A stretch of 36,681 nt of DNA, from the IMG/VR virus record IMGVR_UViG_3300009785_000042, positions 1 to 36,681 of that record; one strand, written 5' to 3'. Shown here piece by piece: positions 1 to 36,681 of the stretch (position 1 is the first letter of the stretch; every line of letters begins with the position of its first letter). A program made the position numbers and the translations under genes. Origin of the DNA: a virus. The notes below the pieces were generated by a model, which was given only the letters and a program-made list of their open reading frames with translations, was not told the origin of the DNA and searched no databases.

Positions 1-450
1 CAGTCATTCCAGTAGATCCTGAAGATCCAGTCATTCCTGTTTGACCGCTAGAACCTGGTACTCCAGCTTGTCCATCAAGACCAGTTTGTCCAGTAGCTCC
101 ACTCATTCCAGTAGCTCCACTCATTCCAGTAAGTCCTATAAGACCTTGTATTCCAGTTTGTCCAGTTTGTCCAGTAGCTCCGGACATTCCTGTGTTACCA
201 ACAGCTCCTTGAATTCCTTGCGGTCCAATAAGACCAGTTTGTCCAGTAGCTCCAGTGTTACCAGTACCGGCAGGTCCTTGATTTCCTTGCGGTCCAGTCA
301 TACCGGTTTCTCCAGCTCCTGTAATTCCAGTCATTCCTGTAGCTCCAGTATTACCACTAGCTCCTGTAAATCCAGCACCAGTCATTCCTGTAGAACCAGC
401 AGCTCCAGCAGGTCCAGGAGATCCTATTCCAGTAGGTCCAGTAGTTCCAG
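1..450 (-). repeat. Collagen-like Gly-X-Y coding repeat, distal block
   Basis: Short degenerate repeats of the type GGxCAxACxGG on the coding (minus) strand encode about 150 residues of Gly-X-Y, rich in G-A-T, G-M-T and G-Q-T triplets. The plus strand therefore shows recurrent 'ccagtagctccagt' units, which produce spurious Ser-rich frames on the plus strand. Confidence 0.85.
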
Positions 451-2233
451 TACCAACTAATTTAATTATAGATATTTTTGTACCTTGAGATCTTATATTT
501 AGTTCACCACTACCTGCAGCGGAGTTAGATATTAATAGCCTTACTTGATTATTTGTAGCTCCAGTAGCTTCATAAATTCCAGCAGATGATATTGTATCGG
601 TTACTGTCATAGTAGCTCCATTGATCCAATTGGCAGCAAGACCATTCATTGTATTCCAAGCACCTGAACCAATAGAATCATTAAATTGCATAGTTGTTGC
701 AAATTCAGTAGATGCAACAGCCTCATCAAAATCTATCGTGTATTCTATATAGTATTTATGGCCTGGATCTAATATATACGAAATGTATTCTCCAGTATTA
801 CCATCGGTTACAGGTGTAAACGAAGTTGTACTATATTCTAACGATTGTACACCTACGTAAGTAGCTCCTCCACTTCCTACGGTAAGATTCGTAGTTCTCC
901 ATCCAAATAATGTAGCCATATCCGTTATTGCTAAAGGACCGGTAGCTCCAGTATTACCAGTAGTTCCTGTTACTCCAGCACCAGTGTTTCCGATTTGTCC
1001 GGTTTGTCCAGTAGCTCCACTCATTCCAGTTTGGCCAGTAGGTCCTATTCCAATTGATTGCTCAGCATCTACTGTAAATCTAAGTACATCTAAATTTGTA
1101 TGTGCTCCAGCAGCTGTTGTTCCTAAACTAGCTCTCCAACAATATCTAGTATCTCCTAGGAGGCTAATAGAAGAAGGGCCAGCAAATCCAGCAAATGCAG
1201 ATCCAGTAAATAATCTAGTAGTACCAGGATTTTGTCCGCCATAAGTAGTTGCATCTAGTATCCATGATTCGAATACCGTATCTACCGATGGTATTGTACC
1301 TGTACCTTGAACTGCAATTAAATCTAATTTAATTTGATCTCCAGGTGCTAATGAAGATTGCTGTATTGTAATAGAAACATTATTATAATCAGCAGGTTGT
1401 TTTTGATATCTATAAGTTTGTATTCTTTTATTTGTATCAATCCAATTAATACCTGCCGAATTCATGTATGTACCTCCTGCATTATTAGTATCTGTAATCA
1501 TTTGTTCAGCATCTCCGAATGGATAATACCAAGTTGTTCCTATCGTAATAGGTTTAGTTATAAATTCAGATCCACCAATAGGATAACTAACGACACCTAA
1601 TCTTCTTGACATATTTCCACCGGTTCCACCAGGTCCAGCCGGACCAGTTTTACCAGTTTGTCCAGTAACTCCAAATCCTGTTGCTCCAGTCATTCCTGTT
1701 TGACCAGTCATACCTGAAGATCCTTGATCTCCTTGTAATCCAATAGAACCAGCAGGTCCAATGTTTCCAGGAATTCCTTGTAATCCAGTCATTCCTGTTG
1801 CACCGGTCATTCCAGTCATTCCTGTAGAACCTATTGCTCCACCAGGTCCAGCAGGTCCAATAGGTCCAAGTGCTCCACCACTACCAACACCACCATCGGC
1901 TCCACCGATTCGGATCCAATAATTATTAACTACATTTGGAGGTACATTAGCAGTTTGACCAACAACAACACCTGGAGGAAAACCAGGAGTTCCACCAGAA
2001 TTTTGAAGTGTACATTGAAAGTATGATAGATTACCATAAGCAGTTCCACCAGCAGCTCCAGATAAAGGAACGTTATTAGAAGAATCATCAAACAATGCAA
2101 CCTGACCTTGTAGGTAGGTTCTATCAGATTCCCATTGCGTTTGAAATCTTTCGTTTTCGTCTCCTTCGGTCCAAGTGAATGGTCTGTTTAGATCTAATCT
2201 ATATTTTTGAGAATTGGAATAATTAGTCGCCAT
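1..2233 (-). CDS. Collagen-like phage fibre protein (3' end outside window)
   Basis: This open frame reads leftward from an ATG at 2233 and runs off the left edge after 744 codons without a stop. The N-terminal ~110 residues (start [18 protein letters not shown]) are non-repetitive and end in a Gly/Pro-rich stretch. Then come Gly-X-Y blocks of the phage collagen type (G-A-T-G-M-T-G-Q-T-G), separated by two globular segments without repeats (about residues 205-395 and 430-595), and a long collagen block up to the edge. Collagen-like triplets form trimeric stalks in many phage tail or head fibres, so this is probably a trimeric virion fibre or adhesin. Neighbouring virion-type genes fit. Which fibre it is (side tail, head, whisker) cannot be told because the C-terminus is missing. 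A GATATATAAC promoter-like box lies just upstream. Confidence 0.85.
1620..1885 (-). repeat. Collagen-like Gly-X-Y coding repeat, proximal block
   Basis: This is a second collagen block of about 85 residues of the same fibre gene, with [10 protein letters not shown] style triplets and several G-P-A units. It sits between the N-terminal anchor segment and the first globular segment. Confidence 0.8.
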
Positions 2234-2255
2234 TTATTTCATAGTTTTTATTATA

Positions 2256-2265
2256 GTTATATATC
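2256..2265 (-). promoter_or_regulatory. Promoter-like box upstream of fibre gene
   Basis: Minus strand reads GATATATAAC, 22 nt before the fibre ATG and overlapping the stop of the preceding gene. It is a one-base variant of GATATATAAT found upstream of the genes starting at 2785 and 6254, and resembles the T4 late promoter TATAAATA. The role is inferred from recurrence only. Confidence 0.4.
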
Positions 2266-2785
2266 AAACCGTTAACAAGGTAATCTTAGTGCTTTTGAAA
2301 TAATCAGGATCAATCCAGCAAGATTCTATGTATAGGTTCTTTCTAAACGAAATTAAATTATTGATATCAATCATATAATTTGTAAATTTAGTTAAAAGAT
2401 ATTTTTTGTAAAGCTCTACTTGACGTTTATAGGAAGTGTCTCTATAATTATCTAATTTGTAATCTGTTTGAACTCGAACACCACTAGTAATTACTCTAGC
2501 ATAATAAGAATTACTAAAAGTAAGTTTATTATTTGCTAATTTAATACTTTCTAATATAGGAAATCTACCGGTTAAACAATTTACATTAGGATCATTGAGT
2601 AAATTCGAATAGAAATTCCTGAATTCTGCAATCGTAGAAAACGATCTATACATAGGAGCTAATCCAATGTTAGATTGAAATTTGAATCTCATTTGTGATA
2701 GTACATACTTCTCTCCTTCTAAATTAGATAAGAATTTAGCGTTAAATGTTAAAAGTAGACCATCAATGTCTTGCACTGTTGCCAT
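2264..2785 (-). CDS. Hypothetical protein, probably virion-associated
   Basis: A 173-residue protein from an ATG. I do not recognise a family. It is rich in Asn, Tyr and Phe, has no signal peptide or membrane segment, and has no cysteine motif. It lies directly upstream of the collagen-like fibre gene, separated by 30 bases, and has its own promoter-like box; the same order (small structural protein then fibre) is common in T4-like baseplate and neck clusters. A baseplate wedge, neck or fibre-attachment role is possible but is inferred only from position. Confidence 0.75.
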   Translation of the reverse strand: MATVQDIDGLLLTFNAKFLSNLEGEKYVLSQMRFKFQSNIGLAPMYRSFSTIAEFRNFYSNLLNDPNVNCLTGRFPILESIKLANNKLTFSNSYYARVITSGVRVQTDYKLDNYRDTSYKRQVELYKKYLLTKFTNYMIDINNLISFRKNLYIESCWIDPDYFKSTKITLLTV

Positions 2786-2804
2786 TAATTATAAGCTTAT
2801 TTTA

Positions 2805-2814
2805 ATTATATATC
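2805..2814 (-). promoter_or_regulatory. Promoter-like box GATATATAAT
   Basis: Minus-strand GATATATAAT, 19 nt upstream of the ATG at 2785. The identical decamer stands 19 nt before the ATG at 6254. Probably a late-type phage promoter -10 element, by analogy with T4 TATAAATA. Confidence 0.45.
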
Positions 2815-2852
2815 ACAAATCAATTTTGCATTGACTGAAGGAAATATAATGC

Positions 2853-3350
2853 TTATAGAAAGTTATTTTGGTAGTCGGTTGATAGTTTTTTTAGATTGCC
2901 ATAATGAACGCCACAATCATCAAATATATGAAAATGATCAGTGCACCTATATTCGTCGATCCAATATATGTGTTTGAATCCAGCAGTACATAAAACTTTA
3001 GTACAATGTTTACAAGGACTTAATGTAAGAATAACAATATAATTTTCTGGATCATTTTCTTGGAACTTAGCAACCATATTTATTTCAGCATGTATAAGAC
3101 CGCTCTGTCCAGGCTCCAATGATTCTTCGATAGTACCAGTTTCTTCGTAAACCGATGCACCTGGATATGATCCATTATAGCCAAATGAAGACATTTTACT
3201 AAAATCACTTTTGATAGCCATACAACCAACTCGTTTAGAAGATGCTGCAGATAACTCTGATATAGATCTTACAATATCAGAATAGATTTTAATTTTTTTA
3301 TCCAATCTGCGTATTTTTACGCTTTTGGAATCCATTTGTTCTCTATCCAT
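2853..3350 (-). CDS. dCMP deaminase (deoxycytidylate deaminase)
   Basis: Converts dCMP to dUMP, feeding dTTP synthesis. The zinc-binding signature of the cytidine/deoxycytidylate deaminase family is complete: HAE at residues 87-89 (catalytic Glu) and PCKHC at 112-116. Length 165 is typical for phage dCMP deaminases. The first ATG (3350) lies inside the end of the preceding HAD gene, overlapping it by 34 bases; a second in-frame ATG at 3335 would still overlap by 19, so translational coupling is likely either way. T4 encodes the same enzyme (gene cd). In a phage that may hydroxymethylate dCMP (see the gene at 12582) it would set the balance between dCMP and dUMP. Confidence 0.92.
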   Translation of the reverse strand: MDREQMDSKSVKIRRLDKKIKIYSDIVRSISELSAASSKRVGCMAIKSDFSKMSSFGYNGSYPGASVYEETGTIEESLEPGQSGLIHAEINMVAKFQENDPENYIVILTLSPCKHCTKVLCTAGFKHIYWIDEYRCTDHFHIFDDCGVHYGNLKKLSTDYQNNFL

Positions 3351-3916
3351 TTTGTCTTTAGTTTAAGCTCAGGAGTTTCTCTATCTAATTCCTTTGCAAG
3401 TTTTATATTTTCTTTATCATCATCAAAGAATGTTATATCATTAAATCCCATATCTATAAATCTCTTAAACGCTTGTTTTTTACGTTTAGCAATAGTATCT
3501 CCATTAAAACCTTGTTTAGGATCGTTAATTGCAAAGATATATTTAGGGTTAACATCTACACCGTGATGTATAAGAAAATCATATATAAGTTTAGAATTAT
3601 CTCTAGCTGTTACGATACCAACTCGTTTACCTTTTTTCATGGTTGCTTTAAGTATATTAAAGACCCAATCTATTATTTTTCCAGCTTTAAGTATTTTAGC
3701 GTTTTGAAAATCAGAAAAATCTAGTTCGTGATTTGGACTATTTTCATATTCGTTAAATTCTTTAGGTGATAACTCATAAGCTTTTCCAGTTTTATGATCT
3801 GTAACTTTTATCTTTGATTTAGTTACAACCAAAGTATCATCAACATCAAAAAGGTTTATTTTTTCGTATTTAACGCCTTCGTTTAAGAAGTCTTGATATG
3901 TAGGTAATTCTCTCAT
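3317..3916 (-). CDS. HAD-superfamily phosphatase with capsid-targeting-like N-terminus
   Basis: A 199-residue HAD phosphatase. Motif I is DVDDT at residues 24-28 (nucleophile Asp24, acid/base Asp26), motif II is Thr103 in IVTARD, a lysine cluster around 144-147 supplies motif III, and motif IV is FFDDD at 163-167. The arrangement resembles the phosphatase half of T4 polynucleotide kinase and related small phage HAD enzymes, so a nucleotide 3'-phosphatase or 5'-nucleotidase role is possible. Before the domain sits MRELPTYQDFLNEG, close to the T4 internal-protein targeting peptide with a predicted prohead-protease site after Glu13; the enzyme may be packaged in the head. The downstream deaminase overlaps its 3' end. 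The substrate is not known. Confidence 0.85.
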   Translation of the reverse strand: MRELPTYQDFLNEGVKYEKINLFDVDDTLVVTKSKIKVTDHKTGKAYELSPKEFNEYENSPNHELDFSDFQNAKILKAGKIIDWVFNILKATMKKGKRVGIVTARDNSKLIYDFLIHHGVDVNPKYIFAINDPKQGFNGDTIAKRKKQAFKRFIDMGFNDITFFDDDKENIKLAKELDRETPELKLKTKWIENKWIPKA

Positions 3917-3920
3917 GTAT

Positions 3921-3928
3921 TATTTATA
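3921..3928 (-). promoter_or_regulatory. T4-late-like TATAAATA box
   Basis: The minus strand reads GCATATAAATAATACATG, with an exact TATAAATA octamer. It overlaps the stop codon of the upstream gene and ends only 4 nt before the HAD ATG, so a transcript from here would be leaderless or nearly so. The tight spacing makes promoter function uncertain. Confidence 0.3.
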
Positions 3929-4448
3929 TGCTTTTGTTATTAAAAAGTTTAACCATGGCTATAAGTTGTGTAAAATCTTTAGAGCTTAGATCTAAGTTAT
4001 GATATTTATTAAGGATATATTCCTTTGCTGCGTTCAATCCTTTTGATTCTAATATATCTATAGCCAATTTACCAGTTTTATTAAAATCCTTTGTAATTCC
4101 ATTAAGAACACCTAAGGATTCTTTACGACGTTCAATAATTAAACCTGTTTGATCTTCAAATTTAGGTTTTCTTTTAGGTGCATTAGATTCTTTATGATAT
4201 TTAGGATACCTTCCAGTTATACCGGACATAACTCCGAATGATTTCCTCTGTGCCATAGCATTAATGTTATGTGCAACCTCTGGATCTTTAATTATTTCTA
4301 TTGTATTTCCTGTTTTGTGATGAGTTAATGCACTACACGACCATCCTGGTTCGGTTGAACATTTAACACAAACCTTATAACCCATATCCTTTCGTTTTTT
4401 TGGAAATGGTTTTTGGCAGGTTTTACATATTATATTAAAGCTTCGCAT
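3924..4448 (-). CDS. Hypothetical protein with N-terminal zinc ribbon
   Basis: A 174-residue protein. Cysteine pairs CKTC (residues 8-11) and CVKC (27-30) form a likely treble-clef or ribbon zinc site, followed by a basic region with two similar segments (KSFGVMSGITGRY at about 69-81 and ESLGVLNGITKDF at about 109-121), suggesting an internal duplication. Similar zinc-ribbon plus basic-helix architecture is seen in HNH-associated or nucleic-acid-binding phage proteins, but I see no HNH catalytic motif. Its start overlaps the end of the upstream gene by 14 bases. Function unknown; nucleic-acid binding is an inference. Confidence 0.75.
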   Translation of the reverse strand: MRSFNIICKTCQKPFPKKRKDMGYKVCVKCSTEPGWSCSALTHHKTGNTIEIIKDPEVAHNINAMAQRKSFGVMSGITGRYPKYHKESNAPKRKPKFEDQTGLIIERRKESLGVLNGITKDFNKTGKLAIDILESKGLNAAKEYILNKYHNLDLSSKDFTQLIAMVKLFNNKSI

Positions 4449-4710
4449 ATATAGATAATTTCTCCTTCCAGTATTTTATTGTTTGTTTAGCGAATAAACT
4501 AGTTGGGTTATTAAACGCTGTCCATAATGGTTGAATGTTTATCGGTCCACATCCACCTATTTCTTTATCTAACCAATTACAAAATTGAGATAATTCGTCA
4601 TAATCATCGAGCATTATTTTGTCGAATCCTAATCCTTCGTAAAAAGAACCGGTGTTTCTTCCACCATCTAAAATAATTTCAACGTATCTTTCGGATAATT
4701 TGTTTGTCAT
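4435..4710 (-). CDS. Hypothetical 91-residue protein
   Basis: Small acidic-to-neutral protein with several Trp residues and no recognisable motif. It is the first gene after a repeated promoter cassette (4735-4806), with a leader of ATG-proximal AAAACAACAACATG type and no Shine-Dalgarno sequence. It overlaps the zinc-ribbon gene by 14 bases, so the two are presumably co-translated. No function can be suggested. Confidence 0.75.
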   Translation of the reverse strand: MTNKLSERYVEIILDGGRNTGSFYEGLGFDKIMLDDYDELSQFCNWLDKEIGGCGPINIQPLWTAFNNPTSLFAKQTIKYWKEKLSIYAKL

Positions 4711-4734
4711 GTTGTTGTTTTTTTGTTTTTATTG

Positions 4735-4806
4735 TTTTTATTATTATAATATAAATATAATAAAAAAATGTGGAATAAAAAAACTTTTGGACTCTTATTT
4801 TTCACA
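4735..4806 (-). promoter_or_regulatory. Promoter cassette copy A
   Basis: One of six near-identical intergenic elements. On the minus strand it reads GAAAAATAAG, then a CCAAAAGTTTTTTTATTCCAC block, then an A/T run ending TATTATATTTATATTATAAT before the leader of the gene starting at 4710. TATATTTA approximates the Bacteroidetes -7 consensus TAnnTTTG, with a T-run about 16 nt upstream; TATAAT is also present. Recurrence before unrelated genes supports promoter function, probably early or middle. Confidence 0.6.
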
Positions 4807-4837
4807 ATATCCAAAATAAATGAAAATTGTTAATAAG

Positions 4838-4845
4838 TATTTATA
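4838..4845 (-). promoter_or_regulatory. Candidate T4-late-like TATAAATA box
   Basis: Minus strand ATATAAATAC, containing the exact T4 late -10 octamer, in the 190-base gap between the weak terminator (4874-4891) and promoter cassette A. This would give the gene at 4435-4710 a second, late-type start. The gap otherwise holds nothing recognisable. Confidence 0.35.
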
Positions 4846-4873
4846 TTAAAGGAATTAGTTATGATAAGAAACA

Positions 4874-4891
4874 ATCACTTCTGGTGGTGAT
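4874..4891 (-). terminator. Weak intrinsic terminator after glycosyltransferase
   Basis: On the minus strand ATCAC-CACCAGAA-GTGAT forms a 5-bp stem, followed by TGTTTCTTATC, 12 bases past the stop at 4903. The stem is short, so termination may be partial. Confidence 0.4.
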
Positions 4892-4902
4892 ATTTAGTGA
4901 AT

Positions 4903-5796
4903 TTAGAACTTCCCGTCAGAGTTACGGTATTTAACCGTTAATTTAGGAACATACACCATTTTGTGTTTGTTTCCGTCATCTTCAACTATACGTTTGATAC
5001 GTTCAGTGTTATCCCAATCACCAGGGAAACATTCTTTTCTTCTTGGAGCAGAAGATTTTTGTTCGTTCCAAGTTCTATACTTAATATAACCAACTTTACT
5101 CATATCCCAAGTAAGACCACTATGACATTGGCCACCTAGACCTAAATTATGATTATCATATTCAACTGCAGTTTTATCTGATTCTGGAAAGTACATATAA
5201 CTACCAACATCTCCACGAACACGTTTCTTTTTTGCTCTAGTCAATGCTAAAGCGGTTTCAGGGAATTGAGTATATACCTGAGCATGTGTTTTTAGATGAT
5301 CTTTACTCCAAGCATCATCGTGATCTAATCTCGCAAACAATTTAATGCCATCCTTTTTCATTTGTTTAATAGAATCATTTGCAACCGTGTTACCACCAGT
5401 CAAATGTACAACCTCTCCTTCATATTTTCCACGTTCACCAGGTTCCTTTCTGTTTTGTAAATGTAGTTTTCCTTGTGGGATTATAGATTTTGCCATTTTC
5501 TCTATATCTGGCCATTCATCTTCTGGATATCCATCACCCATTAAATAAACTTTATAATTATCAAAGGTTTGATTCTTTATAGACTCTAAAGATTCTTTAA
5601 GAACTTTTGGGGTAGTCATACTCCCTGATCTTCCTTGAACTCCTCCATCATCACCACCAATTTTATATGTAGTCATACATATACCAAACTTACATCCTTT
5701 ATCGCAATCTTCATTTAGTGCTTCGTTTATAACATCAAATGGAATTTGTGTATAGGTAAAGTCTTCTCCTAAAAAATCGTTGAATTTCTTAAACAT
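4903..5796 (-). CDS. GT-A glycosyltransferase (GT2-like) with capsid-targeting-like N-terminus
   Basis: A 297-residue protein. From residue 38 it resembles family 2 glycosyltransferases: a first strand with CMTTYK, a helix with LKESLESIKNQTFDNY (67-81), then YLMGDG (84-89), and the metal/nucleotide-binding LDHDD at 157-161 in the DxD position. A C-terminal Trp/Asp region (PGDWDNTERI) may bind acceptor. It would transfer a sugar from a nucleotide sugar to an unknown acceptor. The N-terminus MFKKFNDFLGED matches the internal-protein targeting pattern, with a possible protease site after Glu11 and another at LNE near residue 29. The preceding gene's stop overlaps its ATG (TAATG), and a weak hairpin follows. 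A virion-packaged glycosyltransferase would be unusual. Confidence 0.8.
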   Translation of the reverse strand: MFKKFNDFLGEDFTYTQIPFDVINEALNEDCDKGCKFGICMTTYKIGGDDGGVQGRSGSMTTPKVLKESLESIKNQTFDNYKVYLMGDGYPEDEWPDIEKMAKSIIPQGKLHLQNRKEPGERGKYEGEVVHLTGGNTVANDSIKQMKKDGIKLFARLDHDDAWSKDHLKTHAQVYTQFPETALALTRAKKKRVRGDVGSYMYFPESDKTAVEYDNHNLGLGGQCHSGLTWDMSKVGYIKYRTWNEQKSSAPRRKECFPGDWDNTERIKRIVEDDGNKHKMVYVPKLTVKYRNSDGKF

Positions 5797-6254
5797 TAGT
5801 ATTTAACTTCTTTCTTTCCGTTAGTTATACCACCCCATATATCTGTTCTTCCTAGATCTTCACCTTCTTCCCAACCTCCATAAGATTTGAAGGCCTTTTT
5901 AATAGCACTAACTATGTTTTTCTTTCCAAGTTTAGCAGAAAAACTATCCATCTTAGGCAAGTAAGGTCCGCCATACATACTATATTCGCCGGTTTGGTTT
6001 ATTACGATTTGTTCCATATCAGAATTAAGTCCGCTAATAACTAATTGAGCAGCATCCCATTGCATATGTCCACTTACCAATCCAATATCCGCAGCCATCA
6101 TGATTACAATGTTCTTTTCAGAATCTCCCATATCTTGAGCTTGAGATTTGAACATAGATCCACCATACGTAATAGTCATAGGTACATCTACTTTAATTTC
6201 GCCTTCATTAATTACGTTTTCATTAAGGAATTCCTTAAAATTATTTAGTTCCAT
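5796..6254 (-). CDS. Hypothetical capsid-targeted protein
   Basis: 152 residues. The first 17, MELNNFKEFLNENVINE, contain the F-x-x-F-L-N-E peptide and a second I-N-E site, both fitting the (L/I)xE rule of T4-type prohead proteases. The rest (a soluble alpha/beta-looking chain rich in Met and Gly, with VPMTITYGGSMF, NIVIMMAADIGLV and a Trp-rich tail) matches no family I know. It has its own GATATATAAT promoter box and is coupled to the glycosyltransferase through TAATG. Likely a head-internal protein; biochemical role unknown. Confidence 0.75.
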   Translation of the reverse strand: MELNNFKEFLNENVINEGEIKVDVPMTITYGGSMFKSQAQDMGDSEKNIVIMMAADIGLVSGHMQWDAAQLVISGLNSDMEQIVINQTGEYSMYGGPYLPKMDSFSAKLGKKNIVSAIKKAFKSYGGWEEGEDLGRTDIWGGITNGKKEVKY

Positions 6255-6273
6255 TTTGAATAGTTTTATTTTT

Positions 6274-6283
6274 ATTATATATC
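6274..6283 (-). promoter_or_regulatory. Promoter-like box GATATATAAT
   Basis: Same decamer and same 19-nt distance to the ATG (6254) as the box before the gene at 2785. It overlaps the stop of the upstream acetyltransferase gene. Both genes served are probable virion proteins, consistent with a late promoter. Confidence 0.45.
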
Positions 6284-6874
6284 TCTCGCAGGTATTCCAA
6301 CCACGATTGAATTTTCTGGTAAGTTTTTAGTAACAACTGCACCAGCACCGACTATACAATTATTACCTACGGATAATCCTGGTAATATCGTAGCGTTTGA
6401 ACCAATTCTGCAAGATTCTCCAATAGTAGATTTTCCTAAAATAGTAGCTCCTGGGCTTATTTCGCAATAATCACCTATTATTACATCATGAAAAATTTTA
6501 GCTCCATGATTAAGTAAAACTTGATTACCTATTTCTACACAAGGTTCTATTAAAACATCTCCTAATATAATACATCCATATCCAAATTTACAATGATGTC
6601 TATTAGATTTGCTTGATATTATAGATAAAGGTTTAAGTTCTGATAATTTTTTAGAAAAAGATTCTCTGTGTTCAGGATTTCCTAAACATATCGCGTAATG
6701 CGAATATAATGAAGGATCTAATATATTTGTAGAGTTATGACCAAAGTCATTAGTATCTTCATTAACATTATCATAAAACGTAAAGGAATACCGTTGATAT
6801 CGATCTTCGTTTAATGTTGATAAACATTGTTTAGCTAATCCATCAGCTCCAATTATTATAACTTTATTAGTCAT
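6275..6874 (-). CDS. PglD/NeuD-type left-handed beta-helix acetyltransferase
   Basis: A 199-residue protein with an N-terminal small Rossmann-like part (KVIIIGADGLAKQCL, residues 4-18) and a C-terminal hexapeptide-repeat beta helix from about residue 95, typical of PglD and NeuD, which acetylate the amino group of UDP-4-amino-sugars or sialic acid hydroxyls using acetyl-CoA. The expected catalytic His is at 129 in IFHDVIIGDYCEISPG, and the end VVGIPARDI is the usual family terminus. It directly follows a DegT-type aminotransferase gene with an 8-base overlap: the aminotransferase/acetyltransferase pair is the classical way to make an acetamido sugar. The acceptor here is not known. Confidence 0.87.
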   Translation of the reverse strand: MTNKVIIIGADGLAKQCLSTLNEDRYQRYSFTFYDNVNEDTNDFGHNSTNILDPSLYSHYAICLGNPEHRESFSKKLSELKPLSIISSKSNRHHCKFGYGCIILGDVLIEPCVEIGNQVLLNHGAKIFHDVIIGDYCEISPGATILGKSTIGESCRIGSNATILPGLSVGNNCIVGAGAVVTKNLPENSIVVGIPARDI

Positions 6875-7511
6875 CTCTATTTGCTTTAGTGTATATCTCG
6901 AATTTACTTAGATCTGGATATGGTAATTGTTGAGGTTTGTTTTTAACTTTAGTACCATCTGGGTTATAGAATTGTCCAATTAAAAGTAAGCCTCTTGCTG
7001 CTAATTCAGGCATCATATAAAAGTTCCATCCTAACATATCAAAATTATCATCATGGTATGAACATTCTCTACGTCCTGAATATCTTGCACGTTTGAACCA
7101 TAAATATGCTTCATAATCATCAGTAAGTATACAACCACCTTTACTAAGTTTGAATGTTTTATATGGTCCTGTAAATGAACAACACATGTGTGTACCAGGT
7201 TTGTACATTTCTGCAGTGAATAATAACGCTGCATCCCATACGTTAGTTGGTTTTAATTGATATGCACCTTTTAGGAACTTTCCTTTAACTGCTTCAAATT
7301 TTACCATTGCACCAGCATGAATAATTTCACACGGTACTGATGGATATGTTCTAGCAGGAATACTTATTTCGATTCCTTTTACTTTCTCATACATTAACGC
7401 TAGGAATAATCCGTTAGATTGATTATCTACAGTTACTGCATATTTTGCACCGGTATATTCTGCAATTTTTTCTTCGAATTCTTCGGTTACTTTATAAACT
7501 CCGCTTGCCAT
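6867..7511 (-). CDS. DegT/DnrJ/EryC1-type sugar aminotransferase, short form
   Basis: A PLP-dependent sugar aminotransferase of the DegT/DnrJ family. Seen: EEFEEKIAEYTGAKYAVTVD (10-29), TYPSVPCEIIHAGA (55-68), the PLP-phenolic Asp in VWDAA (Asp93) and the Schiff-base Lys118 in SFTGPYKTFKLSKGG. At 214 residues it lacks roughly the last 150 of a normal family member, which contains parts of the dimer and substrate site, so it may be a minimal or regulatory form, or work with a partner. I start it at the ATG at 7511, one base after the stop of the upstream gene (TAATATG), rather than at an upstream TTG (7565) that would overlap that gene by 53 bases. It overlaps the acetyltransferase by 8 bases. 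Confidence 0.8.
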   Translation of the reverse strand: MASGVYKVTEEFEEKIAEYTGAKYAVTVDNQSNGLFLALMYEKVKGIEISIPARTYPSVPCEIIHAGAMVKFEAVKGKFLKGAYQLKPTNVWDAALLFTAEMYKPGTHMCCSFTGPYKTFKLSKGGCILTDDYEAYLWFKRARYSGRRECSYHDDNFDMLGWNFYMMPELAARGLLLIGQFYNPDGTKVKNKPQQLPYPDLSKFEIYTKANRDD

Positions 7512-7512
7512 A

Positions 7513-8796
7513 TTAAAATAGTTTGGTTGATAGATTATATATCGTTGATTCGCAGTAGTCTGCAAATTTGAAATTTGGATACATTTTATTACTCAATGTG
7601 GTTTCAATCCATTCTCTCTGTTTGTGTAGGTAATCCTCACGATACTCGTTAGAACTTAGTTTAACGTATTGCGCAAATAAATCAAGTTCATTTTCAAAAT
7701 AAAAATCATCATCTCCAAATATAATTCTATTTTGATCACATGGTAAATAAATTAAGGATGGTACTCCGGCTACAGCACAATCATATATAGATTTAGCAAT
7801 ATAAGAATAATTATCTTTACCTTTACCGAAATGGATTACCGCCATTTGTTTATTTAGAAACTTATAATAATCATCTCCTTGAAAAGAATCTTCAATAAGT
7901 TCTATATTATCTTTATCTTGTATTGATGGAATATCAGTAGAACCAGGACCGAATATAACAGTAGGTATTTTATGTTCGTTTTTTCCGAAAATTTTCTTTA
8001 GAATCTTAGGTCTTTTTTCTGCAACACTACCTTTTAGGTATCCAGCAAAACATATTCTTTTATCGAAATCTTTATTACATTCAAACTTTAATCGCTCTAA
8101 ATTTTCATGATATCCAAATAGAATATCATCAGAAACATATAATACACGATCTAAACTTTCTTTAAGTTCATCAAATTGCATTAACCCAGGAACATCATTA
8201 TATATTACATTAGGAGCCCAATCATATATTTTATCAGTGCAGTTTGCAATCCAGTAAACATTATCATACTTTATTTGTGGCCATGCCTCAATCATTTTTA
8301 CTTTCTTTCCATTGAGTTCTACAAACTTTTTCCCAGATGGTAACTGAGTGCATCTATTAGTAACCATCTTTCTATAATCAAGATACTTATATTCGCTATC
8401 TGGCAATCTAAAGAATAGAGGTAAATTTAATTCATTCGTAACATAAGATGCAACAATATAACTCATCATACACCTAGGATCTAGCGAACCACCGAAAAAA
8501 TTATTTCTAAGCATATAAGAAAAGAAAGCAGAAAATCCTATATTTAATTTATTTAATTGTAAAGGATGGTCTATTCTAAGTATTTCCCAATCTACATGAT
8601 CTGCTAACATACTAACTTTAGTACGTAATTTAGATTCAATTATTTTTGTAACCGGAATAAATACAAATTTTGTATTCGGGTTTAATTCAGCAAATTTATT
8701 AAAGAATAAAAACTCAGATAAAAGTATCGAAGTATTAGTACCAGGACTAGTGTATAGAATTACTCCTATTGTGAATTTTGGATTTTTCTGATTCAT
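7513..8796 (-). CDS. Probable GT-B glycosyltransferase
   Basis: 427 residues, with no transmembrane segment. The N-terminal half begins with a Rossmann-like strand (FTIGVILYTSPGTNTS) and the C-terminal half contains ICFAGYLKGS (248-257), VIFGPGS (280-286) and SIYDCAVAGVPSLIYLP (337-353), which looks like the donor-site helix 'E-A-x-A-x-G-x-P-V-I' of GT-B enzymes, although the usual Glu is replaced. It would transfer a sugar from a nucleotide donor. Its ATG lies 50 bases inside the epimerase gene, so the two are tightly coupled, and the aminotransferase follows at once. Subfamily and acceptor are unclear. Confidence 0.65.
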   Translation of the reverse strand: MNQKNPKFTIGVILYTSPGTNTSILLSEFLFFNKFAELNPNTKFVFIPVTKIIESKLRTKVSMLADHVDWEILRIDHPLQLNKLNIGFSAFFSYMLRNNFFGGSLDPRCMMSYIVASYVTNELNLPLFFRLPDSEYKYLDYRKMVTNRCTQLPSGKKFVELNGKKVKMIEAWPQIKYDNVYWIANCTDKIYDWAPNVIYNDVPGLMQFDELKESLDRVLYVSDDILFGYHENLERLKFECNKDFDKRICFAGYLKGSVAEKRPKILKKIFGKNEHKIPTVIFGPGSTDIPSIQDKDNIELIEDSFQGDDYYKFLNKQMAVIHFGKGKDNYSYIAKSIYDCAVAGVPSLIYLPCDQNRIIFGDDDFYFENELDLFAQYVKLSSNEYREDYLHKQREWIETTLSNKMYPNFKFADYCESTIYNLSTKLF

Positions 8797-9862
8797 ATAT
8801 TTGCTTAATTATTTCATCTAACGAAATCGTTATCTCCCAAGATGGATAGTGTTCTTTGAATTTTTTTAGATCGCTGATATACCATTGATGATCTCCGCTC
8901 CTAGCCTCTTCCGAGACTGTAAAGTTTTTCCATATATCGTTTCCATCAATCTTTTGTAATTCATTTACTTTATATATCGCTTCGAGAATTGATGTATCGT
9001 TTCCTCTTCCACCACCAGCATTATATACCTCTCCTGGTTTAGGATCTTTATGATACTCCCAGAACATATTAACTAAATCCCATGAATGTATATTATCTCT
9101 AACTTGCTTTCCTTTATAACCAAATATAGTATATGGTTTTCCTGATACCATACATTTAATTAAATAAGATAAGAATCCATGAAGTTCAGCTCCTGCATGA
9201 TCAGGTCCAGTTAAGCAGCCACCTCTAAAAATTCCGATATTCATATTCCAATATCTTGCATATTCTTGACACATAATATCGGCTGCAACTTTCGATGCAC
9301 CAAATACTGAATGTTTACATTGATCAATACTCATTGTTTCATCTACACTCCCAGGATTAAACCCAGGATCGAGATATTCATATCTCCAATCGGTTTCTGC
9401 TAAAATTAAATTGTTTGGTTGATCTCCGTAAACTTTATTAGTTGATGTAAATATAAATGTTGCATCTGGGCAATTTAATCTAGTACATTCTAATAAATTT
9501 ACAGTACCGGTTGCATTAACACTAAAATCTGTTAATGGTTCTTTAGCAGCCCAATCGTGTGATGGTTGCGCTGCAGTATGAATTATCAATTTTATATTTT
9601 CTCCGTGATGTGAGAATAGGTTACGTAATTCTTCATAATTTCTGATATCTATATTATTAGGTTCATAATCAGGATAATCATTAACCAATGCATCGTTATT
9701 AGGTTTTGTTGAAGCTTCATCACCAAAGAAATAAGATCTCATATCATTATCAATACCGATAATTCGATAATCTTTTTCATGTAAGAATTTAACAGCCTGC
9801 GAACCGATAAGTCCAGCAGAACCTGTTACAATTGCTATTGGTTTTTTATAGTCTTGTTCCAT
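8747..9862 (-). CDS. NAD-dependent sugar epimerase/dehydratase (CDP-paratose 2-epimerase-like)
   Basis: A short-chain extended-SDR sugar-nucleotide enzyme, 371 residues. The NAD-binding GSAGLIGS is at 14-21, followed by the acidic Asp at the end of strand 2 (GIDND) and IIHTAAQPSHDWA (93-105). Catalytic region: the usual YxxxK reads F187-G-A-S-K191, so the tyrosine is Phe. Substrate-side motifs FRGGCLTGPDHAGAELHGF and FGYKGKQVRDNIHS resemble CDP-paratose/tyvelose 2-epimerases and related cyanobacterial proteins, where I recall the same F-G-A-S-K; the Phe may therefore be normal for the subgroup. It overlaps both neighbours (28 and 50 bases), placing it in the sugar operon. Confidence 0.87.
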   Translation of the reverse strand: MEQDYKKPIAIVTGSAGLIGSQAVKFLHEKDYRIIGIDNDMRSYFFGDEASTKPNNDALVNDYPDYEPNNIDIRNYEELRNLFSHHGENIKLIIHTAAQPSHDWAAKEPLTDFSVNATGTVNLLECTRLNCPDATFIFTSTNKVYGDQPNNLILAETDWRYEYLDPGFNPGSVDETMSIDQCKHSVFGASKVAADIMCQEYARYWNMNIGIFRGGCLTGPDHAGAELHGFLSYLIKCMVSGKPYTIFGYKGKQVRDNIHSWDLVNMFWEYHKDPKPGEVYNAGGGRGNDTSILEAIYKVNELQKIDGNDIWKNFTVSEEARSGDHQWYISDLKKFKEHYPSWEITISLDEIIKQIYESEKSKIHNRSNSIH

Positions 9863-10386
9863 AATTGTTTTTTAATAAAGTTTGTAGTTTGTTTTATATT
9901 ATTTTTAGATGTATCTATTGTACATATTGACGGAATTAAAGTGTTAGCACATTCTAATTCTATAATAGATTGGCCGAAAAGATTTTTTAATCTTGAATAA
10001 TCTTTTGCATCATATATGATTCTATCTTTAGGTCCACGTTTCATATAATCTAAATGGTCATTCCATAAGTAGAATAATTTAATATCATGAGATTCTATAA
10101 ATTCTGTTAGATATGTATTATCAAATGCTCGAGTTCTACCAAAAAATTTAGAGTAGACCATTTCACTTAAAATTGATCTATCTAAAATAAAGGTTTCATT
10201 TGGAAACGCTCTAAAGAAAGCATCGTATGAAAAGAATGTACCTTTATAAAATGATGTTAAATCACAACCATCTGGCATTTTTTCTTTGAGAGAAATAATA
10301 CGACCTAATCCGTTATCACACAGATCGTTTGCTATTGAGGTTTTACCTGTTCGAGATAAACCTTCTAAAATAATTAGTTTCGCCAT
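9835..10386 (-). CDS. Deoxynucleoside/dNMP kinase-like P-loop protein
   Basis: 183 residues, with a Walker A loop GLSRTGKTS at 9-17 and DRS at 69-71 followed by SEMVYSKFFG, the pattern of deoxynucleoside and thymidylate kinases (D/E-R-S near a substrate-binding region). It would phosphorylate a (deoxy)nucleoside or nucleoside monophosphate with ATP. In T4 a dNMP kinase (gp1) acts on hydroxymethyl-dCMP; a gp42-like hydroxymethylase gene two genes upstream makes the same role plausible here, but the sequence does not prove substrate. A CATATAAT box lies only 4 nt upstream of its ATG. It overlaps the epimerase by 28 bases. Confidence 0.75.
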   Translation of the reverse strand: MAKLIILEGLSRTGKTSIANDLCDNGLGRIISLKEKMPDGCDLTSFYKGTFFSYDAFFRAFPNETFILDRSILSEMVYSKFFGRTRAFDNTYLTEFIESHDIKLFYLWNDHLDYMKRGPKDRIIYDAKDYSRLKNLFGQSIIELECANTLIPSICTIDTSKNNIKQTTNFIKKQLWNKTIKNQ

Positions 10387-10390
10387 ATTT

Positions 10391-10398
10391 ATTATATG
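10391..10398 (-). promoter_or_regulatory. CATATAAT promoter box
   Basis: Minus-strand TCATATAATAAATATG: the CATATAAT octamer is four bases from the kinase ATG, so transcripts would be leaderless if it acts as a -10 element. Confidence 0.35.
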
Positions 10399-10419
10399 AT
10401 AACCAAGATGTTTTGTTTC

Positions 10420-11280
10420 TTATTGAGGACCGTAAAGTGTAGGTATGATATCTTGTATATTAGTAGTCATTCGATCCTCTTCTGGTACAGTAGCTATTAT
10501 TGTATCAACTAATCCTCTATATGATGAGTTTGTTTTTTCAATTTCAAATTCTTGTTTATTACTCGAAAAGAAAATCTTGCCATAACACTGACGATTATCA
10601 AAGTATTGGGGTATTCCCTTTTTTCTTAAATTATCAGAGAAGATTACATATTCCATTCTTCCTGTATTATCGTCGTAAGTTATTTTATCTAGTACTTCAT
10701 GTGAAATAAAGTATGTACAATGTACCACATCAACTTGTATAAGACCGGATATACTCATATCCCATATAGGATAGTAATGATCGGTTGCAGCAAAGTAACC
10801 ATTATCATCAGTAGCTTTATGAAAATTTGCATAGTATTCTCCATCTCTAATTACTCTTAAATATGGAGCAACAATAGGTAAATTATGTGCTCTGATAGAT
10901 GATATTGTATTAGGTAAACATATATTATCTGCGTCTGCTATAAAATAATCTGCACCTTCAGCTAAAGCAAAGTCTATAGATTCCTGTCTTAATTTTCCAA
11001 GAATTTTATATCGATCAGTAGTCCAATCATGATTACTTCGATCTACTAATGTTTTATCAATAGACGAATCGTCGAATACCATCTTATATTTCCAATTCCA
11101 TTTTTTATAGAAATCTAATAAGATCTGGGCTGTGTTATCGTTATTATCATTTGTACGTATATAAAATATAGTCTTAGATGATAAAGCGTCTTGAGCTAAT
11201 AAGCTATCTAAATATAACGGTAATATGTGGCCACAGGATTTTGCTAATATGGCAATTACTAATGGTCTTTCTGATTTCAT
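10420..11280 (-). CDS. GT-A glycosyltransferase (GT25/PLOD-like)
   Basis: 286 residues. The N-terminus VIAILAKSCGHILPLYLDSL (8-27) and the metal-binding DAD at 116-118 inside GADYFIADADNICLP are characteristic of GT-A enzymes related to the collagen lysine glycosyltransferase group and Anp1-type proteins. No signal peptide or membrane helix is seen, so it is cytoplasmic. It overlaps the next upstream glycosyltransferase gene by 4 bases (ATGA), so the two probably act in one pathway. It could glycosylate DNA, virion protein (the window's collagen-like fibre is one candidate) or lipid; the sequence alone does not decide. Confidence 0.8.
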   Translation of the reverse strand: MKSERPLVIAILAKSCGHILPLYLDSLLAQDALSSKTIFYIRTNDNNDNTAQILLDFYKKWNWKYKMVFDDSSIDKTLVDRSNHDWTTDRYKILGKLRQESIDFALAEGADYFIADADNICLPNTISSIRAHNLPIVAPYLRVIRDGEYYANFHKATDDNGYFAATDHYYPIWDMSISGLIQVDVVHCTYFISHEVLDKITYDDNTGRMEYVIFSDNLRKKGIPQYFDNRQCYGKIFFSSNKQEFEIEKTNSSYRGLVDTIIATVPEEDRMTTNIQDIIPTLYGPQ

Positions 11281-12581
11281 ATAATTGTTTCTATGTTTTT
11301 AATTGTAAGAGAATCAATATCATTTTGTATTCTATGAGAAGCCATTTCATATGATTCATATGCATAACCAAGTCCGAAACAAACTTCGCCTAATCGATCG
11401 AATTCTTTACGATCTTCATAAAATGTTTCTAACGCAATTTTTAAGCATTGTGCAATTTGTTCAATATCTGGTTTATGAGTTTTATCTTTATCAACACCAA
11501 CTAAAAATGGATAAACACCATCTTTAATTTTATCAAATTTAGTTTTGTAATTATTTACGTTAGGTACTACTAAAACGTTTTTTGCTAACATAGCCTCACA
11601 ATGAGTAACACCACCATGAACTTCAGTAACAAATAGATTACATGATATATGTGCACGATTAATAAATTCTAAATAATTTTTTCTTGTAAACGATTCGTTG
11701 TTAGATAAAACATTTACATGACCTCTAGATAAATCATTAATTTCTTCAAGTTGTTCTTCTGTACATTTTCTAGTAGGATTTAACATTACTGCATCAAATT
11801 CTAAATCTGTTATTTCTGATAGTCTTCCTATTGATTCGGCAAATGAATCATAGTTTGTATATCGATTAGCAGTATCAGAAATTCTATTTCCAAAATAAAT
11901 AGTAGGAGTATCAAACGAATCTTCCGTATGATTATCCATAATTTCTTGTGCATGGCAACCAACACCCCATACAGAAGTTTTAGATATATTATCTCGCGAC
12001 TTAAACATTACATCGTAAGCCTCAAGAGCTTCGTTCATTCCAGCTTCACATTGAAATATCGCGATATCAGAATTCATAAAGGATTCCATTTGTCTTTCGT
12101 AATATCTAACTCGTTTATCTACTTTATTAGCTATCGGAGAATCTAAAAAATAGTTTGTCGACATTATAGGAACGTTTTTTCCGATTGATTGAAAGAATGC
12201 ATTCCAATTTTTAGTTAATGTATTTTCATCGTTAATCATAACGTCAATATCATCAAATTGATATTTAATAGATTCATAATGATTCATATCAAATGCATAC
12301 CTACTTGTTATTGGACTTATTGGTATATGTTCTCTCATGAATGATATTCTATCATGATACTTAGAATCAAAAAATTCGTAAAGATTGTCAACATCTAAAC
12401 AATCATCTTCGAATGGTAATTTAATAAGGAATTCATAATCATCTCGTTTTTCTAACAAAGATGAAATAATTCCTACTGCTATATTTGTACAAGCGTCGTT
12501 TCTTAATAGCCACATAGGCCCAATATCTGTATTGGTAAAATTAGAAACTTGAACCGCGTAAAAAATTCTAGTTTTATTCAT
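11277..12581 (-). CDS. GT-B glycosyltransferase (GT4-like)
   Basis: 434 residues, soluble. The C-terminal donor-binding domain has VHGGVTHCEAMLAKNVLVVP (321-340), the family-4 style motif with Glu329 that contacts the sugar nucleotide. The N-terminal half (RIFYAVQVSN.., VMINDENTL, IAIFQCEAG) fits the acceptor domain. It lies between the hydroxymethylase-like gene and the GT-A gene, one base from the former and 4 bases overlapping the latter, so the three are one operon. If the cytosines of this phage are hydroxymethylated, this is one of three candidates to glycosylate them. Confidence 0.8.
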   Translation of the reverse strand: MNKTRIFYAVQVSNFTNTDIGPMWLLRNDACTNIAVGIISSLLEKRDDYEFLIKLPFEDDCLDVDNLYEFFDSKYHDRISFMREHIPISPITSRYAFDMNHYESIKYQFDDIDVMINDENTLTKNWNAFFQSIGKNVPIMSTNYFLDSPIANKVDKRVRYYERQMESFMNSDIAIFQCEAGMNEALEAYDVMFKSRDNISKTSVWGVGCHAQEIMDNHTEDSFDTPTIYFGNRISDTANRYTNYDSFAESIGRLSEITDLEFDAVMLNPTRKCTEEQLEEINDLSRGHVNVLSNNESFTRKNYLEFINRAHISCNLFVTEVHGGVTHCEAMLAKNVLVVPNVNNYKTKFDKIKDGVYPFLVGVDKDKTHKPDIEQIAQCLKIALETFYEDRKEFDRLGEVCFGLGYAYESYEMASHRIQNDIDSLTIKNIETII

Positions 12582-13304
12582 TTATTTTAATAGGTTAATT
12601 GATTGAAGGTATTCTTGATCTCGTTCGAAAACGTGAGCAGAAACAATTGAAGATCTAAAGCTTCCTGTTTCTACATCGAGTTCTTTTGCTAATTCACATG
12701 TAAATCTTGCCCATAGGTACATATCTAATTTAGCAACGGTCACCATGTTTTGAGATCTCATGTGCAAGTGAACGTTTAATTTTTTATCTCGTATAAAGAA
12801 TGTAGCAGAGTCTGTACAAGGAAATTCTAATTTTTCATCGGTTCCTAATAATACTAAATCGCTATCTTTCAAAATAGAAATCACTGCTCTACGAGAATTT
12901 GGATTGTTTTTTAATTCTTTAACTACTTGATCTTTTTGACCGACTATTCTAGGTCCATAAAAAGTATTGAAGTTATCTGGTAGTAAAGAATTTTCTGGTT
13001 TCTTTAAGAATTTTGCAACGTTAGGATATTCTTCAAAAGCTTCTTCTGAATCGGTAGATCCCGTAAGTAACCAATCATAAAATGTTTCGATATATCCATA
13101 ATCAAGTTTTCCTAATGATTCATTCTTAAATTTATATGATGATAGGTCGCTAACCTCATAGTAAAATCCAGTTAATTCATAACAATCACCTATACGAGAA
13201 GTTTGCTTATATTCATGGTTAACTACAATATGTCTAGTTATTCCACGATATGCATCTTCGAATGTTGTGAAATTATAAGTTTTTATTGGTCTAGGATTCT
13301 CCAT
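12582..13304 (-). CDS. dCMP hydroxymethylase-like protein (thymidylate synthase family, T4 gp42 type)
   Basis: A 240-residue thymidylate-synthase-fold protein. Seen: paired arginines in NPNSRRAV (R138-R139) for phosphate binding, catalytic Cys163 in FPCTDSATFFIRDKKLN, then MRS (182-184), and Asp194 where true thymidylate synthases carry the Asn that recognises dUMP. From memory T4 gp42, which makes 5-hydroxymethyl-dCMP, has the same C-T after the nucleophile, the same IRDKK-(I/L)-N and Asp at that place, and lacks the P-P-C-H of thymidylate synthase. I therefore favour dCMP hydroxymethylase using methylene-tetrahydrofolate. It is short, ending soon after the substrate-binding H-V-F segment. 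A CATATAAT box lies 13 nt upstream. Confidence 0.72.
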   Translation of the reverse strand: MENPRPIKTYNFTTFEDAYRGITRHIVVNHEYKQTSRIGDCYELTGFYYEVSDLSSYKFKNESLGKLDYGYIETFYDWLLTGSTDSEEAFEEYPNVAKFLKKPENSLLPDNFNTFYGPRIVGQKDQVVKELKNNPNSRRAVISILKDSDLVLLGTDEKLEFPCTDSATFFIRDKKLNVHLHMRSQNMVTVAKLDMYLWARFTCELAKELDVETGSFRSSIVSAHVFERDQEYLQSINLLK

Positions 13305-13317
13305 TTATTTTTTAATT

Positions 13318-13325
13318 ATTATATG
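13318..13325 (-). promoter_or_regulatory. CATATAAT promoter box
   Basis: Minus strand GCATATAATAATTAAAA, octamer 13 nt upstream of the hydroxymethylase-like ATG at 13304 and touching the end of the PAP2 gene. The same octamer with the same AATTAAA continuation precedes the RmlC-like gene at 36503. Confidence 0.45.
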
Positions 13326-13901
13326 CTAATACTTGTCTGTAGTTTCAATATGTAATATATTAGCCATTAATGCACCAACAAACATTCCATATGATATATC
13401 CGAAGGAAAGTGGTTCTTAACACATAATCTTTTATACATCCACTCTTCTGCTGATTTGTATAATTCGGTTTTAAGATTAGAATTCTCTAATGAATGCCAT
13501 TCAATCATAAAATACATATGAGCTGAATGTCCTGATGGATATGATGATGATTCAACAAATGGAGGTACACCCTTATCCCATACGTGCCAAGGGTACTCTA
13601 AACTATTATCCATTTTGTATGGCCGTAATCTATTAAAATGTTTCTTTAGCTTAACTAATGTAGGATAAGCATATGTCTGCCAGATTTCTAACATACGAGT
13701 ATCATAAAAACTAGAATCCCATCCTAGATCTTCAACCATTTCTGCAACGGCATTTACAACTACGCTATCTGCAAAAAAATCTTTTCTATCCTTTAATAAA
13801 GGTAATGATTCTAAAAGAAGTATCTCATTTTTGGTTTGTTGAGATTCGTCAGATGGTGGAGGGATATTAGGAATTCTTAGTAATAATGATTCTATATTCA
13901 T
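13326..13901 (-). CDS. PAP2-family acid phosphatase, short paralogue
   Basis: 191 residues. The three PAP2 signatures are present: KKHFNRLRP (K..RP, about residues 86-94), SSYPSGHS (118-125) with the PSGH core, and a third motif VKNHFPSD in which the usual SR pair before the catalytic His is changed to RLCVKNH. It lacks membrane helices, so it is the soluble class A type acid phosphatase/haloperoxidase form. The segment before the first motif (PPPSDESQQTKNEILLLESLP) aligns with residues about 344-363 of the next upstream protein, so the two are tandem paralogues. Unlike that copy it has no capsid-targeting N-terminus. Substrate unknown: phosphomonoester, nucleotide or lipid phosphate are all possible. 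Confidence 0.82.
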   Translation of the reverse strand: MNIESLLLRIPNIPPPSDESQQTKNEILLLESLPLLKDRKDFFADSVVVNAVAEMVEDLGWDSSFYDTRMLEIWQTYAYPTLVKLKKHFNRLRPYKMDNSLEYPWHVWDKGVPPFVESSSYPSGHSAHMYFMIEWHSLENSNLKTELYKSAEEWMYKRLCVKNHFPSDISYGMFVGALMANILHIETTDKY

Positions 13902-15428
13902 TTATTTCATTTTTAAGCGCTGTCCTATATGTAATCCTAGACGCTTTCCATATTCATAATCAGATGGGAAGTGCAATCTCATTCTCATTCTACTAGTTGC
14001 AATTTCATCGGATAACTTAAATAGATCATCTGATAAGTTTGGATATTTATATGATAAGGCTGTAGCAATTGCATATGGTTGAACTGTATGTCCAGATGGA
14101 TATGACGGAGTATGAGCAGTTTCTGAATCAGATGCTTTAATATCTATTTTATGATGTTTAGCTAATTGATCAGGTCTAGGTCTATTATAGTAATTTTTTA
14201 ACATTCCAACCATAGATTTTATTCTATAACTATAATCATGAATTTCTTTTTCTGTAACATCAAATCCCTTAGATTTTAAGAATTTTGAAAATGTATTACT
14301 GAAATTACGATCTTGTTCTAAATCAAATTTACTAGGTTGTGGTAAACTACTTAAATATAATAATTCTCGTTTAGTTTCCTCAGAAGAGTTTTTTGGTGGA
14401 TCATATAATGGTAATTCTTCTAACTTCAGTTCAGGCTTATTATGTTTTCTCATTTTATTAGAAAAAACTAATGAATCTATTCCAGTCAATCCTTTATCAA
14501 TTGGCGGTAAATCGTATGGATGTTCTTCTGTTATTTTTTTAAGATCATCCATTCTTGCACCATAATTCTTATCAATTGGAGTATTATCATTATCGCATTT
14601 ATGACACTTGTACATATCATCACCAGCATCTTCAAGAGACCAAGACCATCCGCAATTATCACAAACAATATCTTTTGTCTCATCAATCACACCAATTTCA
14701 CCTGCCTCATCGTCATCTTCTTCATAATACATTGCATCTTGATATCCTTGTTTAGATTTATCTACCGTTTGTGTAAATACTCGCTGACCAGCAACTTGAT
14801 TATCTCCAAGACCACCTTCCTTAACAGACCGTCCAGTAGAAATACTACTTCCTGGTGTTTTCTTATTTTTAGATACAAATGCAACGTTACTTCCAGCAAC
14901 CTGTGCTGCTGATTTATTTATTATAGACGGATTGTAAGGATCTTCATCATCCTCATCTGCATAATCTAATTTATTAGTTTCCTGTCCTTTTGTGTTTGTA
15001 GAAGCTCCGCCAACAGCGTTAGGATAAAAAATACCAGAAGCTTCATCGGTATAAGAATAGTTATCTTCTGTTGCAGCTACCGTTATTAAATCTTTAATAT
15101 GGATTTGATATATTTCATCACCAGTATTTTTATCATCGTAATAACCTAAATCTGGATCCATTCCCTTATCACCTCGCTGAGTACCGTAGGTAGATCCCTT
15201 TAACGAATCATAGAATTGAACGGTAGCTATTGTTTTATCTTTATTAAATGAATTCACAGTACCTACACCTACCCATTGTCTATTTTTATCTAGGACGTTA
15301 TCGCCTATCTTTAACTTTCCAGAATTTTTAGGTATTTTATTTATAGGATTTCTACCTAATGCTAAATTAGGTGTATCAGCAATAGGTTTGCCTTCATTAA
15401 GAAATTCATCGTAAGATTTGATAGCCAT
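13902..15428 (-). CDS. Capsid-targeted multidomain protein: SH3/KOW-like, zinc ribbon, C-terminal PAP2 phosphatase
   Basis: 508 residues in clear blocks. Residues 1-13 MAIKSYDEFLNEG carry the internal-protein targeting/protease pattern. Residues 38-118 look like a small beta-barrel (KIGDNVLDKNRQWVGVGTV, ending in IKDLITVA). Residues 120-250 are low-complexity, acidic and probably disordered. A zinc ribbon CDNCGWSW...CHKC spans 256-278. The C-terminus (about 336-508) is a complete PAP2 phosphatase: K411..RPRP (416-419), PSYPSGH (441-447) and S479-R480-x5-H486-x3-D490. Such an enzyme would be delivered with the phage DNA if the N-terminus works as in T4. It abuts its short paralogue without a gap (stop and ATG adjacent). 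The combination of ribbon and PAP2 is odd. Confidence 0.82.
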   Translation of the reverse strand: MAIKSYDEFLNEGKPIADTPNLALGRNPINKIPKNSGKLKIGDNVLDKNRQWVGVGTVNSFNKDKTIATVQFYDSLKGSTYGTQRGDKGMDPDLGYYDDKNTGDEIYQIHIKDLITVAATEDNYSYTDEASGIFYPNAVGGASTNTKGQETNKLDYADEDDEDPYNPSIINKSAAQVAGSNVAFVSKNKKTPGSSISTGRSVKEGGLGDNQVAGQRVFTQTVDKSKQGYQDAMYYEEDDDEAGEIGVIDETKDIVCDNCGWSWSLEDAGDDMYKCHKCDNDNTPIDKNYGARMDDLKKITEEHPYDLPPIDKGLTGIDSLVFSNKMRKHNKPELKLEELPLYDPPKNSSEETKRELLYLSSLPQPSKFDLEQDRNFSNTFSKFLKSKGFDVTEKEIHDYSYRIKSMVGMLKNYYNRPRPDQLAKHHKIDIKASDSETAHTPSYPSGHTVQPYAIATALSYKYPNLSDDLFKLSDEIATSRMRMRLHFPSDYEYGKRLGLHIGQRLKMK

Positions 15429-15443
15429 AATAGATGAATTATT

Positions 15444-16421
15444 TTAGATGTATTTTGCTAAATGAGTTTGAAATAGTTTTCCTAATTCTTCAGGTGCATT
15501 ATCATAAAATTCTGCAGCAACTGAATTTCTTCCAGGATTGTAAGGCCCTAATTCTATTGAGTGACGTTGATCTGTACTAGCACTTATAGCAATATAACCA
15601 GTACCCGGTCCAGATGTTCTTTTTCTAATTCCAACTGTTAAGAAATGTAATTTACCTTTTTTAGAATTACCGAAGAAAACTCCGATTGCTTTATATTCGG
15701 TTTCTCCTGTACCTACACCCTTTTTAGATGCAGCGTTTGGAGATGCCATAAGTTCTCTATAATTAGGTTCTAATTCTGTGATTTGTTTTGTCACGTTTTT
15801 AGGCAATCCATCTTGTACAATTTTTGCTAGTTCTTTAGAAATTTTAGATGGATTTCCGTTAGCATCATTAAATTCTAATTCGTTAATAGGAAGTATCAAA
15901 GTTTCTTGAACGCTATTTATAAAGGATCCGAAAGATTCTGGTAAGTAAGTAGATTCATTTGCACCAAAAACAATTAATTCATCGCCATTGTTTATAGAAA
16001 GAAGGTATTTAGCTAAGTCCTTTCGTTTTTTATCATTCCATTTTAGTATTTCTGCGATGGTGTGCGATATTGCTGATACTTCACCATCATTTGGTTTATG
16101 GTTTTTAACATAATCATTTATTGCTGCAGTAGCCTTTTTAATATCTGATTTGTTAAGACCTTCATTAACCGATTCTGCAAGTCCAATGATTTCGGATTGA
16201 TAAATCTCTAAACCACTTGTTAATTCATATTTGAAACTAGATAATGTTTTAGTTTTTTTCTTAATAACACCAGTATCAGTATTTTTAGATTTGCTAATAG
16301 CATTAGCGTATTTACCAACACCACCTTTATGATCTAATTGATATTCGATCTTCTGGCCTTTTTTGTATAATGGCTTGTTTGATTCGTTTAAGAATTCATT
16401 AAAGTTTTCCAATTCTTTCAT
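15444..16421 (-). CDS. Hypothetical capsid-targeted protein
   Basis: 325 residues beginning MKELENFNEFLNES, the clearest copy of the shared N-terminal peptide, with predicted cleavage after Glu13. Next is a short KGQKIEYQLDHKGGVGKY segment, similar in style to the beta-barrel start of the neighbouring PAP2 fusion, then a mixed alpha/beta body with GELHFLTVGIRKRT-like strands (about 255-275). No enzyme motif is recognised. It is adjacent to another protein with the same N-terminus, and its ATG overlaps the upstream gene by 4 bases. Likely an internal head protein ejected with DNA; function unknown. Confidence 0.78.
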   Translation of the reverse strand: MKELENFNEFLNESNKPLYKKGQKIEYQLDHKGGVGKYANAISKSKNTDTGVIKKKTKTLSSFKYELTSGLEIYQSEIIGLAESVNEGLNKSDIKKATAAINDYVKNHKPNDGEVSAISHTIAEILKWNDKKRKDLAKYLLSINNGDELIVFGANESTYLPESFGSFINSVQETLILPINELEFNDANGNPSKISKELAKIVQDGLPKNVTKQITELEPNYRELMASPNAASKKGVGTGETEYKAIGVFFGNSKKGKLHFLTVGIRKRTSGPGTGYIAISASTDQRHSIELGPYNPGRNSVAAEFYDNAPEELGKLFQTHLAKYI

Positions 16422-16681
16422 TCGGGTATTATTGTTTCTTTTAGTTTGAAGTTCTCTTGAATTATATATCCTTCTCTCTCGTTAACCATAGATCTCATCC
16501 AATTCTTAATATCCTTTTTAACAATGATAGAATGACTAGTCTCTTTATGGGTGTTAGATTTTCTATAACTAACTCTCACGAACCAATCATCCTTACCTTC
16601 GTTCATATGAGGATCTGCATCAAAAACTATTATTTGTCGGCCTTTTGGCTTTGTAAGTACGATAGGGAAAGTGTATTTCAT
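16418..16681 (-). CDS. Hypothetical 87-residue protein
   Basis: A basic, soluble small protein with a central VRVSYRKSN strand and no family I recognise. It overlaps the downstream capsid-targeted gene by 4 bases (ATGA). A weak TATA-type sequence (GATATATAAAG on the minus strand) lies just upstream, shared with the end of the preceding gene. Confidence 0.7.
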   Translation of the reverse strand: MKYTFPIVLTKPKGRQIIVFDADPHMNEGKDDWFVRVSYRKSNTHKETSHSIIVKKDIKNWMRSMVNEREGYIIQENFKLKETIIPE

Positions 16682-16686
16682 ATACT

Positions 16687-17064
16687 TTATATATCACTTT
16701 CTAATAAAGATTGTTCTCCTCTCAACCACTCGTTACCAACTCTGTATCTCTCACCATAGGTTAGTTCTACACCTTGAGTAACTTCCTTGGTTGGCATTCG
16801 ATAGTATCTCGTAGATTCTACATGTTGAACCAATAAAGATTTTTGTTCGAGTTGACCGATAAGTTTTAATCGATCTCCATCGATAGATGTGAACTCTTTG
16901 TTAAGATCACTGATAACTAAACCAAATATATTAAATGCTTTAGAATACTCTCTATTCCAAGCTTGTAAAAGTGGTTTCATGTATTGTGATGATGGAATGT
17001 TTTCTGTATCAAATACTAACTCTCCGTATTTGTCTTTGTCTGCTCTTGTTTTTACTTTTTTCAT
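16687..17064 (-). CDS. Hypothetical 125-residue protein
   Basis: A soluble protein, mostly helical by composition, starting KKVKTRADKDKYGELVF. No motif recognised. It is the first gene behind promoter cassette B, with an A-rich leader lacking a Shine-Dalgarno sequence, and so is probably expressed with the other cassette-driven genes (ligase, RadA-like ATPase, GIY-YIG) rather than with virion genes. Confidence 0.72.
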   Translation of the reverse strand: MKKVKTRADKDKYGELVFDTENIPSSQYMKPLLQAWNREYSKAFNIFGLVISDLNKEFTSIDGDRLKLIGQLEQKSLLVQHVESTRYYRMPTKEVTQGVELTYGERYRVGNEWLRGEQSLLESDI

Positions 17065-17085
17065 AATCTGTTTTTGTTTGTTTTT

Positions 17086-17160
17086 GTTTTAATTATTTAA
17101 TATATAAATATAATAAAAATAAGTGGAATAAAAAAACTTTTACGCACTTATTTTCGAAAG
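17086..17160 (-). promoter_or_regulatory. Promoter cassette copy B
   Basis: Same element as copy A: minus strand TTCGAAAATAAGTGCG, AAAAGTTTTTTTATTCCAC, then TTATTATATTTATATATTAA before the leader of the gene at 17064. The cassette's upstream edge TGTTAATAA includes the last Cys codon and stop of the DNA ligase gene. Confidence 0.6.
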
Positions 17161-17163
17161 TTA

Positions 17164-18480
17164 TTAACAGTCTCTACCGTTTTGGTAGATATGCTTTATT
17201 ACTGGGAATCGTAAACTAACTCCACCCATTTGATTTTGTGTTTCTTCGAAGTATTGTATTGTAACGGTTTTACCAAGTAGTTCGTTTGGATTCTTAAAAT
17301 AGTATTCTCGTTGCTCTTTAGAGAATCCACTACCAACTCCTACATCGTAACCTTTATGTTCGATTATTATATTTCGTAGTACATCTTTAACTACCTCTTT
17401 TCCATTTTCTACGAATCGCATATCTCCAAGATCACATCGCTTTACGGTATATTCTTCGTCGTAGAATTTCTTTACTTTGAGTAAATTTTTAGATCGCTTA
17501 CCTTCGTAGTTGGTATTCTTCCTAACCATTATTCCTTCAAAACCTTGTTTTTCAGCATCACTCACCATTTCGGCGAATTGCTCATCGGAAGTTAAATGTA
17601 CTTGTTCTACCCATTCGATATTTGGTTTGTTTTCTAAATCTCTCACAGCCATTCGCTCAGATCTTGTTTTAAGAAATGCAGTAGATGTTTTAGATTCGAA
17701 TTCTTCGAGAGTTAAACAATCAAATACTAAGAATTTAGGGTTTTCGATTGTATGTCCTTTTCTTCGAATTTCTTTGATAATTCCTTGGAAATCTTCTTTA
17801 TTATTTTCATCCACTATACAAATTTCTCCATCAAAAATATAATCTCCTTCGATTTTGAGCATTTGCTCCTTTATAACATCGAGAGTTAAGAACGGTTTTC
17901 CGGAACGTGAGGTAAATTTTACTTCATCTCCTTGTTTGAACGCTAAACACCGTACTCCATCGAGTTTTCTAGATCCGTACCATTTTTCGTTTTCGTTTAG
18001 AAAATCCACCATACCGGGTTTATATGCATTTGCAAGAGCAACGTTATAAGTTGGTATTGTTTTAGGAAAGACTTTGTTAATTGATGAGGTACTTGCTCTC
18101 ATTTGTAAATCTCTATCGATAATTAAATGTATTACCTTCGTAAGATCTTCTGGTAAATTTTGAGTATAACCATTAATTGCAGAGATAGCACTGTGACCGG
18201 TAATTACTCTTTCTTTGAGATCATTTAATAATGTAAAGATATCGGTATATCTAGATTCGGTTGAATCGCATAGATGAGAGTTTTTAATACAATTTCTGGA
18301 ATGCACATTATATTTCCAAAATGGATTGTAAGTATATCGAAAGATACTTCGAATAAAACCTGATCTCTCAGATTCGGTTCCTAAACTCTTGAGAATTTCG
18401 AGTTTTTTGTTGTTTGAAGTTGTAGATCGCATTTCGTTTAAGAAATTTAGTAGATCTCGCAGTTCCGTTTGTGTTTGCAT
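17164..18480 (-). CDS. ATP-dependent DNA ligase
   Basis: Seals nicks in duplex DNA using ATP. 438 residues; the nucleotidyltransferase core holds motif I SRKLDGVR (adenylated Lys172), motif III FDGE (216-219), LVFDCL (251-256), motif IV EGIMVRK (315-321) and motif V LLKVKK (333-338). The C-terminal OB-fold region (GKTVTIQYFEE) follows. A ~140-residue N-terminal helical domain precedes the core, as in T4 gp30-like ligases. It has its own promoter cassette (copy C), suggesting early or middle expression. The gene ends in Cys-stop within cassette B. Confidence 0.93.
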   Translation of the reverse strand: MQTQTELRDLLNFLNEMRSTTSNNKKLEILKSLGTESERSGFIRSIFRYTYNPFWKYNVHSRNCIKNSHLCDSTESRYTDIFTLLNDLKERVITGHSAISAINGYTQNLPEDLTKVIHLIIDRDLQMRASTSSINKVFPKTIPTYNVALANAYKPGMVDFLNENEKWYGSRKLDGVRCLAFKQGDEVKFTSRSGKPFLTLDVIKEQMLKIEGDYIFDGEICIVDENNKEDFQGIIKEIRRKGHTIENPKFLVFDCLTLEEFESKTSTAFLKTRSERMAVRDLENKPNIEWVEQVHLTSDEQFAEMVSDAEKQGFEGIMVRKNTNYEGKRSKNLLKVKKFYDEEYTVKRCDLGDMRFVENGKEVVKDVLRNIIIEHKGYDVGVGSGFSKEQREYYFKNPNELLGKTVTIQYFEETQNQMGGVSLRFPVIKHIYQNGRDC

Positions 18481-18498
18481 GTTGTAAATGTTTTTATT

Positions 18499-18571
18499 GT
18501 TTTAATTATTATAATATAAATATAATACTTTTTGGTGGTAAAAAAAAACTTTTGGACACTTATTTTTCAAA
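18499..18571 (-). promoter_or_regulatory. Promoter cassette copy C
   Basis: Minus strand: TGAAAAATAAGTGTCC, AAAAGTTTTTTTTTACCACC, AAAAAGTATTATATTTATA, TTATAATAATTAAAAC, then the ligase leader ending TTTACAACATG. The most complete copy, and the best match to copies E and F. Confidence 0.62.
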
Positions 18572-18585
18572 AACTTATTAACAAT

Positions 18586-18783
18586 TTATTTTTGTTCTTT
18601 AATAGATTCGCTAGATAGTTTAGTAGAATGTCTTTTAAGTAAAGCTTCGTCTGATTGGCTATACTCTTCCATATTCTTCATGAATTTTTTGTTTCTTTTG
18701 ATTCGTTCACTTTCAGATAAAGTATATTTTGCCATTAATAATAGTATCGCTATAATGCCTGCAAAAAATAATATAGTATTCAT
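18586..18783 (-). CDS. Small membrane protein
   Basis: 65 residues: one N-terminal transmembrane helix (about residues 3-19, ILFFAGIIAILLLMA) followed by a charged, basic-acidic tail of about 45 residues. No cleavable signal peptide site is obvious, so it probably stays anchored with the tail in the cytoplasm. Its ATG overlaps the upstream gene's stop by one base. Function unknown. Confidence 0.7.
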   Translation of the reverse strand: MNTILFFAGIIAILLLMAKYTLSESERIKRNKKFMKNMEEYSQSDEALLKRHSTKLSSESIKEQK

Positions 18784-19028
18784 TATTCCTTTTTTATGTT
18801 TTTTAATTGTTCGGTTATCATTTCTAAAGTATCCTTTTTACCTAAATCATAAGCCCTTGAAAGATCTTTATTGTTTCCTATTAAAGTTTCTAATTCTTTA
18901 ATATCCTTTATATCCTCAGGCAAATCTCGTAAAATTTCATTGCAGTTCTCTAATTCCTCATTGTTTAGATGGATGAGATTATTTAATTTAGCTTTCATAT
19001 TTTTTATGCGTTTATATAAGTTGAACAT
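18783..19028 (-). CDS. Hypothetical helical protein
   Basis: 81 residues, highly charged with heptad-like Leu/Ile spacing, probably a coiled coil. The first ATG overlaps the flavin-reductase gene by 25 bases; an internal ATG (MKAKLNN, residue 11, at about 18998) would leave a short gap and is an equally likely start. No function recognised. Confidence 0.65.
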   Translation of the reverse strand: MFNLYKRIKNMKAKLNNLIHLNNEELENCNEILRDLPEDIKDIKELETLIGNNKDLSRAYDLGKKDTLEMITEQLKNIKKE

Positions 19029-19474
19029 AATTCTTTCATTAAATTGCTTATCATTTCTGTAGAAGCAATTGCTTGTGGACTATTTTTATCGAAGGTTTCT
19101 AGATGAGTAACATAAACTTTAGTATGAGATACATTAGAACCAACATAATGAAGAACATCGGTTAGATGACTTATCCCTAACATATTTCCTCCAATACCTC
19201 CGCTCGTACCTATTAGATAAATATCTTTATTTTTAAGTGCTGATGGCCATCCAGCGTTATCTATCATTTGTTTTAATGTAAATGGCATTGATCTATTCCA
19301 TTCAGGAACAACCATTACTATTTTATCATATTCGCTTAATTCTTCTCTACCGCATTCATCAAAATTCTTAATGATAGGTTCTATACTAGAATGATGATTG
19401 ATTAATGTTGCACAGTCTTCTGCGATTAATCTATTCTTTCCAGATCTACTAGATTGTGTTAGGATTAATATCAT
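19004..19474 (-). CDS. NADPH-dependent FMN reductase-like flavoprotein
   Basis: 156 residues with the flavodoxin-like fold of the NAD(P)H:FMN reductase family. Seen: phosphate-binding loop SSRSGKNRLIAE (8-19), VVPEWNRSMPFTLKQMID (55-72), matching the family's 'PEYNgSiPg-LKnaiD', and GTSGGIGGN (89-97), the second flavin loop. It would reduce free or bound flavin or quinones with NAD(P)H. A host redox-control role in infection is possible; there is no obvious partner gene here. It overlaps the upstream gene by 4 bases. Confidence 0.82.
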   Translation of the reverse strand: MILILTQSSRSGKNRLIAEDCATLINHHSSIEPIIKNFDECGREELSEYDKIVMVVPEWNRSMPFTLKQMIDNAGWPSALKNKDIYLIGTSGGIGGNMLGISHLTDVLHYVGSNVSHTKVYVTHLETFDKNSPQAIASTEMISNLMKELCSTYINA

Positions 19475-20043
19475 TTTACGTCTGCTTTAATATCCCAAAA
19501 TGCGTTATGTGCTTTGATCGCTTCAAAATCCCACATTGTAGTTTTTTCTCCTAGAATTTTATCGAATTTGAGTTGAGTCTTTTCCATTTCATTTACTAAG
19601 AATTTCATTGCATCTTCTAAATTATCGAATTTAGTTGTAGACATATCAGAATGTGAATGTCTACCAGTTGTAACTACCCATCGATTTTTTTCAGCGTATC
19701 CAGGATCATTTTCATAAATGCAACAGAATACTTGATGCTTTCCTTTACCGTAAGGGTTTACATTACCCCAAAAGTCAATGTAATCGTAGTTGATTGCATT
19801 TGGATGTAATAAAGTTTTCATAGCATAAGAATGTCTACTCCCTCTAGCTTCAGTTTCTACTTCAACGGTATCGAATTTACCAGGTAATAGTACATTCGGA
19901 AAACTTAATTGAGTAAATTCTTTATACTGAAATCCACAATGAGGGTTTTTGTGAATTCGATATTTATTCGCGTTAACGATTTTCTTTGGTTTTTCTTTTT
20001 CCATGGTTTCGTTTTTCATGGTTTCTTTTTTCATGTTTTTCAT
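19471..20043 (-). CDS. Hypothetical 190-residue protein
   Basis: The first ~25 residues are a repetitive Lys/Glu/Met stretch (MKNMKKETMKNETMEKEK) with four in-frame ATGs, so the true start may be any of 20043, 20031, 20016 or about 20004. The body is soluble, with many His and aromatic residues (GRHSHSDMSTTKFDN) and a W-rich C-terminus, without a motif known to me. It begins 6 bases after the guanylate kinase-like gene and overlaps the flavin reductase by 4. Confidence 0.7.
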   Translation of the reverse strand: MKNMKKETMKNETMEKEKPKKIVNANKYRIHKNPHCGFQYKEFTQLSFPNVLLPGKFDTVEVETEARGSRHSYAMKTLLHPNAINYDYIDFWGNVNPYGKGKHQVFCCIYENDPGYAEKNRWVVTTGRHSHSDMSTTKFDNLEDAMKFLVNEMEKTQLKFDKILGEKTTMWDFEAIKAHNAFWDIKADVK

Positions 20044-20049
20044 GTTTTT

Positions 20050-20529
20050 CTAAAAATTTTTGTTGTTAATAATCAAATCAAAATCTGTGAAGTTTTCAAA
20101 ATCAATAGTATCAGCCTTAATTCTACGTTCGATAGTATCAGATATATCACCTCGATAATATAATCTATTTCGTCTAGTTTCTAAATCTATATCTAAATAA
20201 ATGATCGTACAATTTTTTCTTTCTGCTGGATCAATTTGATTAATTCCATCAGGAGTCATAATGAAAAGATTGCAGTTTTCTAAGAATTGAGATTTAGTTG
20301 TTCCGTACATCCAATTGTTAAATTGAACATATTCGTACCATTGATTACCATCATCCATATCTGCGAAATCTTCATCAGAAATAAAGTAATAATCTTCACC
20401 ATCAATTTCTCCATCTCGTGGAGGTCTTGTAGTATAAGATGTTCCATAGATAAAACCACGACCTTCTAGAATTTTTCTCATATGATCCTTTCCTGAAGCA
20501 GCCTTTCCTACTAAAATTATTTTATTCAT
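20050..20529 (-). CDS. Guanylate kinase-like protein
   Basis: Phosphorylates GMP/dGMP to the diphosphate if active. 159 residues: P-loop GKAASGKD (8-15), SYTTRPPRDGEIDGEDYYF (31-49) carrying the GMP-binding Arg and Tyr residues, Y-V-Q-F..MYGT (the acidic/Tyr GMP-binding strand) and a lid-like RNRLYYRGD (about 124-132). It is shorter than the ~205 residues of bacterial Gmk, mostly because the C-terminus is trimmed. It overlaps a tiny membrane-protein gene upstream by 4 bases (ATGA). Confidence 0.87.
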   Translation of the reverse strand: MNKIILVGKAASGKDHMRKILEGRGFIYGTSYTTRPPRDGEIDGEDYYFISDEDFADMDDGNQWYEYVQFNNWMYGTTKSQFLENCNLFIMTPDGINQIDPAERKNCTIIYLDIDLETRRNRLYYRGDISDTIERRIKADTIDFENFTDFDLIINNKNF

Positions 20530-20642
20530 TTTTTCTTATTTATGTTGATATCTGGTACTAATCCAGAAATAGCACCAATTAAGCATATAACGCCTAAGAA
20601 GTGCCAGATTGATTGGAATGTAAATTCTAAAAACTCCATCAT
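20526..20642 (-). CDS. Tiny membrane protein (38 residues)
   Basis: Reads from ATG at 20642 (a second ATG follows directly at 20639) as MMEFLEFTFQSIWHF, then a hydrophobic stretch with GVICLIGAISGLV and a short polar C-terminus ending KKK. One transmembrane helix. The stop overlaps the guanylate-kinase ATG (ATGA), and a CATATAAT box stands 21 nt upstream; both argue that it is a real gene. Confidence 0.68.
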   Translation of the reverse strand: MMEFLEFTFQSIWHFLGVICLIGAISGLVPDININKKK

Positions 20643-20663
20643 AATTTTAATTATTTAATAAGT

Positions 20664-20671
20664 ATTATATG
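20664..20671 (-). promoter_or_regulatory. CATATAAT promoter box
   Basis: Minus-strand GCATATAATACTTATTAAATAATT, 21 nt upstream of the tiny membrane-protein start and downstream of a strong terminator, so a new transcript must begin here. Confidence 0.5.
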
Positions 20672-20699
20672 CAGGTAATTCAAAGTAGTTTCAATAAAA

Positions 20700-20723
20700 A
20701 AGGGCAGGTTTTACCCTGCCCTT
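20700..20723 (-). terminator. Strong intrinsic terminator
   Basis: On the minus strand AAGGGCAGG-GTAAAA-CCTGCCCTT, a 9-bp GC-rich stem, followed by TTTTTATTG. It ends the transcript containing the tmRNA and the coiled-coil membrane gene. Confidence 0.88.
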
Positions 20724-20737
20724 AATACCGTTTCTAA
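20724..20737. repeat. 14-bp inverted repeat, left arm
   Basis: AATACCGTTTCTAA on the plus strand is a perfect reverse complement of 21117-21130. It directly adjoins the terminator stem; see the right arm. Confidence 0.7.
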
Positions 20738-20746
20738 GTTAGTTAA

Positions 20747-21097
20747 TTATTTAGTTTTCTTCTTACTTTCATTATTTAGATCTGATTCGATTAGCCTGTT
20801 TATTTGCTCATCTGCCCAATCTCTAAATTCATACATGGTTCGATAACTTTTATCAAACCTTTTTTCAAGATCTTCTTGAAGTGTTTCGCTTTCTCTATCA
20901 ACAAAATCAGAAAGCTTTCCAATTTCACTCATAGTGTCTTCTTTTACTTCGTCAATATATCGATGAACGTCTTGTAAATTTGCATCGAGTTGTTTACTTA
21001 GTTTTTGTACCGAACGTACGTTAGATATAAGCCAAATGACTGTTACAATACCTAAAGTTGTTAAAACGCTTGATACGATTAAAAATAGTGTTTCCAT
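20747..21097 (-). CDS. Membrane-anchored coiled-coil protein
   Basis: 116 residues: an N-terminal transmembrane helix (about residues 4-24, LFLIVSSVLTTLGIVTVIWLI) and a long charged coiled coil with heptads (LSKQLDANLQDVHRYIDEV.., DFVDRESETLQEDLEKRF) ending in lysines. It lies between the tmRNA and the terminator and is framed by a 14-bp inverted repeat. A spanin or holin partner, or a membrane-anchored assembly factor, could have this layout, but no direct evidence supports either. Confidence 0.75.
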   Translation of the reverse strand: METLFLIVSSVLTTLGIVTVIWLISNVRSVQKLSKQLDANLQDVHRYIDEVKEDTMSEIGKLSDFVDRESETLQEDLEKRFDKSYRTMYEFRDWADEQINRLIESDLNNESKKKTK

Positions 21098-21116
21098 AGT
21101 TTTTCTTTTTTATTTT

Positions 21117-21130
21117 TTAGAAACGGTATT
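21117..21130. repeat. 14-bp inverted repeat, right arm
   Basis: TTAGAAACGGTATT on the plus strand; on the transcript (minus) AATACCGTTTCTAA begins right after the tmRNA 3' end. It can pair with the copy just before the terminator, closing a ~400-nt loop around the coiled-coil gene. Confidence 0.7.
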
Positions 21131-21477
21131 TGTGGAGATGGTGGGAATCGAACCCACGTCCATAATGTATCCACAATAGATGTTTTACAGCTTAGGCTAA
21201 GTTTTTCAAAACTTCCAAAACTAATATATGTTATTAAACCGTTATTGTTAGGTGGCTTGTGGAGTTATATTATTTCCATTCATTATACACACATGAGTCG
21301 TTTCGTTTTGCATCTAGTAATTTACTAACTCTCGTAAACTCAATTACCTGATGTGCAATTCATCACCTAACTAGGCTGCCATTGCTAACTCAACGTTGCC
21401 GTTTGAGATTGATGTAGGTCATCACCCGTTGCTGAATCTAAAGCTTCTTTCATAATGTCAAAAGCCGTGTCATCCCC
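21131..21477 (-). ncRNA. ssrA: Transfer-messenger RNA (tmRNA)
   Basis: tmRNA rescues stalled ribosomes and tags the unfinished peptide for proteolysis. The mature 5' end GGGGATG (plus 21471-21477) pairs with CATCTCC near the 3' end (21134-21140) in a 7-bp acceptor stem with one G-U. A T-arm GTGGG-TTCGATT-CCCAC lies at 21141-21157, and the 5' side continues with a D-loop-like segment. The tag frame reads G-N-V-E-L-A-M-A-A followed by TAG (21371-21400), close to the bacterial ..LAA ending; the exact resume codon is not certain. The 3' CCA is not fully encoded (A-C-A-A follows the stem). Length about 345 nt is normal. It is a standalone one-piece form. A CATATAAT box is 20 nt upstream. Confidence 0.93.
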
Positions 21478-21497
21478 ATATATCAATGAACTTATTT

Positions 21498-21505
21498 ATT
21501 ATATG
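21498..21505 (-). promoter_or_regulatory. CATATAAT promoter box of tmRNA
   Basis: Minus strand ACATATAATAAATAAG, 20 nt before the mature tmRNA 5' end. That position leaves room for a short leader removed by RNase P, and is the best evidence in the window that CATATAAT is a -10 element. Confidence 0.6.
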
Positions 21506-21543
21506 TTGTTATCTATCATAGGTTTCATATAGAAAATTCTGAC

Positions 21544-21570
21544 AAAAAAAGGAGAGCACGAATGCTCTCC
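21544..21570 (-). terminator. Intrinsic terminator (T-runs on both sides)
   Basis: GGAGAGCA-CGAA-TGCTCTCC, 8-bp stem with stable tetraloop; minus strand continues TTTTTTTGTC and plus strand TTTTTAATT. It ends the minus transcript of the outer-membrane barrel/small membrane genes before the tmRNA unit. Confidence 0.9.
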
Positions 21571-21652
21571 TTTTTAATTATTCCTTTCGGACATGTATTT
21601 AAGAGAAAGGTTCCTAGAGTCTTTCTGGTAAAATACGTTTACATTTTATGTA

Positions 21653-21880
21653 CTATTTATTATCTACAAAGAATGATGTCAATATGACTAGTACGATAAG
21701 TCCAACGAAACCACCTTCACCAATAGAGGTGATAAGTGCCGTTAGATTACCGACTACGTCCATACCGAAAACCATTCCACCAGATAAAATGTTCCAAAGG
21801 ATTGTCACTGGAAGAACCGCTAATAATATAGTTGCTAATCCACCGAAAAATCCTGTTACATATTTAATTACTGAATCCAT
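21653..21880 (-). CDS. Small two-helix membrane protein
   Basis: 75 residues with hydrophobic segments at about residues 8-34 (VTGFFGGLATILLAVLPVTI) and 55-71 (GGFVGLIVLVILTSFF), separated by a short polar loop. Glycine-rich helices and short length are holin-like, but no lysis gene is evident beside it. An 80-base region after it (21571-21652) holds only a weak stem-loop before the terminator. Confidence 0.7.
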   Translation of the reverse strand: MDSVIKYVTGFFGGLATILLAVLPVTILWNILSGGMVFGMDVVGNLTALITSIGEGGFVGLIVLVILTSFFVDNK

Positions 21881-21911
21881 GTTTTTCTCTTTTTTTTATA
21901 GTTAATACTCA

Positions 21912-22322
21912 TTAAAATTTAAGTCCGAAGCCTAGTGTCAAGTTCGTAGTTTTTGCGTCCATATCGTAAACGATTTTTGGATCTACAAAAATACTCTTAT
22001 GGAACGTGAACATTTTACCAGCGCCAATTGACATTCCTTCCGTAGAAAGTCCGTTAGTGGCAACATAAGCGAAATATCCTTTCCAGAAGTATCTTGCACT
22101 AAAATCTAAGTCCATATCGACTGTAGAGTCTGCTTGGGATACTGAAGCACTTATCATTAAGTTCTCCATTACGCCATAACCGACTGTAGGTGAAACGGAC
22201 CATTCAGTCCATGCTACATTTGCAACATCACCAGTTCCTACATACCAATCTCCCTTTTCCTGTGCTTGAGTTCCAACAACTGTTGCAACGATCAAAGCCA
22301 ATGTTAAAAGAATTTTTTTCAT
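21912..22322 (-). CDS. Small outer-membrane beta-barrel protein (OmpW/OmpX-like)
   Basis: 136 residues with a Sec signal peptide (KKILLTLALIVATVVGTQAQ, cleavage near residue 21), then alternating hydrophobic/polar strands with Gly and aromatic girdles, ending in the outer-membrane signature ..LTLGFGLKF with terminal Phe. Roughly eight strands fit. In a Gram-negative host this would be inserted by the BAM complex. Phages do carry outer-membrane porin-like genes, for example to change the receptor or to exclude superinfection; which applies is unknown. It lies between two small membrane protein genes. Confidence 0.75.
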   Translation of the reverse strand: MKKILLTLALIVATVVGTQAQEKGDWYVGTGDVANVAWTEWSVSPTVGYGVMENLMISASVSQADSTVDMDLDFSARYFWKGYFAYVATNGLSTEGMSIGAGKMFTFHKSIFVDPKIVYDMDAKTTNLTLGFGLKF

Positions 22323-22357
22323 AGTTTTTAATTTTTTTTGTTAATATAATAGTTAAT

Positions 22358-22522
22358 TTATTTTGAAGTTGGTTTGAAGTATTCTAGGAATTCATTCGCA
22401 CCCCATCCAAAAGCTACTCCAGCCCAAAGGTTCATACCTTTGAATAGAAGCACAATACCGATTCCTCCACAAATTGCAGATTTGAACCAGTAAGAGTTAA
22501 TAATTTTTTTCATTTTTTCCAT
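22358..22522 (-). CDS. Small membrane protein (54 residues)
   Basis: ATG at 22522, beginning MEKMKKIINSYWFKSA, then a hydrophobic Gly-rich segment (CGGIGIVLLFKGM and WAGVAFGWGA), ending EYFKPTSK. One or two short membrane helices. It is preceded by an A/T-rich leader and followed 35 bases later by the outer-membrane barrel gene. It resembles small cyanophage-type 'high-light-like' lengths only superficially; I do not recognise it. Confidence 0.65.
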   Translation of the reverse strand: MEKMKKIINSYWFKSAICGGIGIVLLFKGMNLWAGVAFGWGANEFLEYFKPTSK

Positions 22523-22710
22523 GTTAAATTATTTTGTTTTTTAATTTTTATTTGTTTGTTAACAATGTTATGTTAATAATTAAGAGGTTATATGTTTGTA
22601 AATTTATAAAGTTTCAAGATAGCCTCTTGTTTGATTTGTAGTATCTATAAGGATAGATCTTGGCTTTTTGATTTGATAATACGCGCGTTCACTTATTGAA
22701 AAATAATACA

Positions 22711-22744
22711 AAAAACAAAAGGACAGTCCCGAGAGACTGTCCTT
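22711..22744 (-). terminator. Strong intrinsic terminator
   Basis: AAGGACAGTC-CCGAGA-GACTGTCCTT, 10-bp perfect stem; on the minus strand followed by TTGTTTTTTG. It ends the transcript of the gene at 22772-23119. The 190 bases downstream (22523-22710) contain no gene; a TTATAAATTTAC sequence there is a possible promoter for the small membrane gene. Confidence 0.88.
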
Positions 22745-22771
22745 CATAGTGGATATTATGCTTGTTTTTAT

Positions 22772-23119
22772 TTAGTTGTTATTTCTTAAGTGTGAAAACT
22801 TAGTAGGAACTGGGTTTTCTGGATGACGTATTTTGAATTGATAAGAAGTTACTTTATTAAATGCAGTACATCCAGGATTTCCTACATGTAATTTAACCTT
22901 TAACCAATTTTTATCATCTTGTATAATACTAGCTCCTTGGAATTGAGAATCCTCTCTGAATTCGAAATAGCTGTTGATTTGGGAAATGAGGGTTGATGTG
23001 TTTTTTCCTACAGTATCAGCTAGTAGGTTTCGTATTACTTGTCTTTCTCTAATGGTTAAGCACTTCGCTGATTTTTGTGCTTCTACATCCATTGAATCGA
23101 TAAATCTAATTGTTGCCAT
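22772..23119 (-). CDS. Hypothetical 115-residue protein
   Basis: Soluble, slightly basic. It contains RERQVIRNLLADTVGKNTS and a beta-rich C-terminal half with a basic tail (KIRHPENPVPTKF). Not recognised. It has a CATATAAT box 40 nt upstream and a perfect terminator after it, and therefore appears to be a single-gene transcription unit. Confidence 0.75.
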   Translation of the reverse strand: MATIRFIDSMDVEAQKSAKCLTIRERQVIRNLLADTVGKNTSTLISQINSYFEFREDSQFQGASIIQDDKNWLKVKLHVGNPGCTAFNKVTSYQFKIRHPENPVPTKFSHLRNNN

Positions 23120-23159
23120 ATTGTTTTTGTGTTTGTGTTTTAATGATTATTATTATATA

Positions 23160-23167
23160 ATTATATG
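23160..23167 (-). promoter_or_regulatory. CATATAAT promoter box
   Basis: Minus-strand TCATATAATTATATAATAATAA, two overlapping TATAAT-like cores 40 nt before the ATG at 23119. Confidence 0.42.
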
Positions 23168-23173
23168 ATGGCT

Positions 23174-23509
23174 TTATAAATTAGTTTCCTCTTGTATACT
23201 TTTTTTATTATCTGCTAGTGCTTGTATACCTTTTGTTAGATATGCACACTTTTCATATTCTTCAGATTCAATAAAGAATTCGATCATTTTGTTAAGGATT
23301 CTTGATTTTCTTTCGTTTTTGACATACATATCTTGACGTATCCAAAATAGAATTCCAACCTCTTCTATAAATCTATAAGCTTCTCTCATAGCCTCATCCT
23401 TAATTTTATCTTGAAATTCTAATACTTTGTCACGAATACTGTCATCGCCACTATCATCAGAATCACTGAAGTTATTTAAGAAATCATCTATGTTAAAGTC
23501 GTCGCTCAT
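23174..23509 (-). CDS. Hypothetical acidic helical protein
   Basis: 111 residues. The first ~25 are strikingly acidic (DDFNIDDFLNNFSDSDDSGDDS); the rest is predicted helical and ends with KSIQEETNL. No family recognised. It begins 3 bases after the upstream basic protein's stop, and the acidic/basic pairing suggests that the two products may interact. Confidence 0.72.
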   Translation of the reverse strand: MSDDFNIDDFLNNFSDSDDSGDDSIRDKVLEFQDKIKDEAMREAYRFIEEVGILFWIRQDMYVKNERKSRILNKMIEFFIESEEYEKCAYLTKGIQALADNKKSIQEETNL

Positions 23510-23512
23510 AGT

Positions 23513-23803
23513 TTATTTATCTTCAACTACTTTTGCGTACTTCCAAGGCCATGGAAATTCTAGATTATCTTGATCGTAATCAATGTCGTATTGGCCATTA
23601 CCCTTTCTATGTTTTTGTAATGCTTCAAAATACTCCATTTGTTTTTTAATTGATAATAATTCAGGATGTTCTAATTTAATAAATTCACCTTTTGCTTTTG
23701 CTTCTTTGATTGCTCTCCTTTCGTTCCTTTTTGCTTCTTTAGCGATTTTAGAGAACATTCCGGTTACTTGATCTTGCTTGTCTGGTTTAGCTCCTTTTGC
23801 CAT
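23513..23803 (-). CDS. Hypothetical basic protein
   Basis: 96 residues, N-terminal half very rich in Lys/Glu/Arg/Ala (KEAKRNERRAIKEAKAKGEF) and C-terminus with aromatic FPWPWKYAKV. No known domain. First gene after the CATATAAT box at 23833, in a two-gene unit with the acidic protein. Confidence 0.72.
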   Translation of the reverse strand: MAKGAKPDKQDQVTGMFSKIAKEAKRNERRAIKEAKAKGEFIKLEHPELLSIKKQMEYFEALQKHRKGNGQYDIDYDQDNLEFPWPWKYAKVVEDK

Positions 23804-23832
23804 TGTGTAATGTTTTAATGTTAGTAATGAGT

Positions 23833-23840
23833 ATTATATG
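23833..23840 (-). promoter_or_regulatory. CATATAAT promoter box
   Basis: Minus-strand TCATATAATACTCATTACTAA, 29 nt before the ATG at 23803. Confidence 0.42.
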
Positions 23841-23859
23841 ATAAAAGTTTTCATATGTT

Positions 23860-24087
23860 TCATTTAATAGTGAACGTCTTTATTTCTTCTTGGGTAGGGA
23901 ATCCTAATGTTTTCTGGCAATCTTTGCAAATAACTCGTATGGATGCATTAAATGAATTCGTTAGTTCAAAGCCAACTCTAGTCTGTTTGTGTTCACATAG
24001 ATCTTCTAGGTTTTTAATATCCTTTAGATCCTGCTTTAATTTATTCTGAAGCTTTTCCATGTTATCTTTAATACTCATAATGAACAT
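23860..24087 (-). CDS. Hypothetical protein with Cys/His metal-site pattern
   Basis: 75 residues. The N-terminal half is helical (QNKLKQDLKDIKNLEDL); then C-E-H (31-33) and CKDC (54-57) could bind zinc. In-frame ATGs at 24087, 24078 and 24060 are all possible starts. It is divergent to the plus-strand gene at 24179 across a 91-base promoter region. Confidence 0.68.
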   Translation of the reverse strand: MFIMSIKDNMEKLQNKLKQDLKDIKNLEDLCEHKQTRVGFELTNSFNASIRVICKDCQKTLGFPTQEEIKTFTIK

Positions 24088-24178
24088 TATTTTTATTATG
24101 TCTTCGCCTTGATAATCAGGTTTATTTATACTATCATTGATATACGAATATATAAACTAACTAATAAAATACTTAAAC

Positions 24179-24424
24179 GTGGAAAAACTAACTAACTTAG
24201 AAACATTCATTGAACTCAATGAATTGAATGAATTAGCTCACCCAAGCAAAATTACATTAAGCTCTCCTAAGCAGAGATACTTAAGTCATTTCGATGAATT
24301 GTATAGATCATATCAACGTCTAGAAAAGTATATGAAAGATGCAGATCAACCACAAGAAGATATCGATAAAATTAAGGCTAAAGCTGACGATATGTTCAAA
24401 CACTTAAGGTTATTGCATAAATAG
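24179..24424 (+). CDS. Hypothetical 81-residue protein, possible head-internal
   Basis: First gene of the plus-strand unit. The only start is GTG at 24179, since an in-frame stop lies five codons upstream; the N-terminus reads MEKLTNLETFIELNELNELA. This resembles the shared targeting peptide with a small shift (F-I-E-L-N-E) and contains two L-N-E protease-like sites. The rest is a helical, charged chain (YQRLEKYMKDADQPQEDIDK), scaffold-like. The GTG start and a TATATAAACTAAC leader are unusual here. Function unknown. Confidence 0.7.
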   Translation: MEKLTNLETFIELNELNELAHPSKITLSSPKQRYLSHFDELYRSYQRLEKYMKDADQPQEDIDKIKAKADDMFKHLRLLHK

Positions 24425-24429
24425 TTAAA

Positions 24430-24452
24430 AGCCACATCCTGCGTTTGTGGCT
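24430..24452 (+). terminator. Hairpin between the first two plus-strand genes
   Basis: AGCCACA-TCCTGCGTT-TGTGGCT, a perfect 7-bp stem, without a following T-run. It begins 5 bases after a stop codon and lies 54 bases before the phoH start. It may be an attenuator, an RNA stability element or a weak terminator rather than a full stop. Confidence 0.45.
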
Positions 24453-24506
24453 AGTGACCTAACTCAAACCACTTAATAATAATACTCATACTAAAAAGTT
24501 CATATT

Positions 24507-25172
24507 ATGGCAAAAGAAAACATTTCCAAAACTCCGCCAAAAGGTTCTATAAGATTTTCCTTATCTCTTTCAGACGAACAAAAAACGGCAAAAACAGAAA
24601 TTCTAAAACATCCATACAATTTTATTGTTGGAAATGCTGGATCTGGTAAAACTTTACTAGCAGTTCAAATTGCATTAGATCAATTTTTTAAGAGACAATA
24701 TAACAAGATCGTTATAACAAGACCTACTATTGCAACTGAAGATAATGGATTCTTACCTGGTTCAGAAAAAGAAAAGATGGAACCTTGGTTAGTACCTATT
24801 AGATCTAATATGCGTAAGGTCTATAATAAACCTGAAATTTTAGAACGAATGGAACGAGATGAAGCTATTGAATTATGCTCGTTAGCTCATTTCCGAGGTA
24901 GAACCTTTGATAATGCAATTGTTATAGTAGATGAATTTCAAAATCTTAATCGTTCACAACTTGCAATGGCAATAGGGAGATTAGGCAAAGATTCAAAAAT
25001 GATATTCTGTGGAGACTCATATCAAATAGATCTTAAAGATAAAAACTGGTCAGCATATCATGATATGTCTAAATTAGTAAATTCTGATTATGTATTCAAA
25101 ACTGTGTTGAAGGATTCTCATAGACATGGTGCTATATCTGATCTACTAGAATTACTTAATGGATATCATTAA
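24507..25172 (+). CDS. phoH: PhoH-like ATPase
   Basis: 221 residues. Walker A GNAGSGKT at 42-49, the family motif TRPTIATEDNGFLPGSEKEK (71-90), and Walker B VIVDEFQN with DE at 142-143, then GRLGKDSKMIFCGDSYQID (153-171) and a final Arg-containing SHRHG motif. PhoH proteins are NTPases (helicase/RNase-associated) and very common in marine phages; their role in infection is still unclear. It follows a hairpin and precedes a capsid-targeted protein gene. Confidence 0.93.
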   Translation: MAKENISKTPPKGSIRFSLSLSDEQKTAKTEILKHPYNFIVGNAGSGKTLLAVQIALDQFFKRQYNKIVITRPTIATEDNGFLPGSEKEKMEPWLVPIRSNMRKVYNKPEILERMERDEAIELCSLAHFRGRTFDNAIVIVDEFQNLNRSQLAMAIGRLGKDSKMIFCGDSYQIDLKDKNWSAYHDMSKLVNSDYVFKTVLKDSHRHGAISDLLELLNGYH

Positions 25173-25186
25173 CGAATATATAACTT

Positions 25187-25879
25187 ATGAAACTAAACAC
25201 TTTCACAGAATTCTTAAATGAATCTAACAATCTAAACGAAGATTCTAAAGTAAAGGATCGTATAAAGGAACTAGCTGCTGATCCTAAGAATCAGAAAGCA
25301 ATGGGTTCAACTAATACTAAAAATTTAGAATACGCATTCCAAGCACTGTTTAACCGAGGATATGGTGCTGCAAAAACTAATTGGGGTGCTGTTCATCCAA
25401 CAATAAAAGCTATTGGAAAGGGTGTTGCTGCTTATAATGCATGGGGTCATGCAAGATTAAATGCATTCATCAATAAAGCAAAGGCATATAATACAAGCGA
25501 TAAAGATGTTGCAGATTGGCTAAAAGGTAAAGGTGATAAACCAACATTAACTAATGAATCAACTAACGAAGCAAAGAAACCAACAGTTGGTCATACTAGA
25601 AAACGTAAACATTACAAAGACGATCCACCGGATATTGGACTTTATTCAAAAGGAGGAAGAGACGCAATTAAAGGTACTGGTTATGCTGATAAAGCAAAGG
25701 CAGAATTTACAATTAAGGAACTTGACAAATTAATGAAACAAAAGGAAAGAACATGGGCTATGTCAATTGCAACAACTATGGAAAGCCGAGCTAAAAAACA
25801 TAAACATCAAACTCAAGGAATGAGAGATGCAATGAAAGTTTTTAGAACATGGATTGACAAAAACAAATTACAAAAATGA
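25187..25879 (+). CDS. Hypothetical capsid-targeted protein
   Basis: 230 residues starting MKLNTFTEFLNESNNLNED: the shared F-x-x-F-L-N-E peptide, predicted cleavage after Glu12, with a second L-N-E nearby. The body is basic, with many Lys, Ala and Trp residues, and falls into two parts: a helical N-half (residues 20-120) and a C-half with KHYKDDPPDIGLYSKGGRDA and a final helix with KKHKHQTQGMRDAMKVFRTW. That last pattern recurs, as far as I recall, in unnamed marine phage proteins. It overlaps the next gene by 4 bases. A basic internal protein could bind packaged DNA. Confidence 0.78.
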   Translation: MKLNTFTEFLNESNNLNEDSKVKDRIKELAADPKNQKAMGSTNTKNLEYAFQALFNRGYGAAKTNWGAVHPTIKAIGKGVAAYNAWGHARLNAFINKAKAYNTSDKDVADWLKGKGDKPTLTNESTNEAKKPTVGHTRKRKHYKDDPPDIGLYSKGGRDAIKGTGYADKAKAEFTIKELDKLMKQKERTWAMSIATTMESRAKKHKHQTQGMRDAMKVFRTWIDKNKLQK

Positions 25880-26442
25880 TATTAACACGAGACGAATATA
25901 ATACAGTAAGTGAAAATCTTAAGTATCACGTAGAAAACAATTTAACTTTATCTGAATCTATATTTAGAGTTGGATCTGATGCTTATTTAGATTTGATAAA
26001 CGAAGCTAGAGAATTATATAAAGATAACAAATTAGAATTAAGTGAAGACGATGCATTTATCGTTGAACGATTACAAACTGGTAAGAAAGGTACTTGGAGA
26101 AATCCAAAGACTAAAAAGAAAGAAACCGTAACATTGGATGATCCAAAAAAGCAACCACCATCTATGGGAAAGAATTTATTTCATGTTTTTCGTGCAAATC
26201 CTAAAGGAGATAAAGATCCTGATACCGGTTTAGTTAAAGCAATGCAAATAGGTTTTGGAGAAAGATCTGATAAGAATGGAGTTAATATGATTAAGAAACA
26301 TCAAGAAGAAGGTAATCGTAAAGCATTCCTTGCAAGACATGGTTGTGCAAAAAAGAAAGATCAGTATGCTAGTGGATGGTGGTCTTGTAATGTTCATTTA
26401 TTTTATAAACAATTAGGACTTAAAACTAACGATCCATGGTAG
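25876..26442 (+). CDS. Hypothetical protein with basic C-terminal domain
   Basis: 188 residues. The N-half is helical and acidic (LTLSESIFRV, LINEARELYKDN); a middle KKGTWRNPKTKKKETVT segment and a C-half rich in basic residues contain AFLARHGCAKKKDQYASGWW, a Cys/His/Trp pattern that recurs in hypothetical phage proteins. Two Cys (in RHGC and WSC) could bind a metal. No enzymatic signature. Starts by ATGA coupling with the capsid-targeted gene, so it may also belong to the head. Confidence 0.72.
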   Translation: MILTRDEYNTVSENLKYHVENNLTLSESIFRVGSDAYLDLINEARELYKDNKLELSEDDAFIVERLQTGKKGTWRNPKTKKKETVTLDDPKKQPPSMGKNLFHVFRANPKGDKDPDTGLVKAMQIGFGERSDKNGVNMIKKHQEEGNRKAFLARHGCAKKKDQYASGWWSCNVHLFYKQLGLKTNDPW

Positions 26443-26771
26443 AAAACTGCACCGACTGCGAACAAAGAGCTTTTGATCGCACATTTGAAAATAACAAACC
26501 TTACTTAACTTTACTAAATAATTCGTCTGGAATAATTAGAATGTTTCCTGCTGAAACAGAATCACATTTACTTAAATGGCATGCTGATGAAAGTGATAGA
26601 GTTATTAAACCATTATCAGAGACTGATTGGAAGTTTCAATTTGATAATGAATTGCCTGTAGACCTTACTAACGAAAATCCTATCTTCATTAAAGAAGGTA
26701 GAGTTCATCGTTTAATAAAGGGTAACAAAGATTTGATCATCCATATAAAGGAACGTGCTGATATTTCTTGA
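26436..26771 (+). CDS. Hypothetical 111-residue protein
   Basis: Begins MVENCTDCEQRAF with a CxxC, otherwise acidic with a central LLKWHADESDRVI and a C-terminal EGRVHRLIKGNKDLIIHIKE. No family recognised. Last gene of the plus-strand unit; it overlaps the previous gene by 7 bases, and a bidirectional terminator follows 71 bases later. Confidence 0.72.
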   Translation: MVENCTDCEQRAFDRTFENNKPYLTLLNNSSGIIRMFPAETESHLLKWHADESDRVIKPLSETDWKFQFDNELPVDLTNENPIFIKEGRVHRLIKGNKDLIIHIKERADIS

Positions 26772-26842
26772 TCTATTCAGGATCTATAGTTGATCTTAAA
26801 TTCCTCTTACATATATTTATATAGTGGCTTTATTCAATAACA

Positions 26843-26873
26843 AAGAGGACCTCTCATGATGAGAAGCCCTCTT
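26843..26873. terminator. Bidirectional terminator between convergent genes
   Basis: AAGAGG...CCTCTT outer stem enclosing TCTC-ATGAT-GAGA inner stem, with A/T-rich flanks on both sides. It serves the plus-strand unit ending at 26771 and the minus-strand gene ending at 26923. Confidence 0.75.
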
Positions 26874-26922
26874 AAAACAATATACAAAACAACAAATAAT
26901 GTATATGATATGTTACGTAATC

Positions 26923-28032
26923 TTAGAAAGGTTGCGCAACTAGTAAGTTTTGAGTATCGTAATTCTTAGTTAGAATTCCACCAGCGTCAACCATTAGACG
27001 ATTTCTAGTTTCTTCTTGATCTTTTACTTCGAAGCCATAATCATGAGATGCAAAATCGGTAATTCCATTTACTAACTCCCATATTGAAACGTTAGTTCGT
27101 GCATTTTGTTTTTGACCGTTTGATAATTCGGTTGGTTGAATACCCATTTTCTTGAATGAATTATAAGTTTCTCCATAAGGTATGAACGGTTGAATTGAAT
27201 TATCATCGATGTTTGATGCATTCTTAATCATTGATATTCCTCTCTGCATTTCTGATAAAGAACATGGAGTGTTTGCAGCCATTTTAACTTTATTGATAAA
27301 TCCTTGAGGTTGGAAGTTATTCTTTTCGATTCGTTCAAGGTTTTTATGAAATGCTTCCCAATCTTTAGGTTGAATGTTTGTCATTTTAATACTCTCTTCG
27401 AATTCTTTAGTTACCATTCCATTAGCGCACCATAATCTATATAGATATGGATCAACTTCTAAACCGTTATAAGTTCGAGTAAAGTTTAATCCTCCTTGGA
27501 AAACTTCTTGTTTTGAATCGAGATTTTTTCCTTTGATATCGAACTCAGAATTTGGATTTGTAGTTTTAACTATAATTTGACCGTCGTTATTTTGTTCGCA
27601 ATTGTTTACGATAAGACCGTGTTTATCGATAGTAGTTTCGAGGATATCGAAGAAATTATCGGTACTCACCCAAGAACTTCCAGATTTATGAATTCGTTGA
27701 ATGATTCGATTAGGAGATACAAGAAGAGTAACTGATATATTCTTTTTAACGGATATCGCATCTTTCATTGTATTAAGAAGTGTTTGTGTGAATTGTTCAC
27801 CGAATACATTATTGATTTTTCCACCGAATGTATTTGCTAAACCGAGAATACTCATTATATCTCGAACCGCTCGTTTACTCATTCCTAATTTCAAACCGCA
27901 GTAATCTACGTCGTTTAATGTTATGAACTTTAGTTCGGCTAAATTGATTTCCTTCCTTAAAGGTTGGTTGTTGAAAGCTGAGTTTTTGAAAGAACTCCAA
28001 TGCTCTGAACTGATTTGTTTTGATAGATTCAT
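26923..28032 (-). CDS. DUF932-like phage protein
   Basis: 369 residues, cytoplasmic. YRLWCANGMV at about 198-207 and the late SIWELVNGITDFASHD resemble the conserved N-G-(L/M)-V and W-x-x-x-N-x-x-T-x-x-A-x-H blocks of DUF932 (phage/plasmid-like proteins of unknown function, often near recombination genes). It has its own CATATAAT box and lies just downstream of the RadA-like ATPase gene, 41 bases apart. A recombination or DNA-modification-related role is possible, based only on context. Confidence 0.6.
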   Translation of the reverse strand: MNLSKQISSEHWSSFKNSAFNNQPLRKEINLAELKFITLNDVDYCGLKLGMSKRAVRDIMSILGLANTFGGKINNVFGEQFTQTLLNTMKDAISVKKNISVTLLVSPNRIIQRIHKSGSSWVSTDNFFDILETTIDKHGLIVNNCEQNNDGQIIVKTTNPNSEFDIKGKNLDSKQEVFQGGLNFTRTYNGLEVDPYLYRLWCANGMVTKEFEESIKMTNIQPKDWEAFHKNLERIEKNNFQPQGFINKVKMAANTPCSLSEMQRGISMIKNASNIDDNSIQPFIPYGETYNSFKKMGIQPTELSNGQKQNARTNVSIWELVNGITDFASHDYGFEVKDQEETRNRLMVDAGGILTKNYDTQNLLVAQPF

Positions 28033-28059
28033 TTATTGCTTTTTTTTATTGTGTTAGTT

Positions 28060-28067
28060 ATTATATG
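28060..28067 (-). promoter_or_regulatory. CATATAAT promoter box
   Basis: Minus-strand TCATATAATAACTAACAC, 27 nt before the ATG at 28032 and downstream of the RadA-like gene. Confidence 0.42.
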
Positions 28068-28073
28068 ATTGAC

Positions 28074-28964
28074 TTATTGATTAGTTTCATTTTCTTCATT
28101 TTTAGTTTGCTCTTTTCGAGTGAACATCATATTGAATAGTTCTTCCTCTTTAAGCATATTATCTTTTTCTTGTGAGATTCGTTTCTTAATTTCTTCGTCT
28201 CTTTCTAAACGTTTGATATCGTAATTTACGCAACCAGTAGTAGATTCAAGATCAAAATAAAGTTTTTCGTATTGTCCACCTCTACGATTCTTAGTGAATT
28301 TAATATAACGATCTCCTGCAAATTCGTTTGAATAACGTAATTCGCACATACCGGTTGTATTATGTTTAAGTTTATTGGATCCTACGAAATTACCGCCTTT
28401 AGTTACTTGTTGAATAGCTAAGAATGATGTGTAATGTTTTCCTTTATTTTTTCCTTTATTATGAGTAACCATTAAATCGATAAACCATTTTTCTGCATGA
28501 GTTCGAGTTATTCGGTTAGAAGCTTGAACTGCTTCTTGAACTTCGATGAATGAATCGATTAGTACTAAATCCCAACCTAATTTGAATGTTCTCTCGATGA
28601 TATCTTTCGGATTTGAATCGAGGTAATCGCATAAGAAGAGAGTTTCGATGTTTTTGAATTTTGGGTAACGTTTAACGTAACCGTGCATATCGATTTGATT
28701 CATTTCGCCAGATATGAATAATACTTTTTTCTTACCTCTACTGTGCTTTTGAACATCGGCGATAATATCTAACCCGAAGGTTGATTTTCCGATTCCTGGA
28801 TCTCCAACTAACATATAATTAGTTGCCGGGTAAAACCCACCTTCGCTAGAAAACATATAATCAACCGGAGTTTTTGTTCTCATTGGTTTGAAGATTGCAG
28901 GATCGAATTTTACGTCCTTCATTTTTACGAGTTTCAATCTTGCTCTTTTTTGTGTTTCTGCCAT
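28074..28964 (-). CDS. RadA/RecA-like recombination or helicase ATPase
   Basis: 296 residues. Walker A GDPGIGKST at 54-62, Walker B LVLID at 133-137, and the late block AIQQVTKGGNFVGSNKLKH (about 191-209), which matches the RadA/Sms 'H-V-T-K-x-G-x-I-A-G-P-x-x-L-E-H' loop, followed by a strand of the MCELRYS type. It lacks the N-terminal zinc finger and C-terminal Lon-like domain of bacterial RadA. A role in strand exchange, branch migration or as a DnaB-like helicase is likely. The C-terminal ~50 residues are charged and coiled. Driven by promoter cassette D. Confidence 0.8.
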   Translation of the reverse strand: MAETQKRARLKLVKMKDVKFDPAIFKPMRTKTPVDYMFSSEGGFYPATNYMLVGDPGIGKSTFGLDIIADVQKHSRGKKKVLFISGEMNQIDMHGYVKRYPKFKNIETLFLCDYLDSNPKDIIERTFKLGWDLVLIDSFIEVQEAVQASNRITRTHAEKWFIDLMVTHNKGKNKGKHYTSFLAIQQVTKGGNFVGSNKLKHNTTGMCELRYSNEFAGDRYIKFTKNRRGGQYEKLYFDLESTTGCVNYDIKRLERDEEIKKRISQEKDNMLKEEELFNMMFTRKEQTKNEENETNQ

Positions 28965-28995
28965 GTTGTTGTTTTTGTGTTTATTATTGTTTTTT

Positions 28996-29061
28996 TGTTA
29001 TAATTAAATATAATACTTTTTTAGTGAAATAAAAAATTTTTGGATACTTATTTTTCAAAAG
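28996..29061 (-). promoter_or_regulatory. Promoter cassette copy D
   Basis: The most diverged copy: minus-strand TGAAAAATAAGTATCC, AAAAATTTTTTATTTCAC, then AAAAAAGTATTATATTTAATTATAAC before the RadA-like leader. The middle TATTATATTTA is kept while the following dozen bases are shortened. Confidence 0.55.
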
Positions 29062-29064
29062 TTA

Positions 29065-29334
29065 TTAACAATCGATTTTAAGCTCTGGCCAAACGTTTAT
29101 AATTGTTTGGCATAGTTCATATTCCTCTACATCGCAAAAATAATGAAGCATTGTTTCGACTTCAGGTAATGCACGTTCTATCGCCCAATCTTCTGGGAGA
29201 ATACGTTGTTGTAAGATAAGCATCACTGTATCATGATTCATTAATTTTTGAGTTGCGTCCTCTTCATCATTTTCACATTTGAGTACAAAATCTAGATAAT
29301 GTTCTTGTGTTGTATATTTGAATTCCTTTGTCAT
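29065..29334 (-). CDS. Hypothetical acidic 89-residue protein
   Basis: Acidic, soluble, helical, with several Cys (CENDEEDATQ, YFCDVEEYELCQ). No family recognised. It ends ..KIDC-stop inside the edge of cassette D, as the ligase and GIY-YIG genes do with their own cassettes. Confidence 0.7.
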   Translation of the reverse strand: MTKEFKYTTQEHYLDFVLKCENDEEDATQKLMNHDTVMLILQQRILPEDWAIERALPEVETMLHYFCDVEEYELCQTIINVWPELKIDC

Positions 29335-29356
29335 ATTATAATGGTTATATGTTTTT

Positions 29357-29701
29357 TTATGAAAGTTGTTTCGCCTTTAGATCGGCTTTTACTTTTGCGT
29401 TATACTCTGACCATTTTTGTTTACTCCATGATGAAGATCCGTTAAGTGGATTGTTTGGATTATAGAAAGAAACTCTATGAGAAATTTGTTTTTCTTCCTT
29501 TAATGCAGGATCTCCGTGTTTCGCAATGAATTTTGCTTTATCTTCCTTTGAACGTTTAATTAGTTTTTCAACGAGTGTAAGTTCTCGTTTAGATGGGTTA
29601 CGTTCTTCCCACTCTGATTTACGAATGATTCTTTTGAATTGTGAATAAATTACGTCTTGTTTTTCATAATCTGTTAATCCGCCTCTTGATGATTTTGCCA
29701 T
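29357..29701 (-). CDS. Hypothetical basic 114-residue protein
   Basis: Lys/Arg-rich, with a KRIIRKSEWEERNPSKREL region and a SSSWSKQKWSEYNAK segment. The composition suggests nucleic-acid binding, but no motif is diagnostic. First gene behind promoter cassette E. Confidence 0.7.
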   Translation of the reverse strand: MAKSSRGGLTDYEKQDVIYSQFKRIIRKSEWEERNPSKRELTLVEKLIKRSKEDKAKFIAKHGDPALKEEKQISHRVSFYNPNNPLNGSSSWSKQKWSEYNAKVKADLKAKQLS

Positions 29702-29725
29702 AGTTGTTTGTTTTTGTTTGTTATT

Positions 29726-29797
29726 GTTTTAATTATTATAATATAAATATAATACTTTTTTGTGGAATAAAAAAATATATTGATACTTATTTTTCAT
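29726..29797 (-). promoter_or_regulatory. Promoter cassette copy E
   Basis: Minus-strand TGAAAAATAAGTATC, a shortened AATATATTTTTTTATTCCAC, then AAAAAAGTATTATATTTATA and TTATAATAATTAAAAC. Precedes the gene at 29701. Here the T-run block begins AATATA in place of AAAAGT. Confidence 0.58.
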
Positions 29798-29813
29798 TTA
29801 TTTTTGAAAGTTA

Positions 29814-30143
29814 TTAACATTTTTGCATTCGTGTGTTAAGTTTAGGTTTTATTGAATTTATTAGTTCTGCTTCTTTCTGAAATGCGTTTTTCTTTCCTCT
29901 AACTAATGTTAAAATTTCACGATCAAAAGATTCTTTACCATATTTTCTGATTGATTCACTAATAGGATAATCTGCGAGTAATACAGCGGCTTTGTATATG
30001 TGACGAATCCACCTCGAACGAAGTGATTTTAAGTAAGCTCTACCCGATACCACAGTAACTCCAATATATTTTTCACCAGTTACGGTGTTTGTTAATTGGT
30101 ATATTAAATGATTTCGGTCTTTTCGCTTTTTCCTCGTGCTCAT
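29814..30143 (-). CDS. GIY-YIG nuclease
   Basis: 109 residues comprising a GIY-YIG endonuclease domain: LIYQLTN (13-19) stands for GIY, EKYIGV (24-29) for YIG, with a conserved Arg in SLRSRWIRH (40-48) and the metal-binding Glu at about 91-93 (KEAEL). No recognisable DNA-binding extension, so it is a minimal stand-alone type such as T4 Seg proteins or repair nucleases. Such genes often behave as homing elements. Sits between two promoter cassettes (E and F). Confidence 0.8.
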   Translation of the reverse strand: MSTRKKRKDRNHLIYQLTNTVTGEKYIGVTVVSGRAYLKSLRSRWIRHIYKAAVLLADYPISESIRKYGKESFDREILTLVRGKKNAFQKEAELINSIKPKLNTRMQKC

Positions 30144-30159
30144 AGTTTGTTTATTAGTG

Positions 30160-30233
30160 TTTTAATTATTATAATATAAATATAAAACATTTTGGTGGCA
30201 AAAAAAAACTTTTAGACACTTATTTTTCAAAAC
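30160..30233 (-). promoter_or_regulatory. Promoter cassette copy F
   Basis: Minus-strand TGAAAAATAAGTGTC, AAAAGTTTTTTTTTGCCACC, AAAATGTTTTATATTTATA, TTATAATAATTAAAAC, preceding the GIY-YIG gene. Located just after a terminator hairpin. Confidence 0.6.
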
Positions 30234-30259
30234 TTATTAACAATTGATTATAAACAGCA

Positions 30260-30286
30260 AAAGTCACTACATTTAGTAGAGACTTT
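30260..30286 (-). terminator. Intrinsic terminator ending the envelope operon
   Basis: Minus-strand AAAGTC-T-CTAC-TAAAT-GTAG-T-GACTTT, a 10-bp stem with one T-T mismatch, followed by TGCTGTTTATAATC. It follows the small coupled peptide and precedes promoter cassette F. Confidence 0.7.
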
Positions 30287-30338
30287 ATATCATTTGATCG
30301 GGATACCAATCATTATCTTCATCGTATGGATCAAACAT
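30285..30338 (-). CDS. Tiny acidic peptide (17 residues), coupled to thioredoxin-fold gene
   Basis: ATG at 30338 overlaps the stop of the thioredoxin-like gene (TAATG) and reads MFDPYDEDNDWYPDQMI before TAA. Strongly acidic, with Trp and Tyr. The overlap and the immediate downstream terminator are consistent with a real leaderless cistron, but a 17-codon frame can also arise by chance. Confidence 0.35.
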   Translation of the reverse strand: MFDPYDEDNDWYPDQMI

Positions 30339-30694
30339 TAGAAGTCGCTAAGATTTTGTTCATCAACAGCTTCTTGTATAACATCAATATCATCTTCTAT
30401 TTTGAAAGACACATTTGCTTGCCATCTTTTAATTTCTTCACCATCCTTGAAAAGTATAATAGTAGGAACTACAACGATCTTATGATTTGTTTGCATTTTC
30501 TTATAAGCAACAATATCAACTTTAACTACATTACATTCTTCAAGATCTCCTATCCATGACACTGAGTTTGCATCATTCCATCCTGCATTAAAGTGTGCAA
30601 CAGTAACTCCATCACCAATATCAATTGTTTGTGAGTATAGTGAAGTTCCTGTATAAAGGAATATCGTTAGAACTAATAAGTTTAAGTATTTCAT
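30338..30694 (-). CDS. Secreted thioredoxin-fold protein lacking CxxC
   Basis: 118 residues with a signal peptide (MKYLNLLVLTIFLYTGTSLYSQ, cleavage near residue 22), placing it in the periplasm. The rest matches the thioredoxin fold: strand TVAHFNAGWN (31-40), VVKVDIVA (56-63) and VVVPTIILFKDGEEI (74-88) with the cis-Pro. The active-site W-C-x-x-C is replaced by W39-N-D-A-N43, so it cannot do thiol-disulphide exchange. It may act as a binding or chaperone-like protein. It is the last sizeable gene of the envelope operon. Confidence 0.75.
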   Translation of the reverse strand: MKYLNLLVLTIFLYTGTSLYSQTIDIGDGVTVAHFNAGWNDANSVSWIGDLEECNVVKVDIVAYKKMQTNHKIVVVPTIILFKDGEEIKRWQANVSFKIEDDIDVIQEAVDEQNLSDF

Positions 30695-30698
30695 ATTG

Positions 30699-30992
30699 TT
30701 ATCTAAGTTTATCTAACTTTTCTTCAATCCTCTTAATATCTTCCTTTATTTCCTTTACATCTTCTTGAGTAGTAAGTATAGTGTTTCTAATCATTTGATC
30801 TTTCATATCAAATTCCATCCGTGTTACTTCAGGGGCAGGTATCTCTATTACAGGTAAGTTTCTAGCTTCTTCTATATCAGCCTGTAATATAAACCACATC
30901 GATATGACGGTAGCCATAGCAGTTCCAATTGCTAATAAAGTTTTAATACTTACTTGAAATGCTGTATTTTCATTCAATTCCTTCGAGGCCAT
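30699..30992 (-). CDS. Membrane protein with C-terminal coiled coil
   Basis: 97 residues: a transmembrane helix at about 17-38 (TLLAIGTAMATVISMWFILQA), a Pro-rich linker (LPVIEIPAPEV) and a C-terminal coiled coil (DVKEIKEDIKRIEEKLDKL). Similar one-helix/coiled-coil proteins occur in marine T4-like phages. Could be a spanin-like or scaffolding protein. Ends 4 bases before the thioredoxin-like gene. Confidence 0.72.
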   Translation of the reverse strand: MASKELNENTAFQVSIKTLLAIGTAMATVISMWFILQADIEEARNLPVIEIPAPEVTRMEFDMKDQMIRNTILTTQEDVKEIKEDIKRIEEKLDKLR

Positions 30993-31029
30993 AATTATTG
31001 TTTCGAATTTTTTCTTTTATTATCTATCC

Positions 31030-32097
31030 TTACAGTATAATGTAATTTATTCCTACTGAAAAGTTGTGCCAGCTTCTATTCCAGTATTTATTATATTTAC
31101 CTTCTAGAAATACACCTAAGTGCTTGTTAAATTTATATCCGAATATCAAACCACCTGAATAATCTAACCATTGTCCTTCATTAAATGCATGGTAAGAAAA
31201 TTCATCTCCAGAATTATAATGATAAGGCATTAAATTACCCCATGAATGCAACCAAAAATCTTTTGTGTAATGATAGTAATCAAATCCTATAACTAACGAA
31301 TGATTCCATTGTGCAGGTATTTCGCTTCGTTTTCTTTCGGTATAGTCAGATAATACATTTGGTATAACAACTGCTTCCCATACCTCAGTATTCTCAGCAA
31401 TTAAATTTCCTGATGGATTGTAATATCCAACTCCTCCACTCCCGTCAAAGTCCATAGAATATCCTTCTTGAATTGCCAAATTGGTATAATGTAAATTACC
31501 ATTAGATAATAACCATTCTTCTAAAGGATCGTATCCATAAGGTTCTGATACCCTTTGAACTGCTCCTATATTTAATGATAGCTTTCTACCAATTTTATAC
31601 CTATATCTTTGAGAAGCTTCTGTGTATTTAATATCAGCAAAGCCATCTTGAAGATACTCCATTTTAATAATCCAATCATCAGCAACATATCGTAAGAAAT
31701 GATGTTGATCTAAATAATTAATCCCTTGTATTCTTCGATAATCTGCTTCGAATAAAAATTCAAATCCACTTATTTTTCCAATAGTAGCAGCATCGCTAAA
31801 TGAATTTTCAGTTCCGTTATAAAAAGTGTTTGCTCTATTCTCATAACCTAACCTTGCGATCTTTCTTACACCTAATGTAAGAGAATAATCAAATGGTGTT
31901 TTAACAACATTAGTTTCTAAACCATTTGTAACTGAATACACATCTACGTCTGATAATGAATTTGCTCCGTTAAAGGCTCCATAGAAAGTTGAATACTTAA
32001 AGGTCTTCTTTAAGGTTTTTCTAAATTCGTTTTGTTTTTCTTCCTGTCCAAATGATATTAATGGAATAAGAAGAAATAGTATTAAAAGTTTTTTCAT
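31030..32097 (-). CDS. Outer-membrane beta-barrel protein
   Basis: 355 residues with a clean signal peptide (KKLLILFLLIPLISFGQ, cleavage after Gln18) and about 300 residues of alternating strands with Tyr/Trp girdles, ending SWHNFSVGINYIIL as outer-membrane barrels do. Asn/Tyr-rich loops are typical of flavobacterial outer-membrane proteins. Function unknown; receptor mimic, porin or superinfection exclusion are possible. Its ATG overlaps the stop of the T9SS surface protein by 4 bases (ATGA), so they are made together. Confidence 0.75.
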   Translation of the reverse strand: MKKLLILFLLIPLISFGQEEKQNEFRKTLKKTFKYSTFYGAFNGANSLSDVDVYSVTNGLETNVVKTPFDYSLTLGVRKIARLGYENRANTFYNGTENSFSDAATIGKISGFEFLFEADYRRIQGINYLDQHHFLRYVADDWIIKMEYLQDGFADIKYTEASQRYRYKIGRKLSLNIGAVQRVSEPYGYDPLEEWLLSNGNLHYTNLAIQEGYSMDFDGSGGVGYYNPSGNLIAENTEVWEAVVIPNVLSDYTERKRSEIPAQWNHSLVIGFDYYHYTKDFWLHSWGNLMPYHYNSGDEFSYHAFNEGQWLDYSGGLIFGYKFNKHLGVFLEGKYNKYWNRSWHNFSVGINYIIL

Positions 32098-35000
32098 TGT
32101 TTAATAATTCTTTTGTTAAGTAACATTTTATTATATGTAATTGTTAAGTTGTAAACTCCGTTAGAGAACTCTGCTATATTTATTCGTTTATCTGTGCCTT
32201 CATAAACTAAAGCACCAGTCATATTATAGATCTTGATTTCTATATCTAAATGAGTGTCTATATTTAATATCGATGTAGTAGGATTCGGATAAACTATAAT
32301 GGTATTTGAATTGATTTCATCTATAGCAGTTGGCCAGCCTAATTGACAATAGTTATACATTGATTGGCAACTAGCATCCCAATTGTTTGTACAACAATAA
32401 TCATCAACATCGATTACCCATGCATAACATCCATCGTTTAACCAATAAGGTATTCCAGGTCCACCATAACAACCAGCATTATATAAACATGATAATGAAT
32501 CTGATACATTAGCAGATGAATTATAATTGTATGCTGCAACGTCGGTACATCCACTAACGATTTCTATACATGAATTATCGTCATAACATGCATTTGAGTT
32601 ATAATTTAATGCATATATATCTGTACATCCAGATATGTAGCAGCAACTGTTATCTAACGTATTTGCTAATGGATCAAAGTTAAATGCTGTATTATCTGAG
32701 CATCCGTATACGAAAGGTACACATGTTGAATTATCTGTATTAGCAATTGGATCGTAATTAAACGAAGTTGAATCGGTACATCCATATATAAAAGGAATAC
32801 AATTACCTGAGGATGTGTTTGCCGTTGCATTATAATTCCACATGGTAATATCCATACAACCAATAATTACTGGAACGCATGTATTATCGTCGGTATTAGC
32901 ATTAACATCATAATTAAAAGCAGCAGGATCTGTACATCCTAAAATGATAGCTATACATGTATTATCATCTGTATTTGCTAAAGGATTGTAATTGAATTGA
33001 GTTGAATCTGTACATCCATAAATGTAAGGTATACATGTATTATCATCATCTGTTGCAATTGGATCAAAGTTAATAGATAACGGATCTGTACAACCAAGTA
33101 TTTCAAGATCATCACAAATTCCATCTCCATCAATGTCACTTAAACAAGAACCTAAACAATCATAGTATTGTATTGGATATGTACAACCGCCATTATCTAC
33201 ATTTGCGATAACATCGTAATTACAAGCTATAATATCTGTACATCCTAGATATATGCAACTTCCGTCGCTAGTATTCGCAGAAGAATTATAGTTATATGCA
33301 GTTGAATCCATGCATCCATTAACAAGTGCAATGCATGATAGATCATCGAGAGTAGCCAATGAATCATAATTAAATGCTAAAGGATTTGTACAACCTAATA
33401 TAATAGGCATACATGATAAGTCATCGGTATTTGCTAACGGGTTATAATTAAGAGATGTCGAATCCATACATCCTAAAACAATAGGAATACAAAAGTTTCC
33501 ACAATCAGGAGTACCTGAATATCTATATGGGAATTGAAATAAAGGATCTGTCCATGGATTTGTTCCACCTTCAATTAACGTATCTCCATCTGGGCTAACG
33601 AATTTGAATCCACATTGTTCGGCAGTTGAAGCTGAATTACCTTGAGTAAAGAATAAAACTTCTACTGGATATTCAGAACTTAATGAAAGTGTAATTGTTT
33701 TTTCAAAGGCATCTATAGGATCCATAGTAAAAGGACCATATGAACTACCGTTTTGAACAACTCCAATCCAAGATCCGAACCATCCATCGCCAGCACCATC
33801 AGTTAATATAAATTCGTAATCACAGTTAAGAACGTTTGCCATAGTATTAGATGATGGATCGTAATTTATCGAGTTAATTTCTGTACATCCTAATACAATA
33901 AGAGTAGTACATGAACTATCATCAATAGTAGCTAAAGGATCGAATTCTAAATAATTCTCATCCATACATCCAGAAATAACATTCGTAATACATGGAGAAA
34001 TTATATGAGTAATTGTCGTGTCTGTTCCGAAATCAGCATTACCAGGTTGTATTGATAATAAAGTATCTCCACATAATGTTTCTACTACAACACTGCCGTC
34101 AACACCACCATAACAAGATCCACACATTCCATCTCCAAAGTTATCATATAATGTAAAAATAATTTCAGTACCATCTGCAATACAAGTTTCTGTAACTACC
34201 GGAACTCCAGTTTGAGTATACATAGGAGATGATTGTAAAATTGTACCTGATGTATCGGTAATCTCCCACGAAGTTTCTCCTACATAAGTGTCTGGTGTAA
34301 GTATAACTAAAACATTAGTTTGTCCATTTGCACAATTAGCTGCAGGGTAAGTACAAGTACCATCAGGAGTATTAGCCCATGGATTCCAATTTAATGCAAG
34401 AGAATCCATACAACCAATAATACAGTTATCAGTAAAGATTTCTAATGTATCTGTATAAGAACCATCACCTAATTCTGCTATAAAATAATATGTAGTGTAT
34501 GGATCAGCATTAGAAAATGTAATACCAGTGTTTGACCAATTTGCAGGGTAAGGATACCAATCGATTCCTAGATCATCAGGATTGTCTTTTGCTTTTGTAT
34601 ATGCAACAACATTACAACTTTGATTTGAACCAGGATCCCATGTATAATTAACGACTGGTCCATTAAGTGTACAATAAGTTTCTACATAAAAAGTATCAAG
34701 TCCTATACATGGTGCATAAATACAAGATCCATCATCATAAGCAGCGTATCCATTATAATTAGTTGCAAGTGAATCTAAACAACCTCCTGTCGGTGGAGCA
34801 CAAGGAGCAATCGTTAAAGTTTCTGTATATAATGTTCCGAAATCACCAGCAACAAATGCTAGAGTATCTTGACAGTCATTTTGAATTAAGAACCAACCAT
34901 CGGTTCCACCAAATAGACTAGCACCTAAACCATCTCCAAAAATGTCGTTAACATTAAGGACATAAGTGCCAGGATCTAAAGTTATTGTGGTATCTAAAAG

Positions 35001-35180
35001 TGAATTCAGTATATAATTAGAATCGCTTTCTATTACAGCAGTATTGGTTGAATCTAATAATTCCCAGTTAATTTCTGATGGATAATTATCAGATAAGTAT
35101 TGAATGTTTATCCAAGAAGATTGTGAAGATGCATTTAACGATAAAAGTAGGGTTAACGAGACCAAAAAGTTTTTTAACAT
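32094..35180 (-). CDS. T9SS-exported surface protein with about 16 GCTD-type Cys repeats
   Basis: 1028 residues, the longest complete gene here. A signal peptide (residues 1-20, LVSLTLLLSLNASSQ) is followed by ~110 residues, then about 16 copies of a 20-26-residue repeat (G-C-T/M-D-x-x-A-x-N-Y-x-x-x-A-N-x-x-D-x-S-C) interrupted by two inserts (about 275-395 and 455-560), then a Cys-rich GCYGGPG...CCTNNWDASC segment, and finally a T9SS type A sorting domain (963-1028: VYPNPTTSILNI.., IYNMTGALV, GVYNLTI..NKRIIKQ). In Bacteroidetes such proteins are exported by the type IX system and usually attached to the cell surface. One repeat insert is DxDGDGICDD, calcium-binding-like. Unusual in a phage. 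Confidence 0.85.
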   Translation of the reverse strand: MLKNFLVSLTLLLSLNASSQSSWINIQYLSDNYPSEINWELLDSTNTAVIESDSNYILNSLLDTTITLDPGTYVLNVNDIFGDGLGASLFGGTDGWFLIQNDCQDTLAFVAGDFGTLYTETLTIAPCAPPTGGCLDSLATNYNGYAAYDDGSCIYAPCIGLDTFYVETYCTLNGPVVNYTWDPGSNQSCNVVAYTKAKDNPDDLGIDWYPYPANWSNTGITFSNADPYTTYYFIAELGDGSYTDTLEIFTDNCIIGCMDSLALNWNPWANTPDGTCTYPAANCANGQTNVLVILTPDTYVGETSWEITDTSGTILQSSPMYTQTGVPVVTETCIADGTEIIFTLYDNFGDGMCGSCYGGVDGSVVVETLCGDTLLSIQPGNADFGTDTTITHIISPCITNVISGCMDENYLEFDPLATIDDSSCTTLIVLGCTEINSINYDPSSNTMANVLNCDYEFILTDGAGDGWFGSWIGVVQNGSSYGPFTMDPIDAFEKTITLSLSSEYPVEVLFFTQGNSASTAEQCGFKFVSPDGDTLIEGGTNPWTDPLFQFPYRYSGTPDCGNFCIPIVLGCMDSTSLNYNPLANTDDLSCMPIILGCTNPLAFNYDSLATLDDLSCIALVNGCMDSTAYNYNSSANTSDGSCIYLGCTDIIACNYDVIANVDNGGCTYPIQYYDCLGSCLSDIDGDGICDDLEILGCTDPLSINFDPIATDDDNTCIPYIYGCTDSTQFNYNPLANTDDNTCIAIILGCTDPAAFNYDVNANTDDNTCVPVIIGCMDITMWNYNATANTSSGNCIPFIYGCTDSTSFNYDPIANTDNSTCVPFVYGCSDNTAFNFDPLANTLDNSCCYISGCTDIYALNYNSNACYDDNSCIEIVSGCTDVAAYNYNSSANVSDSLSCLYNAGCYGGPGIPYWLNDGCYAWVIDVDDYCCTNNWDASCQSMYNYCQLGWPTAIDEINSNTIIVYPNPTTSILNIDTHLDIEIKIYNMTGALVYEGTDKRINIAEFSNGVYNLTITYNKMLLNKRIIKQ
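32470..34784 (-). repeat. GCTD-type repeat array (coding)
   Basis: About 16 tandem, partly diverged units with paired Cys, each roughly 22 residues, for example GCTDPAAFNYDVNANTDDNT followed by a Cys. At DNA level the minus strand shows recurrent 'ggatgtacaga' units. The most uniform run is residues 560-900. Highly similar units suggest recent expansion or recombination. Confidence 0.8.
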
Positions 35181-35240
35181 AGTTAGAGTTTTTAATTAGT
35201 TAGTAAGTTATTTATCTCTATATGTTAAGTAAATTTAGTA

Positions 35241-35330
35241 TTACATCTTATTGTTTTTATTTACATAAATTATCATGGCAAGTACTACTATTCCAAATCC
35301 TATGTAGTACATCAATATGTTTACCGCCAT
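35241..35330 (-). CDS. Tiny membrane peptide (29 residues)
   Basis: ATG at 35330 directly abutting the stop of the next upstream small gene. Reads MAVNILMYYIGFGIVVLAM then a short basic tail. A single helix spans almost all of it. Confidence 0.55.
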   Translation of the reverse strand: MAVNILMYYIGFGIVVLAMIIYVNKNNKM

Positions 35331-35483
35331 TTATTTGATTTCATTATCTTGTTCTCTTGAATATGCTTTCCAGAATTCAAGATCTCGTTCCATTTTAGTC
35401 TTTCGTTCTATGCCAATTAACCATCCTAATACAAATGTGAATGCTGCTAGAAGTATACTTATCAATAGTCCTGATTCATCCAT
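35331..35483 (-). CDS. Small membrane protein (50 residues)
   Basis: ATG at 35483, overlapping the preceding stop as TAATG. One N-terminal transmembrane helix (GLLISILLAAFTFVLGWLI) and a charged cytoplasmic tail with KTKMERDLEFWKAYSREQD. The tail looks coiled, like small anchor proteins of phage lysis or morphogenesis systems. Confidence 0.62.
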   Translation of the reverse strand: MDESGLLISILLAAFTFVLGWLIGIERKTKMERDLEFWKAYSREQDNEIK

Positions 35484-35605
35484 TACGATAAACCTAAATT
35501 AAAGATTGCATCTACTATTACTAATATAAAGAGTATGGCACATATCCCGAATATAAATATCCATGGTGCTAATACTCCGTAGATTGCTTCGTCTTCCTTC
35601 TTCAT
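35483..35605 (-). CDS. Small membrane protein (40 residues)
   Basis: ATG at 35605, which overlaps the stop of the gene at 35602-35823 (ATGA). Begins MKKEDEAIYGVLAPWIF; central membrane helix with FGICAILFILVIVDAIF; a short C-terminal tail. Part of a chain of overlapping small genes. Confidence 0.62.
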   Translation of the reverse strand: MKKEDEAIYGVLAPWIFIFGICAILFILVIVDAIFNLGLS

Positions 35606-35823
35606 AGTTTTGTTTGGAATATATCTAGTTCTGATAAAGTTTCTAACTTATCGTTTGCATCTACTAACATCATTAATGCATCATTTGCATTTTTGTAGAA
35701 ATCTGCAGTAGAATGATCGCCAATTCCTGCAGGATGTTTTCCTAACAAATCAAGAGTTAATAATGCTTTTGCTTTTTCTGCCTCAGCCTGTGTCTTCAGC
35801 ATCTCATATATACGTTTTTCCAT
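35602..35823 (-). CDS. Hypothetical 73-residue helical protein
   Basis: Soluble helical protein, Ala/Leu-rich (KTQAEAEKAKALLTLDLLG), probably a small coiled coil with LVDANDKLETL heptads. First gene behind the CATATAAT box at 35839, leading the operon of small membrane genes. Not recognised. Confidence 0.7.
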   Translation of the reverse strand: MEKRIYEMLKTQAEAEKAKALLTLDLLGKHPAGIGDHSTADFYKNANDALMMLVDANDKLETLSELDIFQTKL

Positions 35824-35838
35824 AATTTTATTTTAATA

Positions 35839-35846
35839 ATTATATG
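35839..35846 (-). promoter_or_regulatory. CATATAAT promoter box
   Basis: Minus-strand TCATATAATTATTAAAATAA, 15 nt before the ATG at 35823. Promoter of the small membrane gene chain and, by read-through, perhaps of the envelope operon. Confidence 0.45.
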
Positions 35847-35871
35847 ATGTTAAGATATTCTTGTTTCATCA

Positions 35872-35948
35872 GGTCGTTGTTGCGATCGAGGAGGACTTTC
35901 TAGGACTGTACTATCCGACGTCCCGCAGGCAGGCTCATATCGCGATAT
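35872..35948 (-). other. GC-rich patch, candidate structured RNA
   Basis: About 75 bases of clearly higher G+C than all surroundings, in a ~120-base gap between small genes. It contains the perfect 12-bp palindrome ATATCGCGATAT (35937-35948), a CCTGC..GCGGG hairpin, a GGAC...GTCC pairing, a tandem AGGACT direct repeat, and GATAT/ATATC segments at the two ends that could close a helix. A TATATAATATAAT box stands just upstream on the minus strand. A GTG-started frame crosses it but its protein is not credible. No known RNA family was recognised. Confidence 0.4.
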
Positions 35949-35965
35949 TATATTATATACAATGA

Positions 35966-36040
35966 TTAGATTCCGAGTATGTATACAATGATTATCAAAG
36001 CAATGTATATTACTGGTGATATATCGATTTGTTTCTCCAT
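35966..36040 (-). CDS. Tiny membrane peptide (24 residues)
   Basis: ATG at 36040 in an A/T-rich leader (ATATATAATATATGG), reading MEKQIDISPVIYIALIIIVY then a short end. The hydrophobic stretch fits a single short membrane helix. It lies just before the GC-rich patch. Its size and lack of neighbours make it tentative. Confidence 0.4.
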   Translation of the reverse strand: MEKQIDISPVIYIALIIIVYILGI

Positions 36041-36119
36041 ATATTATATATGAATACACTGATCACTCGGTTTCTTCTTGTATATTAAATTTAGGTTAAA
36101 TTTGTGTTAACAGAAAGTT

Positions 36120-36503
36120 CTATTTATTTTCAGTACCCCAATCTTCATCAAAGTCTCCTATATCTGCTCTGAATTCATCAGCCGGATTATACTTCTCAGT
36201 TACATAATAGGCTAAGATACTCCCAGGCTCTAATGCCTTATACCCATGATAGACTCCAGGAGGTATGGCCAATACTTGAGGATTTTTATCAGAAAGATAT
36301 TTGAATTCACATCCATTTTCTTTAGTGGCCCAACCTACTTTGATAGATCCTTTAAGACAAATCCAATAATCAGTTTGGATATTGTGTTTATGCCAAGCAA
36401 CGATATGTTCGGTTGAATTAATGTAGCTTATATTTATTTGGCCTTTATCAAGAGGAAATACATCGAGTAATCTTTGGGCTCTGTCGTCTTCGTGGAAATT
36501 CAT
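36120..36503 (-). CDS. RmlC-like cupin (dTDP-4-dehydrorhamnose 3,5-epimerase type)
   Basis: 127 residues forming a single cupin: AWHKHNIQTDYWICLKGSIK (36-55) with His38/His40 and Thr-Asp, PPGVYHGYKALEPGSILAYY (81-100) with His86, and the end VTEKYNPADEFR, which is the classical RmlC closing signature. RmlC epimerises C3 and C5 of dTDP-4-keto-6-deoxyglucose in L-rhamnose synthesis. It is shorter than usual (~180), lacking the N-terminal arm. No other rhamnose pathway gene is present, so it may act on a host-made dTDP-sugar. CATATAAT box 15 nt upstream. Confidence 0.75.
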   Translation of the reverse strand: MNFHEDDRAQRLLDVFPLDKGQINISYINSTEHIVAWHKHNIQTDYWICLKGSIKVGWATKENGCEFKYLSDKNPQVLAIPPGVYHGYKALEPGSILAYYVTEKYNPADEFRADIGDFDEDWGTENK

Positions 36504-36518
36504 AGGTATAGTTTAATT

Positions 36519-36526
36519 ATTATATG
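36519..36526 (-). promoter_or_regulatory. CATATAAT promoter box
   Basis: Minus-strand ACATATAATAATTAAACTATACC, 15 nt before the RmlC-like ATG. Confidence 0.45.
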
Positions 36527-36544
36527 TAGCTTTATGAAAAAAGT

Positions 36545-36681
36545 TTAATAATGAAATATAGTCGAAGTAGATGGTAGAACTATTAGAACAACACCATTGT
36601 AGATATTATAAGCTGGATCTACACAACAAGTACCATTAGCCCAGCCACCAGTAGTACAATCATCAAAAACTTGCATACTAA
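36545..36681 (-). CDS. C-terminal end of a gene (start outside window)
   Basis: An open frame from the right edge to TAA at 36545, ending ..VVLIVLPSTSTIFHY with a DDCTTGGWANGTCC segment just after the edge. At least 45 residues; an ATG at 36676 is possible but the frame is still open upstream. Cys-rich Gly/Thr sequence of this type occurs in phage structural or surface proteins; no identification possible. Confidence 0.5.
   Translation of the reverse strand, partial: SMQVFDDCTTGGWANGTCCVDPAYNIYNGVVLIVLPSTSTIFHY

Follow-up and report, generated by a model that had tools for sequence, protein, structure and literature searches.

Phage genes with type A sorting domains of the type IX secretion system (T9SS) were described in 2020 in Cryophage, which was proposed to use the T9SS of its host and possibly to exclude other phages by means of this cargo (PMC7468147). 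Cryophage carries three enzyme-like cargos (endoglucanase, GH39 and PA14) that vary between strains. In the same way, phage ORFs combining a T9SS sorting domain with BACON domains were reported in crAss-like cluster 2 (PMC6949934). How Bacteroidota phages cross the outer membrane is little understood. A survey of spanins found some of these phages to be spanin-less and considered that an outer-membrane protein could serve as o-spanin (PMC6139136), and another survey of Bacteroidota phages reported unimolecular spanins only (PMC12596118).

The DNA analysed here, called the window, corresponds to a virus record of 36,681 bp in IMG/VR. It encodes a putative T9SS substrate, T, next to three further genes, P, I and X (Table 1). 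In contrast to Cryophage, a single Cys-repeat protein is found as a rule per phage contig, obligately with P, I and X and near lysis genes. The crAss-like proteins share the sorting domain with T but possess BACON domains, and neither a Cys array nor partner genes have been described for them. No account of the T-P-I-X cassette was found in the open literature searched. The cassette and its linkage to lysis genes appear to be new, whereas phage-encoded T9SS cargo was already known.

Table 1. Features of the window (nucleotide positions; residues for the parts of T)
Feature	Position	Strand	Basis or remark
T, putative T9SS type A substrate, 1028 aa	32094..35180	(-)	ORF
T signal peptide	residues 1-20		
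T beta-sandwich domain chain	residues about 21-560		AF2 model, mean pLDDT 74
T Cys-repeat array, 26-residue unit	residues about 570-895		earlier copies at 256, 404, 431
T conserved Cys module	residues 894-950		
T9SS type A sorting domain of T	residues 963-1028; 32097..32294	(-)	TIGR04183
P, predicted outer-membrane beta-barrel with signal peptide, 355 aa	31030..32097	(-)	AF2 pLDDT 74, Foldseek
I, single membrane helix and acidic coiled coil, 97 aa	30699..30992	(-)	alignments
X, signal peptide and thioredoxin fold with CGPC deleted, 118 aa	30338..30694	(-)	PF00085, profile vs PDB
Genes with N-terminal motif F/Y-x-[EDK]-F-L-[NG]-E	3317-3916, 4903-5796, 5796-6254, 13902-15428, 15444-16421, 25187-25879		
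Phage-encoded tmRNA	21130-21477	(-)	Rfam RF00023, 72 bits
Second secreted barrel-like outer-membrane protein, 136 aa	21912-22322	(-)	PF13505, below cut-off
Collagen-like Gly-x-Thr repeat protein	2-2233	(-)	PF01391, 89 bits; runs off contig end
Sugar-nucleotide epimerase-, acyltransferase-, aminotransferase- and glycosyltransferase-like gene run	4903-12581		translations only

The putative T9SS substrate and its partner genes

An initial annotation had placed the T reading frame exactly where it is found, and had credited its product with a signal peptide, about 16 Cys repeats and a complete type A sorting domain. The N-terminus, MLKNFLVSLTLLLSLNASSQ, is indeed a Bacteroidota-type Sec signal peptide. 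In a simple scan, a strongly hydrophobic N-terminal segment was present in 149 of 155 T homologues compared with 38% of control ORFs, and a Q-type cleavage site in 141 of the 155. The sorting domain is complete as well, since T matches the full TIGR04183 model at 37.3 bits with hmmscan and 42.1 bits in a genome search (cut-off 23) and PF18962 at 41.4 bits (cut-off 27). TIGR04183 was also matched by all 43 viral T homologues examined, which removes one objection foreseen in the annotation, namely that phage homologues might lack this domain. T therefore has the two marks of a T9SS substrate, a sorting domain above the curated cut-off and a Sec signal peptide, and these features support the prediction that it is designed to reach the host surface by way of the T9SS. 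Of note, full-length SprA was found in two metagenome-assembled genomes (MAGs) that hold cassette contigs (G001 and G002), which fits a T9SS-bearing host without proving which host it is; in G003 there was none.

The Cys array likewise stands, but with 15 repeats rather than about 16. T contains 59 Cys, and the repeats, which are of the GC[TM]D type and follow the pattern GC[TM/S][DEN], are mostly spaced by 26 residues. In the AlphaFold model (mean pLDDT 74), beta domains are followed by the Cys array and then by the sorting domain. Foldseek returned only generic FnIII/Ig-type matches for T, which leaves the beta domains without a name. T homologues share a mean identity of 49%; the Cys module just ahead of the sorting domain is the most conserved region (mean majority 0.82) and the outer half the least conserved (0.42-0.46). 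The annotation had suggested a comparison with host proteins. GCTD-repeat surface proteins of Bacteroidota, for example those at two host loci (L111 and L112), share with T the repeat type and CC..WD Cys modules, but their similarity to T is weak and P, I and X are lacking there.

The start codon of P overlaps the stop codon of T by 4 bp (ATGA), as it does in about 38 other loci. The P model shows barrel strands and has as its best PDB match the porin NanC (Foldseek E 3e-6); it also resembles the viral protein A0A516LKJ4 (TM 0.67). A sequence search of the PDB gave no match for P. P resembles PorV and PorP-SprF, outer-membrane barrels that serve T9SS substrates, in being a barrel, but its fold is nearest to NanC/KdgM-type barrels. 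Its assignment to PorV, PorP-SprF or a known porin was rejected, as none of the 63 P members scanned matched a Pfam or NCBIfam family. A lipobox-like motif occurs in 39 of 176 P N-termini (for example L016:12850-13974), which suggests that some members of the family may carry a lipid.

In I, a short N-terminal tail is followed by one membrane helix, a Pro-containing linker and the acidic coiled coil. The family is very conserved (30-39 members aligned), and its predicted topology is N-in with a periplasmic C-terminus. P and I show a mean identity of 66-68% across many phages and represent protein families absent from all curated libraries searched, where no named family was found for either of them and I had no confident family match. 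X scores 23.9 bits against PF00085 (cut-off 23.5), and its profile aligns with PDB thioredoxins at E 1.6e-10 with a gap exactly at CGPC. It has the fold without the CxxC and is hence thioredoxin-like only; without CGPC, ordinary oxidoreductase activity is impossible for X. That it might escort the Cys-rich T is a guess.

The cassette is like the Rz/Rz1 two-component spanins in having a predicted single-pass inner-membrane coiled-coil protein, an outer-membrane partner and linkage to holin and endolysin (PMC6139136). It differs from them in that the outer-membrane partner is a barrel and not a lipoprotein, and in that the T9SS substrate and the thioredoxin-fold protein come in addition. I has the N-terminal transmembrane helix and periplasmic coiled coil of a two-component spanin, its topology being read from sequence, but P, as a predicted barrel, is not the outer-membrane lipoprotein that such a spanin has for a partner, and for that reason membership among the spanins is not claimed.

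Distribution of the cassette and neighbouring lysis genes

The phage setting described in the initial annotation was found again, with PhoH, DNA ligase, ATPase/helicase and further phage families on the same contig. A protein scan of IMG/VR found T on 26 viral contigs of up to 231 kb. The major capsid gene is of the T4 gp23 type in eight of the cassette records tested, and in eight others a different capsid protein, PHROG 13704, is encoded; no record examined carried both. Among 84,980 bacterial and archaeal species searched, P was present in four MAG contigs, three of which carry the remaining cassette genes, the fourth match being a short end fragment. Within the class searched, one of 395 genomes contained P, and the contig concerned also exists as an IMG/VR record.

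When the neighbourhoods of 41 loci were clustered, T, P, I and X were the only four near-universal genes. The viral collection was then scanned separately with P, I and X, seeds chosen to lower bias in the co-occurrence test, which yielded at least 595, 563 and 526 confirmed relatives, respectively. Among the matches listed, and counting loci flanked on each side by 7.5 kb or more, some of which share a contig, all four genes occurred together in 86 of 87 (P seed), 88 of 91 (I seed) and 87 of 90 loci (X seed). T-P-I-X is an obligate four-gene cassette. Accordingly, of the proposal in the annotation that a phage surface protein uses the host T9SS, the phage gene and the predicted export design hold, but T is not a lone protein.

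P falls into at least 131 clusters at 90% identity, of which 59 with 5 kb flanks were taken as distinct loci. Among these matches listed, the cassette genes lie on one strand in 59/59, in the orders TPIX (26), PIXT (20), IXTP (9) and four minor variants, the three main orders being rotations of a single one. The contigs come from hundreds of uncultured marine viruses, which represent two or more capsid backgrounds. A search of 50,697 annotated phages gave no homologue for T, P or I, apart from one chance match, and for X only thioredoxin matches at chance level. In the P tree the capsid lineages are not cleanly separated, which suggests that the cassette may have spread horizontally between them; nevertheless, the strongly supported branches do not force such an exchange.

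Two further observations were made. Proteins of about 2,900-3,100 aa are encoded directly upstream of PIXT or IXTP cassettes (L084, L018, L124, L200 and L163). In addition, ORFs with a T9SS-like sorting domain lie at about position 10000 in two metagenomic phages of 635-642 kb (L120, LR756502; L121, LR745206), with no P, I or X within 20 kb around the match.

A holin or endolysin gene was found within 4 kb of the cassette in 40 of the 59 distinct loci among the matches listed. The families counted were holin PHROG 3427, amidase or other endolysin PHROGs 1493 and 33083, and M15-type endolysin PHROG 894. Their density per 100 kb was 12.7 at 0-2 kb and 4.7 at 2-4 kb from the cassette and zero at 4-8 kb (59 distinct loci listed), in a control built on families first met near the cassette and so somewhat biased to short distances, chiefly for M15. 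All 42 nearby lysis genes lie on the cassette strand. Since the lysis genes belong to several families and the capsid backgrounds vary, the link looks like a functional association rather than one frozen, inherited neighbourhood. No gene of the tested families was recognised next to the cassette in the window, nor in 19 of the 59 loci, some of which lie near head genes. A lipoprotein-like ORF was present within 5 kb in only 5 of the 59 loci, so that the cassette seldom has a usual o-spanin or u-spanin close to it. In a few loci the cassette is accompanied by an Rz-like candidate (c33, weak PHROG 1152 match).

Possible roles of the cassette

The preferred reading, to which a probability of roughly 45% is given, is that T-P-I-X forms a late, lysis-linked exit module that spans the envelope and borrows the host T9SS. 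I would sit in the inner membrane with its coiled coil reaching into the periplasm, where X would act as a redox-dead escort or linker. P would hold or guide T as a barrel in the outer membrane. T would be pushed through the T9SS translocon (SprA), lose its sorting domain by cleavage and stay on the surface, docked to A-LPS and/or P by the conserved Cys module. The four proteins would thus form a chain from the inner membrane to the cell surface, acting with the neighbouring holin and endolysin when the phage leaves its host. Most likely they would stand in for the missing spanins, in that they would open or remodel the outer membrane together with the surface layer. The invariable sorting domain, the obligate co-occurrence, the nearby lysis genes, the i-spanin topology predicted for I and the scarcity of lipoprotein ORFs of the o-spanin or u-spanin type all argue for this role. 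On the contrary, a surface protein of 1000 residues would be costly if the role were purely that of a spanin, an Rz-like candidate exists besides the cassette in a few loci, and the window is among the loci where no tested lysis family adjoins it. Moreover, host range genes and morons, too, are found beside lysis genes, which counts against an exit role; lysis genes are not always clustered in T4-like phages. That the coiled coil of I, X, P and T make up a four-part exit machine with which Bacteroidota phages would open the outer envelope, a new kind of spanin replacement that recruits the host T9SS, is a narrower and more doubtful proposal. The cassette is a concrete candidate for outer-membrane passage and, if the reading is true, it would be a clear case of viruses using type IX secretion in a conserved system.

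The initial annotation had named superinfection blocking, holding cells together and help in the adsorption of progeny as possible roles. Because T belongs to an obligate cassette found in the vicinity of holin and endolysin genes, an exit role is at least as likely as superinfection blocking or cell adhesion. The best alternative is that T, exported late via the T9SS with P, I and X as helpers, coats the cell and blocks receptors, either against incoming phages (superinfection exclusion) or for the benefit of released progeny (debris masking like that of T5 Llp). In T, beta-sandwich domains are strung together into a long surface protein, whose outer half varies as if tracking receptors, in contrast to the conserved membrane-near Cys module; the late position suits debris masking, and such a role was also put forward for the T9SS cargo of Cryophage (PMC7468147). 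Nevertheless, exclusion genes are usually patchy and fast-evolving, unlike four inseparable genes of which P and I are so well conserved, and an inner-membrane coiled-coil protein would be superfluous, so masking is considered possible but rather unlikely.

It is improbable that T serves to keep infected cells together, or on particles or algae, so that progeny reach new hosts. The adhesin-like build, the Cys-repeat array and the host proteins with the same repeats would suit this, but it leaves P, I and X unexplained, as well as the clustering with lysis genes. Equally improbable is a lysis timing sensor in which T and P would perceive surface conditions or other phages and signal via X and I to the holin. 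Its purpose would be comparable to T4 lysis inhibition, its parts would span the envelope with I as a single-pass periplasmic protein, and holin genes are immediate neighbours in many loci; nevertheless, the neighbouring lysis families are several and different, and contact with the holin is hypothetical. That T, and perhaps P, ends up on the particle is highly unlikely: in the lineage whose portal is PHROG 6547 and whose capsid is PHROG 13704, some loci do have the cassette between portal and capsid genes, but virions assemble in the cytoplasm, from which signal peptides, barrel and sorting domain would remove T and P. Finally, host DNA or a chimeric contig, the other objection raised in the annotation, was rejected and has a negligible chance of being correct. 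The hallmarks of T are all bacterial in origin and hosts have related Cys-repeat proteins, but hundreds of viral contigs carry the four genes together, some of them along with one or the other capsid gene, and P is almost absent from the 395 genomes of the class that were searched.

Other features of the window

A shared N-terminal motif, F/Y-x-[EDK]-F-L-[NG]-E (for example MKLNTFTEFLNES), opens six otherwise unrelated proteins among the 52 genes of the window. In about 1000 genes of related loci there was no N-terminal case and one internal match. The motif resembles the capsid-targeting sequence of T4 internal proteins, and the six proteins may be enzymes packaged in the capsid. The phage also encodes a tmRNA, whose predicted tag, AKRNDSCVYNEWK, is unusual in being without the usual ALAA-type degradation end. 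The window also encodes a second barrel-like outer-membrane protein, predicted to be secreted. The run of sugar-nucleotide epimerase-like and related genes suggests, from the translations, a possible capacity for glycan remodelling, and the collagen-like protein at the contig end is probably a fibre.
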